Source: Desulfosudis oleivorans
Lineage (GTDB): Bacteria; Desulfobacterota; Desulfobacteria; Desulfobacterales; SURF-7
DNA length: 64,000 nt
Direction of reading: 5' to 3'
NCBI GenBank assembly: GCA_020723325.1
Contig: DYJD01000013.1
Span: forward strand, 1 to 64,000
Shown here: one piece after another, positions 1 to 64,000 of the stretch
Numbering within the stretch: the stretch's first letter is position 1
How the letters are laid out: the number at the start of each line of letters is the position of its first letter
Translations under genes and position numbers: made by a program
Notes under the pieces: model-generated
What the model was told of the DNA's origin: nothing
What the model saw: the letters and a program-made list of their open reading frames with translations, nothing else
Database searches by the model: none

Positions 1-80
1 CAAGCAATAGTATTCGCTGGGTGAAATATTGGCAATTAATGGCTGCACATTCCGCACCAAGTTTACATTCGATTCCCCTG
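1..80 (+). repeat. Dispersed 80-bp repeat, copy A (may extend left of the window)
   Basis: These 80 bases recur in reverse complement at 25854-25933 with three visible mismatches. It contains no convincing reading frame. Here it ends 88 bases before the start of the peptide-binding protein gene and has the same orientation as that gene. The other copy sits 121 bases before an alpha/beta hydrolase gene, again in the same orientation, so a shared upstream regulatory or transcribed element is possible. It could equally be an inert mobile repeat. Confidence 0.8.
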
Positions 81-168
81 GGGGAAGGTTCCAACCATAT
101 TGACACACTGGTATGATTCCGATATCAAACTGAATCGGACTCAATCAAAAGAAGGGGAGATATTGAAA

Positions 169-1971
169 ATGAATTTAAAAGGGAAGCCCATAAGAATTGT
201 CGGCGGTTTGTTGATGACCCTGATCCTGTTAATGGCAATGAATGTAGTTGCAAACGAAAAAGACACCCAGTTTCCCCCAAAGGAATGGAAAGACGCCCCC
301 AATCCCCTGGCGGCGCCGGAAGCAGTGGTGGGCGGGGAGATTTCCATTTTTGCCGGCCAGTATCCCAAGAGCATGAATTATTACCTGGATGTCAATAGCC
401 TGTCGGCGGAGATTTTCGGGGCAATGTTCGAAACCTTGCTGACCATGAATCCCATCACCCTGGAGTATGAGCCGGGGATCGCGGAGCGCTGGACCATTTC
501 CGCGGATAAAAAGACCTTCACCTTCTATCTCAATCCCAAGGCGCGCTGGAGCAACGGCAAGCCCATCACGGCCCAGGATGTGCGCTGGACCTACGACGCC
601 GTGCTGGATCCCAAAAATCTCACCGGGCCCCACAAGATCGATCTGGAGCGTTTCACCCCGCCCGTGGTGGTTAATGAGCAGACCATTCAATTCACGGCCA
701 AGGATGTGCACTGGAAGAATTTGGGGGCTGCCGGAGGTTTCCATATTTTATGCAAACAGGCTTATGAAAAAGGCGATTTCAATAAAATCAATTTCGAGTT
801 TCCCGTGGTGTCGAGCCTTTACACCCTTGGGGAAATCAAGGATGGAATTTTCGTCAAGCTGAAGCGGCGCAAGGACTGGTGGAACCGGGAGACCCAGCGC
901 AACAAGAATCTGGGCAATTTTGAAACCATGACCTTCCGTTTTTTCGCCGAGCGGGAAAACGCCTTTGAAGCCTTTAAAAAGGGGGAGATCGATCTTTATC
1001 CGGTGTATACGGCGCGCCAGTGGATCAAGGAAACCAGCGGCGAAAAATTCGAGAAGAACTGGATTGTCAAGCAAAAAATCTACAACAGCAAGCCCGTGGG
1101 CTTCCAAGGCTTTGCCATGAATATGCGCAAGCCGCCCTTTGACGACGTCAAGGTCCGCAAGGCCATGAATCTCCTTCTGGATCGCAAGAAAATGAACACT
1201 ACCATCATGTATGACCAATATTTTCTGCACCGCTCCTATGTGGAAGACCTGTATTCCAAGCAGAATCCTTGTCCCAACCCCATGGTGGAGCTGAACAAGG
1301 CCGAAGCCCGCCAGCTCTTGAAAGAGGCGGGCTGGGTGGTGAATCCCAAGACCGGCTTTCTGGAAAAGAACGGCGCCAAATTTTCCTTCAAGTTTCTGAC
1401 CATCGAATCCTCCACGGATCCCTTCATGGCCATCTATGCCGAGGATTTAAAGGACGTGGGGATTGAAATGCTGCTGGATAAAAAGGACTGGGCCGCCCGG
1501 GCCAAGGACATGGAAGAGTTTAACTATCAGATGACCTGGCAGGCCTGGAGCTCGGGGGTTTTCAAGGATCCGGAACCCATGTGGTCTTCCAAGGAAGCGG
1601 ATCGGAAAAACGGCAACAACATAACCGGCCTAAAAAATAAACGCGTGGATGAGTTGATCGAAAAACAGCGCAGCATTTTTGAAGTGCAAAAGCGCAATGA
1701 AATCAACCGGGAGATCGATCAGCTCGTTTACCAGGAATATCCCTACGTACTGCTATGGAATCTCAACTACACCCGCCTGCTGTACTGGAACAAATTCGGC
1801 CTTCCCAAAACCGTGCTGTCCAAATACGGGGATGAAAGCAGCGCCTACTGGTATTGGTGGGTGGATGAAGACTCGGTGGCAGATCTTAAGGATGCGGAAG
1901 CAAGCAAAAACGCCTTACCGGCCAAGCCGGACGCCGTTGTTTTCGACGATCTGTTTCAAACGTACAAATGA
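169..1971 (+). CDS. ABC transporter substrate-binding protein, oligopeptide type (YejA/OppA family)
   Basis: Periplasmic binding protein that would deliver peptides to a Yej/Opp-type importer. The first 30 residues form a lipid-rich signal peptide with a likely cleavage site after NVVA. The rest is a family 5 extracellular solute-binding fold, with the usual block around [18 protein letters not shown] followed by [12 protein letters not shown]. The ATG at 169 is preceded by AAGGGGAG at good spacing, so I prefer it to the in-frame TTG at 100. Length (600 residues) suits YejA-like proteins. The transporter genes lie on the opposite strand immediately downstream, and the two 3' ends overlap by 16 bases. 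In known yejABEF loci the genes are colinear, so the convergent arrangement is unusual. Confidence 0.92.
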
Positions 1972-2927
1972 CACCACACCGAGCGGTTCTCCCGTAAAAG
2001 CATGGCCGGAACATCCTTGCGGCAGACCGGCATGGCCGCCGGGCAGCGCGGATGAAAACGGCAGCCCGGCGGCGGAGCCGAAGGCGAAGGCGCAGTCCCG
2101 GGCAGAATGATGCGCTGGTTGGTTGAAACCCCCGGCTTGGGAATGGCCGCGATCAGGGCCTGGGTATAGGGGTGCAGGGGCCGCTTGATGATCTCATCGG
2201 TGGGGCCCAGCTCCACCAGGCGGCCCAGATACATGACGGCTATACGTTGGGAGATATGGTTCACCACGCTCAGGTCATGGGAAATGAACAGATAGGACAG
2301 CCCATGCCGCGCCCGCAAGTCCATGAGCAGGTTGATCACCTGGGCCTGGATGGATACGTCCAGGGCGCTGACCGGCTCATCGCAGACAATGAATTCCGGC
2401 CGCAGGGAAACGGCCCGGGCGATGTTGATGCGCTGGCGCTGACCGCCGGAAAATTCATGGGGATAGCGGAACATGTCGTCGGCGCTGAGTCCCACTTCCC
2501 CAAGCAGGGTTGCGGCGGCTTCCTCCCGTGGGCCTTGAATCAGGCCGAACTCGGCCAGGCCTTCGGTGATGATGTCGAGCACGTTCATGCGCGGATTCAG
2601 GGAAGAGACCGGATCTTGAAAAATGATCTGTAGCTTGCGCCGCAAAGCGCGCATTTCCCGCCGGGAAAACCCGCCCACCTCCCGGCCCGCGAAGAGAATC
2701 CTGCCGGCCGTGGGCTTTTCCAGCCCCAGGATGGTCCGGCCCAGGGTGGTCTTGCCGCAACCGGATTCGCCCACCAGCCCTAGGGTTTCGCCTTTTTCAA
2801 TGGACAAACTCACTCCGTCCACGGCCCGGACATTGCCCACAGTCCTAGCCAACACGCCGCGGCGGATGGGAAACCAGGTGAATAGGTCCTGGACCTGGAT
2901 AATGGAAGTATGGGGTTGAGTGTTCAT
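1956..2927 (-). CDS. ABC transporter ATP-binding protein (OppF/DppF type)
   Basis: Second nucleotide-binding subunit of the peptide importer. It has Walker [10 protein letters not shown] near residue 54, the Q-loop region [14 protein letters not shown], the signature [14 protein letters not shown] and Walker [15 protein letters not shown]. The C-terminal oligopeptide-transporter extension carries the family's cysteine pattern (GCRFHPRCP). The start overlaps the stop of the other ATPase gene by four bases (ATGA), so the two are translationally coupled. In E. coli YejF both ATPase halves are one polypeptide; here they are separate, as in Opp/Dpp systems. It is the last gene of the operon and its 3' end overlaps the convergent binding-protein gene. 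Confidence 0.93.
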
Positions 2928-3922
2928 GTGGCGCTTGAATTTCCATGGTTTGCGGAGTTGAGTTCTTCACACCGGAAGCAGGCGCAGTGATGTCCTGGGG
3001 CGAGCGGTGCTAAAACGGGTTTTTCCAGGGCGCAGCGGGCCACGGCAAAGGCGCAACGATCCCGGAAATGGCAGCCGGAAGGAAAATTCCGCGGGGACGG
3101 CACCTGGCCGGGGATGGCAAAGAGCTTCTCCTTCCGGCCGGACAAACCGGGTATGGATTGTAGCAAGCCGCGGGTGTAAGGGTGGGCCGGCGTATGAAAG
3201 ATTTCCTTCAGCGGGCCTTCTTCGACGATATTGGCGGCATACATTACCAGTACCCGGTCGCACATTTCCCAGACCACGCCCATGTCATGGGTGATGAGCA
3301 GGATGGCGGTTTTTTCCGCGCGGATCTCGCGGATGAGTTGAAAGATCTGGGCCTGGATGGTGACGTCCAGGGCTGTGGTGGGTTCGTCGGCGATGATGAG
3401 ATCCGGTCCGGTCATCAAGGCCATGGCGATCATGACCCGCTGCTGCATGCCGCCGGAAAGCTGGTAGGGATAGGCCTCCATGCGCTGGTCCGGGTCGGAA
3501 ATGCGCACCTTCTCCAGCCAGTTCCGGGCCGTTGTCCAAGCTTCCTTTTTGTTCATGGCTGTATGCAACTGCAAGGTCTCCACCATTTGCCGGCCGATTT
3601 TTTGCAGCGGCGAAAGGGCCGCCGAAGGTTCCTGGAAGATCATGCTGATATTCCCGCCGCGAACGCGGCGCAGGGCTTTCACGTCCAGGGTGAGCAGATC
3701 CTCGCCATGGAACAGGATCCGGCCGTTTTGGATTTTGCCCGGCGGGCTGGGAATCAGACGCAGAATACTTAAGGCCGTGACGGACTTGCCGCAGCCGGAC
3801 TCCCCCACCAGCCCCACGATTTCACCCGGCTCCATGTGAAAGGAGATGTCCTCCACGGCCGTGAAAGCGCCTTCGTCGATGGCAAACCCGATGGACAAAT
3901 TTTGAACTGCCAGAAGGGACAT
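2924..3922 (-). CDS. ABC transporter ATP-binding protein (OppD/DppD type)
   Basis: First nucleotide-binding subunit of the peptide importer. Visible motifs are Walker [14 protein letters not shown]-loop [13 protein letters not shown], signature [15 protein letters not shown] and Walker [15 protein letters not shown], with a C-terminal oligopeptide-type extension ([11 protein letters not shown]). It starts two bases after the stop of the yejE-like permease gene and overlaps the next ATPase gene by four bases, so it sits inside a tight operon. Together with its partner it would form the heterodimeric ATPase driving peptide uptake. Confidence 0.93.
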
Positions 3923-3924
3923 GC

Positions 3925-5529
3925 TCAGCCTTCCAGTTGTGTGTAGCGTTTGGGATCATAGGCATTGCGAATGCCTTCGCCCACAAAAACCCCCAGCAAC
4001 ATGACGATGAACAGGGCTAGGGACGGGTACAGGATCAACCACCAGGCCCAACGGTATTGCTGGGCCTGGTACAGGAGTTCGCCCCAACTGGGGGTGGGCG
4101 GCGGCAGGCCGAAGCCCAAGTAGTCCAGGGCCGCCAGGGAACCGATGGCGCCCACCAGGGAAAAGGGGAAAAAGGTGATCACCGGCGTGACGGCATTGGG
4201 CAGGATGTGTTTGAAAATGATTTTCAAAGGCGAGATGCCCATGCATTTGGCGGCTTCCACAAAGGGCAGTTTGCGCAAGCGCAGGAATTCGCCGCGGATG
4301 TAGTAGGAAATGCCGATCCAGTTGAAAATGCCGTAACAGAACAACAGCAGGGCAAAACTGCGGCCGTAAACCGAGCCCATCAGAATCATGATGTACAGAA
4401 AGGGCAGGGCGCTCCAGATCTCAATGAGGCGCTGGGCGGTGATGTCAAGAACGCCGCCGAAATACCCCTGCAGGGCGCCGGCGATGATGCCGATGGCATA
4501 GGAGCAAAAGACCAGCAGCAGGCCGAAAGTCATGGAGGTCCGCAGCCCGTAAAGGATTCTGGCAGCCACATCGCGACCGGCGGCGTCAATCCCCAGGAAA
4601 TGGCCTTTGAAGGGGCCGTGGGGAAAACGCGCGTCCTTTTTGGTAAAAGCCGCACTGTAAGCGGTTTTTTCAAAGTCCAGTTCCAGGTCGTCCACCGGGC
4701 CTTCCAGGCGACGCCGGACAAGCTCCAGCAGCTGCGCCTGCTGCTCCTTTGTCAAACGGCGCCAGACGTCATCCCGGTCGAGGTTAGGCCGCTCTTGGGC
4801 CAGGGATTCACTGGAGAAGATCAAACGCTTTTTTCCGGCAGCCTGCATGGTTTCACGAAAGGTCAGGCGGACGGTCTGGGGGGCGGCGCTGCGGCTTGTG
4901 TAAGCCGGCAGGGAAATGACCACCGGTCTTTCGGCCCGGCCGGAACTGATTTCGCAGGAAAAGGCCGGTGCCGGCTGATTATGGAAGCGCTGGTCCAGGG
5001 CCTGCCGCAATTCCATGGGCAAGGGGAAGTACTCCGTCAGCTTAAGGCCCTCAGCCGATTTCCCATTCAGAAAAATGTCGAAAGCGACGGACGCGGCAAT
5101 GGAGTAATCCCGCCGGATGTTTACGGTTCCCACCCGCGGCACCGGAGCAAGGGTCAGGGTGACATCCTGGGAGCCGGTAATGGCTTCCGGTGCAATGCTT
5201 TCATCCGGGCCGTGGGAGATGATGGGGAAGACCATATAATTGTCCGGATCGGCGTGGAATTGATCAGAGGCGTTGACGGCATGATAATCCGGCCGGGTGT
5301 TTTTGCCGCTGCCGGTGAAGGTGTCATCCGGGTGGAAACGGAAAACCGGGAAATAGGAGCGGCCTTTATAGTGCACATAGAGCGGGGTGTTGTTGCAGAA
5401 CAGTTCAGCCCCGAGACTGAGCAGATACAAAAAGCCGATGATCAGCAGGGAGTAATAGGCTCGCTTGATTTCCGTGAAACGCTTGAGGCGCTTGCGGGCG
5501 ATGGGGCTTTTGATCACGGACGCAAACAT
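3925..5529 (-). CDS. yejE: Peptide ABC transporter permease, YejE-like
   Basis: Inner-membrane permease of a Yej-type peptide or microcin-C-like importer. An N-terminal membrane segment (LLIIGFLYLLSLGAEL) is followed by a long periplasmic insertion of about 270 residues and then the transport domain with five or so membrane spans. The cytoplasmic EAA-type loop is at EAAKCMGISPLKIIFKHILP. The large periplasmic insertion after the first span distinguishes YejE from ordinary OppC/DppC. I place the start at the ATG at 5529, seven bases after the stop of yejB, rather than at an in-frame codon upstream that would overlap yejB by 41 bases. An AGGAG lies 13 bases before this ATG. Confidence 0.87.
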   Translation of the reverse strand: MFASVIKSPIARKRLKRFTEIKRAYYSLLIIGFLYLLSLGAELFCNNTPLYVHYKGRSYFPVFRFHPDDTFTGSGKNTRPDYHAVNASDQFHADPDNYMVFPIISHGPDESIAPEAITGSQDVTLTLAPVPRVGTVNIRRDYSIAASVAFDIFLNGKSAEGLKLTEYFPLPMELRQALDQRFHNQPAPAFSCEISSGRAERPVVISLPAYTSRSAAPQTVRLTFRETMQAAGKKRLIFSSESLAQERPNLDRDDVWRRLTKEQQAQLLELVRRRLEGPVDDLELDFEKTAYSAAFTKKDARFPHGPFKGHFLGIDAAGRDVAARILYGLRTSMTFGLLLVFCSYAIGIIAGALQGYFGGVLDITAQRLIEIWSALPFLYIMILMGSVYGRSFALLLFCYGIFNWIGISYYIRGEFLRLRKLPFVEAAKCMGISPLKIIFKHILPNAVTPVITFFPFSLVGAIGSLAALDYLGFGLPPPTPSWGELLYQAQQYRWAWWLILYPSLALFIVMLLGVFVGEGIRNAYDPKRYTQLEG

Positions 5530-5536
5530 GAGGGCT

Positions 5537-6580
5537 TCAGTTCTCCTGGAAGTTGATGCGCGGGTCGATGAGCACATACAGAAAATCGGACAGAATGTTG
5601 CCCAGCATGCCCAGGATGGAAGTCAGGGAAAGAATGCCCATGAAGACCGGATAGTCTCGGCCCACAATGGCTTCCAGACTCAAGCGCCCCATGCCGGGGA
5701 TCTCAAAAACCTGTTCAATGATGACCGAGCCGGCGAACATGACCGTCAGGATGGAACCAAAACCGGTGGCGACGGGGATCAGGGCATTGCGCAAGGCGTG
5801 TCCCCAGACGGCCCGTGAAAAACTGCCGCCCCGGGCCAGGACGGTGCGCACATAATCCTTGCCGATCTGCTCCAAAAGAGAATTTTTCATGAGCAGGGTC
5901 AGGATGGCGAAATGGCCGATCATGTAACAAAGCACCGGCAGGCACATGTGCAGGCCGATATCCTTCACCTGCAGCCAGAAGGACAAAGTTGCGAAATTGT
6001 CGGAATGGAGACCGGCGGCCGGAAAGACGTCCCAGAACTGATCGGAGGTTCCGCAGAAGAACATTTTGAGCAGCATGCCGAAGGCCAGGGGGGGAACGGC
6101 GTAGCCCACAAAGACCATGACGCTGGATACAAGATCAAACGACTGCTCATGGCGCAGGGCCTTCATGATCCCCAAGGGGATGCAGATCAGATAGGACAGG
6201 ATAAACCCGGTGATCCCGAAAATCAGGGAAACCTGAATACGCTCCAGGATCAGTTGCCAGGCGGTTTTGTTGGGGAATTTATAGGATTCCATGGTCAGGC
6301 CGAGCCGATCCGTCACCAGCCATTTCCAGTAGCGCTTATAAAAAGGCTGATCAAAGCCGAAATGCTTTTCAATGGCCTCCCGTTGGGCCGGGGAGATTGC
6401 GGCATCGGCCCGGGCGCCGCTGCTGATCTCGCCCCCGCCCCGGCCGCGCATCTGCATGATGACCTGTTCCACCGGGCCGCCGGGAACGAACTGGATCAGG
6501 CCGAAGCACAACAGGGTGATCCCGATAAAAGTGGGGATGACCAAGAGAAAACGGCGGATAAAATATTCAAAGCGCTCCAT
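5537..6580 (-). CDS. yejB: Peptide ABC transporter permease, YejB-like
   Basis: First permease of the importer. It has an N-terminal membrane helix, the family phrase FVPGGPVEQ, a hydrophilic insertion with RGRGGGEISSGARADA, then the transport domain ending in LIDPRINFQEN. The cytoplasmic coupling loop reads YVRTVLARGGSFSRAVWGH. The GGPVEQ plus insertion arrangement is what I know from YejB rather than OppB. It follows the alpha/beta hydrolase gene by 23 bases in the same direction and is 7 bases from yejE, so all five minus-strand genes from 7341 to 1956 look co-transcribed. No strong ribosome site is visible before the ATG. Confidence 0.88.
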   Translation of the reverse strand: MERFEYFIRRFLLVIPTFIGITLLCFGLIQFVPGGPVEQVIMQMRGRGGGEISSGARADAAISPAQREAIEKHFGFDQPFYKRYWKWLVTDRLGLTMESYKFPNKTAWQLILERIQVSLIFGITGFILSYLICIPLGIMKALRHEQSFDLVSSVMVFVGYAVPPLAFGMLLKMFFCGTSDQFWDVFPAAGLHSDNFATLSFWLQVKDIGLHMCLPVLCYMIGHFAILTLLMKNSLLEQIGKDYVRTVLARGGSFSRAVWGHALRNALIPVATGFGSILTVMFAGSVIIEQVFEIPGMGRLSLEAIVGRDYPVFMGILSLTSILGMLGNILSDFLYVLIDPRINFQEN

Positions 6581-6603
6581 CTAACGCTATCCCAATTCCT
6601 TTG

Positions 6604-7341
6604 TCACCGGAGCAGGCGGGCAAACCAGGCCCCGGTTTCGCGCACAAGTTGATCCTGATATTCCGGCCGGGTGACCCGGTGATCTCCCTGGGGCTGAATA
6701 ATCAGATTTTTCGGAGCAGAAGCCTTGTGGTGGATTTCATAAGCACTATCCACCGGCACAACACTGTCGGCCTCACCGTGGATGATGAGGATTCTGGAAA
6801 CCAGCGGCAGCAATGGGCTCAGGTCAAAGGATAGATGCTCCTCATAAAAAGCCACGCTCATGCCGCGCAAGTCTCCGCTTTCTTTTGCGGCTTCCAGGAT
6901 CGGGGCGCTGCAATAGGGCGCGGCCAGGGTCACCATGGCCTCCACCGGATTGCGGGCAAAAAAGGCAAGCGCCGTGGCACCGCCGATGCTGCTGCCGAAA
7001 ATACCGCAGCGCCGGCCCAGATCCGATCGGGCCCGCAACATTGCCAAGGCCGCTTGCAGATCCCGGCAGCGATTTTCCAGGGAAGTGACCGCGGCAAAAT
7101 CCCCGTCGCTCTCGCCGCAACCACGGTGATGAAACCGGAAAAAGGCCAGTCCCAGGCGGTTGCATTCAGCAGCCAGGGCGATTTGTTTGGGGGAGCCGCC
7201 GTCGCTGAACAGGCCGTGGGAACCGATGATGAAGGGCGGAAGTTCCACGGCAACCGGCAGATGCAGATGGCCTTTCAGCGTAAGGCCGTCAATTGTAAAT
7301 GATAAAGGAATAACGGTGGAAGCTTTGTCCGCTTGGGTCAT
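6604..7341 (-). CDS. Alpha/beta hydrolase, serine aminopeptidase-like
   Basis: Cytoplasmic hydrolase of the alpha/beta fold with 245 residues and no signal peptide. The oxyanion and strand-3 region reads GSHGLFSDGG, the nucleophile elbow is GSSIGG (serine), the acid is in HGEADSVVP and the histidine in GDHRVTRPE. This is the arrangement of the serine aminopeptidase S33/dienelactone-hydrolase-like groups. AAGGAG five bases upstream supports the ATG at 7341. It is the first gene of the apparent peptide-importer operon, so a role in cutting or de-esterifying an imported substrate is a reasonable inference, but the substrate is unknown. Confidence 0.82.
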   Translation of the reverse strand: MTQADKASTVIPLSFTIDGLTLKGHLHLPVAVELPPFIIGSHGLFSDGGSPKQIALAAECNRLGLAFFRFHHRGCGESDGDFAAVTSLENRCRDLQAALAMLRARSDLGRRCGIFGSSIGGATALAFFARNPVEAMVTLAAPYCSAPILEAAKESGDLRGMSVAFYEEHLSFDLSPLLPLVSRILIIHGEADSVVPVDSAYEIHHKASAPKNLIIQPQGDHRVTRPEYQDQLVRETGAWFARLLR

Positions 7342-7430
7342 TTTTACTCCTTGATTGTGGAACCTGAATGATCATATAAACGAATCGCTTTGGTTTGTCA
7401 TGAAAATAATCGACATGGACGGTAATTTGA

Positions 7431-8846
7431 ATGGGTTTTAAAAAAGGGCAAGTACTGGAATTTGAAGTCACTGATTTGGCGTTCGGCGGCAAGGGTTTGG
7501 CCAAGTTGGATGGTTTTGCGCTATTCGTGGATCAAGCTGTGCCCGGGGATCAGGTAAGCGCCCGGGTGATCAAAATGAAAAAAAACTATGCCGAGGCACG
7601 GATATTGGAGCTGCTGAGGCCCTCCGGCCACCGCATCCCGCCGCCCTGCCAGTACAGCGGCCATTGCGGCGGCTGCAAATGGCAGTTCCTGGCTTATGAA
7701 AAACAGTTGGAATACAAAACCAGGCATGTGGCCGAATCCCTGGAACACCTCGGCCTGATCAAGGATGCCGTGGTACACCCCGCGCTTCCTTCGGAACGGA
7801 TCTTCGGGTACCGCAATAAAATGGAGTTTTCATGTTCCGACCGTCGCTGGGTATTGCCCTTTGAGCCTGCCGCGGAAGACGCGGAGAATGATTTTGCCCT
7901 GGGATTGCATGTGCCCGGTACTTATCACAAGGTGCTGGACACCCGGGCCTGTCTGCTGCAACCCGAACTGGGCAATCAACTCCTCGCCCGGGTGCGGGAT
8001 TATATCAAACAATCCGGCGTGCCGGTCTATGGCTTGCGCAGCCATCAGGGTTTCTGGCGCTTCCTGATGCTGCGCCATTCCGTGGCCCATGACCGCTGGA
8101 TGGTGAACATCATCACTGCCATGGAGGACCGCAAGCTGCTTGAACCGCTGGCCGCTGAATTGATCAAGGCCTTTCCCCAGGTGCAAGCCGTGGTGAATAA
8201 TGTGACCGCCCGCAAGGCCGGCATTGCCGTAGGCGAATATGAGCTTAATCTTGCGGGAACTTCCGTGATTCAAGAAAAACTCGGCCCCATGGAATTTGAG
8301 GTTTCCGCCAATTCTTTTTTCCAGACCAATACCCGCGGTGCGGAACGCCTCTACAACCAGGTCCGTGATTATGCCGGGCTGACCGGCCAAGAAACGGTGC
8401 TGGATCTTTACAGCGGCACCGGTACCATTCCCATCTGGCTGGCCGGCCGGGCCCGGGAAGTCATCGGCCTGGAGATCGTTCCCGGCGCCATTGCGGATGC
8501 GGAAAACAACTGCCGTAAAAACAACATCGACAATTGTCGTTTTATACCTGGGGATATCCGGGATTCCCTGGGCCGAATCACCACAACCCCGGATGTCATG
8601 ATCATTGATCCGCCCCGGGACGGCATGCACAAGGATGTGGTCAAGCAAGTCCTGGCCATGGCACCCGAACGAATCGTCTATGTCTCCTGCAATCCCGCCA
8701 CCCTGGCCAGGGATCTGGGGCTGATGAAGGACAGGTATCACGTGGTGGAAGTCCAGCCGGTGGATATGTTTCCGCATACCTACCATATTGAGGCGGTGGC
8801 CCTGTTGCAAACGCGGAAGGCGGAAGGCGGAACGCGGAATGAATAA
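7431..8846 (+). CDS. rlmD: 23S rRNA (uracil-5-)-methyltransferase RlmD/RumA family
   Basis: SAM-dependent RNA m5U methyltransferase. It has an N-terminal TRAM domain (residues 1-60), an iron-sulfur cluster motif CQYSGHCGGCKW (third and fourth cysteines near 80), and the SAM site VLDLYSGTGTIPIWLAG. Motif IV is MIIDPPRDGMH and the catalytic cysteine is in YVSCNPATLARDL. Length of 471 is normal to slightly long. The last 12 or so residues (TRKAEGGTRNE) are encoded by a GGAACGC-type repeat and are not part of the enzyme core. It diverges from the importer operon, with an 89-base shared upstream gap. RlmD, RlmC and TrmA are hard to separate by eye; the cluster motif and position favour an RlmCD-type enzyme. 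Confidence 0.88.
   Translation: MGFKKGQVLEFEVTDLAFGGKGLAKLDGFALFVDQAVPGDQVSARVIKMKKNYAEARILELLRPSGHRIPPPCQYSGHCGGCKWQFLAYEKQLEYKTRHVAESLEHLGLIKDAVVHPALPSERIFGYRNKMEFSCSDRRWVLPFEPAAEDAENDFALGLHVPGTYHKVLDTRACLLQPELGNQLLARVRDYIKQSGVPVYGLRSHQGFWRFLMLRHSVAHDRWMVNIITAMEDRKLLEPLAAELIKAFPQVQAVVNNVTARKAGIAVGEYELNLAGTSVIQEKLGPMEFEVSANSFFQTNTRGAERLYNQVRDYAGLTGQETVLDLYSGTGTIPIWLAGRAREVIGLEIVPGAIADAENNCRKNNIDNCRFIPGDIRDSLGRITTTPDVMIIDPPRDGMHKDVVKQVLAMAPERIVYVSCNPATLARDLGLMKDRYHVVEVQPVDMFPHTYHIEAVALLQTRKAEGGTRNE
8811..8840 (+). repeat. GGAACGC-type short tandem repeat at the 3' end of rlmD
   Basis: Degenerate tandem units of ACGCGGA/AGGCGGA occupy the last codons of rlmD and run to its stop codon. The same family is present at 24675-24706 and, inverted, at 24816-24863. 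Such runs at gene ends look like dispersed intergenic repeats that have crept into the coding frame. Confidence 0.7.
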
Positions 8847-8855
8847 GGAAAAATA

Positions 8856-9587
8856 TCATTTTTCATATTCCGCGTTGGCTTGGCAGACCCGGTTGCGGCC
8901 GGTCTGCTTGGCCCGGTAAAGCGCTTCGTCGGCCATGGCCAGCATTTTTTCGCGGTCTTCGGGAAATTGGGGGAGCTGGGAGGACAGGCCGATACTGATG
9001 GTGAGCTTTATCTCCAGGCCTTCGTGGGGTATTATCAGATCTTCCACTTTCCTGCGCAAGACTTCGGCCAGGTTGGAGGCATCGGCCCCGGCCGTACCGG
9101 GCAACAACACACAGAATTCCTCGCCCCCGTAACGGGCCACCAGATCCGAACATCTTCGGAAGGAACTTTTCAGAGTGCCGGCGATGAGTTTCAAACATAC
9201 GTCGCCGGCTTGATGACCGTGGGTGTCGTTCACCTTTTTAAAAAAATCGATATCAATCAGCAGCAATGAAAGCGGAGCCCGTGCCCGCCAGGCTCTTTTC
9301 CACTCGGTTTCAAAACCTTCGTCAAAATACCGGCGGTTGTGCACGCCGGTCAGACCGTCGATGGTGCTCAAGCCGGTCAGGAGCAGGTTGGCCTCATTCA
9401 GCTTTTTGGCTTGCTTATCGTTGATCTTGATAAGCCGCCGCAACTGCTTGTAGACTTTTTTGTAGCTGCCCAGCAGGTGTTCAAATTCATGGCGCAGCCG
9501 GTGGTTTTCTTTTGTTCCTTGGGCCAACATCTCCTCGGCACGCCGGATGATTGTTTCTTCGGCTTCAAAAAGGGTTTCTTCGCTCAC
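8856..9587 (-). CDS. Diguanylate cyclase with N-terminal helical stalk (SiaD-like)
   Basis: Makes cyclic di-GMP from two GTP. The C-terminal GGDEF domain (about residues 80-238) has the active-site motif as YGGEEF and the upstream phrase DGLTGVHNRRYFDEGF. An RxxD inhibitory site is not obvious. Residues 1-75 are a charged helical stalk with no membrane segment, so the protein is soluble. Its ATG overlaps the stop of the siaC-like gene by four bases, so synthesis is coupled to that gene. In Pseudomonas aeruginosa SiaD, SiaC binds the N-terminal stalk to activate the cyclase. The order and partner here suggest the same arrangement. The stalk resembles the N-terminus of the hybrid kinase of the same operon. 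Confidence 0.9.
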   Translation of the reverse strand: MSEETLFEAEETIIRRAEEMLAQGTKENHRLRHEFEHLLGSYKKVYKQLRRLIKINDKQAKKLNEANLLLTGLSTIDGLTGVHNRRYFDEGFETEWKRAWRARAPLSLLLIDIDFFKKVNDTHGHQAGDVCLKLIAGTLKSSFRRCSDLVARYGGEEFCVLLPGTAGADASNLAEVLRRKVEDLIIPHEGLEIKLTISIGLSSQLPQFPEDREKMLAMADEALYRAKQTGRNRVCQANAEYEK

Positions 9588-9976
9588 TTTTCAGCCTCTT
9601 TTATCACCAGATTGAACTCGACATATTCCAGATCTTCAGCGAATTCCTCGCCAAATTCCAGATTGTCGGCATCATCGGCTTCATAGATCCAGTTGATAGC
9701 CACCTTGCGGCCTTGCTTGGCGGCATTGTCCAGCAGATCGAACAGGTTGATCAGGGTTTTGGAAGAACTGCTGTTGAAATAGATCAGGTCCACATTCACG
9801 GTCAGGGGCAGAGCATCTGGGCCGTCCAGATATTTCTTTACATATTCAAACATGGGTGCGTAAAATTCCACGGTGTTCTCCGGATAGGATTCCCCCTTGA
9901 TGAAAAGAAAGTGTTTTTCAGGCTCAAAGAAAATTTCGGGCGTATATTTCGTGGGTTCTATCTTGAGAGTTTCCAT
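9584..9976 (-). CDS. siaC: SiaC-like phospho-switch protein (DUF1987)
   Basis: Small 130-residue protein of the SiaC/DUF1987 family, which resembles anti-sigma-factor antagonists. In the Pseudomonas system it is phosphorylated by SiaB, dephosphorylated by SiaA, and in its unphosphorylated form activates the cyclase SiaD. Family landmarks are KGESYPEN near residue 30 and the phospho-site block LIYFNSSSSKTLINLFDLL at 65-83. From memory the Pseudomonas acceptor is a threonine in LNTSS; the aligned residue here is Ser69. The start is supported by TAGGAGG seven bases upstream. The gene lies 13 bases after the hybrid kinase gene and overlaps the cyclase gene by four. Confidence 0.87.
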   Translation of the reverse strand: METLKIEPTKYTPEIFFEPEKHFLFIKGESYPENTVEFYAPMFEYVKKYLDGPDALPLTVNVDLIYFNSSSSKTLINLFDLLDNAAKQGRKVAINWIYEADDADNLEFGEEFAEDLEYVEFNLVIKEAEK

Positions 9977-9989
9977 GCGGACCTCCTAA

Positions 9990-12929
9990 TTATACCAGCG
10001 CCTTTAAGGTGAAAAAGGAATATTGTTCGTTCATCCGGCGAATGTCATAGGTCAAGGGCCTGCTTGCCCGCCTGGCGATTTCAATCAAGCCCAGACCGGC
10101 GCCTTTACTGCTTTCGTGGGGTTCCACCCGCCGTTGCTCTTTGTAGTAAATCTTCAAATCTTCTTTGCTCATATCCTTCACGATTTCCAGTCTCCGCTGC
10201 AGCCCGGCCACTTTGGTGTTATGCACCCGGTTCCCGCTGATGACCGAGCAAAAACCTTTTTCAAGGCCTACGGCGATGATGCCCACACTGAGCTGGTCCG
10301 CCTCGTAAACGGAATTATCCACCGGATACTTTTCATCCGAATAGTGGATGATGTTCTGGACCTGCTCCACGAGAACGGAAAATACCCTTGAGCTGACGGA
10401 TTTGCCGGCCTCACCCAGCATCATTCTTTTTTTCAGGATATCTCCGATCTCCACCATCAATACTTGGGAGATCGGGCCGAAAAAGCAGAAAATCACCTTC
10501 TGCCGGTTCAAGCCTTCTTTGAAGTCGCAGAGCTCAGCCATCATGTTGTCTTCCCTCTGATTGGTGAACGCCTTCACGTCTCCCGATCTGTTGCCGATAA
10601 ACGGGGTGTCTTGGGCGCCATCACTACCTTCGCCTTCTGCCTGGGAGAGTTTCATGAGGCTGATAAAAAGCTTCAATTCCCGGCAGGCGCTTTCCAGCTC
10701 CGCCAGCCGGCTCAAACCGTCTTCCAGGTTGCCTGACTTGCCCAGGTCTTCAAGGGCGCGGGCAATATCGGCCAGCCTGCCCGCCGTCAGATTGGCGGCG
10801 CCGCCCTTGATGGCATGGGCCTCCCTGGCCACGATTTCAGCCCGGCCTTGGGCCAGGGCTTGCCGCAAAATTGAAATTTGTTCGTCCAATTTTGTCATAA
10901 AGCCCGCGGCCACTTCCCACAGGAAAGCCTGGTCGTTGTCGAATTCGGCAACGGCACGCTCCAAATCCATGGGCGCGGTGGTGGATTCCGGTGTGGATGT
11001 GGCCTGGGTTGCAATTGTTCGTCGGTCATTGCCGAAGGTCAGCCATTTTTCCATGATCTCGGCCAGGGTTTTCCGTTTCAGGGGTTTGGCCGCATAGTCA
11101 TCCGTTCCGGCGGCCAGGCATTTTTCGCGATCGCCTTTCATGGCATGGGCAGTCAAAGCGATGATGGGGATTCGTTCTATGGGCGGGCGGCCGTTTTTCA
11201 TGCCCTCCACCTGGCGCCGGCACTCCAGTTCCCGGATTTTTTTTGTGGCCTCATACCCATCCATTACCGGCATTTGCATGTCCATCAGGATCAAATCATA
11301 GTTCTTGCGGCGATAGGCATTGATGGCCTCCTGCCCGTTTTCCGCAAGATCCACTTGATAACCAAGGCTGACCAGATGGCGCGTGACCACTTGTTGATTG
11401 GTGGGATAATCCTCCACCAGCAGGATTTGTTTTTCCGCCCGGTAATCTTCGGCAATGGTATGGCGGGTGATCAGTCTCTCCACGGCGCCCTGGTCATCCA
11501 AACGTATCAGCTTCAACACCGAAAGAATGGCCTTTTTAAGCTCATCCCGCTTGATGGGTTTGACCAGATAGCCGTTGATTCCGATTTCCTTGCACAGGCG
11601 CCCTTCGCCCACAGCTCCTGCGGAAGTCAGGACAATGAGCGGAAGATCGCGGTGATTGGCTTTCAGCCGAACGGCTTTTGCAAAATCAAAGCCGCTCATG
11701 TCCGGCATCTGAAAATCGGTAAGGATCAGTTGAAAAGGGATACCGGCGGAGGCGCTTTGCTCCAGGATGGAAAGGGCCTCTCGGCCGCTGCTTGCTTCCG
11801 TTGACAGCGCACCCCAGGATTTCAGATAGGCGGTGATGATTTCGCGATTGGTCGGATTGTCGTCCACCAGGAGAATGCGATAATTCTGCAATTGAATTTC
11901 TTCCTGGGCAAAGAGCGTGTTGTCTTTTTGCTTCTGAAAGGTCAAATTGAACCAGAAAGTGCTGCCGGTGCCCGGAATGCTGTACAGTCCAATGGAGCCG
12001 CCCATGAGTTCCACCAGTTGTTTGGAAATGGTGGTTCCCAGCCCGGTGCCGCCGTATTTGCGGGTGGTGGACCCGTCGGCCTGGCGAAAGCTTTCAAAAA
12101 TGATATCCTGTTTGTCTTGGGGAATGCCGATGCCGGTGTCCGACACAGCCACATTGAATTCAATGGTATCCGGAAGATCCTGCAAGACGCTCACCTTCAG
12201 CACGACTTCGCCCTTATCGGTGAACTTCAGGGCATTTGACATGAGATTTCCCAGGACCTGGCGCAGCCGGCCGGGGTCACCCAGAATGCGGGTGGGAATA
12301 TCCGGTGGAATGAAATTCATGAACTCCAAACCTTTTTGGGCAGCCCGGCAGGCTACGGCGCCGGAGACATCCTCGATCAGCACCCGCAGGTCAAAGGGAA
12401 TGGTTTCTATTTCCATTTTGCCGGCTTCCATCTTGGAAAAATCAAGGACATTGTTGATGACTTCCAATAGTGAGCAGGCTTCCTTGTCAATGGTGAACAG
12501 GATATTTTTGTAGTGTTCATCCAGGGTCTGATCCAAGGTCTGGTCCAGGGCCAGTTCGGTCATGCCGATAATGCCGTTCAAGGGAGTACGGATCTCATGG
12601 CTCATGTTGGCCAGGAATTCGCTTTTGGCCTTGCTGGCCATCTTCGCGGCTGACAGGGCATTCACGAGTTCCGCTGTTCGTTCCTGCACTTTTATCTCCA
12701 GGGTTTCCTTGGCCTTTTCCACTTCTTCGATCATATCGTTCAGCCGGCGATGCTGGCGATCGTGAATGGAGATGAGGCGTTTGAACTGTTTCAACAGTTT
12801 CCGATAATCCAGCAGCAGCACCCCGAAGCCGTTTTTAAGCGCCTCCCGGCTGATTTCCTTCCCGTCGATAACGGCCTCCGCCTGTCGAATAGCGTCTTCC
12901 TCGTTTTGAAATAGGTTTTTATCCGGCAT
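9990..12929 (-). CDS. Hybrid histidine kinase fused to a SiaB-like kinase domain
   Basis: A 979-residue soluble multidomain protein. In order: helical stalk 1-85, HisKA with phospho-His111 in [12 protein letters not shown], HATPase about 215-335 (DTGIGIP and GGTGLG), receiver 1 with Asp405 ([11 protein letters not shown]), receiver 2 with Asp550 ([11 protein letters not shown]), and HPt with His705 (AHAIKGG). Last is a SiaB/DUF6272-like domain, 796-979. That domain has a second GHKL-type ATP site: [12 protein letters not shown] as N-box and [14 protein letters not shown] as G-box. There is no membrane or periplasmic sensor. I take the ATG at 12929, preceded by AAGAGGAG, rather than the codon 54 bases upstream. 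An in-frame ATG at 10544 has its own ribosome site and could give free SiaB as well. It lies 13 bases upstream of siaC. Confidence 0.88.
10551..10558 (-). promoter_or_regulatory. Possible internal ribosome binding site for a free SiaB-like protein
   Basis: The minus strand reads AGAGGGAA, then eight bases from GAGGG to two consecutive in-frame ATG codons (10544 and 10541). The codon at 10544 is residue 796 of the long fusion, exactly where the SiaB-like domain begins after a poorly conserved linker. Internal initiation would give a 184-residue protein, close to the size of stand-alone SiaB. Confidence 0.5.
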
Positions 12930-12983
12930 GGATGGGGCTCCTCTTCCAAATATTGCTATGATTTGGTTATTGTCTTCAAGCAT

Positions 12984-13070
12984 TAATAATTAGCAATTAA
13001 CAATTGATTGTTTAATATAAATTATTTTAATAATTAATAATCAATTGCTAATGAATAATTATTAACTTGG
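12984..13070. repeat. AT-rich dispersed repeat, two inverted copies
   Basis: The spacer between the first giant gene and the hybrid kinase gene holds AATTGTTAATTGCTAATTA-type units in both orientations. The rightmost copy (CTAATGAATAATTATTAAC) overlaps the stop of the giant gene. Related copies are at 18712-18740, at the end of the second giant gene, and at 32347-32384, between two kor genes. No coding potential. Confidence 0.7.
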
Positions 13071-16000
13071 TACCTGCGGCGCAAAGCCGATCACCGTGAT
13101 ATCATCCTGCTGTTCGTTGATGCCTTTGTGTTTTTTGAAGGCCTTCAGCAGTATCTCCTGCTGGTCTGCAAAAGACCTGTGAAAGTTTTCCTTCAGCAAT
13201 TCCTCAAAGCGCTCCCGGCCCAGACGCCGATGGCGCAAGCCGCCCAGTTGATCCACAAAACCATCCGTATACAGATATACCTGCATGCCTGGCCCGATGG
13301 GAACAGTATGGTTGGTAAAAGTGAATCCCAGGTCCGCAGAGGCATAGCCGATGCTCATGCGGTCCCCCTTGATGGTTTCAAAACTATTGCCCGCGGCAAT
13401 GACCACCGGCAAGCGCGCCCCGGCATAGGTTAAAAGCCTTTTGGACAGATCCACATGGCAGACGGCCGCATCCAGCCCGTCGTCCGAGGCGGCCCGGCCC
13501 GTATCCTGCTGCAGGGAAGTCTTCACGATGAAATTGAGGCGCTTCAACATTTCAGCCGGATCCTTGCAGCCCTCATCCTTCAGGATGGTCCGAAAACCCG
13601 AGGCCGCGATCATGGTCATGAAGGCCCCGGGCACCCCGTGGCCGGTGCAATCCATCACCGCCACGATGAAACCTTCCGCGGTCTGCTCCATATGGAAAAT
13701 ATCGCCGCCGATAATATCCTTGGGCTCATAAAGGAAAAAACTGTCGGGCAGCCAGGAGCGCACCCACTCCACATTGGGCAACAGGGCCTGCTGAATGGTC
13801 TTGGCATAGCGGATGCTCTCCAGCATGTGGCGGTTGACTTTCTCCACCTTTTTCAAGGTGGCCTTTAGCTCCAGGGTGCGCTCGGCCACCCGTCTTTCCA
13901 AATCGGCGTTGAGTTTGCGGATTTCCTCTTCGGCTTTTTTATGTTCGGTGATGTCCGACACCATGGAAAAGGCGCCGATCTGGCGATCTCCCTCAAACAG
14001 GGGCGTGGCCTTGAAAAGACACAGCACTTCCGTGCCGTCCGGCCGGCGGGCAAAGGTCTCGTAAGTTAATTTCTCGCCGCGCTGCAGGGCTTCCTTCTGG
14101 CGTTTGGCGTCGGCAATGCTTTTTTCGCCGCCGAATTCGAAAATATGGCGGCCGATGACATCTTCCCGCTTGCGCCCCAGAATCCGGCACATTTCCGGGT
14201 TCACATCCGTGGTATAGCCCCTGGCATCCACTACCCAGAAGCCTTCATTGGCGGTTTCCAGGATATTGCCCATGCGTTCCTGGGCCTGTTTGATGTCGGC
14301 GTAAAGCCCGGCGTTTTCCAGGGAGATGGCGGCCTGGGAGGCCAGCAGCTCCAGCACGCTGATGCGGCCGGGGGTAAAGGCCCCTTTGGCTTTGTTGTTT
14401 TCCAGATAGAGCAGGCCGGAAAGCCGGTTTTGGCGCACCACCGGCTGGCACAGAATGGAGCGCGGCCGTGTCCGCAGCACATAGGGATCGGAAACAAAAT
14501 CGCCCTGGCCGGCGGCATCGTCCAGCACTATGGAACGGCGGGTCTGGTAGACCAGGTTGATGAGGGGCTGGAGCAAATCCCTGCGCTGCATCAAGGGTTG
14601 CCGCTGCACCTGAATCTGCAGGCTGTCTTCATTGAAGGATGCGGCTGTTTCCATTACCGCCCCCTCGGCTTCGATGGTCAAGCCCTCGCCCTGCACGGAC
14701 ACAAAAAAGCCGCGCTCGGCGCCGGCGTTTTCCAGCACGGTCTTCATCAGACGCTTCAGCAGATTGTCCAGCACGATCTCCGTGGATATGGCCTGCAGGG
14801 CGTTCACCACCGTCAGATAATCCATTTGGTCCAGGCCGGTTCTTTCCGGACTATTCAAATCATCGGACTTTGACTCCGCCGGTTTGGGAAGCATTTCCCC
14901 ATGGCGTTGATAGAGCAGGCTCACCTTGGCATCCGCACCCCAGTCCTGGTACCACCTGATGCTCTCTTGCAGATAGATCTTGGCGATCTTTGGTTTTCCT
15001 CTTTCCAGGTAAAATTCGGCGGCGTATTGGTTGGCCAGGGCTGTATGGTGACGGTTTCCGTTCCGACCGGCCGATTCTATGGCTTGATCGTATAGGGCCA
15101 CCGCCTTGCCTTCATTGGCATTGATCCGCTCCATTTCGGCGCTCACCAAAAAATATTTATGGGCATAGTTTTGCGGACAGTTTTCCGCCCAGGTTTTCAG
15201 CATTTTTCTATATTTTTGCGCCTTGTGCAAAGCACGACGTTTGTCTTTTTCCTGACAGCCGATATTTTTTCGGATCAGCGCCAGGGTTGATAGAAAATAA
15301 AAATCCGGACCTACCGGCAGAGAAAAAGCGCCCATTATGTTTTGGCGGCATGCGGCGATATACTCAGCCGCCTTTTCATAATCCTCGAATAAAATACCCA
15401 GCCACAGTTTTTGCACGGCCTCCCAAAAAAACAGGGAAGGATTCTTCAGCTTACGCATCCGCTTTTCATCAAAATGGCTGCTGCTGAAATCGAACCGGTC
15501 CATGGCTTTGCCCCTCAGGCTGACAATCAGACCCAAGGTCAGGTGCATGACGAAACGCACATTGCTGCGGATGGGTTCAAGAAAAGCAATGGCCTGCCGG
15601 CATTGGTTTTCGAGGATTTCCAGTTTTTCGCCCTGAATAAAAATATTCCAGGTTGTCCAGGCCAGGATCAAGGCCACGAAATTGAAATCACCTGTGTCCA
15701 CGCCCTGTTGAAAACCCTGATCTAAAAAAGGGCGGATTTCATTAAAGGATTTGCGCCAGTGAAAAACGAATTGAGATGAAATTCCAAGAAGCTTGCCGGA
15801 GAAGCGCGGATCATAATAACGCTGATGGACCTGCAAGGCCAATTCTCCAAAAGCTTCTCCTTGGGCATATTTCCCTAAACCAGCGCATAGTAACATACCA
15901 TAACTGCAATAGCCCAGTGCCGAAGCCGGTGAATTTCCATATCCAATGGACAAGCGGACCATTTTCAGAACGATGAGGGCCAATAATTTCGGATTGCTGA

Positions 16001-18692
16001 AATAGGCGGAGTCCACCATCACGGCGATCATTTCCATAATTCGTATGGTTTTCGGATCCGTCATTGCCGGAAGATTCAGGAAATCATCTATTGTCATCCT
16101 TCGGCAAAGCAGCCGAACATGGATCATTTCCTTGAAGAGCAGATACTTCGAGGGGGTCTCTGGCAGAAATTCATCCAGACATTCCAGGCCTTTAAGTCCT
16201 TGTTGGATGGCTGCCTTACTCCAGACCCTGCCTGCATACAGCATCACTTTCCGATAATGGATTTCCGCTTTGGCCGAATCTGTCCCGGCCTTTTCCAGCA
16301 GTAGATTGAAAAAGCGTTCGGCCTCCTCATAATGGGCATTGGCGTATTCACATTCCGCCCGCTCTTGATGGATCTGAAAGGTCAGATCAAAACATTCCTC
16401 CCAGCAGGCCGGACCCAGCAGGGCCATACCGGTCTGGCTATATTTCAAGGCCGGCTCATACGCATTGGATTCCTTGGCGCGCTTGGCCGCGATGCGGTTC
16501 AATTCCGCCAGTTCGTAACGCTCTTCCGGCTTGATCAGCAAGTCCCGGGCAAGGTTAAGCTGATTGACGATGTAAAAGACTTTCTTCTCCTTTTCCCCAG
16601 GCTGAAGCCTGGATAGAAAAAGCCGGCCGATTTTCAAATGAAGCCCGGGCGCCCCACCCGCGGGAATCAGGGAATAGGCCGCTTCCTGAATGCGGTCATG
16701 CCGGAATACAAAAAGCGTATCCACGGCAATGAGTCCTTCTTCCATGGCGGCGGTCATGGACTGCATGATTTGATCAATGGGCTGCTCCATTACCGCTGAA
16801 AGGGTTTCCAAATCAAAGCGGTTTCCCACGCAGGCCCCGATTTTAAGAATCTCCTGGGTGTGAACCGCAAGCCCGGTGATCTTGCGGGCCAGCAGATCCA
16901 CCACATTGTCTGTGACTTGCAAGCCCTTGATCCGTTCCATATCCCAATGCCAGCCTTTTTCGGGATCCAATTGCAGCAGCTTGCCGTCATACAGGGATTT
17001 GATGAATTGATTCACAAAAAAGGGATTGCCATCGGTTTTGGCATGTACCAGGGATGCTAGGGGCTGGACAGCGGCCTGGTCGGTCTTGATGATTTCCAGC
17101 AGCAAGTCCCGGACATTTTCATGGTTTATGGGACCCAGAAAAATCTCGTGCAGCCGGCCTCCGTCCCGCACGATTTCCGCAAGGGTGCGCCGCAGGGGAT
17201 GGGCTTCGCCGACTTCGTTGTGGCGATAAGTGCCGATGATGAAAAGATAGCGGATGCTCTCGTCGGTGGTGAGGGTGCGGATGAGATTCAAACTGGCGGA
17301 ATCGGCCCATTGCAGATCATCCAGGAACAGCACCAGGGGATGCTGTTCCTGGGCAAACACTTTGGCGAAATTTTTAAACACCAGGTTGAAACGGTTTTGA
17401 CTTTCTTCCGGACCTAACCCGGGCACCGCGGCCTGAGGACCCAGCAGGATCTCGATATTGGGGAGCACATCCGCCATCACGCCGCCGTTGGGTCCCATGG
17501 CCGCCTGCAGGCGCTGTTTCCAAGTTTCGATGCGCGCCTTGTCCTCGGTGAGGATCTGCAGGATCAGCCCCTGAAAGGCCTGGATGATGGAACTATAAGG
17601 TACGTCCCGTCGAAATTGTTCATATTTGCCTGAAATGTAATAGCCCCGCTTGGCCACGATGGGTTTGTGAATTTCCAGGATCAAGGCGGATTTGCCGATT
17701 CCCGGATATCCGCAAACCAGCATCAGCGCCGAGGGTCCGCGGCCCACCTGCGCAAAAACCGCCATGAGTTGCTCAATTTCCTTTTCCCGGCCCACCAGTT
17801 TTTGGGGAATATTAAAGCGCATGGAAATATCCTTGCGCCCCAGCTCAAAGTCGGCGATATGGCCGAAGCGCCTGAAGCCCTCATGGCAGATGAGCAGATC
17901 GGCTTTCAGGCCAAAGCAATTCTGATAACGTTCCTCCGCGGTCTTGGCCAGCAACCGCATGATGATGCGGCTTACCGGGACAGGCACCGCCGGCTGAATT
18001 TCATGGGGCTCCTTGGGGGTCCGGGCGATGTGGGCATGGATCAGTTCCATGGGATCATCAAAGACAAAGGGCAGGCGGCCGGTGCTCATTTCATACAGGG
18101 TCACGCCCAGGGAGTACATGTCCGTACGGTAATCCACATTCCGGTTCATCCGGCCGGTTTGCTCCGGCGACATATACGGCAAGATCTGGGCGCCATAGGC
18201 AGGATCACTGATTTTACGGTTTTCGTGGGTCAACAGGGCGGTGACGCCGAAACCATGCAGCTTGATGGTGCGAGTGCCCGGCTGGATAAGAATATGGGCG
18301 GGTTTGACAGCCCGGTGCACCAGCCCTTCCTGGTGCAGCCGTCCCAGGGTCTCGGCCAACTGGATGGCGATTTCGAGAAATTCTCCGGTCTTAAGGGGAT
18401 GTGCGGCCAGGTGTTGTTTCAGGGAAATCCCCTGAAAATCCTCCAAAACCAGTTGCCAGACCTTGTCGGTTTTTTGAACGGCCCGGGTGGTTACAAGACC
18501 CGGAATGGTCAAGCAGCGGATGCGCTCGTATTCCTGTAAAAAACGGGCTTCCTCATCCCTGGAAATACCCCTGGCCTGAAGTTGATGAACAATCACCTCC
18601 TCGCCCGTGCTTTCATCATGGGCTTGAAAAACCAAGCGGTGCTCGGTCTCTTCCAGTTTTTTTATGGGTTGATAGAAGCGGGCAGCCATCAT
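13062..18692 (-). CDS. Giant sensor: pseudokinase - AAA ATPase - GAF - PAS - SpoIIE phosphatase (copy 1)
   Basis: A soluble protein of about 1876 residues. Residues 1-285 are a protein-kinase-like fold, but the catalytic loop is HRAVKPAH (126-133) instead of HRDxKPxN, DFG is replaced by GFG (147-149), and the ATP lysine is not evident, so it is probably a pseudokinase. An AAA_16/COG3899-type ATPase follows, with Walker A GYPGIGKSA (328-336) and Walker B LVLFLDDLQWAD (453-464). A long helical TPR-like region follows. Then come GAF (about 1290-1460), PAS (about 1474-1595), a coiled coil and a SpoIIE/PP2C phosphatase. The phosphatase keeps its acidic metal ligands (GGDIF, AVMDCTGHG, LYTDGF, QQDDITV). 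I infer that it dephosphorylates the SiaC-like protein. The start is uncertain (18692 or 18689, no good ribosome site). Confidence 0.85.
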   Translation of the reverse strand: MMAARFYQPIKKLEETEHRLVFQAHDESTGEEVIVHQLQARGISRDEEARFLQEYERIRCLTIPGLVTTRAVQKTDKVWQLVLEDFQGISLKQHLAAHPLKTGEFLEIAIQLAETLGRLHQEGLVHRAVKPAHILIQPGTRTIKLHGFGVTALLTHENRKISDPAYGAQILPYMSPEQTGRMNRNVDYRTDMYSLGVTLYEMSTGRLPFVFDDPMELIHAHIARTPKEPHEIQPAVPVPVSRIIMRLLAKTAEERYQNCFGLKADLLICHEGFRRFGHIADFELGRKDISMRFNIPQKLVGREKEIEQLMAVFAQVGRGPSALMLVCGYPGIGKSALILEIHKPIVAKRGYYISGKYEQFRRDVPYSSIIQAFQGLILQILTEDKARIETWKQRLQAAMGPNGGVMADVLPNIEILLGPQAAVPGLGPEESQNRFNLVFKNFAKVFAQEQHPLVLFLDDLQWADSASLNLIRTLTTDESIRYLFIIGTYRHNEVGEAHPLRRTLAEIVRDGGRLHEIFLGPINHENVRDLLLEIIKTDQAAVQPLASLVHAKTDGNPFFVNQFIKSLYDGKLLQLDPEKGWHWDMERIKGLQVTDNVVDLLARKITGLAVHTQEILKIGACVGNRFDLETLSAVMEQPIDQIMQSMTAAMEEGLIAVDTLFVFRHDRIQEAAYSLIPAGGAPGLHLKIGRLFLSRLQPGEKEKKVFYIVNQLNLARDLLIKPEERYELAELNRIAAKRAKESNAYEPALKYSQTGMALLGPACWEECFDLTFQIHQERAECEYANAHYEEAERFFNLLLEKAGTDSAKAEIHYRKVMLYAGRVWSKAAIQQGLKGLECLDEFLPETPSKYLLFKEMIHVRLLCRRMTIDDFLNLPAMTDPKTIRIMEMIAVMVDSAYFSNPKLLALIVLKMVRLSIGYGNSPASALGYCSYGMLLCAGLGKYAQGEAFGELALQVHQRYYDPRFSGKLLGISSQFVFHWRKSFNEIRPFLDQGFQQGVDTGDFNFVALILAWTTWNIFIQGEKLEILENQCRQAIAFLEPIRSNVRFVMHLTLGLIVSLRGKAMDRFDFSSSHFDEKRMRKLKNPSLFFWEAVQKLWLGILFEDYEKAAEYIAACRQNIMGAFSLPVGPDFYFLSTLALIRKNIGCQEKDKRRALHKAQKYRKMLKTWAENCPQNYAHKYFLVSAEMERINANEGKAVALYDQAIESAGRNGNRHHTALANQYAAEFYLERGKPKIAKIYLQESIRWYQDWGADAKVSLLYQRHGEMLPKPAESKSDDLNSPERTGLDQMDYLTVVNALQAISTEIVLDNLLKRLMKTVLENAGAERGFFVSVQGEGLTIEAEGAVMETAASFNEDSLQIQVQRQPLMQRRDLLQPLINLVYQTRRSIVLDDAAGQGDFVSDPYVLRTRPRSILCQPVVRQNRLSGLLYLENNKAKGAFTPGRISVLELLASQAAISLENAGLYADIKQAQERMGNILETANEGFWVVDARGYTTDVNPEMCRILGRKREDVIGRHIFEFGGEKSIADAKRQKEALQRGEKLTYETFARRPDGTEVLCLFKATPLFEGDRQIGAFSMVSDITEHKKAEEEIRKLNADLERRVAERTLELKATLKKVEKVNRHMLESIRYAKTIQQALLPNVEWVRSWLPDSFFLYEPKDIIGGDIFHMEQTAEGFIVAVMDCTGHGVPGAFMTMIAASGFRTILKDEGCKDPAEMLKRLNFIVKTSLQQDTGRAASDDGLDAAVCHVDLSKRLLTYAGARLPVVIAAGNSFETIKGDRMSIGYASADLGFTFTNHTVPIGPGMQVYLYTDGFVDQLGGLRHRRLGRERFEELLKENFHRSFADQQEILLKAFKKHKGINEQQDDITVIGFAPQVPS
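13077..14273 (-). repeat. 1197-bp tract identical to 18745-19941 (paralogue 3' end)
   Basis: By eye, every base from 13077 to 14273 matches the base 5668 positions further on. The flanking mismatches are at 13076 (G versus C) and 14274 (G versus A). The tract encodes the PAS domain, coiled coil and whole SpoIIE domain. Upstream of it the two genes are clearly homologous but diverged, increasingly so towards the middle. This suggests recent gene conversion or strong homogenisation of the output module. Confidence 0.85.
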
Positions 18693-18729
18693 GATTGATT
18701 CGACGCTTTCAATCGCTAATGAATAATTA

Positions 18730-21700
18730 TTAACTTGGTACCTCCGGCGCAAAGCCGATCACCGTGATATCATCCTGCTGTTCGTTGATGCCTTTGTGTT
18801 TTTTGAAGGCCTTCAGCAGTATCTCCTGCTGGTCTGCAAAAGACCTGTGAAAGTTTTCCTTCAGCAATTCCTCAAAGCGCTCCCGGCCCAGACGCCGATG
18901 GCGCAAGCCGCCCAGTTGATCCACAAAACCATCCGTATACAGATATACCTGCATGCCTGGCCCGATGGGAACAGTATGGTTGGTAAAAGTGAATCCCAGG
19001 TCCGCAGAGGCATAGCCGATGCTCATGCGGTCCCCCTTGATGGTTTCAAAACTATTGCCCGCGGCAATGACCACCGGCAAGCGCGCCCCGGCATAGGTTA
19101 AAAGCCTTTTGGACAGATCCACATGGCAGACGGCCGCATCCAGCCCGTCGTCCGAGGCGGCCCGGCCCGTATCCTGCTGCAGGGAAGTCTTCACGATGAA
19201 ATTGAGGCGCTTCAACATTTCAGCCGGATCCTTGCAGCCCTCATCCTTCAGGATGGTCCGAAAACCCGAGGCCGCGATCATGGTCATGAAGGCCCCGGGC
19301 ACCCCGTGGCCGGTGCAATCCATCACCGCCACGATGAAACCTTCCGCGGTCTGCTCCATATGGAAAATATCGCCGCCGATAATATCCTTGGGCTCATAAA
19401 GGAAAAAACTGTCGGGCAGCCAGGAGCGCACCCACTCCACATTGGGCAACAGGGCCTGCTGAATGGTCTTGGCATAGCGGATGCTCTCCAGCATGTGGCG
19501 GTTGACTTTCTCCACCTTTTTCAAGGTGGCCTTTAGCTCCAGGGTGCGCTCGGCCACCCGTCTTTCCAAATCGGCGTTGAGTTTGCGGATTTCCTCTTCG
19601 GCTTTTTTATGTTCGGTGATGTCCGACACCATGGAAAAGGCGCCGATCTGGCGATCTCCCTCAAACAGGGGCGTGGCCTTGAAAAGACACAGCACTTCCG
19701 TGCCGTCCGGCCGGCGGGCAAAGGTCTCGTAAGTTAATTTCTCGCCGCGCTGCAGGGCTTCCTTCTGGCGTTTGGCGTCGGCAATGCTTTTTTCGCCGCC
19801 GAATTCGAAAATATGGCGGCCGATGACATCTTCCCGCTTGCGCCCCAGAATCCGGCACATTTCCGGGTTCACATCCGTGGTATAGCCCCTGGCATCCACT
19901 ACCCAGAAGCCTTCATTGGCGGTTTCCAGGATATTGCCCATACGTTCCTGGGCCTGTTTGATGTCGGCGTACAGCCCGGCGTTTTCCAGGGAGATGGCGG
20001 CCTGGGAGGCCAGCAGCTTCAGCACGCTGATGCGGCCGGGGGTGAAGGCCCCCCTGGCCTGGTTGTTTTCGAGATAGAGCAGACCTGAAAGCCGGTTTTG
20101 GCGCACCACCGGCAGGCACAGGATGGAGCGCGGCTTTGTCCTGAGCACATAGGGATCGGAAACAAAATCACCCTGGCCCGCGGCATCGTCCAGCACAAGG
20201 AAGCTGCGGGTTTGGAACACGAGATTGATGAGAGGCAGGAGTAAATCGCTGCGTTGGGGCAAGGGTTGCCGCCGCACCCAAACCTGCAGGCTGTCTTCAT
20301 GGCCGGCTGCGGCTGTTTCCATAACGGCGCCCTCGGCTTCGATGGTCAAGCCTTCGTCCTGCACGGAAACAAAAAAACCGCGCTCGGCGCCGGCGTTTTC
20401 CAGCACGGTCTTCATCAGGCGCTTGAGCAGATTGTCCAGCACGATCTCCGTGGAAATGGCCTGCAGGGCGTTCACCACCGTCTGATAATCCATCTGGTCC
20501 AAAACAGCGCCGCCGGTTCTGCAGACAGCCATAACCGCGGTCTCATCCGGCCGGATGGTTTTCAGCTCCGGATACCGGTCCAGCAAAAGCTGAACCTTGA
20601 AAGTGGCCCCCCACTCCGAGTAAAGTTCAACGGCTTCCTTGCGGTAAATCCCTGCGATCTTTGATTTGCCTTGGTCTTCCCAGAAGTCGGCCGCGTATTC
20701 ATCGGCCAGGGCCGCATGATGGAGGGCGCCGTTCTGCCGGGCGGAATCAATGGCCTGATCGTACAAAGCCTCTGCTTTTTTTCCATTTCCGGAAACCCGC
20801 GCGATTTCGGCGCTCACTAGAAAATATCTGGCGCTATAATTCGAGGGACAGTTGTCGGACCATTTTTTTAATTTTTTATTATATTTATTCACTTTTTGCA
20901 TGAGACGCCGTCCGCTTTTCCGGCTTCCAGCCTGCCCACTCTTCAGCAGAACCAGCGCTGATAAAAAATAGAAGTCCGCAAGAATGGGAACGGCAAAGGC
21001 CCCCATGATATTTTTCCGGCAATCGCGCATGAATTCCTCGGCAGCGGTATGATTTCGCAGCAGAACGCACAGGTGCAGTTTGAGTAGGGCATCCCAGTAC
21101 AACAGAGCGGCATTTTGTGTTTTTTTCATTCTGGCATCGTTGTATTGCGTGCTGCTGAAATCAAACAGGTCCTTGGCCCCCTTTTGTAAAACGGAGATAA
21201 ATCCTAGGGCTATGTGCATGGTCCAGCGGACCGGATTACGGAGGGGGGTAAGGAAAGCGATGGCCTTGCGGCATCTTTTTTCAACATCTCCCAGCCCTTC
21301 GCCCTCAAAATACCCGTTCCAGATCTGATGGTTCAGGATCAAGGCCACAAAATTGAAATCACCGGCGTCAGTGCCTTGCTGCAAGCCTTGCTCCAGTTGC
21401 TCCCGCAGGCTTTTTATAGGTCTTCGCCAGTGGAAAAGAAATTCCGCGGTTATATCCATGATCTTGCAGGAATAGCGGGGGTCATGATAGCGTTGATGTA
21501 CTTTGAGGGCCAGCTCGCCGAAGGCCATGCCGTCGGCATAATTCCCCAAGGCACCTGCCAGCATCATGCCGTAGCCGCAATACCCCAGGGCCGCGGCCGG
21601 GGAATTCCCATACCGCATGGAAAGACGGATCATTTTGACAAGGATGAGGGTCAACAGTTTCTGATTGGTATAGTAAGTGGAGTCCCCCAGCATGGCCAGA

Positions 21701-24369
21701 ATCTCCATAACCAATCTGATTTTGCGATCCGTCATTTTGGGCAAACCCAGCAGGTTTTCAATCCTGCCGGAGCGGTAGCGCAACCGCAGGGACAACATCC
21801 CCAACAGTAGGGTATGCCTTTTAGGGTGCTCGGGAATCACGATTCCGAGTTGCCGCAAGCCGTCGAGCCCCTCCCGGATCGCCTCATGGCTTTTCACCAT
21901 ACTGGCGTACAACACCACTTTGCGATAATGGATCTCCGCCTTTGGAATGCCGGCCGCGGCTTTTTCCAGCAGCAGGTCAAACATACCTTCGGCTTCTTCA
22001 TAACGGGAGTTGGCATAGGCGCATTCGGCCCACTCCAGATGAATATGAAAGGCCAGATCGTACCGCTGTTCCCAGCCTTGGTTTCCCAGAATCGACATGC
22101 CGATGTCGATATACTTCAAGGCCGGCTCATACGCATTGGACTCCCTGGCGCGTCTGGCTGCCAGCCGGTTCAGCTCGGCCAGTTCATAACGCTCTCCCGG
22201 TGTGGTCAGCAGCTCCCGCCCCAGGTTGAGCTGATTGACGATATAAAACACTTTTTGCCTTTTTTCCCAATCCTCAAGCCGTGTCAAAAAAAGCCGGCCG
22301 ATCTTCAGGTGGATTTCCTTTTCCGCACCGCTGGGAATCAGCGAATACGCCGCTTCCTGAATCCGGTCGTGGCGGAATACGAAAAAGGAATTCACCGATA
22401 TCAGACCTTCCTCTATGGCCTCGGTCATATCCCGCATGACCTTCTCAATGGGCTGCGCCATAACGGCTGCGAGGGTCTCCAAATCAAAGCGGTTCCCTAC
22501 GCAAGAGCTGATTTTTAAGATTTCCTGGGTGGCGGGCTTGAGCTGGGTGATTTTTTGAGAAAGCAGTTCCACCACATTATCCGTCACCTGCAATCCTTTG
22601 ATCTGTTCCATGTCCCAATGCCAGCCCTTTTGGGGATTCAGTTGCAGCAGTTTGCCGTCGTACAGGGATTTGATGAATTGATTCACGAAAAACGGATTCC
22701 CGTCGGTCTTGGCATGCACGAGGATGGAAAGAGGCTGGATGGCGGCCTTGTCGGTCTTGATGATTTCCAGCAGAAAGTCGCGGACGTTTTCCACTGTGAT
22801 GGGCCCAAGGCGGATATCATGCAACCGGCCGCCTTCCCGGCTGATTTCCTCCAGGATACTCCTCAAGGGGTGGGCCTTTTCGATTTCATTGTGGCGATAG
22901 GCGCCGATGATCAGCAAATAACGCATATCGTCATCAAGCATGATGGTGCGGATCAGGTTCAAGCTGGCGGTATCCGCCCATTGCAGGTCATCCAGGAAAA
23001 GCACCAGGGGGTGCTTTTCATCGGCAAACAGTTTGGCGAAGTTTTTGAACACCAGGTTGAAACGGTTCTGGCTTTCTTCCGGTCCCAATCGGGGCAATTC
23101 GGGCTGGCGGCCGATGAGCAGTTCCACGTTGGGGATCACATCCGTGACAACACCGCCGTTGGGTCCCAGGGCTTCTTGCAAGCGCCGCTTCCATTCCAAA
23201 ATTTTAGCCCTATCTTCAGTCAGAATTTGCAGGATCAGGCTCTGAAAGGCCTGGATAATGGAGCTGTAGGGCACGTCCCGGCGGAATTGCTCGTATTTGC
23301 CGGATATGAAATAGCCCCGCCGCGCCACGATGGGTTTGTGGATCTCATGAACCAAAGCCGATTTGCCGATCCCCGGATAGCCCGATACCAGCAACATCTC
23401 GCAGCAGCCGCCGGCCACCTGCTCAAAAATCCCCAGAAACCTGCCGATTTCCAACTCCCTACCCACAATTTTTTGGGGGATATTGAAGCGCATGGAAATG
23501 TCCTTGCGTCCCAGCTCCAACAGCTCGATTCTTCCGGTTTTCTGGAATCCCTCCCGGCAGGTCTTAAGATCCGCCAACAAGCCGAAGCAGTTCTGATAGC
23601 GTTCCTCGGCGGTTTTGGACAAAAGCCGCATAATGATACGGGTGAGGGGGACGGGAACCGTCATCCGGATTTCATGGGGCTCCCTGGGAGTTCGGGCGAT
23701 GTGGGCATGGATCAGCTCCATGGGGTCTTCGGATTGAAACGGCAGTTGCCCGGTGAGCATTTCATACAGGGTCACGCCCAGGGAATACATGTCCGTGCGG
23801 TAATCCACATTCCGGTTCATCCGGCCGGTCTGTTCCGGGGAGATATAGGGCAAGATTCCGCTGATATAGGCCGGTTCGCTGATCCTGCGGTCCTCATGGG
23901 TCAACAGGGCCGCGGCGCCGAAACCATGCAGTTTGACAAGCCGGGAGGGCGGTTGGATGAGAATATGGGCCGGTTTAATCGCCCGGTGCACAATGCCCTC
24001 CTGATGCAACTGTCCCAGGGTCTCAGCCAACTGGACGGCGATTTCCAGAAATTCTCCGGTCTCAAGGGGCTTTGCTGCCATATGCTGTTGCAGGGAAATC
24101 CCTTCAAAGTCCTCCAGCACCAATTGCCAAAATCCGTTGACTTTTTGCACTACGTGGGTGGCTACAATCCCCGGGATGGTCAGCCGGCGGATGCTTTCGT
24201 ATTCTTGTAAAAAGCGGGCTTCCTCATCCTTGGAAACTCCTGTGGATCGAAGCTGATGAATGATCACTGTTCCGGCCGCGTCTTCATCATAGGCCTGATA
24301 AATCGTATGATAATCATTCGCATCTATCCGCTTTATTATTGAATACGTTTTTTCCTTGAGCTTGTTCAT
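18730..24369 (-). CDS. Giant sensor: pseudokinase - AAA ATPase - GAF - PAS - SpoIIE phosphatase (copy 2)
   Basis: Paralogue of the next gene in the operon with the same architecture and about 1879 residues. The kinase-like domain has the same degenerate motifs: HRAIKPAH for the catalytic loop and HGFG for DFG. The ATPase shows Walker A GYPGIGKSAL and Walker B LVLFLDDLQWAD, and the SpoIIE domain is complete. The GAF domain and helical middle are diverged between the copies, so the two probably sense different inputs while sharing one output. The start is ambiguous: ATG 24369 has GGGAG only two bases upstream, while a TTG at 24390 has AGGTG seven bases upstream. It is the first gene of the operon and ends 37 bases before the start I prefer for copy 1. 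Confidence 0.85.
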   Translation of the reverse strand: MNKLKEKTYSIIKRIDANDYHTIYQAYDEDAAGTVIIHQLRSTGVSKDEEARFLQEYESIRRLTIPGIVATHVVQKVNGFWQLVLEDFEGISLQQHMAAKPLETGEFLEIAVQLAETLGQLHQEGIVHRAIKPAHILIQPPSRLVKLHGFGAAALLTHEDRRISEPAYISGILPYISPEQTGRMNRNVDYRTDMYSLGVTLYEMLTGQLPFQSEDPMELIHAHIARTPREPHEIRMTVPVPLTRIIMRLLSKTAEERYQNCFGLLADLKTCREGFQKTGRIELLELGRKDISMRFNIPQKIVGRELEIGRFLGIFEQVAGGCCEMLLVSGYPGIGKSALVHEIHKPIVARRGYFISGKYEQFRRDVPYSSIIQAFQSLILQILTEDRAKILEWKRRLQEALGPNGGVVTDVIPNVELLIGRQPELPRLGPEESQNRFNLVFKNFAKLFADEKHPLVLFLDDLQWADTASLNLIRTIMLDDDMRYLLIIGAYRHNEIEKAHPLRSILEEISREGGRLHDIRLGPITVENVRDFLLEIIKTDKAAIQPLSILVHAKTDGNPFFVNQFIKSLYDGKLLQLNPQKGWHWDMEQIKGLQVTDNVVELLSQKITQLKPATQEILKISSCVGNRFDLETLAAVMAQPIEKVMRDMTEAIEEGLISVNSFFVFRHDRIQEAAYSLIPSGAEKEIHLKIGRLFLTRLEDWEKRQKVFYIVNQLNLGRELLTTPGERYELAELNRLAARRARESNAYEPALKYIDIGMSILGNQGWEQRYDLAFHIHLEWAECAYANSRYEEAEGMFDLLLEKAAAGIPKAEIHYRKVVLYASMVKSHEAIREGLDGLRQLGIVIPEHPKRHTLLLGMLSLRLRYRSGRIENLLGLPKMTDRKIRLVMEILAMLGDSTYYTNQKLLTLILVKMIRLSMRYGNSPAAALGYCGYGMMLAGALGNYADGMAFGELALKVHQRYHDPRYSCKIMDITAEFLFHWRRPIKSLREQLEQGLQQGTDAGDFNFVALILNHQIWNGYFEGEGLGDVEKRCRKAIAFLTPLRNPVRWTMHIALGFISVLQKGAKDLFDFSSTQYNDARMKKTQNAALLYWDALLKLHLCVLLRNHTAAEEFMRDCRKNIMGAFAVPILADFYFLSALVLLKSGQAGSRKSGRRLMQKVNKYNKKLKKWSDNCPSNYSARYFLVSAEIARVSGNGKKAEALYDQAIDSARQNGALHHAALADEYAADFWEDQGKSKIAGIYRKEAVELYSEWGATFKVQLLLDRYPELKTIRPDETAVMAVCRTGGAVLDQMDYQTVVNALQAISTEIVLDNLLKRLMKTVLENAGAERGFFVSVQDEGLTIEAEGAVMETAAAGHEDSLQVWVRRQPLPQRSDLLLPLINLVFQTRSFLVLDDAAGQGDFVSDPYVLRTKPRSILCLPVVRQNRLSGLLYLENNQARGAFTPGRISVLKLLASQAAISLENAGLYADIKQAQERMGNILETANEGFWVVDARGYTTDVNPEMCRILGRKREDVIGRHIFEFGGEKSIADAKRQKEALQRGEKLTYETFARRPDGTEVLCLFKATPLFEGDRQIGAFSMVSDITEHKKAEEEIRKLNADLERRVAERTLELKATLKKVEKVNRHMLESIRYAKTIQQALLPNVEWVRSWLPDSFFLYEPKDIIGGDIFHMEQTAEGFIVAVMDCTGHGVPGAFMTMIAASGFRTILKDEGCKDPAEMLKRLNFIVKTSLQQDTGRAASDDGLDAAVCHVDLSKRLLTYAGARLPVVIAAGNSFETIKGDRMSIGYASADLGFTFTNHTVPIGPGMQVYLYTDGFVDQLGGLRHRRLGRERFEELLKENFHRSFADQQEILLKAFKKHKGINEQQDDITVIGFAPEVPS
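18745..19941 (-). repeat. 1197-bp tract identical to 13077-14273 (second member)
   Basis: Second member of the identical pair described at 13077-14273. The outermost difference changes the fourth residue from the end (APEVPS here, APQVPS in copy 1). Near-identity also continues past the stop codon into an AT-rich repeat, so the duplicated unit ends in repeat sequence. Confidence 0.85.
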
Positions 24370-24674
24370 GGCTCCCTTTCCGACAATCAATCAAACACAC
24401 CTGGATGTTCTAAAACCTTGAAGCAAGCCATGGAAACCAATTGCACCAAACCGGAATCCCTTTGGGTAACCGGCCGGTCGTGTTTGATTGATTTGCTGGG
24501 TGAAGCTCCTTATGATGCTAGTGGAGTGGGGATTGTTTTGCGACCCGCAGTGGACTGGGCCACTCTGTTTTCAGCTTTTGCCGGTGCGGAATTTCAAGGA
24601 GTTTTTTACCGGCAGAAGCAGAATATTTTGTTTTGTTAGGGATAATTATATATGAGGAAGGGTACGGATGTCAA

Positions 24675-24863
24675 GAACGCGGAACGCGGAAGTCGGAACG
24701 CGGAATTAAAAAAAAGATGAGCATTGTCTGGTCATTCCCATGCTGTGGGCGCAAAGAAATGAGGTTGAGACAATGCTCGAAAAAAAGAATTGATCTGATT
24801 TTTATTCCTTATTCCATTCCGCGTTCCACGTTCCACGTTCCGCGTTCCGCGTTCAGATGTTCC
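24675..24863. repeat. Nested inverted repeats: GGAACGC units flanking a hairpin
   Basis: GGAACGC-type tandem units at 24675-24706 face inverted units at 24816-24863. Between them, GAGCATTGTC (24719-24728) and GACAATGCTC (24769-24778) form a second inverted pair. The right arm enters the 3' end of the hydrolase gene and encodes its last 15 or so residues. The whole gap 24391-24808 holds no gene I can support; the structure may serve as a transcription end. Confidence 0.7.
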
Positions 24864-25732
24864 GGTATTCCCGATGTCGGTCTACTCCAAAGGCTCTGCT
24901 GATCTTGTACCGGGATTTGTCTCCGAGACAAAGCCTGCTCAATATGTCGCCTTATTAACACGCTGATTTCATTGGCATGGGTAACCGGCGACATATGTCC
25001 GGCGCTTTTGATTTGAATAAAAATCGCAGCCGGAATGGCGGCTGCCAGTTGATGGGCTAGCCATTGAATGGGCAGGGGACTGCGGTCGCCGGCCATCACC
25101 AGGGTCGATGTCATGATCTTATGAAAATCGGATAGTTGTCCAGGATCAGAGAAAATCAGATTCCAGCCTTTAACAACTTTTTCCATACCCTTGGCCAAGG
25201 CATTTTGGACCCCATGGGATAATTGTTGCCAGGCCTCCGGCCCGCTCCAATAGGAAACAAATATATACGCGGCACTGAGGGCATCGCCGCTTTCCAGGGC
25301 AGACCCGCAAGCGTCTTTTACCGCCAACAGGTGGTTATAATTTTCGTTGCGGGGGTAGGTTTTCAGAAGTTGAAAAGCCACCGGCTCGATAAGAATCAGG
25401 CTGCTGAACAAATGCGGATAGCGGCGCGCAAGCTCCATGGCGATGACGCCGCCATAGGAGTGCCCCACAACATGGACCGGATCACCGGTGGATTCAATCA
25501 AGGCCCGGATCAATCTTAATTCTTTTTCCAGGAGATCGGACCAATCCGCCAGACCAGGGGTTCTGCCTTCGCCCAACAGATCCGGAATCAAAATGCGAAA
25601 ATTTCGGTTTAAATCATTTTTTATTTTTGCCCACTGAACGCCGGAACTTGCCGCTGCATGTAACAGCACCACCGGCTCACCGGCTCCGCTGTCGTCCAGA
25701 CTGAGTTGCGCCCCCCCGATTTTGACCAGCAT
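24809..25732 (-). CDS. Alpha/beta hydrolase
   Basis: Soluble alpha/beta hydrolase of 307 residues. HAAASSGVQW gives the oxyanion region, GHSYGG the nucleophile serine, MAGDRSPL the acid and SAGHMSPV the histidine. This is the pattern of the MhpC/haloperoxidase-like group; the substrate cannot be told. The ATG at 25732 has AGGAG five bases upstream and is preferred to the codon 63 bases earlier. The enzyme core ends around residue 270. The final stretch (LNAERGTWNVERGME) is encoded by the GGAACGC repeat and is probably an acquired tail. It stands alone, with repeat-rich spacers on both sides. Confidence 0.85.
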   Translation of the reverse strand: MLVKIGGAQLSLDDSGAGEPVVLLHAAASSGVQWAKIKNDLNRNFRILIPDLLGEGRTPGLADWSDLLEKELRLIRALIESTGDPVHVVGHSYGGVIAMELARRYPHLFSSLILIEPVAFQLLKTYPRNENYNHLLAVKDACGSALESGDALSAAYIFVSYWSGPEAWQQLSHGVQNALAKGMEKVVKGWNLIFSDPGQLSDFHKIMTSTLVMAGDRSPLPIQWLAHQLAAAIPAAIFIQIKSAGHMSPVTHANEISVLIRRHIEQALSRRQIPVQDQQSLWSRPTSGIPEHLNAERGTWNVERGME

Positions 25733-25853
25733 TTTTTCTCCTTTTAGTGTATTTAAGTTGCATCTGTTTTTAAAGCAAAACGTAATTCCGATCACGATAA
25801 CATTGTTTTCGTAACCTCAATTTGTCATCATGTCAAGGGGCCCTCTAATATGG

Positions 25854-25933
25854 CAGGGGAATCGCGTGTAAACTTGGCGCGGAATGTGCAGCCATTAATT
25901 GCCAATATTTCACCCAGCGAATACTATTGCTTG
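25854..25933 (-). repeat. Dispersed 80-bp repeat, copy B
   Basis: Reverse complement of 1-80 with three mismatches. It lies 121 bases upstream of the alpha/beta hydrolase gene in that gene's orientation, as copy A does for the binding-protein gene. Confidence 0.8.
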
Positions 25934-25984
25934 CCAAGATAAAGCGATTCGTGAGTGTTTGGGTTTTGCCTCTGCCATCCAATC

Positions 25985-26228
25985 TCTCGGGGTCGGGGTC
26001 GGTATCGGAATCGGTATCGAGTTTTTTCTTTTCCCCCAAAGGCAATTCGCCAACGGGACGGAACGGTGTGCCCTGCCGATGTGCAGGGGCGGTTCGCGAA
26101 CCGCCCCTACGGAAAGGCCATGGTGTTGAGTCTTGGGGTCAACATGGGAAAAGCCCTGGTTTTTTGGGGGCAGGGTCTCCCAAATTATTTTTTCGATACC
26201 GATCCCGATACCGATACCGACCCCGAAA
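25985..26228. repeat. Inverted TCGGTA-type hexamer repeats
   Basis: GGTCGGTATCGGAATCGG-like units at about 25985-26020 face the inverse units CCGATACCGATCCCGATA at about 26193-26228. They form a roughly 240-base inverted structure. Apparent reading frames through it change product in every frame and look spurious. The stretch 25796-26514 holds no gene I can support. Confidence 0.65.
26085..26110 (-). repeat. REP palindrome of the GTAGGGGC type
   Basis: The minus strand begins GTAGGGGCGG, followed by the palindromic core TTCGCGAA and CCGCCCC. The same GTAGGGGC head occurs twice inside the REP-associated transposase gene at 55926-55996, so this is probably a substrate copy moved by that or a related enzyme. 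Confidence 0.65.
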
Positions 26229-26514
26229 AAAAACTACATGCGATTGCCCTGCCTAATATGGACTGCATCAAACCTACCTGGGGAAATATGGGGCAACCTT
26301 TTATTTGACATCCAAACAAAGAAAAGCTACTATACAAACAACTCAGGTAGTTCTATTCGGAAGCAAACCGTTATTTTTTCCAGTACGGTTTAATCAATCC
26401 CAAAGTAAAAAATAAAAGAAATCACTGCATCAAACTCGCTGATCCGAACTCATCACCTTCAGCATAAAAAAATGTAATTTTAGAAATTTGGTCAAATATA
26501 TGGAGGAGTCCCCA

Positions 26515-28356
26515 ATGTGGCGTTCGCTGAGCATTGCAAACAAGATCTGGCTGAGCCTCAGCATTCTGATCCTTGGCTATTTCGTGTCCATGGTACTGGG
26601 TTATGTCAATGGGAAGAATACCGAGGCAAGTTTGGTGCATGTGTCGGAATACGTCTTTCCGGCTACAAAGCTGAGCCAGGCGGCTGTCACTGCCTTTGAA
26701 GAACAGATCAAGCTATACAAGGACGCGGTCATGGTGGGGGACACGGCCCTTGTGGATACCGCCGGAAAACAAGCCCAGGAAGTTAAAAAGTCCCTTCAAG
26801 CCATTGCGGACCTGGCTGGGTTGTCGACGGCCGAGAAAAGCGCGGTTCAAATGATCATTCAGGAGTTGGATGATTTTTCCAAGTCGGCGGATCCGGCTTA
26901 TAGGGCCATGAGCAAAAATGAGGAGGGTGCCGACAAGGATAAAATCAGCAAGCTGGCTGATAAAACCCAGGCCATTCAAAAAAAACTTCTTGACCAGGCC
27001 CAGGGTTTTGTTGACGACCTCAAGGCCGAGCTGTCCTCGGTGGGTGACAACACCCGCAGGCAGCGTCATTTCAATCTGATCGCTTTTTGGGTGGTTGTTA
27101 TCGGCGCTGTGGCGGTGATCTGGCTGATCGTCACCCGCTCCATCATCCAGCCCCTCAAGAAAACGGTGCATGCCCTGAATGAGATTGCCAAGGGCGATCT
27201 TTCCATACGTCTGCAAGACGGTAGGGATGAAGTCGGCCGGATGGGGGCGGCCTTGAATGCGGTGATGGAATCCCTCAATGTCAAGGCCAAGGCTGCTTCC
27301 AATATTGCGGCCGGGGATCTGCGGCAGAACATCAAAGCCTCCTCGGAAAAGGATGTGCTTGGCAAAGCCCTGGAGGGCATGATTGAAAGCCTGAACAGCA
27401 TCGTGGCGGAGCTGAATTTTTCCGCTGTCCAGGTGGACGCGGGCTCAAGGCAGATTGCGGATTCCAGCACGGCCCTGTCCCAGGGTGCCACCCAGCAGGC
27501 CTCGGCCATTGAGGAAATCACCAGCAGCATGTCGGAGATCGGTTCACAGACCAAGACCAATGCGGAAAACGCCACCCAGGCCAACCAGTTGGCCATGGCC
27601 GCCAAGGATGCGGTCAATAACGGCATAGACCAGATGGATGCCATGGTTGCAGCCATGAACGCCATCAGTGAGTCCAGCAACGAGATCGGTAAAATCATCA
27701 AGGCCATTGACAGCATTGCTTTTCAGACCAACCTGTTGGCCTTAAACGCGGCGGTGGAAGCGGCCCGGGCCGGAAAACACGGCAAGGGTTTTGCCGTGGT
27801 GGCCCAGGAGGTACGTTCTTTGGCGGCCCGGAGCGCCAAGGCGGCCCAGGAGACTGCCGAGCTCATTGAAAAATCCATCAGCACCGTTGCCGATGGCAAC
27901 CAAATGGCGGCCAAAACTTCCGAAGCGCTGCAAAAAATCGATGAAGGCGTGACCCGGGTGACGGACCTGGTGGGGAACATAGCCGCGGCCAGCAATGAGC
28001 AGGCCCAGGGCATTTCCCAGGTCAACCAGGGATTGACCCAGGTGGACAGCGTCACCCAGCGCAACACCGCCAATGCGGAACAAACCTCCTCCGCTGCCGA
28101 AACCCTTTCCGCCCAGGCGGCCCAGGTGCGTCATCTGTTGGATCGGTTTAAGCTCAAGGAAGATGTAGTGTCGGTCGCCTCCATAAATACCGATGAATAT
28201 GCACCGGTGGAAATGGAGACAGCCCAGCCATTTGTTCCGCCACCGGCAGCGGCCATCGACGGCTGGGGCGCCGGGCCGGCCGGGCCCCAGGAAGGCCGGG
28301 AAATCTCGCCCAAGCAGGTGATCGCTTTGGATGATGATGAATTCGGTAAATATTAA
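26515..28356 (+). CDS. Methyl-accepting chemotaxis protein
   Basis: Membrane chemoreceptor of 613 residues. A first membrane span at about 10-30 and a second at about 183-205 enclose a roughly 150-residue helical periplasmic domain of the four-helix-bundle kind. A HAMP domain (205-257) follows, then a second HAMP-like segment (260-310) and a long cytoplasmic coiled coil. The conserved hairpin tip is at [19 protein letters not shown]. The C-terminus is proline- and glycine-rich and lacks a CheR/CheB pentapeptide. GGAGG eight bases upstream fixes the start at 26515. It stands alone; no other chemotaxis gene is in the window. Its stop is two bases from the convergent hemW stop. Confidence 0.93.
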
Positions 28357-28358
28357 TC

Positions 28359-29564
28359 CTACAGACCAGCCACAAACAGATCCACAATCCCATCCAGCAC
28401 GAGCTTGCCGGTAGTTGTTAAGCGGCAATGCCCTGCCGTCACCTGCAGAAATCCCTCCTGATGGAGTCGCTGGATGGTTTCCGCAAAGACTTCCTGGAAA
28501 TTCATTTTGAATTTCTTGTCAAACCATCCAAGATCAATGCCCCGGCTCTGGCGAAGCCCCAGAAAAACGGCTTCCAATATCTGCTGCTGATGGCTAAGGA
28601 TTTCCTCTGTTTCAAGCGGCAGCCGGCCCGCGGCCAGGTCTGAAAGATAACGGGAAAGGGAGCGGTGATTCCAGCGCCGCCGGCCGTCCTGATGGGAGTG
28701 GGCCGAGGGGCCGAGGCCCAGATAGGGTGCAAAGGTCCAGTATTTTTGGTTGTGCCGGGAGCGCAAGCCGGTTTGGGCCGCGAAGTTTGAGATTTCATAA
28801 TGCTCATACCCCTTTGTTGACAGAAAGGCTATGGTCTGTTCGAAAAGCGCGGCCACGGCCTCATTCGGCAGGGGCGTGAAAAGCCGGCTGTGCAGCTTGC
28901 GGGTCAGGGGCAGGCCAGGCTCATAGGAAAGGATGTAGCAGGAAAGGTGTTCCGGACCATAGGCCGTGGCTTGTTCCAAATCCTCGGCCCAATCCCCGGC
29001 GGTTTGGTCCGGCAGGCCATAGATCAGGTCCAGACCCAGGTTGTCAAATCCGGCGGCCCGGGCCGCCTGGATGGTGGCATGGGCCTGTTCAGCAGAATGG
29101 ATCCTTCCTAAAAATTGCAAACGGGCATCGGAAAAAGACTGCACACCAATGCTCAGGCGGTTGATACCGGCCTGACGAAAGGCTTTCAGGGTTTCCGGAG
29201 ACATGCTGCCGGGATTGACTTCCAGGGTGATTTCGGCATTTTCCGGCAGGGGATGCCGGCATCTGATTTCTTGGATCAACCTTTGAAGCGCTTCCGGGCC
29301 CAGCAGGGAGGGAGTGCCACCGCCCAAATAAAGAGTATCGCAGGGGAAGTTGTTTTCGGCAGCGGTCAGGCGGATTTCTGCATGCAGGGCGTTGAGGTAA
29401 ACCGGCAGAAGTTCCAAATCCGTAATGGAATAAAAATCACAGTAGGGGCATTTGCGCATGCAGAAGGGGATATGGACATAGATTCCCCCCGGCACTTCGG
29501 TTTCACCTTGGCAGGCGGGGCTGGGTTCCTTGGTGGGCATGGAGCATGGCTTTTTGTTACACAT
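28359..29564 (-). CDS. hemW: HemW-like radical SAM protein (coproporphyrinogen III oxidase-related)
   Basis: Radical SAM protein of about 401 residues. The cluster motif is in YVHIPFCMRKCPYCDFYS, and YLGGGTPSLL and VNPGSMSPETL follow, as in HemW/HemN. HemW proteins act as haem chaperones rather than true coproporphyrinogen dehydrogenases. The short N-terminus before GGIYVHIPFC fits HemW, and the C-terminal winged-helix-like domain (RGIDLGWFDKKF) is present. The start is uncertain: ATG 29564, ATG 29540 or a TTG at 29585 are all in frame and none has a clear ribosome site. It converges on the chemoreceptor gene. Confidence 0.88.
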   Translation of the reverse strand: MCNKKPCSMPTKEPSPACQGETEVPGGIYVHIPFCMRKCPYCDFYSITDLELLPVYLNALHAEIRLTAAENNFPCDTLYLGGGTPSLLGPEALQRLIQEIRCRHPLPENAEITLEVNPGSMSPETLKAFRQAGINRLSIGVQSFSDARLQFLGRIHSAEQAHATIQAARAAGFDNLGLDLIYGLPDQTAGDWAEDLEQATAYGPEHLSCYILSYEPGLPLTRKLHSRLFTPLPNEAVAALFEQTIAFLSTKGYEHYEISNFAAQTGLRSRHNQKYWTFAPYLGLGPSAHSHQDGRRRWNHRSLSRYLSDLAAGRLPLETEEILSHQQQILEAVFLGLRQSRGIDLGWFDKKFKMNFQEVFAETIQRLHQEGFLQVTAGHCRLTTTGKLVLDGIVDLFVAGL

Positions 29565-29610
29565 AAAAAATTTCGCTAAAGGCAATGTTTCGGCCCGAAA
29601 AATTTAAATT

Positions 29611-29773
29611 CGAATATCGAAATCCGAAATTCGAAACAAATTCAAAATTTCAATGATCAAATAATCAAAACAAAAAGCAGCGGCTTATTGGCTGTGATGA
29701 TTGCCGATGTTGTTTTATTTGAATTTTGGTAATTCGAATTTGTTTCGCATTTCGATATTCGAATTTCGGATTT
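29611..29773. repeat. Imperfect inverted repeat element, TTCGAA/TCGAAAT-rich
   Basis: AAATTCGAATATCGAAAT at the left is matched by its reverse complement near 29745-29770. ACAAATTC and CAAAATTCAAAT blocks also pair towards the centre, giving an element of about 160 bases with a 50-base loop. It fills the gap between hemW and the korC-like gene and encodes nothing visible. It looks like a small non-autonomous or palindromic dispersed repeat. Confidence 0.7.
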
Positions 29774-29795
29774 TTCTGACCGGCCTAAACAATGA

Positions 29796-30389
29796 TCAAG
29801 GCCCACCTGCCGGTGTCCCGTTTCCTGAATAAACCCGCATGGGCTGGTCGTTGAAGGTTTTACCCAATTCCATGCCCAGGGTCAGGGCTTCCTGGTTCAT
29901 GGCAAGATATTCCGCGGAAATGCGCGTGCCGAGTACTTTCAGGATGGATTCCGGCCGGACGATTTCCGTGAGCCCGATGACCGCCCCCAGCATACAGATA
30001 TTCAGAGCCAGGGGGTTCTTGATTTTGGCCGTCACGGTTTCATAAAGGGGCAGCTCCCGTTGCCGGGCATCGGCTTTTCGCTCGGTTTTCACATAATGGC
30101 TATCGGTGAGCAGCAAACCGCCCGGCCGGATCATGGCGTAGAACTTATTATAGGCTTGCTGGGTGAGGCAGACCAGCACATTGGGCTGGGTGACCCTGGG
30201 AAAGCGGATGGGGCTGTCGGAAATGATCACATCCGAACGGGCCGCGCCGCCGCGGGCTTCAGGCCCGTAAGCCTGGGATTGAATGGCCAAGAGGTTTTCA
30301 TGCAGAACCGCGGCTTCCCCCAGAATGATGGCAGCGGTGATGACCCCCTGGCCGCCGGAACCGGAAAACACCATGCGGCATCTTTCCAT
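29796..30389 (-). CDS. korC: 2-oxoacid:ferredoxin oxidoreductase gamma subunit
   Basis: Gamma subunit of a KOR/OFOR-type enzyme that oxidatively decarboxylates a 2-oxoacid to its acyl-CoA while reducing ferredoxin. It has 197 residues, with the family phrases FSGSGGQGVITAA at the N-terminus, SQAYGPEARGG and SDSPIRFPRV. The ATG at 30389 has AAGGAGG seven bases upstream and lies two bases after the beta-subunit stop, so the longer upstream frame is not used. It is the last gene of a delta-alpha-beta-gamma operon. Confidence 0.92.
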   Translation of the reverse strand: MERCRMVFSGSGGQGVITAAIILGEAAVLHENLLAIQSQAYGPEARGGAARSDVIISDSPIRFPRVTQPNVLVCLTQQAYNKFYAMIRPGGLLLTDSHYVKTERKADARQRELPLYETVTAKIKNPLALNICMLGAVIGLTEIVRPESILKVLGTRISAEYLAMNQEALTLGMELGKTFNDQPMRVYSGNGTPAGGP

Positions 30390-30391
30390 GA

Positions 30392-31195
30392 TCAGGCCTC
30401 CTTCCTGGCTTTTTCGATTATTTTTGCATATTCCGCGCAATATTCCGGCAGGTCCCGCTGGGCAAAGATGCCCCGTTCGATCAAGGCCGGGTTTTCCTGT
30501 TTGGCCTTGGAGCCCATGGGCGTGGTGGTGTTTTTGAAATGCTCCAGCATTTTCGCGGCGCTGCCCAGACGGTTGCGGCGCCCGAAATAGGTGGGGCATT
30601 GGGTCAGCACCTCCACCACGGAAAAGCCTTTATAGTCGATGGCCTTTTCCATGATTTCAACCAATTGATGGATGTGATAAGTGGTGGTGCGGGCCACAAA
30701 GCCGGCGCCGGCGGCCAGGGCCAGGGCCACGGTGTCGAAGGCCTGGTCGATATTGCCGTAAGGCGCGGTGGCGGCCATTTTACCATAGCCGGTGAGGGGG
30801 GAGAACTGGCCGCCGGTCATGCCGTAAATACGGTTGTTCATGACGATGGCGGTGATATCGATATTGCGCCGGGCGGCATGAATGAAGTGGTTGCCGCCGA
30901 TGGCCAGGGCATCGCCGTCGCCCATGGGCACCAGCAGCTTCAGTTCCGGCCGGCTCATCTTGACGCCCGCGGCAAAGGCTAGTGCCCGCCCGTGAATGGT
31001 GTGCAGGGTATGGAAGTCCACATAGCCCGAAATGCGGGAGGAACAGCCGATGCCGGAGACCATGACAATTTCATTTTTGGTAAGCCCGAGATTCTCAATG
31101 GCCCGCAGCATACCGCCCATGACCGTTCCATGGCCGCAGCCCGGACACAACATATGCGGAAAGAATCTTTCACGAATATAATCCTTGACCGCCAC
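30392..31195 (-). CDS. korB: 2-oxoacid:ferredoxin oxidoreductase beta subunit (thiamine pyrophosphate-binding)
   Basis: Catalytic thiamine-diphosphate subunit of 267 residues. CPGCGHG near residue 20 binds the diphosphate region, and GDGDALAIGGNHFIHA with VMNNRIYGMTGGQ forms the GDG...NN cofactor motif. The start is most likely the GTG at 31195, which has AAGGGGG seven bases upstream, three bases past the alpha-subunit stop. Longer in-frame extensions run back through korA in another frame and are not credible. Confidence 0.92.
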   Translation of the reverse strand: MAVKDYIRERFFPHMLCPGCGHGTVMGGMLRAIENLGLTKNEIVMVSGIGCSSRISGYVDFHTLHTIHGRALAFAAGVKMSRPELKLLVPMGDGDALAIGGNHFIHAARRNIDITAIVMNNRIYGMTGGQFSPLTGYGKMAATAPYGNIDQAFDTVALALAAGAGFVARTTTYHIHQLVEIMEKAIDYKGFSVVEVLTQCPTYFGRRNRLGSAAKMLEHFKNTTTPMGSKAKQENPALIERGIFAQRDLPEYCAEYAKIIEKARKEA

Positions 31196-31197
31196 GA

Positions 31198-32346
31198 CTA
31201 GACCCCCTTCCCTTGAATCAGACGCAGTATATTGCGGATATCCGTGGGCGTGATGTAGACCCCGTCGATGCGGTTGGCCAGAAAAACCCGGTCCGGCTGC
31301 TCCACGGCGATTTTCACTTCCCGCATGATCTGGCCCATATTCATTTCCACCACCACCACATATCTGGCCCGGGCGCATTTTTCGCGGACCATGCCGTAGG
31401 GAAAGGGCCATAGGGTCTGGAGTTCCAGCAACCCCAGGCGTTCCCCGCGGTTGCGGCGGTTTTCCACCAGGTGCAGGGCCGAGCGGGCCGATGAGCCGTA
31501 GGAAACCAGGATGGTGGTGGCGTCTTCCAGATAATATTCCTTGAATCTGGCGATCTGATGGACATTGTTTTGGATCTTATCCACCAGGTGCCGCAAGAGG
31601 CCGTGAACCACCTGGGGATTGTCTGAAGGAAAGCCCCACATGTCGTGGAACAAACCGGTGACATTGTAGCGATGGTCGCCGCCGAAATCCGACATGGGCA
31701 AGCGGCCGTCTTCCCTGGGCAGGTAGGGGTGGTAGTCCACTCCCCGCGGCACGGCGGTCCTGAGGCGTTCCACCAAAGGAATTTCACCCGGCTGGGGCAG
31801 GACCAGCCGTTCGCGCATGTGCCCGATGACTTCATCAAAGAGCAGGATCACCGGCGTACGGAAAGTTTCGGCGATGTTGAAGGCATCCACTGTTACGGCA
31901 AACAGATCCTGATGGGAGGAGGCGGTCATGGCCACTATGGCATGCTCGCCATGGGTTCCCCAACGCGCCTGGTTCACATCCCCTTGGCTGACATTGGTGG
32001 GCAGCCCGGTGGAAGGGCCGCCGCGCTGAACATTCACCACCACGCAGGGGATTTCCGTCATGATGGCATATCCCAAGGCTTCCTGCATGAGCGAAAAGCC
32101 CGGGCCGCTGGTGGCGGTCATGACCTTGCTGCCGGTCAAGGAGGCGCCGATGATGGCGCACATGGAGGCGATTTCGTCTTCCATCTGCAGGAATTTACCC
32201 CCCAGGCGCGGCAGGCGCACCGCCATCTGCTCCATGATTTCAGAGGAAGGCGTGATGGGATATCCGGCAAAAAAATTGAGGCCGGCATAAAGGGCCGCCT
32301 CCACACAGGCCTCGTTCCCTTGCAAGAATCTGATCTGATCAGCCAT
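31198..32346 (-). CDS. korA: 2-oxoacid:ferredoxin oxidoreductase alpha subunit
   Basis: Alpha subunit of 382 residues. It opens with FLQGNEACVEAALYAGLNFFAGYPITPSSEIME, the typical pyrimidine-side domain, and has GPGFSLMQEALGYA and the NVQRGGPSTGLPT phrase. The gene order delta-alpha-beta-gamma fits 2-oxoglutarate:ferredoxin oxidoreductase, although branched-chain or pyruvate types cannot be excluded by eye. The ribosome site is weak because an AT-rich dispersed repeat (32347-32384) sits directly upstream, splitting the gene from the ferredoxin-subunit gene by 55 bases. Confidence 0.92.
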   Translation of the reverse strand: MADQIRFLQGNEACVEAALYAGLNFFAGYPITPSSEIMEQMAVRLPRLGGKFLQMEDEIASMCAIIGASLTGSKVMTATSGPGFSLMQEALGYAIMTEIPCVVVNVQRGGPSTGLPTNVSQGDVNQARWGTHGEHAIVAMTASSHQDLFAVTVDAFNIAETFRTPVILLFDEVIGHMRERLVLPQPGEIPLVERLRTAVPRGVDYHPYLPREDGRLPMSDFGGDHRYNVTGLFHDMWGFPSDNPQVVHGLLRHLVDKIQNNVHQIARFKEYYLEDATTILVSYGSSARSALHLVENRRNRGERLGLLELQTLWPFPYGMVREKCARARYVVVVEMNMGQIMREVKIAVEQPDRVFLANRIDGVYITPTDIRNILRLIQGKGV

Positions 32347-32384
32347 AATAAGTAATAATCAATTGTTAATGAATAATTATTAAT
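32347..32384. repeat. AT-rich dispersed repeat between korD and korA
   Basis: Contains AATCAATTGTTAATGAATAA, nearly the same as the repeats at 13040-13070 and 18712-18740. It occupies most of the 55-base gap in an otherwise tight operon and replaces the expected ribosome site of korA. Confidence 0.65.
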
Positions 32385-32401
32385 GTTGGCGGCTATGCCG
32401 C

Positions 32402-32611
32402 CTATTCCTCCTCCACCTTCACCTCAATGGCCAAATCCGGGCAGCGCCATTCGCACAAACGGCAGGCGTTGCATTCTTCCGGTTGAACCGCCGCGGCTTT
32501 TTCTTCCCCATTCAGTTCCAGAACCTGTTTTGGACAAAAATGAATGCAAATGCCGCAGCCTTTGCACCATTCCCGGTTGATGATGATTTTTGCCGGCTTG
32601 GGTTTGGTCAT
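32402..32611 (-). CDS. korD: 2-oxoacid:ferredoxin oxidoreductase delta subunit (2[4Fe-4S] ferredoxin)
   Basis: Small 69-residue ferredoxin-type subunit with two complete cluster motifs, CKGCGICIHFCP and CNACRLCEWRCP. It passes electrons from the thiamine subunit to external ferredoxin. It is first in the kor operon. Confidence 0.92.
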   Translation of the reverse strand: MTKPKPAKIIINREWCKGCGICIHFCPKQVLELNGEEKAAAVQPEECNACRLCEWRCPDLAIEVKVEEE

Positions 32612-32729
32612 GAAGTTTTTCCTGCTTGAGCTTTTTGAATGGAGTGCATTGCAAATCCGCGTCGATCCTGGTTGAAGTACCGGAATTTACTATAACACAA
32701 TCCGTTGGTGATCCACAAGCAAATCAATT

Positions 32730-33917
32730 TCAAATGAAGCGCTTCATCAGTTCGTCGATGGCGCCATCCACGGTGGCCGGTGTGATGCCGAAGCGTTGAC
32801 AGGCCTGCTCCACCTGGGACATGCGTCGGTTATCGGCCATATCCCGCAAGCCGGTAAAAAGACCGAGCCGGCGACCGACTTGGTAGAGCATCTGCTCACG
32901 GGGGGCCATGGCCAGAAAAGCCCGCAGCACCGCGGCCATCTTCTCCTTGTCGGCGGGTAAGTGACCTTCAACTTCTTCGAACAAGTTCAAGATATGATCG
33001 CTTTTGATGGTGCTGGTTATGCCGGAAAGGCTTTCGATGAACAACAGGATTTCCTCGGCCGTCTTGCGGTCGCTGCATTTTTCAAACGCGCCGCTTTCCC
33101 ACTCCTTGAACAACTCAACCGTATTTGGGATGGCCAATGAACGCAGACGGATAAAGTCGGGATTGATCTGATTCACGGCCGCGGCGGTTTCCCGGGCATG
33201 GACATGGGACAAGGCCACGCCTCCCAGGCCCGGCATGACATACTCGGATAATTCGATGCCGGCGGTTTTCACCCTGCGGCCGGCCTGGATGTGCATGGCC
33301 TGGGTGGTTCCCTTTTGCACCCTTTTCAGCACTTCATCCGCGCCGGATTCCAGACCGATGTGGATGCGGTTCAAGCCGGCGGCGGCCAGGGCGGCCATGT
33401 CTTCGTCTTTGATACGGGCGATGGTGTGGGAGCGGGCATAGGAAGTGATGCGCTTGACCCAGGGAAAACGCCGGCGCAGATGTTCCAGGATGGTTATCAA
33501 GTCGGCGGGTTTGATGACCAGGCTGTTGGCGTCCTGTAAAAATATGGATTCCATGCCGCCGGCCGTCCAGTTCAAGGCTGCCTGGAAGGCCTGGAGTTCC
33601 CCGGGCTCCATATTGCGAGCGGCCCGGGCCACGGTCTCCTGGTCCACATGGCCATTCCCAGTGGTCAGCCGGCCGAGGCTTTCGATTTGCCTGTGAACCA
33701 GATCAATATCCTGAATCACATGGTCCAGGGGCCGGAGGCTGAAACGCTCGCCCTTATAGACCGGACAAAAGGTGCAGCGGTTCCAGGGACAATTGCGCGT
33801 AACCCTGATCAGCAGACTGCGCGCCTCGCTGGGAGGGCGGATGGGGCCTTGCTCAAAGCCGGTGTAAGGTTGTGTGTTTTTTTTAGCGGGATTGGGCATG
33901 GTATTCAGTTCAAGCAT
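32730..33917 (-). CDS. Radical SAM protein, COG1032-like
   Basis: Radical SAM enzyme of about 395 residues with unknown substrate. The cluster ligands lie in NCPWNRCTFCPVYKGE, so the spacing is CX4CX2C rather than the textbook CX3CX2C. Downstream elements are the GLNRIHIGLESGADEVLKR and YVMPGLGG phrases, typical of Elp3/YgiQ-like radical SAM folds. The ATG at 33917 has AGGA ten bases upstream and is favoured over a TTG 30 bases earlier. The C-terminal 100 residues are helical and resemble nothing I can name. It is not closely linked to the kor genes (118-base gap) and is divergent from glgC. Confidence 0.78.
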   Translation of the reverse strand: MLELNTMPNPAKKNTQPYTGFEQGPIRPPSEARSLLIRVTRNCPWNRCTFCPVYKGERFSLRPLDHVIQDIDLVHRQIESLGRLTTGNGHVDQETVARAARNMEPGELQAFQAALNWTAGGMESIFLQDANSLVIKPADLITILEHLRRRFPWVKRITSYARSHTIARIKDEDMAALAAAGLNRIHIGLESGADEVLKRVQKGTTQAMHIQAGRRVKTAGIELSEYVMPGLGGVALSHVHARETAAAVNQINPDFIRLRSLAIPNTVELFKEWESGAFEKCSDRKTAEEILLFIESLSGITSTIKSDHILNLFEEVEGHLPADKEKMAAVLRAFLAMAPREQMLYQVGRRLGLFTGLRDMADNRRMSQVEQACQRFGITPATVDGAIDELMKRFI

Positions 33918-34101
33918 TTTAAGTTTTCCTGCATTTATCGTGATCAATTACCTCGATTTTCCCATAAGATTATACACCGGTCGCTGAAAATCAAGCTTGT
34001 TTCAAAAACCGATTACAAGGTTGAAATCGATTTCAGGATACTGTAGTCTGGCCAAAGTTGACAACATTGATTTTTAAGGAGCCTTCAGGAGGAAGCGCCG
34101 G

Positions 34102-35352
34102 ATGATGAAGGATGTATTGGGTTTAATCATGGGCGGCGGCCGGGGCACGCGCCTGTACCCGTTGACGAAAATGCGCTCCAAGCCGGCTGTGCCCCTGGCT
34201 GGCAAATATCGCTTGATCGATATCCCCATCAGCAATTGCCTGCATGCCGGCATCGACAAGATCGCCATTTTGACCCAGTACAATTCCGTTTCCCTGCACC
34301 GGCACATTCAGCGCACCTATGCCAGGGATATGTTTTCCCAGGGTTGGGTCCAGATTTTGGCGGCCGAGCAGACCCCGCAAAGTGCGGGCTGGTATCAGGG
34401 GACCGCCGACGCCGTACGCAAGCAATTCCTGGAAATCATGGCCACGCGCACACGTTATGTTTTGATCCTGGCCGGCGACCACCTTTACAATATGGATTAT
34501 AGTGATTTTGTCCATTATCATATCAATACCGGTGCCGACATCACCATGGCGGTTCAGCCGGTGGCAGCGGACATGGCTCCCACCCTGGGTATCTTGCAGC
34601 GCAGTCCCAGCGGACAGATCCATGCTTTTGTGGAAAAGCCCAAGCCGGATCAGCTCCATGGAATGGAAAGCATGCCCGGCACTGAAACCCCCTATCTTGC
34701 ATCCATGGGGATCTATGTTTTTCCCATGGATCTGCTTTTTCAGGTGCTCCAGACCCAAGGGGATGATTTCGGCAAGAATATCATTCCCGGAGTTATTCCC
34801 GACCATAAAGTCATGGGATATATTTACGATGGCTATTGGGCGGATATCGGCACCATCCGGCGTTTTTACGAAGTAAATCTGGAAATGGCCTCCCCGGAGC
34901 GTCCGTTTCATTTTTACAGTCCGGAAAGACCGGTATACAGCCGGCCGCGGTTCTTGCCGGCTTCGGAGGTGCACGGCGCCCGTATCAAGCACGCGCTTTT
35001 GGCGGACGGATGCCGGGTGGACGAGGCGGAGATCACCCATGCGGTCATCGGCCTGCGTTCCTTGATTCATGAAAAAGCCGTCATTCGTTCATCCATCATC
35101 ATGGGCGCCGATTATTATGAAACCGAGGAACATCTTAGAGAGAACCGCCGCCTGGGCCGCCCGGACATCGGCATCGGCCGGGGCGCTCACATAGAGGCGG
35201 CCATCATCGACAAGAATGCCCGCATCGGGTCCAATGTGCGCATCCGGCACCTGATCGACCGACAAGATATGGAGACCGACAACTGGGTGGCCCGTGACGG
35301 CCTGGTGATTGTACCCAAGGATGCAGTGATCGCCGATAACACGATTATCTGA
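34102..35352 (+). CDS. glgC: Glucose-1-phosphate adenylyltransferase
   Basis: Makes ADP-glucose from ATP and glucose-1-phosphate, the first committed step of glycogen synthesis. The N-terminal nucleotidyltransferase domain has GLIMGGGRGTRLYPLTKMRSKPAVPLAGKYR in parts at residues 7-38, and the C-terminal left-handed helix is seen in the hexapeptide-like ending. AGGAGG nine bases upstream supports the tandem ATG start. It is 24 bases from glgA and clearly co-transcribed. Confidence 0.95.
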   Translation: MMKDVLGLIMGGGRGTRLYPLTKMRSKPAVPLAGKYRLIDIPISNCLHAGIDKIAILTQYNSVSLHRHIQRTYARDMFSQGWVQILAAEQTPQSAGWYQGTADAVRKQFLEIMATRTRYVLILAGDHLYNMDYSDFVHYHINTGADITMAVQPVAADMAPTLGILQRSPSGQIHAFVEKPKPDQLHGMESMPGTETPYLASMGIYVFPMDLLFQVLQTQGDDFGKNIIPGVIPDHKVMGYIYDGYWADIGTIRRFYEVNLEMASPERPFHFYSPERPVYSRPRFLPASEVHGARIKHALLADGCRVDEAEITHAVIGLRSLIHEKAVIRSSIIMGADYYETEEHLRENRRLGRPDIGIGRGAHIEAAIIDKNARIGSNVRIRHLIDRQDMETDNWVARDGLVIVPKDAVIADNTII

Positions 35353-35376
35353 GATGATGGAGCAGGCGCTGGATTC

Positions 35377-36807
35377 ATGAAGATTCTGTATGTTTCACCG
35401 GAAGTCGCACCCTTTTCCAAAACCGGCGGACTGGCCGATGTGGCCAAGGCCCTGCCCAAGGCCATCCGGAATATGGGGCACGACATCCGCACCATCATGC
35501 CCAAATATCCGTCGGTGATGGGGGTTGGAATCGCCGTGAAAGGCACAGCGGCCTTCACCGTGCAGATGCACAACGGTCTTCAAGGTGCTGCGGTGAGCTG
35601 GGCTGAGTACCAAGGCGTGCCGGTTTGTTTTGTGGAGAATGAAGCTTATTTCAACCGCAACGGGAATTACGGCATAGGCGACCAGGACTATCCGGACAAT
35701 CTGGAGCGCTTCGTCTTTTTCTGCAAGGCGGTGCTGGAATATTGCAAGGCAGTGGATTTCGTGCCGGATGTGATTCATTGCAACGACTGGCAAACAGCGG
35801 CCCTGCCTTCCATTCTCAAGCTGATCTATCGAAACTACCGCGACGACCTCTTTTTCACCAATAATCCCAAAATCGTCTTTTCCATTCACAACCTGGCCTA
35901 TCAAGGACTTTTCCCGGAAGAGCAATGGCCGATCCTGACCTTGCCCAGAAATTACTACCAAAATGACTTTGAATTCTACGGTCGGATCAATCTGATGAAA
36001 AGCGCCATCATCCATGCCGACTGCTTGCATACGGTGAGTGCAACCTATGCCCATGAGATCCAAACCACGGAATTCGGTTTTGGTTTGCAGGGGGTTCTGC
36101 AAAACCGCAAAGATCATTTACATGGGGTCCTTAACGGGGTGGACTACGAAGAATGGGATCCCGCCGGTGATCCTTATACCTATGGCGTCCACTATTCGCC
36201 GGATGACCTGAGCGGCAAGCGCAGGATAAAATCACTGCTGCTTTCGGAGTATCATCTGCCGGAACAGGAGGAAGTCCCCCTCCTGGCCTTGACCGCGCGC
36301 TTTGTGCCCCAGAAGGGCATTGATCTTGTGATTGCGGTTGCCGAGGGCTTATTGCATCTTGATACCCGCTTGATCATTCTTGGTGAGGGCGCTCACCATT
36401 ACCAGGATTTTTTTGAATGGCTTTTGCGTCGATATCCGGACCGGGTGGCTTTGTATGTCGGTTACAACAATGAATTGGCGCACAAAATCCAGGCCGGTGC
36501 CGATATGTTTTTGATGCCGTCCCATTTTGAGCCTTGCGGCCTGACCCAAATGTATAGCCTGAAATACGGCACTTTGCCCATTGTTCGTTTGACCGGCGGT
36601 TTGGCCGATACCATCCAGGACGGCGTAAATGGTTTTACTTTTTTTGACTATAGTCCCCATTTTTTTTATGAAGCTGTGAAGCGGGCCTGTGATGTTTTCA
36701 GAAACCACAAAGAGCACTGGCAAAGGATGATGCGGACGGCCATGCAGCAGGATTTTTCCTGGCAGCATTCGGCCACTAAAATGTTGGAGCTGTACCAGAA
36801 AGGATAG
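35377..36807 (+). CDS. glgA: Glycogen synthase, ADP-glucose type (GT5)
   Basis: Glycosyltransferase family 5 enzyme of 476 residues that extends alpha-1,4-glucan from ADP-glucose. The substrate-binding KTGGLADV is at residues 15-22, and the C-terminal GT-B half has RFVPQKGIDL and PSHFEPCGLTQMYSLKYGT. No branching enzyme or phosphorylase gene is in the window. It lies between glgC and a YdcF-like gene. Confidence 0.95.
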   Translation: MKILYVSPEVAPFSKTGGLADVAKALPKAIRNMGHDIRTIMPKYPSVMGVGIAVKGTAAFTVQMHNGLQGAAVSWAEYQGVPVCFVENEAYFNRNGNYGIGDQDYPDNLERFVFFCKAVLEYCKAVDFVPDVIHCNDWQTAALPSILKLIYRNYRDDLFFTNNPKIVFSIHNLAYQGLFPEEQWPILTLPRNYYQNDFEFYGRINLMKSAIIHADCLHTVSATYAHEIQTTEFGFGLQGVLQNRKDHLHGVLNGVDYEEWDPAGDPYTYGVHYSPDDLSGKRRIKSLLLSEYHLPEQEEVPLLALTARFVPQKGIDLVIAVAEGLLHLDTRLIILGEGAHHYQDFFEWLLRRYPDRVALYVGYNNELAHKIQAGADMFLMPSHFEPCGLTQMYSLKYGTLPIVRLTGGLADTIQDGVNGFTFFDYSPHFFYEAVKRACDVFRNHKEHWQRMMRTAMQQDFSWQHSATKMLELYQKG

Positions 36808-36815
36808 CACATTCC

Positions 36816-37589
36816 ATGTTTGCTTTTAAAAAAATTGTAACCGCCTTCATTCTGCCGCCCGGCCTGGTGATTTTTCTCCTGATGGCTGTGGGAATCGGCC
36901 TCACATGGAAAAGAAAGCCCAAGGCCGGCTTGGTCAATCTGCTGCTGGGCTTGCTGCTGTGGGCCGCATCCATCGTGCCGGTATCGAGCGCCTTGATCAA
37001 GGGGCTGGAGGCCGGGCTCACGATTCCCCGGCATATCAGTGGGGATGTGATCATCCTCCTCGGGGGCGGGACCTATGTCCAGGCAAGGGACATGACCGGG
37101 GATGGATTCCCGGCCGGTGACATGCTGGGACGGCTGGTGACTGCTGTGCGGTTGCAGCAGAGATTGAATATTCCGGTGCTGGTGACCTGTGGCATGGTGT
37201 TCCCTGAAAGAATGTCGGGTGCGGGAGTGGCCAAACGGATTCTGATGGACTTGGGTGCGCCGGAAGAAAAAATCATTTTAGAGGACAAGAGCCGGGACAC
37301 GGAGCAAAACGCCCGCTTCAGCAGCGCCATCTGCCGTGAACGCGGCTGGGTGGAGCCGATCTTGGTGACCTCTTCCATTCATATGAGACGGGGCATGCTC
37401 CTATTTGAGCGCCACGGTTTAAAGACCAAACCTTATCCAGCCTGTCTTATTACGGCCGCGCCGGAGCCCCATCATTGGAACAAATTCCTGCCCCAGAGTT
37501 ACTTTCTGGATGATACGGCCGCGGCCTTGCATGAATACCTGGGAATTTCATATTACCGCTTGCTGGGCTTGGTGAACCTGGAATGGTAG
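36816..37589 (+). CDS. YdcF/ElyC-like DUF218 membrane protein
   Basis: A 257-residue protein with two N-terminal membrane spans (about 8-27 and 37-58) and a C-terminal DUF218 domain: DVIILLGGGTY, then RLVTAVRLQQ and LVTSSIHMRRGMLLFERHG. ElyC and related proteins act in envelope or peptidoglycan homeostasis in enterobacteria, but the biochemical role is not settled. It starts eight bases after glgA, so it is probably in the glg operon. Confidence 0.85.
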   Translation: MFAFKKIVTAFILPPGLVIFLLMAVGIGLTWKRKPKAGLVNLLLGLLLWAASIVPVSSALIKGLEAGLTIPRHISGDVIILLGGGTYVQARDMTGDGFPAGDMLGRLVTAVRLQQRLNIPVLVTCGMVFPERMSGAGVAKRILMDLGAPEEKIILEDKSRDTEQNARFSSAICRERGWVEPILVTSSIHMRRGMLLFERHGLKTKPYPACLITAAPEPHHWNKFLPQSYFLDDTAAALHEYLGISYYRLLGLVNLEW

Positions 37590-38113
37590 CATGCAGCCGG
37601 TGCATGCAGAGCGGGCAAATTGCATTTTTTTCTTCAGATAGAATCTCATTATAAAATATAATCTCGGAATTTCCGCGAAGATAATTCATGCGCCAGATTT
37701 TAAGAGCGACGTAGTCAATTGTCTACTACCCACTTATTTCGGGCACTCCCGTCCGGCTGCAGAATTGTGGATATGCCAAGTCCACCAAGCTTTAAATCCG
37801 TATAAATAAAATAAAAATTATTTTCATAACTGGTATGGTTACTACCTATTTTGTACTGGTTTTTCCTGCTTGACAGGAATTCGATTCTTCAATAATTCGA
37901 AGCTGGAGGCACTCGTTAACTATTGTGAACGTTGTTAATTTTTTCAAAGTCGCAAAAATTAATTACGAAAAAAATTAAGAAGGCGGGTGAATTTTGTTCA
38001 ACAGTTTATTTAAAACAGTAAAGCTGTTGGGTTTTTAGATCGAGCTACGGGTCAGCAGGAAGCATATATTAGAGGAGGAAATTTAAATCTCTGAAAATTG
38101 AGATGGGGGGCAA
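37590..38113. other. Gene-free stretch upstream of the large secreted protein
   Basis: GCATGCA and TGCATGC near 37589-37607 could form a hairpin after the glg operon, with a T-run some 15 bases later. The rest is AT-rich with several candidate promoter hexamers but no element I can name. I looked for a cyclic-di-GMP riboswitch pattern and did not find it. A ribosome site (GGGGGG) is adjacent to the ATG at 38114. Confidence 0.4.
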
Positions 38114-41100
38114 ATGAAAAACAGAAACACCAACTGGTGCTTTTTAGGTGCGGTTCTTTTTGTATTTTTGACGGCATCTCAAGCCGGCGGCGCAGTTCCC
38201 TTGCCATGGCAGAGTGCTGATATCGGCGCTCCGGCCCTGGCCGGGACGGATAATTACAATGCCGGGACTTTTACCATGGAGGGGGCCGGCAGTGATATTT
38301 GGGGTACCTCGGATCAGTTCCGCTTTGTCTATCGGTCTTTCAGCGGCAACGGCTCCATCACTGCTCGTGTCACGGGCATTGAAAATACCAACGGCTGGGC
38401 CAAGGCGGGCGTAATGATTCGCCAATCCCTGGCCGCCAACAGCGCCAATGCTGCCATGGTGTTATCGGTGTCAAACGGGACTTCCTTTCAAAGAAGAATA
38501 ACTGCCGGAGGAACCAGCACTAATACCGCAAGCACCGGCGCAGCCCCTTATTGGGTGAGACTTACAAAATCCGGGAATACCTTCGCAGCATATCGATCCA
38601 GCAATGGCACTACCTGGACACAGGTGGGCACAAATACCACCGTCACCATGACCGGCACGGTTTATATCGGTTTGGCCGTTACATCCCATAATACCGCTCA
38701 ACTATGCACAGCAACCTTTGATAATGTAACCGCCACGATTCCAAACAACCCGCCGGTGATCACTTCCACCGCGCCCACCACCGCCACTGAGGAAACGCTA
38801 TATACGTACAATCCCACAGCCACGGACGCGGATGCCAACACCCTGACCTGGTCCCTCAGCAACGCCCCGGCCGGCATGACCATAAATGCAAGCACCGGCG
38901 CCATTGCCTGGACCCCGACCGAGGGCGTGCTGACTTCCGGCGCGGTCACCCTTACCGTCAATGACGGCAACGGCGGCACCGCCACCCAGACCTTCACGGT
39001 CACGGTCACGCGGGTGAATGATCCGCCGGTGATCAGTGGCAGTCCGGCCACCAGTGTCAATGAGGCCTCAGCCTATTCCTTTACCCCGACTGTTACCGAT
39101 CCGGATAATACTTCCTTTACTTTTTCCATTGTAAACAGGCCGAGCTGGGCAAATTTCAGCACCACCACAGGCACCCTTGCCGGTACACCCGGAAACGCGA
39201 ATGTGGGCACCACCAGCGGCATCGTCATCTCCGTCAGTGACGGCCAATATAGTCGCTCCTTGCCGGCCTTTGACCTGACCGTGGTCAACATCAATCAGGC
39301 GCCGCTCATTAGTGGAACACCGGCAACCAGCGTCATCATCGGCCAGTCCTATAATTTCACGCCAACGGCCAGCGACGGGGATGGGGATGCTTTGACTTTC
39401 AGCATCGCGAATCAACCGGTTTGGGCGAATTTCAATCCTGCCAACGGCAATCTGGGCGGCATTCCCACCAACTCCGATATCGGCACCACCAGCGGTATCG
39501 TCATTTCGGTTTCCGACGGCACAACTTCCCGCTCCCTGCCGGCCTTTAATATCACCGTTTCAGCCTATCCGGCGCCCACGGCCACGATCAGCGCCAGCCC
39601 TATAAGCATCACTGCCGGTGCCTATTCCACTCTGACTTGGAGTACATCCAATGCAGATACCGTCAGCATTCAGGGGATCGGCAATGTTGCTGCATCCGGT
39701 TCCATGAATGTCTATCCCACGGTAACAACCATTTATACCATAACCGCCGTGGGGCCCGGCGGTTCCATTACCGCCAATGCCACCATAAACGTTACTGCTA
39801 CGGGCTTGCCTAGTCCCTGGCAGCACGGCGATGTCGGCGCGCCTGCATTGGCAGGTACCGCCGGCTATAACTCCGGGACCTTCTCCGAAGGCGGCGCCGG
39901 CGCTGATATCTATGGAACTTCGGATCAATTCCACTTTATCTATCGTTCTTTCAGCGGCAACGGTTCCATCACCGCCCGGGTTGCCAGTATCGGAAATACA
40001 AGCGCCTGGGCCAAAGCAGGTGTAATGATCCGCCAGAGTCTTGCAGGGAATAGTATAAATGCCTTTACGCTTATTTCACGCAGTAATGGTACTGCCTTTC
40101 AGAGAAGGACAAGTGCCGGCGGCACCACCACGCGCACAACCGGTCTCACAACAAATGCGGTTCCCTACTGGGTAAGGATCACGCGCTCCGGAAATACCTT
40201 CAGTTCCTACCGTTCCAGCAACGGCAGCACCTGGACGCAAATCGGCACAAATACGACCATCACCATGACCGGCACAGTATACATCGGTCTGGCGGTCACA
40301 TCCAACAACACCGGCCAAGTATGTACCGCAACCTTTGATAATGTCACTGTTACAGTTCCCAACAGCCCGCCAATCATCGGCGGCACTCCCGGAACCAGTG
40401 TCAGGGCCGGATCAGCCTATTCATTTACACCAAGCGCCAGTGATCCTGACAACAACCCATTGACCTTCAGCATTGCGAACCGCCCGACCTGGGCCAGCTT
40501 CAATGCCGCCACTGGAAATCTTTCCGGCACGCCGACCACCGCGAATATCGGCACGACATCCAATATTGTCATTTCTGTGAGTGACGGTCAGGCTTCAGCA
40601 TCGCTGCCGGCCTTTAATTTAACCGTAACCAGTGTGAATACACCACCGGTTATCAGCGGCTCGCCCCCAACCACCGTGACCCAAGGCACGGCCTATAGTT
40701 TTACTCCCACTGCCTCGGATGCCAACAACGATCCCTTGACCTTCGGAATTGTCAACCGCCCGAGCTGGGCGAGCTTTAATACAGCTACCGGGGCCTTGAC
40801 GGGCACACCTGGTGGGGGGAATATCGGCACCACTTCCAATATTGTCATTTCCGTAAGCGACGGGCAGCTATCAGCATCCCTGCCGGCGTTTAATTTAACC
40901 GTAACCGGTATCAATACACCACCCGTGATCAGCGGGGCTCCTGCCACCACAATATCGCATGGTACGGCTTATAATTTTACACCCACAGCCTCGGATCCGG
41001 AAAATGATCCGCTGACTTTCAGCATCGTCAACCGTCCGAGTTGGGCAAGCTTCAACACCGCCACCGGAGCGTTAACCGGAACCCCAGGGCTTTCCGATAT

Positions 41101-42721
41101 CGGGACGACCTCTGATATTGTTATTACCGTGAGTGACGGTCAACTATCCGCATTGTTGCCGGCGTTTAATCTAACCGTAACCAATACTGCGCCGGTGATC
41201 AGCGGGACTCCTGTAACCAGCGTGGTCCAAGGCGCAGCCTATGGTTTTACTCCTACTGCCTCGGATGCCAACAGTGATCCATTAACCTTCTCAATAGTCA
41301 ATCAACCAAGCTGGGCGAGTTTCAACAACACCAACGGCGCCTTGACCGGAACCCCCGGAGCAGCCAATGTGGGGGTGACGAACGGGATTGTGATCTCGGT
41401 ATCGGACGGTCAGGCCTCGGCCTCATTGCCGGCCTTTGATTTGATCGTCACCAGCGGCAACACCCCGCCGGTGATCAGCGGAACACCCCCAACCAGCGTG
41501 GCCCAAGGCACAGCCTATAGTTTTACACCCACCGCATCGGATGCGGACGGCAACACGTTGACTTTCTCTATAGTCAACCGGCCGAGCTGGGCGAGCTTTA
41601 ACACCACCACCGGCGCCTTGACCGGGACCCCTGGAGCGGCTAATGTGGGGGTGACGAACGGGATCGTGATCTCGGTATCCGACGGCCAAGCCTCAGTATC
41701 ACTGCCGGCCTTTAGTTTGACCGTGATCAATACAGTGAACAAGGCGCCGGTGATCAGCGGGACCCCTGTAAAAATAACGGCGCGGGATATGGCCTACAGT
41801 TTTACACCCACGGCCTGGGATGCCAATGGCGACCCTTTGACTTTTACCATTGTGAACCGGCCGGGTTGGGCGGCTTTCAGTACATCCACCGGCACTTTGA
41901 GCGGTACACCCCTGCAAGCGGATATAGGTACGACTTATAACGTTGTCATTTCCGTCAGCGACGGCAAGGTATCGACTTCACTGCCGGCTTTTAATTTGAT
42001 CGTGACTGAATTCCTGCCGACAATCAGCTTCAGCGCCAGTCCGGCATTGATCCGCGCCGGTCAGTCAGCGACTCTCACATGGACCACTAGCAATGCAAAC
42101 AGCGTCAGCATCGATCCCGGTATCGGACCTGTCGCTTCAAGTGGCTCCATGGTTGTGAGTCCGTTGGACTCAACTCGCTATACCATCAGCGCCGGCAGCT
42201 CCGGCGGAACCGCCACCCGTAGCGTGGATGTGGTAGTGCAAGAACCGGTGGTTGTGGTTAAAGCTATCGACGCCGGCGGTCCAGGTTACATGGCAATAGA
42301 TGGTACGGTATATGAGGCCGATGCCTATTATAGCGGCGGCGCTCCCTGGAAATCGCCGGCGCCCATTGCAAATACCCAGGATGATGCGTTGTATCAGACC
42401 GAAAGATACGGCAATGTGCCATTTGTTTACAATATTTCGCTGCCCAACGGCGCTTATAACGTGGTGCTCCATATGGCTGAAGTTTATTATACCGGAGCCG
42501 GGCAACAAGTTTTTAATGTAAGCTTCCAGGGCGCCCGCATTATTTCAAACTTGGACATTTATGCCGAAGCCGGACGCAATGTCGCCTATGATGAGACCAT
42601 TGCGGTTCTTGTGACCAACAACAATCTGAATATAATTTTCACGCCGGTGACCCGCGATGCCGTAATCAGCGGGATCAAAATCACCGCTCCGGATGAGGAC
42701 TACAACGGCATCAGAGACTAA
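38114..42721 (+). CDS. Secreted repeat protein: LamG-like, putative-Ig repeats, malectin-like
   Basis: Exported protein of 1535 residues. A signal peptide (about 1-27) is followed by a concanavalin/DUF1349-like domain (about 33-210), three putative-Ig repeats, and an LTWSTSNADTVSI-type Ig-like domain. A second DUF1349-like domain comes next, then six more putative-Ig repeats of about 90 residues (PPVISGTPxTSV...SLPAFNLTV), a second LTWTTSNANSVSI domain, and a C-terminal malectin-like carbohydrate-binding domain (AIDAGGPGYMAIDGTVYEAD). The layout is that of a surface adhesin or polysaccharide-binding protein. No enzyme domain, LPXTG or PEP-CTERM signal is visible. Repeats 5 to 8 are very alike at DNA level, so the copy number may vary between strains. 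Confidence 0.8.
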   Translation: MKNRNTNWCFLGAVLFVFLTASQAGGAVPLPWQSADIGAPALAGTDNYNAGTFTMEGAGSDIWGTSDQFRFVYRSFSGNGSITARVTGIENTNGWAKAGVMIRQSLAANSANAAMVLSVSNGTSFQRRITAGGTSTNTASTGAAPYWVRLTKSGNTFAAYRSSNGTTWTQVGTNTTVTMTGTVYIGLAVTSHNTAQLCTATFDNVTATIPNNPPVITSTAPTTATEETLYTYNPTATDADANTLTWSLSNAPAGMTINASTGAIAWTPTEGVLTSGAVTLTVNDGNGGTATQTFTVTVTRVNDPPVISGSPATSVNEASAYSFTPTVTDPDNTSFTFSIVNRPSWANFSTTTGTLAGTPGNANVGTTSGIVISVSDGQYSRSLPAFDLTVVNINQAPLISGTPATSVIIGQSYNFTPTASDGDGDALTFSIANQPVWANFNPANGNLGGIPTNSDIGTTSGIVISVSDGTTSRSLPAFNITVSAYPAPTATISASPISITAGAYSTLTWSTSNADTVSIQGIGNVAASGSMNVYPTVTTIYTITAVGPGGSITANATINVTATGLPSPWQHGDVGAPALAGTAGYNSGTFSEGGAGADIYGTSDQFHFIYRSFSGNGSITARVASIGNTSAWAKAGVMIRQSLAGNSINAFTLISRSNGTAFQRRTSAGGTTTRTTGLTTNAVPYWVRITRSGNTFSSYRSSNGSTWTQIGTNTTITMTGTVYIGLAVTSNNTGQVCTATFDNVTVTVPNSPPIIGGTPGTSVRAGSAYSFTPSASDPDNNPLTFSIANRPTWASFNAATGNLSGTPTTANIGTTSNIVISVSDGQASASLPAFNLTVTSVNTPPVISGSPPTTVTQGTAYSFTPTASDANNDPLTFGIVNRPSWASFNTATGALTGTPGGGNIGTTSNIVISVSDGQLSASLPAFNLTVTGINTPPVISGAPATTISHGTAYNFTPTASDPENDPLTFSIVNRPSWASFNTATGALTGTPGLSDIGTTSDIVITVSDGQLSALLPAFNLTVTNTAPVISGTPVTSVVQGAAYGFTPTASDANSDPLTFSIVNQPSWASFNNTNGALTGTPGAANVGVTNGIVISVSDGQASASLPAFDLIVTSGNTPPVISGTPPTSVAQGTAYSFTPTASDADGNTLTFSIVNRPSWASFNTTTGALTGTPGAANVGVTNGIVISVSDGQASVSLPAFSLTVINTVNKAPVISGTPVKITARDMAYSFTPTAWDANGDPLTFTIVNRPGWAAFSTSTGTLSGTPLQADIGTTYNVVISVSDGKVSTSLPAFNLIVTEFLPTISFSASPALIRAGQSATLTWTTSNANSVSIDPGIGPVASSGSMVVSPLDSTRYTISAGSSGGTATRSVDVVVQEPVVVVKAIDAGGPGYMAIDGTVYEADAYYSGGAPWKSPAPIANTQDDALYQTERYGNVPFVYNISLPNGAYNVVLHMAEVYYTGAGQQVFNVSFQGARIISNLDIYAEAGRNVAYDETIAVLVTNNNLNIIFTPVTRDAVISGIKITAPDEDYNGIRD

Positions 42722-42752
42722 AAGGCAAAAAAATGGCAGGTCCTCACTGATT

Positions 42753-42792
42753 TCCGCCGGCCTCTGTTTGGTTAAAACATACGGCCGGCGGA
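42753..42792. terminator. Hairpin between convergent genes
   Basis: TCCGCCGGCC (42753-42762) pairs perfectly with GGCCGGCGGA (42783-42792) across a 20-base loop. It lies between the convergent stops of the secreted protein and the DUF2333-like gene. There is no strong T-run, so it is at best an imperfect bidirectional terminator. Confidence 0.45.
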
Positions 42793-42813
42793 TTGATGAT
42801 CGCCAGATAATGT

Positions 42814-43866
42814 CTATGTGGAAAGGGTTTTGATCAGCACGCTCAAATAAAAGCGGGCATGACTGATGTGGGCGGCCATGTTGGCACGGTGGTTGGAGAA
42901 AATGCTGTTCAAGTCACTGTTTAAAACAATGAACGGATCCAGATGGGCCGCATGCTTACAGGATTCAATGGCGTGGTGTAAATCCGGAAGGCAGTTCCGA
43001 CGCTCCAATGTCGCATGGAAATCCTTTTCCACCGCCTCCAAAATAGTGGCCATGGTATTGGCCACGCCTTTGGCATAGTATAAATAATCATCGGCCTTGA
43101 AAAAACTTACCGGGCTGCCGTCCTTTTCATTGGATTTAACCAGGTTGTCATCACAACTGCCCAGCAGGTTTTCAAACTCGTTCAGCAATGGAATCAGATT
43201 ATCGGCCCGGGTGAAGAAGAAGGCTTCACCGCTTTTCAGTTTTTCCATGTATTTTTCGAGATCCTCCAGACCGTCGGCGTATTTACGTTCCGGTGATGGG
43301 AACCAGTATTTTTTAGCTTCCACCATGAAACAGGAGCTGCGGGCGTCCTCCAGCTTTTTATCAAAGGCGGCCGTGCTGCCGGTGCGGGAGATATTTTCCG
43401 TCAGCCTTTCCACGGCCCGCCGGGTGACTTCGATGACGCCTTCCTGAAAATTGTTGATATTGTCGGTGACATCGAGGATGTCATTGGGGCGCCAGCCCCA
43501 AGATCTTTCTTCCAGTTCATAACGAAGGGGCGCGATGACGGCCTTGACAAACGCCTCACCGGAGGTTTTGTTTTCTTCCTGGGGGGGAGTGATCGGAGCA
43601 TGGGAAGAAACGATTTTTTTGGCTTCAGCGGCCGGCTTGGCATGGGCATCCAGTTGTACTGCTGGAGCCGCATGATCGGACTTGGCGGCTGGTTCCGCGT
43701 GTTCTGCTGTGCTATTACCGGCCGGCCTTGAGAAGGTAAAGAGCATTGCCAATATCCAGAGTCCCAAGACTGCAAGCAAAATAAAAGCAATCATCTGTTT
43801 GGTTGCATAGCGCCGGAAGCCGCTGCCTTTGGCATCGTCAAGATCAACAGTGTTTTCTTGTTCCAT
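42814..43866 (-). CDS. DUF2333-like single-span membrane protein
   Basis: A 350-residue protein of unknown function. A membrane span lies at about 26-46 (AFILLAVLGLWILAMLF), then a low-complexity Ala/Pro/His-rich linker and a helical C-terminal domain. The block LRYELEERSWGWRPNDIL resembles what I remember of DUF2333, a family without known activity. The start at 43866 has GGAG five bases upstream. It is transcribed in the same direction as selB, 114 bases after it. Confidence 0.65.
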   Translation of the reverse strand: MEQENTVDLDDAKGSGFRRYATKQMIAFILLAVLGLWILAMLFTFSRPAGNSTAEHAEPAAKSDHAAPAVQLDAHAKPAAEAKKIVSSHAPITPPQEENKTSGEAFVKAVIAPLRYELEERSWGWRPNDILDVTDNINNFQEGVIEVTRRAVERLTENISRTGSTAAFDKKLEDARSSCFMVEAKKYWFPSPERKYADGLEDLEKYMEKLKSGEAFFFTRADNLIPLLNEFENLLGSCDDNLVKSNEKDGSPVSFFKADDYLYYAKGVANTMATILEAVEKDFHATLERRNCLPDLHHAIESCKHAAHLDPFIVLNSDLNSIFSNHRANMAAHISHARFYLSVLIKTLST

Positions 43867-43980
43867 AATAACTCCGATTGATGATGAATGAAATGATTGC
43901 CATATGTAACCCGGCCTGATCATTCTGTCAATGCACATGCCGGTCTTGCGGTCTTGCCTGACTGTATTCGTTAAACGAAA

Positions 43981-45891
43981 TCAGGCGCTTCTTAATTTTC
44001 GCAAGTCCCCCACCCGAATGGTGACGTTCTGGGAATCAAAATATTCCAGCAGTGGGATTAGGTATTTTCGGGACACATCGGTCATTTCCTTAAACTGGGG
44101 CGTTGAGATTTCTCCTTTTTCCCGCAAAAAGTCCACCAGGCGGTTTTTCAGAGATTCGATGGCGTTATGATGAAAAAAAAGATCTTCCTTGACCTTGATG
44201 ATCTTTTTTTGTTCCACCAGCAACAAGAGCACGTTCTTGGCTGTGGCGGCATCCATGTTCAGGGTTTTGCTCAACTCCGAGAAATAGGGTGGGCTCAACC
44301 GGGAGTCTGCATATATGGCCATGATTTTTTGACTGACTTCAGCCTGATCCACCTGCAGGGAAACTTTATGGCCCGCCAGACGGACGCTTTCTTCAGCCGC
44401 GACAATTAGACCGCTTTTAACCAACTGGCCCAAAACCAGGTTGACCAGTTTGGGATCCAGTTTGTCCGGCAATTTGGATTTGAGCTCCTCCTTGGGCATT
44501 CCGCCTCTCAGCGGGTTTTTGCGATGGTACTGGTCCAGGATTTCCTGGCTGTAGGCCTGCAATTGGTCGAACACGCCGCCATGTAGGTAGATGCGATTCT
44601 CCTTGTCGATCTGGATGAGACTTTTGCGGGAGAGCAGACCGGCGATGGCATTCTGCAACTGCTTTTCCGGCAGATCGGTCATGATGGTCAGGTCTACAAA
44701 AGAGACGCCGGTGTATCCGGCCTGTTCCGCGTGAAAGGCGATGACGTCCTCGACCGGTGCCTTTGCCAGTTGGGAAAGACCAGCCACGATTTCTGCCCTG
44801 AAGCGTTTGTATTTGACTGGTATGGGATTCAGCACTGCGCCGCCGCCGATGGTGCGCACCGGCGAATAGCTCCGGATGACGAAGCGATCATCCCGAACCA
44901 GGGAAACGGGGGTGTCGAGACGGATCTGGGCCGGGCAGTTCTCACCCGGTGAGAGGTCCTCCCGGTCCAGCAGGATGACATTGCCCATGATTTCACTGGT
45001 GCCGGTATGGAAGCGGACCCTCGTACGGTTTTTGAGAGGTTTTTCATTGCTGGCCAGGTAGCGTAGTTGCAGGTCCACCATGTAACTGGGTTTAAGGGTG
45101 TCCGGCTTGGCCAGGATGTCTCCCCGGTTCACGGCGGTTTTTTCCAGGCCCTGAAAATTAATGGCTGTGCGCATGCCGGAAAAAGCGCTTTCCACACTTT
45201 GATTGTGGACCTGAATACCGCGTACCTTGGAAGTGATCTGGGACGGGTATACCATGATGGTGTCACCCACATTGATCCGGCCGGAAACCAGGCTACCGGT
45301 GATGACCGTGCCGAAGCCTTTCATGGTGAAAACCCGATCCACCGGCAGACGGAACAAGGTCGAGGCTTTCTGCTCCGGGATTTTGGCGCTCAACTGATCC
45401 AGGGCGGCAAGCAACTCGGGCAGCCCCTGGCCGGTGATGGAAGAAACCTTGATGACGGGCGCGGTTTCCAGAAACGTGCCGCGGATAAAATCACGTACAT
45501 CTTCAATGGCCAGTTCCAGCATTTCTTCATCCACCATATCGATTTTGGTCAGCACCACCAGGCCGTAGCGGATATCCAATAGGGAACAGATTTCCATATG
45601 TTCGCGGGTCTGGGGCATGACGCCTTCATCCGCGGCGATGACCATGGCCACCAGATCAATACCAGTGGCGCCGGCCACCATGTTTTTCACGAATTTCTCA
45701 TGGCCGGGAACGTCCACGATACCCAGATGTTGGCCGCTGGGCAGGTCCAGGGCGGCAAAGCCCAGCTCAATGGTGATGCCGCGCAGTTTTTCTTCCTTCA
45801 GGCGATCCGTATCCGTACCGGTGAGGGCTTTGATGAGGCTGGTTTTACCGTGATCGATGTGGCCGGCTGTTCCGAGGATGATCTGCTTCAA
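43981..45891 (-). CDS. selB: Selenocysteine-specific translation elongation factor
   Basis: GTPase that delivers selenocysteinyl-tRNA to UGA codons bearing a SECIS element. The G1 motif is [14 protein letters not shown]2 includes [11 protein letters not shown]3 is [12 protein letters not shown] and G4 is LTKIDM. The EF-Tu-like domains 2 and 3 follow, and the SelB-specific winged helices fill the last 250 or so residues. The most likely start is TTG at 45891, with AAGGAG ten bases upstream. No selA, selC or recognisable selenoprotein gene is in the window, so the organism must carry them elsewhere. A 57-residue membrane protein gene ends 17 bases upstream. Confidence 0.94.
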
Positions 45892-45908
45892 TGAATGCTC
45901 GCTCCTTC

Positions 45909-46082
45909 TCAACCTTTTTTATTTTTTCTGATGTGTTCGAAATAATAGGCCAGACCAATCAGGAAGACGGCCAGCCCCAGTGCATATGCCATGGGTTTCT
46001 GCGGATAAAACATGCGCACCAGGACCACAGCAAATACGGCAGCCAGAATGGCGCGGATGATGAAAATCTGGTAACGGGGCAT
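45909..46082 (-). CDS. Small two-span membrane protein
   Basis: A 57-residue frame beginning MPRYQIFIIRAIL and ending HIRKNKKG. It has two hydrophobic segments (about 6-24 and 31-47) separated by a short YPQKPM turn and a basic C-terminus. AAGGG lies about seven bases before the ATG and the stop is 17 bases before the selB start, so the two genes look co-transcribed. I do not recognise a family. Its composition is that of a real membrane protein rather than a chance frame. Confidence 0.65.
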   Translation of the reverse strand: MPRYQIFIIRAILAAVFAVVLVRMFYPQKPMAYALGLAVFLIGLAYYFEHIRKNKKG

Positions 46083-46148
46083 GCGAATCCCTTATATTTA
46101 TTGGCCCTGAGCATCGTTTCCCACCCTCTGTCCTAGGATCGACCATCC

Positions 46149-46175
46149 ATCGTGGGAGCGGCTTCCAGCCGCGAT
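46149..46175. repeat. REP-like palindrome GCGGCT-TCC-AGCCGC
   Basis: A short perfect stem (46158-46163 with 46167-46172) sits within GTGGGAGCGGCTTCCAGCCG, a motif I know as a common dispersed extragenic palindrome. The rest of 46083-46439 holds no gene I can support; a 96-codon minus-strand frame runs through this palindrome and looks accidental. Confidence 0.5.
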
Positions 46176-46439
46176 ACGGTCGAAACAATAGTCAAGGCCT
46201 ATTTTTTTCTGTGCAACCCTTCGGAAATGGCAGTGAAAGCCGCCGGTAAAACGGTCATAATATAAGATCCGGATATCGGTCAATACCATTTCAAGCTTTG
46301 GGCAGGTCAATCGCCGTTGATTTGCGGGATCGGGGTCGCCAATCGACAGACAAGTCAAGTCTCCCTCGGGCATGAAGCGCCCTTCCATAAGGTACCGATC
46401 AATATTTTTGATGAAAATTCAAACGGCGGTTGAAAGTCC

Positions 46440-46468
46440 TTGAAATGCACAAAATGATCTGCTACAAG
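46440..46468 (+). promoter_or_regulatory. Candidate sigma-70-type promoter for tRNA-His
   Basis: TTGAAA at 46440-46445, a 17-base spacer and TACAAG at 46463-46468, some 15 bases before the tRNA. The -10 box is a poor match, so this is tentative. Confidence 0.35.
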
Positions 46469-46483
46469 GATCTATTTCTCATG

Positions 46484-46559
46484 GTGGGTGTAGCTCAGTT
46501 GGCAGAGCACTTGGTTGTGGCCCAAGTGGTCGTGGGTTCAAGTCCCATCACTCACCCCA
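46484..46559 (+). tRNA. tRNA-His (GTG)
   Basis: Complete cloverleaf. The acceptor stem GTGGGTG pairs with CACTCAC, and the D arm GCTCAGTTGGCAGAGC, anticodon loop TTGTGGC (anticodon GTG) and T arm GTGGG-TTCAAGT-CCCAT are all present. The CCA is encoded. A G at position 46483 gives the extra -1 guanosine opposite C73 that marks histidine tRNAs. Confidence 0.95.
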
Positions 46560-46569
46560 CAAGCCGACC

Positions 46570-46600
46570 AAACCACCGCGGGCAAAAGCCGCGGTGGTTT
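46570..46600 (+). terminator. Strong hairpin between the two tRNA genes
   Basis: AAACCACCGCGG (46570-46581) pairs with CCGCGGTGGTTT (46589-46600) around a short GCAAAAG loop, followed by TCTCTTCTC. It looks like a terminator for tRNA-His, implying that tRNA-Arg is transcribed separately. Confidence 0.7.
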
Positions 46601-46610
46601 TCTCTTCTCC

Positions 46611-46687
46611 GCGCCCGTAGCTCAGCTGGATAGAGCGCCGGACTTCGAATCCGTCGGCCGGGGGTTCGAATCCCTCCGGGCGCGCCA
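46611..46687 (+). tRNA. tRNA-Arg (TCG); integration target of the adjacent integrase
   Basis: Seventy-seven bases with acceptor stem GCGCCCG/CGGGCGC, a D arm starting GCTCAGCTGGA, anticodon loop CTTCGAA giving anticodon TCG, and T arm with GGTTCGAATCC. CCA is encoded at 46685-46687. The stop codon of a tyrosine integrase starts one base later on the other strand. The 3' half of the tRNA is therefore the likely attachment site. I did not find a second copy of the tRNA end inside the window. Confidence 0.95.
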
Positions 46688-46688
46688 G

Positions 46689-47819
46689 TTAATTCAAATA
46701 GTTAAATTGTTGGGCCTGATCCTGTTTCATGGTTGTGTGAGAGTCTGTGTGAGACTTTTCAAAAAACTCCTTGTCCAAAACCTCCATGGCGTTGCGCTCT
46801 CCGTCCCCCACCGAATGCAAATAAATTTCCGTTGTGGTGCGATTTTCATGGCCGAGGAGGCGCTGGATAGAACCGATGGGAATATTGGCCGCATCCAGCA
46901 TTGTAGCCCCAAAATGGCGCAAGGCATGAAAACGGAAATATTTGACGTTGGCTTTTCGGCATAATGTGGACATGATTTTTTTCCGTTCTTGGAATGGTCC
47001 TTCTGCCCAGCAACCGTCCTTGCGATTCCAATACCGGTGCCAAAAAACCCACGGCTTTGCCTTGTCCCGTTTAGCAAAGCGCCGGGATAGCAAATCGTAG
47101 AGTTTTTCAGTCATGGGTATCTGACGCGGCGTCAAGTGCCCGCCTTTCTTTTTGCGCGTATAAAGGGTCACGTTTCGTTTGTCAAAATTCACGTCCTGCC
47201 AACGCAATCGGTTGATTTCCCCCATGCGGCCCATGGTCAGGGCCATGGTCCACAGGTAATCCTGGGTTTCCGGATCAGCCGCCATGATCACCCGCAACAC
47301 ATCTTGTTTGGGGGGCACATATTTGGTCCGCTTTTCCGTTGGAAAAAACTCGATACCCCGGGTCGGATTGTTCTTCATCCAATCACGGGTGGGATGCATG
47401 GCAAAATTAAAGAGCGCCCGGATATATCGCAACTCCTTGTTGGCTGTAAATGCTGATGTTGCCTTCCGCCGCACAAGCAGATATTTTCGGATCATCTCCG
47501 TGGTGATGCCACTGCACGTAAGATTATGCCATTCTTTAACCCAACGGCGTGCCAAATATCTGTGATCCAGATAATGCCTTTTGGAATTATAGGCCTGGAT
47601 GTGATCAAGCCTCAAATTCACCAGGTCCAAAAAGATCATGTCGGTTACCATCGGCTCTGCCGGACTTTCTGGGGGTAACGGTTTTTTCAGCTCCTCTCGT
47701 TTTTGGTTTTCCGCAATAAACGCATCGCGTTTGGTTTTGAACCAGGCTTCCGTGAACCGGGTTCCGTTGAGGGTGAAGTCGTATCGCCAGCCCTTCCCCT
47801 TTTTCGAATAAACGCTCAT
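46689..47819 (-). CDS. Tyrosine recombinase (phage/ICE-type integrase)
   Basis: Site-specific recombinase of 376 residues. It has an N-terminal arm-binding-like region ([18 protein letters not shown]), a SAM-like core-binding domain, and a catalytic domain. The Arg is in [13 protein letters not shown], the Lys in TRKKKGG, the His-x-x-Arg in FHALRHFGA, the second His in LLGHENR and the nucleophile Tyr in EIYLH. The start at 47819 has AAGGAGG six bases upstream. Its 3' end abuts tRNA-Arg, the usual arrangement for an integrated element, and the plus-side DNA up to the window end is accessory in character. Confidence 0.92.
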
Positions 47820-47970
47820 ATAGGTCCTCCTTTGATGGGAAGAACAAGGACCCTCCGAGCTTTCGCGCACCCAGCAGTGCCTCGTTTTTGTAAACCCAAC
47901 TGAGGCTTTTACGCAGATACTGGGCCACTTCCTCGGGGGTGAGTATATTTTGATGGTTATTCCCTGTCAA
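47605..47970 (-). CDS. Excisionase-like helix-turn-helix protein overlapping the integrase
   Basis: Residues 5-55 read as a MerR/AlpA-type HTH (ILTPEEVAQYLRKSLSWVYKN, then [18 protein letters not shown]), the kind found in excisionases and small transcriptional regulators of mobile elements. The most likely start is TTG at 47970 with GGGAG eight bases upstream. The frame has no stop after the HTH domain and runs 215 bases into the integrase gene in another frame, giving an unrelated Arg/Gly-rich tail. The stop has probably been lost, or a frameshift links the two; the HTH part itself is convincing. Confidence 0.6.
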   Translation of the reverse strand: MTGNNHQNILTPEEVAQYLRKSLSWVYKNEALLGARKLGGSLFFPSKEDLYERLFEKGEGLAIRLHPQRNPVHGSLVQNQTRCVYCGKPKTRGAEKTVTPRKSGRADGNRHDLFGPGEFEA

Positions 47971-48538
47971 CGGGTACACTCCCTGTATCCATGTCCAAAG
48001 GCATTCGTCCGGTGGATGGCAGACTTTTGTCCGTTGATTTTTCCGGGAAAATAGGCAAGGCGCCGGCCGCATCATGCTCCATAGCCAAGGCGTAATAGTC
48101 GATAAACTCTTTCTGCCGAAAGGGAATTTCCTCTTCCGTCCACATTCGAATTCGCTCCGCACCGCCCAGCATCCGGATCACCCGGTAAACAATGGGGTCC
48201 AATCTGATTCCGCTTTCTGAAGCGCCCTTAGGTTCCATATTCAGGACCGAAGCGCCATGGATTCTGAGAGTTTGGTAAAAATTCACCCATGCCAACATGG
48301 CCTTTTCCTCATGGCCGGGGTTCTTGTCCACTTCGGCATACTCCCGCAATTCCGATATCATCGGGAAAAACCGTCCCTGTCGTACCGCTTTTCGGCAGGC
48401 CAGGCGAAACTGGTCCTGAGAAAGATCCTGCAAGCCTTGAAAATACATTTCAACCACCACCTTTTTATGCTTTTTCCCGAAATACTCCTCCATGCCGAAG
48501 AAAATTTCGACAAAGTGTTTACGATCCAGATTCGGCAT
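47957..48538 (-). CDS. Hypothetical protein, replication-module type
   Basis: A 193-residue soluble protein that I do not recognise with certainty. It opens PNLDRKHFVEIFFGMEEYFGKK and has FPMISELREYAE and a tryptophan-containing middle (MLAWVNFYQTLRIHG). It recalls small phage proteins encoded after a replication initiator, possibly helicase-loader-like. The ATG at 48538 has GGGAG six bases upstream; it overlaps the end of the preceding gene by 20 bases. It overlaps the HTH gene at its own 3' end, so the three genes look co-transcribed. Confidence 0.65.
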   Translation of the reverse strand: MPNLDRKHFVEIFFGMEEYFGKKHKKVVVEMYFQGLQDLSQDQFRLACRKAVRQGRFFPMISELREYAEVDKNPGHEEKAMLAWVNFYQTLRIHGASVLNMEPKGASESGIRLDPIVYRVIRMLGGAERIRMWTEEEIPFRQKEFIDYYALAMEHDAAGALPIFPEKSTDKSLPSTGRMPLDMDTGSVPVDRE

Positions 48539-49622
48539 GATTTTCTCCCGTGGTGTCATGAAGCCATTCCACGCAGGTATAGAATGCCTCCATGTTGTTG
48601 AAGGGCTGGGATTCCCAATCATCCTCTATTGGCTGCCGGAATATTCGACAGGACGGATCACTCTGATTCCGGATAATGCCCCTCAGATACTGCTCGTTCT
48701 TGTTTTGCAGATAGTGCTCCTGACGGAGGTATATCCGAATCCCTTTTACAACCTGGTCAGGAGGAAACTCCTTCCAGTAGTTCAACTCGGAAAGAACGGC
48801 CTTCCTGGGAAGATGGCCGGCCGCATGAGTAGCCCCAAGGCAGATGAGGCCGGCGTTGATGATAGTTCGCTGGATCGGGTCATATCGCTCCAGCAGAAGG
48901 GACTTTTCTTTTTGAAAAGCCGTTTCCGGTTCTGGGGGGGAGATATTTATATCTTCAGAGGGGGTGGAAAAAGACGACCCTGCCCATCTGTCATCCGGTT
49001 CAGCCTTATTCGTCTTCTTATACCCCTCTTCTAAATTATTCTCTTCTAATAACCCTCTTTGTGTGCCATCCTTGTCAGCAGGGGGTATACCATCGGTGTC
49101 GGGTGGGGGTACGTCATCATCGTCAGGGAAGGGTGTGCCATCACCGTTTTCAGAAAGCGTACAATCCGCCCCACCCCTGTCATGGACGGCATCGGACCGA
49201 TTGGTTTCAACCTTGGCCTCCAGGCGCGGGTCCGGCAACTGTTCTTGGGTTTTAAGGGCGCCGTTGTTGTAACTTTCGTGCCACAGGAAATAATAGCAGG
49301 TGGTCTGATACGCTCCTTTCTGAAGGGGATCGGGTGCCTTTCTGGCGATAAAGCCTTTGTCCTCCAGCCCTTTGACCACCCGGCTGATCTGCCGCACCGA
49401 CACCCCGATGGATTGGGCCAGGGTCTTGAGAGACGGGTAGCAATACCCTTTCTTACCGGCAAAATAATTGAGCTTGGCCCAACAGACTTTTTCCGTGCCG
49501 GTGAGAACTTTTGATGCTGCCACCGCTTCCGGTAGAAAAGCGCCGATGAAAAGATTATATGGCACAAAAGGCTGCCCCACCCGCAGGCCGAGATCCCGGC
49601 CGTATTTTTTCTCATTTGACAT
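48519..49622 (-). CDS. Helix-turn-helix replication-type protein
   Basis: A 367-residue protein. An N-terminal winged-helix region (about 40-105: GYCYPSLKTLAQSIGVSVRQISRVVKGLEDKGFI) matches HTH_36-type domains of plasmid and phage replication initiators. A linker of low complexity (DDDDVPPPDTDGIPPADKDG) follows, then a C-terminal domain without a clear match. GGAGG six bases upstream of 49622 sets the start. Position next to iteron-like repeats and an integrase suggests that it controls replication or maintenance of the element. A transcriptional role is an alternative. Confidence 0.7.
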   Translation of the reverse strand: MSNEKKYGRDLGLRVGQPFVPYNLFIGAFLPEAVAASKVLTGTEKVCWAKLNYFAGKKGYCYPSLKTLAQSIGVSVRQISRVVKGLEDKGFIARKAPDPLQKGAYQTTCYYFLWHESYNNGALKTQEQLPDPRLEAKVETNRSDAVHDRGGADCTLSENGDGTPFPDDDDVPPPDTDGIPPADKDGTQRGLLEENNLEEGYKKTNKAEPDDRWAGSSFSTPSEDINISPPEPETAFQKEKSLLLERYDPIQRTIINAGLICLGATHAAGHLPRKAVLSELNYWKEFPPDQVVKGIRIYLRQEHYLQNKNEQYLRGIIRNQSDPSCRIFRQPIEDDWESQPFNNMEAFYTCVEWLHDTTGENHAESGS

Positions 49623-49735
49623 AAGGCACCTCCCCTCTTGAATCAAACCAATCCCACTTCATACCCCCATAGCCGCCACAACATTGTTTCAACCGAATCC
49701 AATTCATAATCTCCTCCCTTTATCGATTGGGTATT

Positions 49736-50659
49736 ATTGATTTGAGCAGCAGGAAAAATCTTTGTTTCTCATGTTTAATAATACGGACCTGGTCAAGTGA
49801 AGGGCAGGAATGCCGAAGGGATGATATGAAAGGAGCTATTTCCGGGGTTTTTTAAAATTTCCGACGAGGTCATATTCGGGGAGTAAGAAGTGTATTATTG
49901 AAAAAGGCAGGGTTTTCAATTTTGAGCACACGCCAACCATATTCAAGGTGGCAGGGCCAAGCCACCTGCCTGGCGGTCTCCGGTTATCAAAAGGCCGCTA
50001 CCATGGACTATACATGGCCGTGATTTGTACCAGGACTATCCGCAATGCGGCCAGTAAATATTTATCCATTGGCTATCCTACCACCATAGCCCGATGACTT
50101 TGGCTACGCCTACAGTACTACTTTTAAGCCAGCAGTAAAGAACTTAGAAGCCAATCGCCGGCACCAATCCATCAAAAAATGGGGCTCTGAATATCGGTTT
50201 TTAGGCGCTGGTTATGCTCATCTCTTCGTTCCGACAGAAATCGGAAATGTCCAATGGAAACGAGAAAGATGTCCAATGAAAAAGCCGGGATTCTCTATAA
50301 AATAATTAAAACTACAAATTTTGTAGATTCAAAAACCATTGATATCGCGGGTAGTATTGACAACCAAGTTGAGTTCCGGGTTTGAATGCCATTTTTCAGG
50401 CCCCCAACCGGGAATCCCTTTTGTCCAATCACGGCTTTCAATCTGTCCAATGAAAAAATGCGATGTCCAACGAAAAACGTCAATATAATACAATAAAACA
50501 AGCTTGTTGTGACAAAAAAAGAAATTTTCTGATTTTTTACCCCCCCGATTTTCCAATGCCCCTATTATATATATTAGATTCATTGGACACGTCCAATCTT
50601 TGGGCCACAGTTATAGCGAATCCGTCAGGAAAAATGGGGGGTTGAACACCTTCGATTTT
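49736..50659. other. Gene-free region of the mobile element
   Basis: About 920 bases with no credible gene on either strand; frames of up to 84 codons look random. The right half contains iteron-like repeats (described separately). The left part shows only scattered short palindromes, such as GGTGGC/GCCACC near 49948-49967. It could hold an origin or decayed genes. Confidence 0.5.
50248..50597. repeat. Iteron-like TGTCCAATGAAAA repeats
   Basis: Direct repeats TGTCCAATGGAAA (50248), TGTCCAATGAAAA (50270), TGTCCAATC (50422), TGTCCAATGAAAA (50444) and TGTCCAACGAAAA (50464) share one orientation. An inverted pair ATTGGAC-AC-GTCCAAT lies at 50582-50597. Together with the nearby HTH_36-type gene they resemble replication iterons. 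The alternative is the multiply repeated end of a decayed IS21-like insertion sequence. Confidence 0.6.
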
Positions 50660-53626
50660 TCATTCTATGCTTGCCGGTTTTGTTGCGATGCTCTTGGTGA
50701 GCTCATGGGCAATATTGACGCTTTCAATGCGCATCATGCTTTCCTGGGCGTTGCCGTAACTGAACAGATTGACACTGCCGTACCACACGATCTTTTGATC
50801 CATGAGGGCAAATTTTTGGTGAATATTGGATTTGAAAACCACATGAATCCCATCAATTTTTAGAAGCTCCAAGGCGCTTTCCAAGGCAAGCTGGTCCTCT
50901 GGTTTGAAATCCGCAACCGGTCGGGTCACAACGATCACCCGGATCTGCTTCTCCAGGGCGGGCTTCAAGTGCTGGATCATTTGGGCGGCTCGCCGCTTTC
51001 TAATATAGGGACTTACAATGAGGATTTCCTTTTTTGCTCCAGCGATATCTTGATGGAAAACCGGTAAAAAATTGTCCTTGTCAAAAATAATATCCACCGG
51101 TGCCGACAGAATGTCCTCGCCCTTGGCTTTGTAGCCCATGGAAGCATATCCATTCAGCCGTTTCTGGTACATTCGTTCCAGCATCTTCACCTGGATATCC
51201 ACATAATCGTAGATCCGCACTTCCTTTTTATTTTGAAAAAGCCTGTGGAGCCGGCCGGCATATTGTTGCAGGGTGCCTTTCCAGGATATGGGCATGGTGA
51301 GAAACAGCGTGTCCAGGCGGGGCTCGTCGAATCCTTCGCCGATGAAATTGCCTGTGGCCACCAAAATAAGGTTCTTGTCTTCCGGCGTTTCGGCAATGCG
51401 TTGAAACAGTTCCCGGGTTGTTTTGGCACCCAGGCCGCCGGTCAACATTACGACATCCGGAATCTCTTGTTTGATTCTCCCGGCCAGTAACGCCACATGG
51501 GCGGTGCGCAAGGACAAAACAATGCAGTTTCGACCCCGTTGATGATTGTCCACCACATCGTCCACAATTTGCTGATTACGCATTTCGTTATCCACAATCT
51601 CCGCATATAAATCCTGGATGGATACCTCTTTTTCATCCCGATCCAGGGGAATCCGTAGGGAGGTGAAACGCGGAAGAATATAGTGGTCAAAAGGTCTTTT
51701 TTCCGCTTGCTTTTTGGCATCATCGCGATAGCGGATCGGGCCGCAATGCATGAACAGAATGGGATGATGGCCGTCCTTCCGAATCGGCGTGGCGGTCAGG
51801 CCATAAACATATTTCGCCGGGGCGGTCTTTAAAATGTTTTCATAGCTGAAAGCCGAAGCATGGTGACATTCATCGGCAATGATCATCCCGTAATTCCGAA
51901 CACAGTCCTTGACTTCGCCTTGCCGGCTGAGGGATTGCATCACCGCGATATCCACAATCCCGCTCGGTGCGTTTTTCCCCGCCCCGATTTGACCCACCAG
52001 GCTGATCTGTTTTTTTCGTCCGCGCTTTTTAGCCGCATCCGGCTCCGGCAGACGCTCATGGATGGTCAGAAATTGCGCCAGCTTTTCCTTCCATTGGGAC
52101 AACAAACTGACTTTGTCCACCAGAATGAGAGCGTTCACCTTTCTCTCGGCAATCAGGCGGATGGCCACGACGGTTTTGCCAAAGGCGGTAGTACCGGAAA
52201 GAATCCCCGTATTATGGGGCAACAAGTATTCGAGGGACAAGGCCTGCTCTTCGCGTAATTCCCCATTGAACGTTACATCGATGGTTTTGCCGGAATTGGT
52301 TTTGTCGATAAACCGCACCGGGATGCCGACTTGCGAAAGTTCATCGGACAGTTCCTGTTCGCATCCCCTCGGCAGAGATAAGAATTCATTAGTTTCATCC
52401 GCACAGGTGATCACCCGGTCAAATCCATAGGTGGGCAGACGCATGGCTTGCTGCTTGAAGAACATCGGGTTTTTGAAAGACGCCAACCGTTTCAGCCGGT
52501 TCAGCGCCCGTTGGGAGATGTCGGCCTTGGGGATGAACAGCATATTGGCCCTTACGATCTCCATATGTTCCGGAAAATCGGTTTTTTGCAAGCCGACCCT
52601 GGGAGGCGCGGGTTCCCATGGTTTCCGCCCTTCCTCGTCTTCTTCCACAATGGTCAAAACCCCCAGTTCATGTCCGGGAGCCAGGGCCGCGATGAGATCC
52701 TGCACGCGATCTTCGGAAAGCTTCTCCAGACCGGACAAAAACGCCCATTGATCAGAATAGGATTCAAAATTTTCATCGATGAATTCGCTGTTGCCTTTTT
52801 CCCTGGCGGCTTTCTGCAACGGCAGGGCGATTAAATTTCCCAGTCCGCCTTTGGGCAGGGTGTCCTGACTGGGAAACAGCCGGTCATAGGATTTGAACTG
52901 GATTTCATGCCGGCGGTTCATGGAACACGTCAGCAGGGCGGTGCCGAGTTTCCGCGCCAGCGCAGCCGGTATTTGTTCCTCGAAGAAAAACCACACATGC
53001 CCGCCTTTGCCGGACCGCGACCGCTCCACTGCCAACGGAATGGCAAATTCTTTGCAGACATTGCGCACCGTGGCGATATCCCCGCGCCAATCCCCTTCGT
53101 CAAAATCCATGGCCAGAAACCAGCAAGTCTCATCCGCCAACATGGGATAAATGCCGGCGATGAGGCTCCCGCGAAGATGCTTTTCAATAACATTTTCATC
53201 CAAGGAAGCATATGCCTTGCCGGTGCATTTCGAACAGGATATCTTGGGCTTGGCGCAGACCCCGTCCCGCCACTGGTTCAAGCAAACCGGTGCATACCCG
53301 GATTTGCCCTTGGCATTGTTCTCCCACCGTTTGGCATACACATCCTCCCGGCCCTTGAAGAGTGACATGAACAGCCTGATTTTGGATATCGAATCCGAGG
53401 CATTATGGATATCCGGCAGAGGGCCCTGGTCCATAGCCTCGTGGCAGTAGTCATCTTTATCCGGGATAATGGACGGGCTGCTCTCTGGAAAAGAAACCGG
53501 TGGCGCTATTCCAAGCCGGTCTTTCAAGCACTGGTTTTCTTCGGTTAGGCGCGCGACCTCTGCCAATAAAACCGTATATTTTTCAATGAGTTCGTTATAG
53601 TCCATAGCATTCAGACGGGTTGTCAT
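50660..53626 (-). CDS. TOTE-type protein: AEP primase - SF2 helicase - phospholipase-D-like nuclease
   Basis: A 988-residue multidomain enzyme. A short N-terminal coiled coil (EEVARLTEENQCLKDRL-like) is followed by an archaeo-eukaryotic primase domain of the TOTE class (about 85-310: MDFDEGDW as the metal-binding acids, then SGKGGHVWFFFEE). An SF2 helicase has motif I SGTTAFGKTVVA and motif II IIADECHH, with motif VI-like QQYAGRLHR. A C-terminal phospholipase-D-like domain has one clear HxK block, HQKFALMD, with VWYGSVN. TOTE proteins were described as parts of conflict and mobile-element systems. GGAGG seven bases upstream sets the start at 53626. Whether it replicates the element or defends it cannot be told. 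Confidence 0.85.
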   Translation of the reverse strand: MTTRLNAMDYNELIEKYTVLLAEVARLTEENQCLKDRLGIAPPVSFPESSPSIIPDKDDYCHEAMDQGPLPDIHNASDSISKIRLFMSLFKGREDVYAKRWENNAKGKSGYAPVCLNQWRDGVCAKPKISCSKCTGKAYASLDENVIEKHLRGSLIAGIYPMLADETCWFLAMDFDEGDWRGDIATVRNVCKEFAIPLAVERSRSGKGGHVWFFFEEQIPAALARKLGTALLTCSMNRRHEIQFKSYDRLFPSQDTLPKGGLGNLIALPLQKAAREKGNSEFIDENFESYSDQWAFLSGLEKLSEDRVQDLIAALAPGHELGVLTIVEEDEEGRKPWEPAPPRVGLQKTDFPEHMEIVRANMLFIPKADISQRALNRLKRLASFKNPMFFKQQAMRLPTYGFDRVITCADETNEFLSLPRGCEQELSDELSQVGIPVRFIDKTNSGKTIDVTFNGELREEQALSLEYLLPHNTGILSGTTAFGKTVVAIRLIAERKVNALILVDKVSLLSQWKEKLAQFLTIHERLPEPDAAKKRGRKKQISLVGQIGAGKNAPSGIVDIAVMQSLSRQGEVKDCVRNYGMIIADECHHASAFSYENILKTAPAKYVYGLTATPIRKDGHHPILFMHCGPIRYRDDAKKQAEKRPFDHYILPRFTSLRIPLDRDEKEVSIQDLYAEIVDNEMRNQQIVDDVVDNHQRGRNCIVLSLRTAHVALLAGRIKQEIPDVVMLTGGLGAKTTRELFQRIAETPEDKNLILVATGNFIGEGFDEPRLDTLFLTMPISWKGTLQQYAGRLHRLFQNKKEVRIYDYVDIQVKMLERMYQKRLNGYASMGYKAKGEDILSAPVDIIFDKDNFLPVFHQDIAGAKKEILIVSPYIRKRRAAQMIQHLKPALEKQIRVIVVTRPVADFKPEDQLALESALELLKIDGIHVVFKSNIHQKFALMDQKIVWYGSVNLFSYGNAQESMMRIESVNIAHELTKSIATKPASIE

Positions 53627-53738
53627 CAGACGGCCTCCGCTTCGATTAAATCGTATACCAGCCCGGTGCATTCATTCCAAGCTTTTACATCATTTCTTTT
53701 TCCCCGAGAACAATGAGATAAAATTGCAGATAAAATCT

Positions 53739-53939
53739 ATGCAAAAATACCGTTGTGTAAACTATGCCACCCCGAACCGAAAAGACACTGGAGCAATGCC
53801 TGCCCGAAGGGCAAGGGGATGGCCCATTCCTTACAGCACTCCGGAGCTGGCCCTGCTGGAGCTTTTATCAGGTGTCCGGGAGGAGAGGGATTTTTCCATC
53901 GCCGACAAATTTTTTGAAAACGCCGTCTATCAAATCTGA
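53739..53939 (+). pseudogene. Fragment resembling an AbiEi-type antitoxin
   Basis: A 66-codon frame whose middle, ARGWPIPYSTPELALLELLSG followed by DFSIADKFFENA in parts, resembles the central part of type IV toxin-antitoxin AbiEi proteins. The wing HTH before it and the C-terminal domain after it are absent, and no toxin gene is adjacent. I read it as a remnant in the 470-base gap before the hsdM operon. The family link is from memory of the motif and is weak. Confidence 0.45.
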
Positions 53940-54144
53940 GTAATCTATGGAAAACCTACAAAATTTTCCACTCAATGCATTATGGGTCTGTTTTGTTGAA
54001 AATGAAATATTATTGAACCGTTACAGTGCCTATGACTGAAAATCATGAATAAATACTTATCGTTATTGACAACCCATTGGTTTTCAGATTTAGTGAAGCC
54101 TCCTTAACAATGTTTGGTTTTGACATGAAACAGGATAAATCTGA

Positions 54145-55665
54145 ATGAGCAGGAAGAACGGAAATAACAATTCAGTCGATCTGGATATTGGCACCCTCGC
54201 CGGGCATCTTTGGGAGGCTGCTAATATCCTGCGTGGTCCTGTCGACGCGGCCGACTTCAAGACTTACATCTTCCCGCTGTTGTTCTTCAAGCGGCTCTCC
54301 GACGTCTATGACGAGGAATATGCCGCTGCCTTAGATGAATCCGACAGTGACGTGGAATTTGCCCGGTTCCCCGAGAATCACCGTTTTCAGATTCCAGAGG
54401 GCTGCCATTGGAAGGACGTCCGGTCCAAGAGCACCAATATCGGCCATGCGCTCCAGAATGCCATGCGTTGCATCGAGCAGGCTAATCCGGACACCCTGCA
54501 CGGCATCTTCGGCGATGCCCAGTGGACCAACAAGGACCGACTTTCGGACGCTTTGCTTAAGGATCTGATCGAACACTTTTCGTCGCTCAATTTGGGCAAT
54601 GAACACTGCAAGGCGGACATTCTCGGCCAGGCCTATGAATACCTGATCAAAAAATTTGCCGACCTGACCAACAAGAAGGCCGGTGAATTCTATACCCCGC
54701 GTTCCGTGGTCGCGCTGATGGTCCGCATCCTTGCGCCCATAGCCGGGGAAACCATCTATGACCCGGCCTGCGGGACCGGCGGAATGCTCCTCGAGGCGCT
54801 GCACCATGTCAAAGAGCAAGGCGGTGACGAGAACCGCATGCTGGGCAAGCTCTACGGCCAGGAAAAGAACCTGACAACATCCTCCATCGCCCGGATGAAC
54901 CTCTTTCTTCACGGCGCGGAAGATTTCCATATCGAACGCGGCGACAGCCTGCGATTGCCCGCCTTTTATTCGGGCGACAGCCTCGCCACTTTTGATTGCA
55001 TCATCGCCAATCCGCCTTTTTCCCTTGAAAAATGGGGGGACGACGTCTGGATCAACGACCCCTACGGCCGCAACTTTGCCGGGTTGCCGCCGGCCAAGTC
55101 CGGTGACTTCGCCTGGGTTCAACACATGATCAAGTCCATGGCCCGCAAGACCGGCCGCATGGCCGTGGTGCTGCCCCACGGTGTGCTGTTTCGTATGTCC
55201 AAAGAGGGCGAAATCCGGCGCAAGCTGCTGGAGATGGACATCCTCGAAGCCGTGATCGGCCTCGGCCCGAACATTTTCTATGGCACCGGTCTCGCGCCCT
55301 GCGTGCTGATCTTCCGGGAGAGCAAGCCCAAGGCCCACCGCCAGAAGGTGCTGTTCATCGACGCCTCGAAGGAGTTCAAGACCGGCCGCGCCCAGAATGA
55401 GCTTCTGCCGGAACACGTGGGCAATATCCATCACTGGTACGAGGGTTATCAGGATGTGGAAGGGATCTGCCGTGTGGTTACGCTCGAAGAAATTCGCGAG
55501 AACGATTTCAACCTGAACATCCCCCGTTACGTGGAGCCGGTGATCGAGGAGGAATCCATGACCATCGCCCAGGCCATCGCCAATCTAAAGGAATCGCTGC
55601 AGGCGGCGTATGCTGCCGAGGATCGCTTGAAGGAATTGCTGAAAAAGAACGGGTTGCTTGCATGA
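54145..55665 (+). CDS. hsdM: Type I restriction-modification methyltransferase subunit (first copy)
   Basis: Adenine-N6 methyltransferase subunit of 506 residues. The helical HsdM N-domain (about 15-150) is followed by the methylase domain with SAM motif I YDPACGTGGMLLEAL near 205 and motif IV NPPFSLEKW near 288. Both motifs are intact, so the enzyme should be active if paired with a specificity subunit. AGGA lies about ten bases before the ATG. Its stop overlaps the start of the transposase gene by four bases. A second, diverged hsdM follows; only one hsdS is present in the window. Confidence 0.93.
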   Translation: MSRKNGNNNSVDLDIGTLAGHLWEAANILRGPVDAADFKTYIFPLLFFKRLSDVYDEEYAAALDESDSDVEFARFPENHRFQIPEGCHWKDVRSKSTNIGHALQNAMRCIEQANPDTLHGIFGDAQWTNKDRLSDALLKDLIEHFSSLNLGNEHCKADILGQAYEYLIKKFADLTNKKAGEFYTPRSVVALMVRILAPIAGETIYDPACGTGGMLLEALHHVKEQGGDENRMLGKLYGQEKNLTTSSIARMNLFLHGAEDFHIERGDSLRLPAFYSGDSLATFDCIIANPPFSLEKWGDDVWINDPYGRNFAGLPPAKSGDFAWVQHMIKSMARKTGRMAVVLPHGVLFRMSKEGEIRRKLLEMDILEAVIGLGPNIFYGTGLAPCVLIFRESKPKAHRQKVLFIDASKEFKTGRAQNELLPEHVGNIHHWYEGYQDVEGICRVVTLEEIRENDFNLNIPRYVEPVIEEESMTIAQAIANLKESLQAAYAAEDRLKELLKKNGLLA

Positions 55666-56294
55666 AATATAACCGGGAAATATACTATCGCCGTTCCATC
55701 CGCCTGAAAGGATACGATTATTCCCGCGCAGGCGCGTATTTTGTGACCATCTGCACCCAGAACCGGGAATGCCAATTCGGGGATATTACCGATGGGGCAA
55801 TGCGGGTGAATCATTTTGGCAAAATTGTTGGTAAACAATGGAATGACATCCCGCAACGATTCCCGGTGGTTGAATTGGATCAATTCGTGGTGATGCCCAA
55901 CCATATTCATGGTGTATTCGTTGTCGTAGGGGCACCCCTTGCGGGTGCCCAAATTCCAAATGGCGCAATTGGGGCGGCCGCGAGGGCCGCCCCTACAGTG
56001 GGTCATATCGTTGGCGCATATAAATCGTTATGTGTTCATCATTGCCTGCATTGGATAAAACAGAATATTCCTCAACAACGCCTTGGGCAATTGTGGCAGC
56101 GCAATTATTGGGAACACATCATCCGTGATGAATCGGAATTGAATCGTATTCGGGAATACATCCGGAACAATCCAGCTCAATGGGAAACGGATAAATTGTA
56201 CACGCCATCCGGATTGTACGGGCACGGTGCGCTGTGCCCCAACGAAATCCGGGAACCATCCACCGAATATGCAATGGAGGCATGGATGGTATGA
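55662..56294 (+). CDS. REP-associated tyrosine transposase (RAYT, Y1 family)
   Basis: Single-strand transposase-like protein of 210 residues. RLKGYDYSRAGAYFVTICTQ opens the Y1_Tnp fold, MPNHIHGV is the HUH metal site, GAYKS probably contains the catalytic tyrosine, and the ending IREYIRNNPAQW is typical of RAYTs. Between the HUH and Tyr motifs two REP palindromes (55926-55996) are read in frame as an Ala/Gly-rich insert. The gene overlaps both flanking hsdM genes by four bases (ATGA), so it is translated as part of the restriction operon. Free insertion of a transposon would not normally give this arrangement. Confidence 0.9.
   Translation: MKYNREIYYRRSIRLKGYDYSRAGAYFVTICTQNRECQFGDITDGAMRVNHFGKIVGKQWNDIPQRFPVVELDQFVVMPNHIHGVFVVVGAPLAGAQIPNGAIGAAARAAPTVGHIVGAYKSLCVHHCLHWIKQNIPQQRLGQLWQRNYWEHIIRDESELNRIREYIRNNPAQWETDKLYTPSGLYGHGALCPNEIREPSTEYAMEAWMV
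55926..55996 (+). repeat. REPIN (two inverted REP palindromes) inside the RAYT gene
   Basis: The first REP begins GTAGGGGCACC at 55926 and ends GGGTGCCC at 55950. The second is in opposite orientation, ending GCCGCCCCTAC at 55996. Each has a GTAGGGGC head and an internal stem, the layout of a REPIN. A single REP with the same head is at 26085-26110. Confidence 0.8.
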
Positions 56295-57892
56295 AGGCCC
56301 AACATATCTCCCAATCCGCTTTGGAATCCTATCTGTGGAATGCCGCCGTTCTCCTGCGCGGCACCATTGATGCCGGGGACTATAAACAATTCATTTTCCC
56401 GCTGCTGTTCTACAAGCGCCTGTGCGACGTGTACGACGAGGAGCTGGCCGATGCGCTGGAGGAATCCGGCGGCGATCAGGAATACGCGACGCTTCCCGAA
56501 CAGCACCGCTTCCAGATCCCGGAAGATGCCCACTGGAAGGCCACCCGCACCAAGGTCAAGAATGTTGGCAAGGCCATCCAGGACGCCCTGCGGGCCATTG
56601 AGACGGCCAACCCCGATAATCTGTACGGGGTTTTCGGCGATGCCCAGTGGACCAACAAGGACCGCCTGCCGGACCACATGCTGCGTGAGCTGATCGAGCA
56701 TTTCAGCTCGCAGACGCTTTCACTCGCAAACTGCCCGGAGGATGAGCTGGGCGTGGGTTACGAGTTTCTGATCAAGAAGTTTGCCGACGATTCCGGCCAC
56801 ACCGCTGCGGAGTTCTATACCAATCGCACCGTGGTCCATTTGATGACCGAGATCCTCGAACCCAAGCCGGGCGAGTCGATCTATGACCCCACCTGCGGTT
56901 CGGCGGGCATGCTGCTCTCCGCCGTGGCCCATCTGAAACGGCAGAACAAGGAGTGGCGGAACCTGCGGTTATTCGGCCAGGAGCGTAACCTGCTCACCTC
57001 GGCTATCGGCCGGATGAACCTGTTCCTGCACGGCATTGAGGACTTCCGCATCGTCCGGGACGATACGCTGGCCAATCCCGCTTTTGTCGAAGGCGACCGG
57101 CTCATGCAGTTCGATGTGGTCCTGGCCAATCCACCGTATTCCATCAAGCAGTGGAACCGCGATGCCTGGTCCGCCGATCCTTGGGGCCGCAACATCTACG
57201 GCACCCCGCCCCAAGGCCGCGCCGACTACGCCTTCTGGCAGCACATCATCAAGAGTATGAAGGCCAAGACTGGACGCTGCGCCATTCTGTTTCCGCATGG
57301 AGTTCTCTTCCGTAACGAAGAATCTGCTATGCGCGAAAAGCTGATCGCCCATGACTTGGTGGAGTGCGTGCTGGGCCTCGGACCCAATCTCTTTTACAAT
57401 TCACCCATGGAAGCCTGCGTCGTCATCTGCCGGATGAACAAGTCCAAAGAGCGCAGAAATAAGGTGCTCTTCATCAACGCGGTAAGCGAGGTGACCCGTG
57501 AGCGGGCGCAGAGTTTCCTCACCGAAGACCACATTCAGCGTATTGTCACTGCCTACCAGGCCTTTGGTGACGAGGACGGCTTTGCCCGGGTGGTCGGCAA
57601 TGACGAGATCCGGGAGAAAGGCAGCAATCTCAGCATCCCGCTCTACGTGCGGGCGGACAACGGAAACCGCAATGGCCACGGAGTGGCCGAAACGGTCACC
57701 CTCAAACAGGCTATAGCGAACTGGCAGGAAAGCTCGATGGCATTGCGGGAGTCAATGGCCGGCCTTTTCGAGATGCTTGAAAAAGACTATCCACAGATGA
57801 CGCAGATTAACGCAGATGAAAACCTTAAAAATAAGCTGCGCGAATCTTCGAAATCCGCAGATTCAACTCATTTCGCGGAGGTCAGGGAGTGA
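56291..57892 (+). CDS. hsdM: Type I restriction-modification methyltransferase subunit (second copy)
   Basis: Adenine methyltransferase subunit of 533 residues, clearly related to the first hsdM but diverged along the whole length. SAM motif I is YDPTCGSAGMLL near 198 and motif IV NPPYSIKQW near 279, both intact. I take the ATG at 56291 (GGAGG ten bases upstream), which overlaps the RAYT stop by four bases. The last 35 or so residues (KDYPQMTQINADEN and onward) are encoded by a CGCAGAT-type dispersed repeat and are not normal for the family. Its stop overlaps the GTG start of the DUF1016 gene. Confidence 0.93.
   Translation: MKAQHISQSALESYLWNAAVLLRGTIDAGDYKQFIFPLLFYKRLCDVYDEELADALEESGGDQEYATLPEQHRFQIPEDAHWKATRTKVKNVGKAIQDALRAIETANPDNLYGVFGDAQWTNKDRLPDHMLRELIEHFSSQTLSLANCPEDELGVGYEFLIKKFADDSGHTAAEFYTNRTVVHLMTEILEPKPGESIYDPTCGSAGMLLSAVAHLKRQNKEWRNLRLFGQERNLLTSAIGRMNLFLHGIEDFRIVRDDTLANPAFVEGDRLMQFDVVLANPPYSIKQWNRDAWSADPWGRNIYGTPPQGRADYAFWQHIIKSMKAKTGRCAILFPHGVLFRNEESAMREKLIAHDLVECVLGLGPNLFYNSPMEACVVICRMNKSKERRNKVLFINAVSEVTRERAQSFLTEDHIQRIVTAYQAFGDEDGFARVVGNDEIREKGSNLSIPLYVRADNGNRNGHGVAETVTLKQAIANWQESSMALRESMAGLFEMLEKDYPQMTQINADENLKNKLRESSKSADSTHFAEVRE
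57783..57880. repeat. CGCAGAT-type dispersed repeat in the 3' end of hsdM copy 2
   Basis: CACAGATGACGCAGATTAAC-type units followed by inverse units (ATCCGCAGATT, TTTCGCGG) fill the last part of the gene. Related sequence is at 61986-62050. The repeat is read in frame and adds a polar tail. Confidence 0.65.
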
Positions 57893-58923
57893 GTGGACTG
57901 AAAAAAAGCAATCCAGTCCCGGACTACACACACCTCCTCGCAGAGGTGAAAGAGCGCGTTCGTGCGGCGCAGTATGCCGCGCTGAAGGCCGTCAACACCG
58001 AGCTGATCGGGCTGTACTGGGACATCGGACGGATGATCGTGGAACGGCAAGCCGGTGAAACCTGGGGCAAGGCAATTGTCCAAAAGCTGGCTGGAGATTT
58101 GCAGCGGGAGTTTCCCGGCGTGGGTGGTTTTTCGGCTTCCAACCTCTGGCGCATGAAAGGTTTTTTTGCAATGTATCAGGGGCTTGAAAAACTCGCACCA
58201 CTGGTGCGAGAAATCGGCTGGAGCCACAATATTGTCATCATGGAGCGTTGTTCCGACCCTCTGGAACGCGAATTCTACATCCGTATGACCCGCAAATTCG
58301 GCTGGTCCAAGAATGTGCTCATTCACCAGATCGACAACCAGAGCTACGAGAAATCCCTGCTCGGCCAGACCAATTTCGATCAGGCACTTACGCCGGAACT
58401 GCGCGCTCAGGCCAAATTGGCGGTGAAGGATGAATACACCTTCGATTTTCTGGAACTGGGCGAGGAACACAGCGAACGGGAGTTGGAACGGGCCCTGATC
58501 GCCCGGATCGAAGACTTCCTGCGGACCATGGGCGGCATGTTCGCCTTTATGGGCAGTCAATATCGGATGGAAATTGACGGTGAAGAGTTCTTTATCGACC
58601 TGCTGCTGTTTCATCGGCGGTTGCGCTGCCTGGTGGCGATTGAGTTGAAAATAGGGAAATTCAGGCCGGAGTTTGTCGGCAAAATGCAGTTCTACTTGAC
58701 CGCACTTGACCGGCAGGTGCGGAATGAAGACGAAAATCCCTCTATTGGGATCATTCTTTGCAAAGAAAAAAGCCGTACGATTGTCGAGTATGCCTTGCAC
58801 GATGCACGCAAGCCCATTGGGGTGGCAACATATAAAATCACCAAGATCTTGCCAAAGGAATTGAGGGGACAGTTGCCGATGCCGGAAGAGATCGCGGCTT
58901 TGCTGGAGGGGATTGAAGGATGA
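57889..58923 (+). CDS. DUF1016 family PDDEXK nuclease (YhcG-like)
   Basis: A 344-residue protein with an N-terminal DUF1016 helical domain (about 10-170: LIGLYWDIGRMIVERQ, WSHNIVIME) and a C-terminal PDDEXK-type domain. The motifs GEEFFIDLLLFHRRLRCLVAIELK at about 230-253 supply the Asp and the E-x-K. YhcG-like proteins often sit inside type I restriction loci; their exact job is not established. The start is the GTG at 57889, overlapping hsdM by four bases, and the end overlaps the next gene by four. Confidence 0.87.
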   Translation: MSGLKKSNPVPDYTHLLAEVKERVRAAQYAALKAVNTELIGLYWDIGRMIVERQAGETWGKAIVQKLAGDLQREFPGVGGFSASNLWRMKGFFAMYQGLEKLAPLVREIGWSHNIVIMERCSDPLEREFYIRMTRKFGWSKNVLIHQIDNQSYEKSLLGQTNFDQALTPELRAQAKLAVKDEYTFDFLELGEEHSERELERALIARIEDFLRTMGGMFAFMGSQYRMEIDGEEFFIDLLLFHRRLRCLVAIELKIGKFRPEFVGKMQFYLTALDRQVRNEDENPSIGIILCKEKSRTIVEYALHDARKPIGVATYKITKILPKELRGQLPMPEEIAALLEGIEG

Positions 58924-59729
58924 GCGCACACCCTCCTTTTGACACGGGTACAGTTGAAGCCATTGCCAAGGTGCTTGGCGAGGCTGGATCAGGAACAGAC
59001 ATCAGTCGATATTTCCAAACGAACGGACTTGTTGATGACTCCGGTGCATCCTCCAAGTGGCGACGGCTCAATTCGGTATTTCTGAAAAGCCAGGCGACGA
59101 CAAAAAGTGCCAATCAGATTCTTGCCTTTGTCAAATCCTATCTTGTCCTAAGTCGCTTTGTTGGAAAACGAGATGAGTTTGAACATCATCGTGGTGAACT
59201 CAATGCGGTCTTGATTCTACACGGCCTTGAGTATGGCAAGGAAGGTCAATTCAAATATACAACTCAAGCCAAAACACTGGATGAAGCCGAGGCACGAGCC
59301 CAGTGTGTTCGCAACAAGTTGGCTCCCCGCAATACTCATCCTGAAGTCTACAAATACTGCCAGCCGGAACTGATGCAGGAAAACTATTTTCACGCCGTTT
59401 TTGAAGCCTGCAAGGGGTTATTCCAAAGAATTCGCGATCTTTCTGGTGTTGAAGCCGATGGTGCCAACCTGATTGACAGAGTCTTCTCGGTTGAAAGGCC
59501 ATTCCTCGCGTTCAACACACTTCAGACCGAAACAGAAAGATCAGAACATAAAGGGTTTGCCCAGCTTCTGAAGGGATGTGCAGCGGCGATCCGTAACCCG
59601 CTGGCGCACGGTCCCAAAATACTTTGGCAGGGAGAGACCGACGCCGCCGATTACCTCACTTTGATTTCCATGCTGCACAGAAAATTGGATCAGTGTGTTA
59701 ATGTTCCTCAAAAGGAGGATTACACATGA
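58920..59729 (+). CDS. Ymh/TIGR02391-like protein
   Basis: A 269-residue soluble protein. The C-terminal half (GVEADGANLIDRVFS, then GCAAAIRNPLAHGPKI) matches what I remember of the Ymh or TIGR02391 family, in which an R-N-P-x-A-H motif resembles HEPN-type RNase active sites. The N-terminal 90 residues are not recognised. It is coupled by four-base overlaps to genes on both sides within the restriction operon, which suggests an accessory defence role. An RNase activity is inference from the motif only. Confidence 0.7.
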   Translation: MSAHPPFDTGTVEAIAKVLGEAGSGTDISRYFQTNGLVDDSGASSKWRRLNSVFLKSQATTKSANQILAFVKSYLVLSRFVGKRDEFEHHRGELNAVLILHGLEYGKEGQFKYTTQAKTLDEAEARAQCVRNKLAPRNTHPEVYKYCQPELMQENYFHAVFEACKGLFQRIRDLSGVEADGANLIDRVFSVERPFLAFNTLQTETERSEHKGFAQLLKGCAAAIRNPLAHGPKILWQGETDAADYLTLISMLHRKLDQCVNVPQKEDYT

Positions 59730-60724
59730 GGTGGTCGACTGATCCAGGCGATCAGAAAAACCTTGTCCAAGCTGTTAATAGTGCGGTCAGTAACGCGTTG
59801 TGCAATTCGACGGACAGCGAGCCACAGATTGTTGCCAATTTGGTTTGGGAGCTCCCACGGGCAATCAATAGAATTGTTTCATCAGGGGGATGGACCCTGC
59901 AATCCGGTGGTGTGTTCGTGCATGCTCAACCATTTGTAAAATGCAATAATTTTCCAGATATAAGTCCTTCATCTGTCGAAATCGGTGACCTTCTATTGCT
60001 CCGGACCGAGGTGCGCGGAGAGCAAGTTTCCAATCGACGCGCATTGTTACTTCAGGCGAAGAAAGCTACCGGTTTCCCTGCCAGGCCTGATAATACAAAC
60101 CAGCTCCATCTTTACAACAGTTGGCCTTCTTTCGAGTATGTGCGTTCAACAAAATTTCTGAACGGAAAGAAACGCCATATCACTGGCTTGGACCTATATG
60201 ATGCAAGTCGATTTCTGCTAATTTCAGATCATGGCTGTTGTCACCCCTCACAACCTCGATTCTGTCATCTTTCCTGCCACTCTCAATGTTGCACCCTGAC
60301 TGCATCCCCAACAAATCCTGAATTAAGCCATTACCGCTGTTTTATAAGTGAGCTTATCGATTTTCTGTTAGGAGACGCCGGGAAGGCTTTTGACAGCCCG
60401 CCACCTTCACGAACTCGCAAATGGGACCGGGTCATCGAAGACCTGCGTCTTGTAACAGCAAAACAAAGGTCGACTTTTGTAGGGCGTGCTGCGGGAACTA
60501 TGACAGGAGAACGGGGACAGGGCCATGTCCTTTTCTTTTTATCTGGGGCTCAACCCGCAACTCACGGAATCCTTCGTTCGCTATGGATGGGAGAGTCTTA
60601 TATGTCTGAAAACATGAATGATGGACCACCTCAAGTGCCTGCCAACTGGAGTGGAGAGGATAGTGAGAGTGGCGGAATTTCCATGATCGAATTTATTATC
60701 ACAAACGAGGCTAAAGCAGAATGA
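59726..60724 (+). CDS. Unrecognised protein in restriction operon, possible PDDEXK-like nuclease
   Basis: A 332-residue protein that I cannot assign. Around residues 84-113 the sequence VEIGDLLLLR ... ALLLQAKKATG has the spacing of a restriction-endonuclease fold (acid, then Q-x-K after a hydrophobic strand). Residues 170-208 form a cysteine/histidine cluster (HGCC, CHLSCHSQCC) that could bind zinc or be disulfide-prone. No membrane segment or signal peptide. It overlaps the Ymh-like gene and hsdS by four bases each, so it is made with the restriction subunits. Function is open. Confidence 0.6.
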   Translation: MRWSTDPGDQKNLVQAVNSAVSNALCNSTDSEPQIVANLVWELPRAINRIVSSGGWTLQSGGVFVHAQPFVKCNNFPDISPSSVEIGDLLLLRTEVRGEQVSNRRALLLQAKKATGFPARPDNTNQLHLYNSWPSFEYVRSTKFLNGKKRHITGLDLYDASRFLLISDHGCCHPSQPRFCHLSCHSQCCTLTASPTNPELSHYRCFISELIDFLLGDAGKAFDSPPPSRTRKWDRVIEDLRLVTAKQRSTFVGRAAGTMTGERGQGHVLFFLSGAQPATHGILRSLWMGESYMSENMNDGPPQVPANWSGEDSESGGISMIEFIITNEAKAE

Positions 60725-61902
60725 GCAAGAGATCCCTCAAACCTGGCTGGAATATGGTCAAGTTCGGCGACATTGCCCAGAACGTAGCTGTACGGGTGGA
60801 CCCGGCCGATGCCAGAACCGATGTCTATGTCGGGTTGGAACACCTCGATCCCAGCACAATTCACCTGCGCCAGTGGGGTCATCCGTCCGATGTCACCGGA
60901 CAAAAACTGGCCTTTAAAAAGGGTGATGTGATTTTCGGCCGCCGCCGTGCGTATCAACGCAAACTCGCCGTGGCCGAGTTTGACGGCATCTGCTCGGCAC
61001 ATGCCATGGTCGTCCGAGCAAAGTCAAAAATTATTCTGCCGGAGTTTCTACCTTTCTTCCTGCAGGCCGACATGTTCATGGAACGAGCCATTGAAATATC
61101 GGTGGGCTCTCTCTCACCAACGATCAATTGGAAAACGCTGCGGATGGAAGAATTCCAACTGCCGCCCCTTGATGAACAGAAGCGCATTACCGAGATCCTG
61201 TGGGCGGCGGATGAAGCGGTGGAAAAATATAAGGAATCCGTTGAATTCCTAAATGCTGTGAAGAGTCAAACTCTCCGAGATTCATTGCGACTTGAATCAA
61301 CCTGTGAAGTGATATGTGGCGAACTTTATAGTATCCCACCTCGAAATGGATTCTCGCCTAAAGCTAACGCATCCGGCGCTGGACATCCCACATTGAGTAT
61401 TGGCGCTGTTAGGAATGGAAGGGTTGATCTGAATGGTAATACAAAATTCGCAGAAATCTCGCAATCAGACTTAGAAAAGTTTCGTTTGCGGGCTGGAGAT
61501 ATCTTAATCGTAAGGGGCAACGGTAACAAAAACCTGTGCGGAAAAGCTGGCCTTGTTACGAAGGTTCCAGAGGATTGTTTTTACCCCGATCTTCTGATTC
61601 GAATAGCTTTCGACCCGGAAAGAGTTCTCCCTGATTTTGCAATAGCGCAATGGAATGATCCACTGACACACCGCAATCTCCTATCGTTTGCCAAGTCCAC
61701 GAATGGAATTTGGAAAATCAACGGGAAGGATCTGCGTCAACATAAGCTTCTTGTTCCCAACCTTGATGTCCAAAGAGAAATCGTAAATCAGCTATCAGTC
61801 ATTGGCGCTCGTGAAGACGAGTTGTCCGAGCACATCGAAGTACTTTTTAGGCTTCAACGGCAAATTACGAACGATGTAATAAGGGGAGCCGTCCATGTTT
61901 AA
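60721..61902 (+). CDS. hsdS: Type I restriction-modification specificity subunit
   Basis: DNA-recognition subunit of 393 residues with the usual two target-recognition domains. The first starts WNMVKFGDIAQNVAVRV and ends in QLPPLDEQKRITEILWAADEAVEKYK, a conserved spacer helix. The second ends HKLLVPNLDVQREIVNQL and a second helix. It is the only hsdS in view for two hsdM genes. It overlaps the previous gene by four bases, and its stop overlaps the start of the broken hsdR fragment by eight. Confidence 0.92.
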   Translation: MSKRSLKPGWNMVKFGDIAQNVAVRVDPADARTDVYVGLEHLDPSTIHLRQWGHPSDVTGQKLAFKKGDVIFGRRRAYQRKLAVAEFDGICSAHAMVVRAKSKIILPEFLPFFLQADMFMERAIEISVGSLSPTINWKTLRMEEFQLPPLDEQKRITEILWAADEAVEKYKESVEFLNAVKSQTLRDSLRLESTCEVICGELYSIPPRNGFSPKANASGAGHPTLSIGAVRNGRVDLNGNTKFAEISQSDLEKFRLRAGDILIVRGNGNKNLCGKAGLVTKVPEDCFYPDLLIRIAFDPERVLPDFAIAQWNDPLTHRNLLSFAKSTNGIWKINGKDLRQHKLLVPNLDVQREIVNQLSVIGAREDELSEHIEVLFRLQRQITNDVIRGAVHV

Positions 61903-62074
61903 CGAAGAAAACACTGTCGAACAGATGGTTCTCGACACGCTCTGCGGCAACGTGACTTCGAATATGGTCGCCGAAGAGCAAGCAGACTATCCGCAGATTA
62001 CGCAGATGAAAAGTCAGAAAATAATCTGCGCCCATCTGCGCAATCTGCGAATTCCTGTCTTAGGAGGGATGTGA
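61895..62074 (+). pseudogene. Truncated hsdR 5' fragment
   Basis: A 59-codon frame starting MFNEENTVEQMVLDTLCGNV, closely similar to the start of the hsdR at 63467 (MTYFNEENTVEQLVLDTL). It keeps its own ribosome site (AAGGGGAG). After about 30 codons it enters a CGCAGAT-type repeat (61986-62050) and stops at 62072. It looks like the stump of an earlier hsdR that once followed hsdS directly. Confidence 0.8.
61986..62050. repeat. CGCAGAT-type inverted repeat inside the hsdR fragment
   Basis: CGCAGATTACGCAGATGA at the left faces TCTGCGCCCATCTGCGCAAT at the right across about 20 bases, giving a long imperfect hairpin. It is of the same family as the repeat at 57783 and coincides with the point where the fragment loses similarity to hsdR. 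Confidence 0.7.
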
Positions 62075-62075
62075 A

Positions 62076-63470
62076 TTGAAAGCCTCTGACCTTCTCATCC
62101 AAATTTCCCTCGGGGAAGACAGCAAGCACCAGTTTAAGGTCGATGTGCGTAACGCCGACTCCCTTGCTTCAGAGATGGCCGCCTTCGCGAACTGCGAGGG
62201 CGGAACGATTTATCTGGGCGTGGCTGACGACGGAAGCACACCGGGCCTTGACCAGGCAGACGTTGCCCGGATCAATCAGATCATCAGCAATGCCGCCAGC
62301 CAGCTTGTCAAAAGCCCGCTGACAGTCCGAACTGAAAATGTTGCTCTGCAGAACGGTCGTGTCGTGATCGTGCTGACCGTACCCAAGGGGCTCGATAAAC
62401 CTTACTTCGACAAGAATGGGGTGATCTGGCTGAAGACCGGCGCGGACAAGCGGCGGGTGAACTCCAAGGAGGAACTGCGCCGTCTGTTCCAGATCACGGA
62501 CCAGTTTCATGCCGACGAACTGCCGACCAAGGCCGGGATCGACAAGCTGGACAAGTTGCGTTTCCGCGATTTTCTGCGGGACGTTTACAAACAGGACCAT
62601 CCTGACAATCAGGAAGAGTTGACGCGCCTGCTCCAGAACATGAATCTGGCTACAGATGGCGGGAAGCTTAACCTGGCCGGCCTGCTCATGTTTGCCGAAC
62701 GACCGGAAATCATCAAGCCGCAGTTCGTGCTCAAGGCCATCCGCTACCCCGGCAACCGGATTCATGCGACTGATTATGTGGATACGGAAGACTTTGCCGG
62801 GCCATTGCCAAAAATTTTCGATGACGCCATCGCTTTTGTAATGCGCAACCTCCACAAGGTCCAGGCGGGTCGAGGTGTGAACGCGCCCGGGCAGCCCGAA
62901 ATCCCCGAAAGCGTGTTCGAGGAACTGCTGGTGAACGCCTTGGTTCACCGTGATTATTTGGTGAGCGCGCCGGTCCGGCTTTTTATCTTTGACAATCGTA
63001 TCGAGATCGTCAGTCCCGGCCACCTACCCAACAACCTGACCGTGGAGAAGATACGAACGGGAAACACCAACATCCGCAATCCGATCCTGGTCTCCTATGT
63101 GGCCAAGGGGCTGCTGCCCTACCATGGGCTCGGTTCCGGCATCAATCGCGCCCTGTCGGAATGGTCAATGATCGACTTCACCGATGACCGTGACGGCTGC
63201 CTGTTCACCGCGACAGTTCACCGGAAATCGATAAATGAGATGGAATTGGTGAATATTGTGCCGAAAAGTTCACCAAAAAGTTCACCAAAAACCGATCAGC
63301 AGATCATAGAGCTGATGCTCGCAAATGCCTCAATCACGACAGAACAGTTGGGGGCAGCCCTGGGCGTCACCAAGCGGGCTGTACTGAAGCAGATTGAAAA
63401 ACTCAAAGATCAGGGACGGCTGCAACGAGTCGGGCCTGCCAGGGGCGGCCACTGGGAGGTACTGAAATGA
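62076..63470 (+). CDS. AlbA_2/Schlafen-type ATP-binding protein
   Basis: A 464-residue protein. The N-terminal AlbA_2/Schlafen domain (about 10-125) contains EMAAFANCEGGTIYLGV. A GHKL-like ATP-binding half (about 255-390) has ELLVNALVHRDY, NRIEIVSPG and YHGLGSGINRAL, and a C-terminal winged helix (410-464) follows (ITTEQLGAALGVTKRAVLKQIEKL). Such proteins are called RNA-binding or transcriptional regulators, and they are frequent in defence islands without a settled role. The start is TTG at 62076, with AGGAGG eight bases upstream. It overlaps hsdR by four bases and separates hsdS from hsdR. Confidence 0.87.
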   Translation: MKASDLLIQISLGEDSKHQFKVDVRNADSLASEMAAFANCEGGTIYLGVADDGSTPGLDQADVARINQIISNAASQLVKSPLTVRTENVALQNGRVVIVLTVPKGLDKPYFDKNGVIWLKTGADKRRVNSKEELRRLFQITDQFHADELPTKAGIDKLDKLRFRDFLRDVYKQDHPDNQEELTRLLQNMNLATDGGKLNLAGLLMFAERPEIIKPQFVLKAIRYPGNRIHATDYVDTEDFAGPLPKIFDDAIAFVMRNLHKVQAGRGVNAPGQPEIPESVFEELLVNALVHRDYLVSAPVRLFIFDNRIEIVSPGHLPNNLTVEKIRTGNTNIRNPILVSYVAKGLLPYHGLGSGINRALSEWSMIDFTDDRDGCLFTATVHRKSINEMELVNIVPKSSPKSSPKTDQQIIELMLANASITTEQLGAALGVTKRAVLKQIEKLKDQGRLQRVGPARGGHWEVLK

Positions 63471-64000
63471 CCTACTTCAACGAGGAAAATACGGTTGAAC
63501 AACTCGTGCTGGACACTCTGACTGACAGGGACAATCAGTGGAGAATCGCCGATCCGCAAGCCGACTATCTTGCTTCACACTTCACCCTTCACATTTCAAG
63601 CCTCAAATGGCGCTTCGTGGCAGCCGAGGAGCTGCCCCGTCAGCACTCCGAGGTACTGGTGGAGTCGATGGTGCGCGATGCCCTCATCCGCCTGAACCCG
63701 GAAATCAAGGCCCAACCCGACCGCGCCGACGAGGTGCTCTATCGCCTGCGGACCATTCCACTGTCGGTGCAGAGCGAAGGCCTGGTGCGGGCCAACGAAC
63801 TGTTTTCCGAATGGCTGCGGGGCGAGAAGTCCATGCCCTTCGGCGAACGCGGCGAACATATGCCGGTGCGCCTGATCGATTTCGAGGATTTGAGCAACAA
63901 CGATTACGTGGTCACCAACCAGTGGGTCTACCCGGTCAAGGAAGGCGGACGCCGCTTCGACATCGTCATACTGGTCAACGGCTTCCCGCTGGTGATCGGC
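63467..64000 (+). CDS. hsdR: Type I restriction endonuclease subunit R, N-terminal part (runs off the window)
   Basis: The first 178 residues of HsdR. FNEENTVEQLVLDTL at the start is followed by a short insert, then FVAAEELPRQHSEVLVESMVRDALIRLNP and LSNNDYVVTNQW. The sequence ends at RRFDIVILVNGFPLVIG, which is the PDDEXK nuclease region before its E-x-K. The helicase domains lie beyond the window. The start overlaps the AlbA_2-type gene stop (ATGA). Residues about 35-47 (LASHFTLHISSLK) look repeat-derived (TTCACACTTCACCC). Confidence 0.9.
   Translation, partial: MTYFNEENTVEQLVLDTLTDRDNQWRIADPQADYLASHFTLHISSLKWRFVAAEELPRQHSEVLVESMVRDALIRLNPEIKAQPDRADEVLYRLRTIPLSVQSEGLVRANELFSEWLRGEKSMPFGERGEHMPVRLIDFEDLSNNDYVVTNQWVYPVKEGGRRFDIVILVNGFPLVIG

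Follow-up and report, generated by a model that had tools for sequence, protein, structure and literature searches.

Probable gene conversion of a SiaA-type phosphatase module between two tandem giant regulators of Desulfosudis oleivorans

Results

Two giant regulators lead a Sia-type operon

The window analyzed here is the whole stretch of 64,000 nucleotides at positions 1–64,000 of contig DYJD01000013.1 of Desulfosudis oleivorans (GCA_020723325.1, a 113-contig draft assembly); relatives used for comparison belong to other genera. Two giant genes lie in tandem on its reverse strand. Gene A (13062–18692; first ATG at 18692, open frame from 18752) encodes a pseudokinase-AAA_16-TPR-GAF-PAS-PP2C protein with a SiaA-like output, and its paralog gene B (18730–24369; first ATG at 24369, open frame from 24390) has the identical domain order. 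The motifs that we take to be the kinase and Walker A signatures of both proteins were checked by sequence pattern alone. In a tree of 36 giants, A and B form a fully supported sister pair.

Downstream of genes B and A, which come first in the operon, the same strand encodes a fusion of SiaB to a hybrid histidine kinase, then SiaC and then a SiaD-like cyclase. The fusion protein (9990–12983) combines a docking stalk with HisKA, HATPase, two REC and Hpt domains and a SiaB-family kinase domain (NF038262, 175.9 bits, cut-off 85). SiaC (9584–9976; PF09345, 141.7 bits, cut-off 24.5) carries Ser69 at the phosphosite position, corresponding to Thr68 in P. aeruginosa, and the adjacent gene (8856–9587) encodes a GGDEF diguanylate cyclase with a docking stalk, whose whole protein matches the SiaD structure 7e6g at 1.1e-28 over residues 39–234. 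The N-terminal stalks of the hybrid kinase (12678–12929) and the cyclase (9330–9584), likewise on the reverse strand, are proposed SiaC-docking helices. The output module of A and B aligns with the SiaA PP2C domain 6k4e at E=8.6e-50 including the metal-site motifs, which identifies it as a PP2C of the SiaA kind. All components score below the corresponding equivalog cut-offs: the giants reach 239.6 and 239.7 bits against 700 for SiaA (NF038263), with the match confined to the PP2C end, the SiaB domain 114.5 against 225 (NF038264), SiaC 107.4 against 150 (NCBIfam) and the cyclase 176.1 against 290 (NF038266). Genome searches turned up one gene each for SiaC and SiaB. Outside the operon, the module region finds matches at E<1e-12 in four further PP2C proteins (one on contig C108, two on C18, one on C84), and SiaC may therefore have other phosphatases.

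Identity between the paralogs falls into sharply bounded tiers

A 1197-bp identity between the two genes had been noticed by eye. Alignment places a maximal exact run at exactly these coordinates, 13077–14273 in gene A and 18745–19941 in gene B, with 1197/1197 identical bases (399 codons, PAS to PP2C, reverse strand) at a constant offset of 5668. Shuffling the columns of the gene alignment (5655 columns, 1269 differences) 2000 times gave runs of at most 61, excluding chance as the source; even shuffling within the 3′ module alone yielded at most 396. Counting fourfold-degenerate sites only, identity persists for up to 188 in a row, compared with at most 45 in 5000 shuffles.

The kinase-like, ATPase and GAF parts had been described as differing throughout. 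This holds for the kinase-ATPase part, where 24% of bases differ (38% in the TPR part), but not for GAF, which forms an intermediate tier: 57/560 bases (10.2%) differ between 14274–14833 and 19942–20501, with a sharp edge at 14833/14834. On the other side of the tract, similarity continues through the final codons and the stop to 21 bp beyond it, at 13041, with 2/36 bases differing between 13041–13076 and 18709–18744. The GAF part and this 3′ edge are thus ~90–95% identical, whereas the remainder of the two genes is 62–76% identical. Silent divergence along the genes, proposed beforehand as a check, confirmed a sharp tract boundary: fourfold sites differ at 0/186 positions in the tract, 18/96 in GAF, 85/224 in kinase-ATPase and 63/134 in TPR. 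The pair hence displays an identical stretch with sharp borders in otherwise diverged paralogs, silent sites included, as looked for in a conversion tract.

Gene conversion best accounts for the tract

Sharp edges, the absence of silent changes in the tract, diverged flanks and the sister relationship of the genes make gene conversion of the output half, as originally proposed, the best-supported origin. As GAF constitutes a second tier, there were probably two nested events, and the best reading is probably a recent conversion inside an older one, following tandem duplication. A giant regulator of pseudokinase-AAA ATPase-TPR-GAF-PAS-PP2C type would have duplicated in tandem to give genes B and A, which later diverged; the 3′ module would then have been copied from one gene, the presumed donor, to the other at least twice, by homologous recombination between direct repeats. 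The older copying may have covered ~1.8 kb, from GAF to just beyond the stop, and would since have diverged by ~10% outside the tract; the recent one may have covered ~1.2 kb from PAS to PP2C, where no differences are seen. The outcome would be the same SiaA-type phosphatase behind differing input parts. We assign a probability of roughly two-thirds (0.68) to the whole account, that is, tandem duplication, divergence, at least two conversions of the 3′ module and a shared SiaA-type phosphatase acting on one SiaC. The tract length fits conversion as measured on the Salmonella tuf genes, ~500 nt each way (PMC5485169), and the present genome has a tuf pair of its own, a direct repeat identical over 1197 bp. 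Among the open-licence papers searched, none was on point by title or abstract for gene conversion among bacterial sensor paralogs.

Short-read assembly might have produced part of the exact identity, if near-identical modules (say 98–99.9%) had been merged into a single consensus used for both copies or, at worst, if one module did not exist. The original caution about assembly error in the repeat is fair, and sparse differences between the modules may be hidden by the assembler. The assembly is a fragmented draft; at least 9/42 copies of a short repeat lie ≤400 bp from a contig end, and the contig ends that were read carry that repeat. A 16S search that detected just 9/14 controls found none in the assembly, which we also count toward this explanation, and the tract stops at the first difference near diverged flanks, a pattern that merging would produce too. 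Against it, the order is unambiguous, as a two-copy direct repeat has by reasoning a single assembly-graph path; this genome's tuf pair, of equal length and arrangement, did get assembled; and 57 differences in the flanking 560-bp GAF tier are retained. For merging of isolated differences, the stretches compared contain no repeat pair with a difference remote from all others on both sides. On balance, we regard an assembly product as unlikely. Unequal crossing-over with a transient third copy, later lost, could replace non-reciprocal conversion, since tandem direct repeats 5.7 kb apart permit it and the outcome looks identical in a single genome; two exchanges would be required per tier, however, and two tiers are observed, which leaves this route distinctly improbable. 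Phosphatase domains are generally conserved, yet purifying selection alone, with a negligible probability, is ruled out as the cause of the identity by the silent sites, with 0/186 differing in the tract against 85/224 where these genes encode kinase and ATPase.

A separate question is whether conversion is selected and recurrent, keeping both sensors at one SiaC specificity, as first proposed. Two tiers suggest repeated events, and conversion affected the output module, in a genome where one SiaC was found. However, an identical tract is absent in all ten other tandem SiaA-type pairs checked. Six of these precede a single SiaB-SiaC (in two other genomes) and, like the other four, show high silent divergence (0.45–1.0 per site) in every segment of the alignment. 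Homogenization is therefore not needed for a shared SiaC target, and its selected maintenance appears rather unlikely. As a recurrent habit of the family it was rejected, on the 0/10 pairs and on a tandem giant pair on contig C68 of this genome without a long identical tract. The proposal that a single phosphatase specificity is kept thus gained a concrete target, the genome's one SiaC found in the same operon, but the view that conversion is what keeps it is not supported. Homogenization is more likely an opportunistic event, tolerated or mildly favored, than required upkeep.

A putative two-input switch and a proposed portable docking stalk

With a single SiaC and a single SiaB recovered from the genome, the two giants probably share one SiaC as their target, judging from gene content. 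In P. aeruginosa, SiaA dephosphorylates SiaC, SiaB phosphorylates it and unphosphorylated SiaC docks on the SiaD stalk (PMC7278518; PMC7647112, PMC8457831). By analogy, a triggered giant, A or B, would dephosphorylate the single SiaC of the operon and SiaB would re-phosphorylate it; unphosphorylated SiaC would dock on the SiaD-like cyclase via its stalk, probably on the hybrid kinase in the same way, and switch both. The pair would then form a two-input route to one switch.

A SiaD-type stalk appears on many effector types: among Desulfobacterales it is present (E<1e-5) in 26/27 genomes that are strongly SiaC-positive and in 0/264 of the others, and outside this order it occurs at 40/52 named SiaC loci. 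The stalks of the cyclase and hybrid kinase in the window deviate from the common docking motif, and single-sequence PDB searches with the two gave chance matches only. As the stalk profile matches SiaD 7e6g at E=0.002, the same level as unrelated coiled coils, it is the whole-protein match and the motif residues that tie it to P. aeruginosa SiaD. We lean slightly toward SiaC as a hub switch that enzymes read through a portable docking stalk of ~65 residues, with stalked enzymes under SiaC control and, here, two giants with one homogenized phosphatase feeding one SiaC, which would dock on three effectors. Candidate stalk carriers include a diguanylate cyclase, a class III nucleotidyl cyclase, an HD_5 protein, a hybrid histidine kinase and a CheA-like kinase; the three effectors here would be the cyclase, the SiaB-bearing histidine kinase and a further hybrid kinase encoded by contig C110. 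Because the stalked histidine kinase also carries SiaB, such a hub would close a feedback loop. Among the open-licence papers searched, none used the wording "SiaC-like" or "SiaC-family", and one came up for DUF1987.

Discussion

The A/B pair offers a clean natural case in which the output module alone is homogenized in two otherwise diverged multidomain sensors, next to the gene of the presumed target, and lets one ask whether such tracts reflect shared output specificity or mere recombination. Its surroundings suggest a wider rule, in that a stalk known from a single crystal structure, that of P. aeruginosa SiaD, is found again near SiaC in several phyla and on quite different enzymes. If true, one could predict from sequence what many SiaC (DUF1987) proteins target, and then test it.

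Duplicate tuf genes resemble the pair in having a ~1.2 kb tract with sharp edges and two copies per chromosome; there, however, a whole housekeeping gene is homogenized, whereas here homogenization is limited to the output module of a diverged sensor pair. Giants of kinase-like/AAA/TPR/GAF layout ending in PP2C, with the same domain order as A and B, occur in four other genomes (G028, G035, G054 and G251), all of which possess SiaC, and that of G251 likewise adjoins a Sia locus (L174). These giants are not sisters of A and B in the kinase-ATPase tree, on which the PP2C label requires five changes, at least four forced by starred branches. No homogenized pair was seen among them in the loci examined, and a first genome scan for gene B relatives confirmed none in named genomes. 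With the SiaABCD system of P. aeruginosa, the locus shares a SiaA-type PP2C output, a SiaB-family kinase, SiaC and a stalked diguanylate cyclase in a single operon. It differs in that SiaA is there a predicted membrane protein (PMC7278518), whereas two giants with pseudokinase-ATPase-TPR-GAF-PAS input take this place here, that the SiaB domain is joined to a hybrid histidine kinase with a stalk of its own, and that Ser replaces Thr at the phosphosite.

Tandem sensor genes with an identical output module

The tandem sensor genes A (13062–18692) and B (18730–24369), both on the minus strand, encode giant proteins with the same domain order, kinase-like–AAA_16–TPR–GAF–PAS–SpoIIE/PP2C. In both, HRA replaces HRD and HGFG replaces DFG, and the kinase part is therefore probably inactive; Walker A is intact, and the phosphatase belongs to the SiaA type (top PDB match 6k4e, E = 8.6e-50). 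Next on that strand come a hybrid histidine kinase that ends in a SiaB domain (9990–12983), SiaC (9584–9976) and a SiaD-like GGDEF protein (8856–9587), with spacings of 37 bp (B–A), 78 bp (A–SiaB), 13 bp (SiaB–SiaC) and a 4-bp overlap (SiaC–SiaD). The A–SiaB gap (12984–13061) is AT-rich. Elsewhere in the window, an HsdM-type methylase gene (54145–55665) lies near the gene for a protein that combines TOTE-type primase, helicase and PLD-like domains (50660–53671).

Alignment of A and B bore out the original prediction of a shared exact tract: 13077–14273 and 18745–19941 agree at 1197/1197 positions without a gap, compared with a longest identical run of at most 61 in shuffles (n = 2000). Read on the minus strand, the tract begins where the PAS domain begins and ends four codons short of the stop, 399 whole codons in all. 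The kinase-ATPase part differs between the copies as predicted, but the GAF region, likewise expected to differ throughout, forms a separate intermediate tier that had been overlooked (14274–14833 of copy A, minus strand; 57/560 bases differing from copy B), and identity falls abruptly upstream of 14834. At the 3' edge (13041–13076 of copy A, minus strand), which ends 21 bp past the stop codon, 2/36 bases differ. Differences at fourfold-degenerate sites number 0/186 in the tract, 18/96 in the GAF tier, 63/134 in the TPR part and 85/224 in the kinase-ATPase part. Three further genome sites (C110, C88 and C80) carry 26–30 bp of the 3' edge, and the remaining self-matches of the window are due to internal DNA repeats of a large protein with nine He_PIG (Ig-like) repeats and malectin (38114–42721).

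Origin of the identity

Selection as the sole cause of the tract identity is excluded by the silent sites, which means that sequence was copied between A and B. A and B come out as fully supported sisters in a tree of 36 kinase-ATPase sequences, the giants nearest to them are without a PP2C match, and the PP2C label requires five changes, at least four of them forced by starred branches; therefore duplication came first and copying later. The two tiers suggest that copying happened twice, first over about 1.8 kb and again, recently, over about 1.2 kb. Gene conversion, the cause originally predicted, is the likeliest, and the tract length is compatible with bacterial conversion lengths as given in the accessible part of a study on Salmonella tuf genes, where about 500 nt on either side were measured (PMC5485169). 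The tuf pair of the present genome (C69:189251–190441 and 203956–205146) lies on one contig in one direction, 14.7 kb apart, and is also identical over exactly 1197 bp, a figure that we take as coincidence, the tuf length being set by the gene.

The sequence comes from a draft assembly (7.22 Mb, 113 contigs). Assembly could have sharpened the identity by merging sparse differences within the tract, which we consider unlikely. Gene order is not in doubt, because a direct two-copy repeat gives a single path through the assembly graph, and the step in divergence from ~10% to at most a percent or two would hold with or without merging. A 191-bp query placed copies of a short-repeat family at 42 genome sites, and at least 9 of these copies are no more than 400 bp away from the end of a contig; two lie in the window (1–80 and 25852–26251). 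N was absent from the 13 contig ends inspected. A 16S search found none in this genome and was positive in only 9/14 control genomes.

Judged from 10 other tandem pairs, homogenisation is no rule of such PP2C arrays. Among 62 SiaC neighbourhoods from other genomes in which genes were called (L118–L179), two (L127 and L139) carry three tandem PP2C genes ahead of one SiaB–SiaC. None of 10 tandem pairs (six from these loci, three from locus L188, one from contig C18 of this genome) contains an identical tract, with 0.45–1.0 silent differences per site in every window compared.

A proposed single SiaC target

The genome search found one SiaC and one SiaB. SiaC matches over the cut-off occur in 0/11 other genomes of the family and in 37/291 genomes of the order, presumably Desulfobacterales, 27 of them strong (E<1e-30). 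In P. aeruginosa, SiaC Thr68 is phosphorylated by SiaB and dephosphorylated by SiaA, and unphosphorylated SiaC binds the SiaD stalk and activates SiaD (PMC7278518, and the accessible text of PMC7647112 and PMC8457831); the counterpart of Thr68 here is Ser69, within YFNSSSS. The simplest model would connect two sensors, through one common phosphatase type, to a single SiaC target. Beyond the observed gene content, homology, copy number and identity, it supposes an enzyme action, a two-input logic and possibly some benefit of module identity. Besides A and B, four PP2C proteins encoded in the genome (one on C108, two on C18, one on C84) also match the module, so SiaC may have further phosphatases.

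Distribution and effector types of the proposed docking stalk

Two proteins of the operon, the cyclase and the hybrid kinase, have a common N-terminal stalk (9330–9584 and 12678–12929; 38% over 65 aa), a proposed SiaC-docking module. A third stalk protein of the genome is a hybrid kinase (HisKA-HATPase-REC) on C110 (L232:3020–4474), adjoined by a protein that matches polysaccharide deacetylase, Peptidase_C14 (caspase-like) and TPR (L232:4522–7365). A profile of 30 stalks, drawn from 32 found, matched at E<1e-5 in 26/291 genomes of the order, all within the 27 strong-SiaC genomes (of which G087 alone lacks such a match), and in 0/264 remaining genomes, two of which (G037, G077) gave weak matches. 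Twenty of the 26 had supplied rows to the profile; with profile-row genomes excluded, the stalk occurs in 6/7 strong-SiaC genomes versus 0/264 others (Fisher 1.3e-11). Among named SiaC loci from the best 80 of 540 confirmed, 55/80 carry it, including 40/52 outside Desulfobacterales. The latter belong to Pseudomonadota, Campylobacterota and other Thermodesulfobacteriota, with one locus each from Acidobacteriota, Nitrospirota, Bacteroidota and Myxococcota, and some unplaced. The only match among 29 control loci (L075) itself lies beside a SiaC.

The stalk motif agrees with the SiaC-contact residues of P. aeruginosa SiaD, reported as R80, I81, S82, D83, R84 and Q86 in the accessible text of the eLife paper (one of PMC7647112 and PMC8457831). 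By hand count, 18/43 stalk frames outside Desulfobacterales match [KR][ILMV]SD[RK]xQ in full, and 5/43 have no such site. Both window stalks deviate (KINDKQA and IHDRQH), hence our caution over the docking reading. A hand tally of 37 Pfam-scanned stalk proteins gave 13 class III cyclases, 5 GGDEF, 5 HD_5, 4 HisKA kinases, 1 SpoIIE and 9 other HATPase proteins, 3 of them CheA-like. In the eLife paper, DUF1987 proteins are suggested to act as modulators of adjacent proteins; its accessible text names no comparable effector range, nor does the term 'histidine kinase' appear there. The docking stalk is the part of the finding with the widest reach; conversion is an already known mechanism, and its setting here is a new version of the Sia switch.
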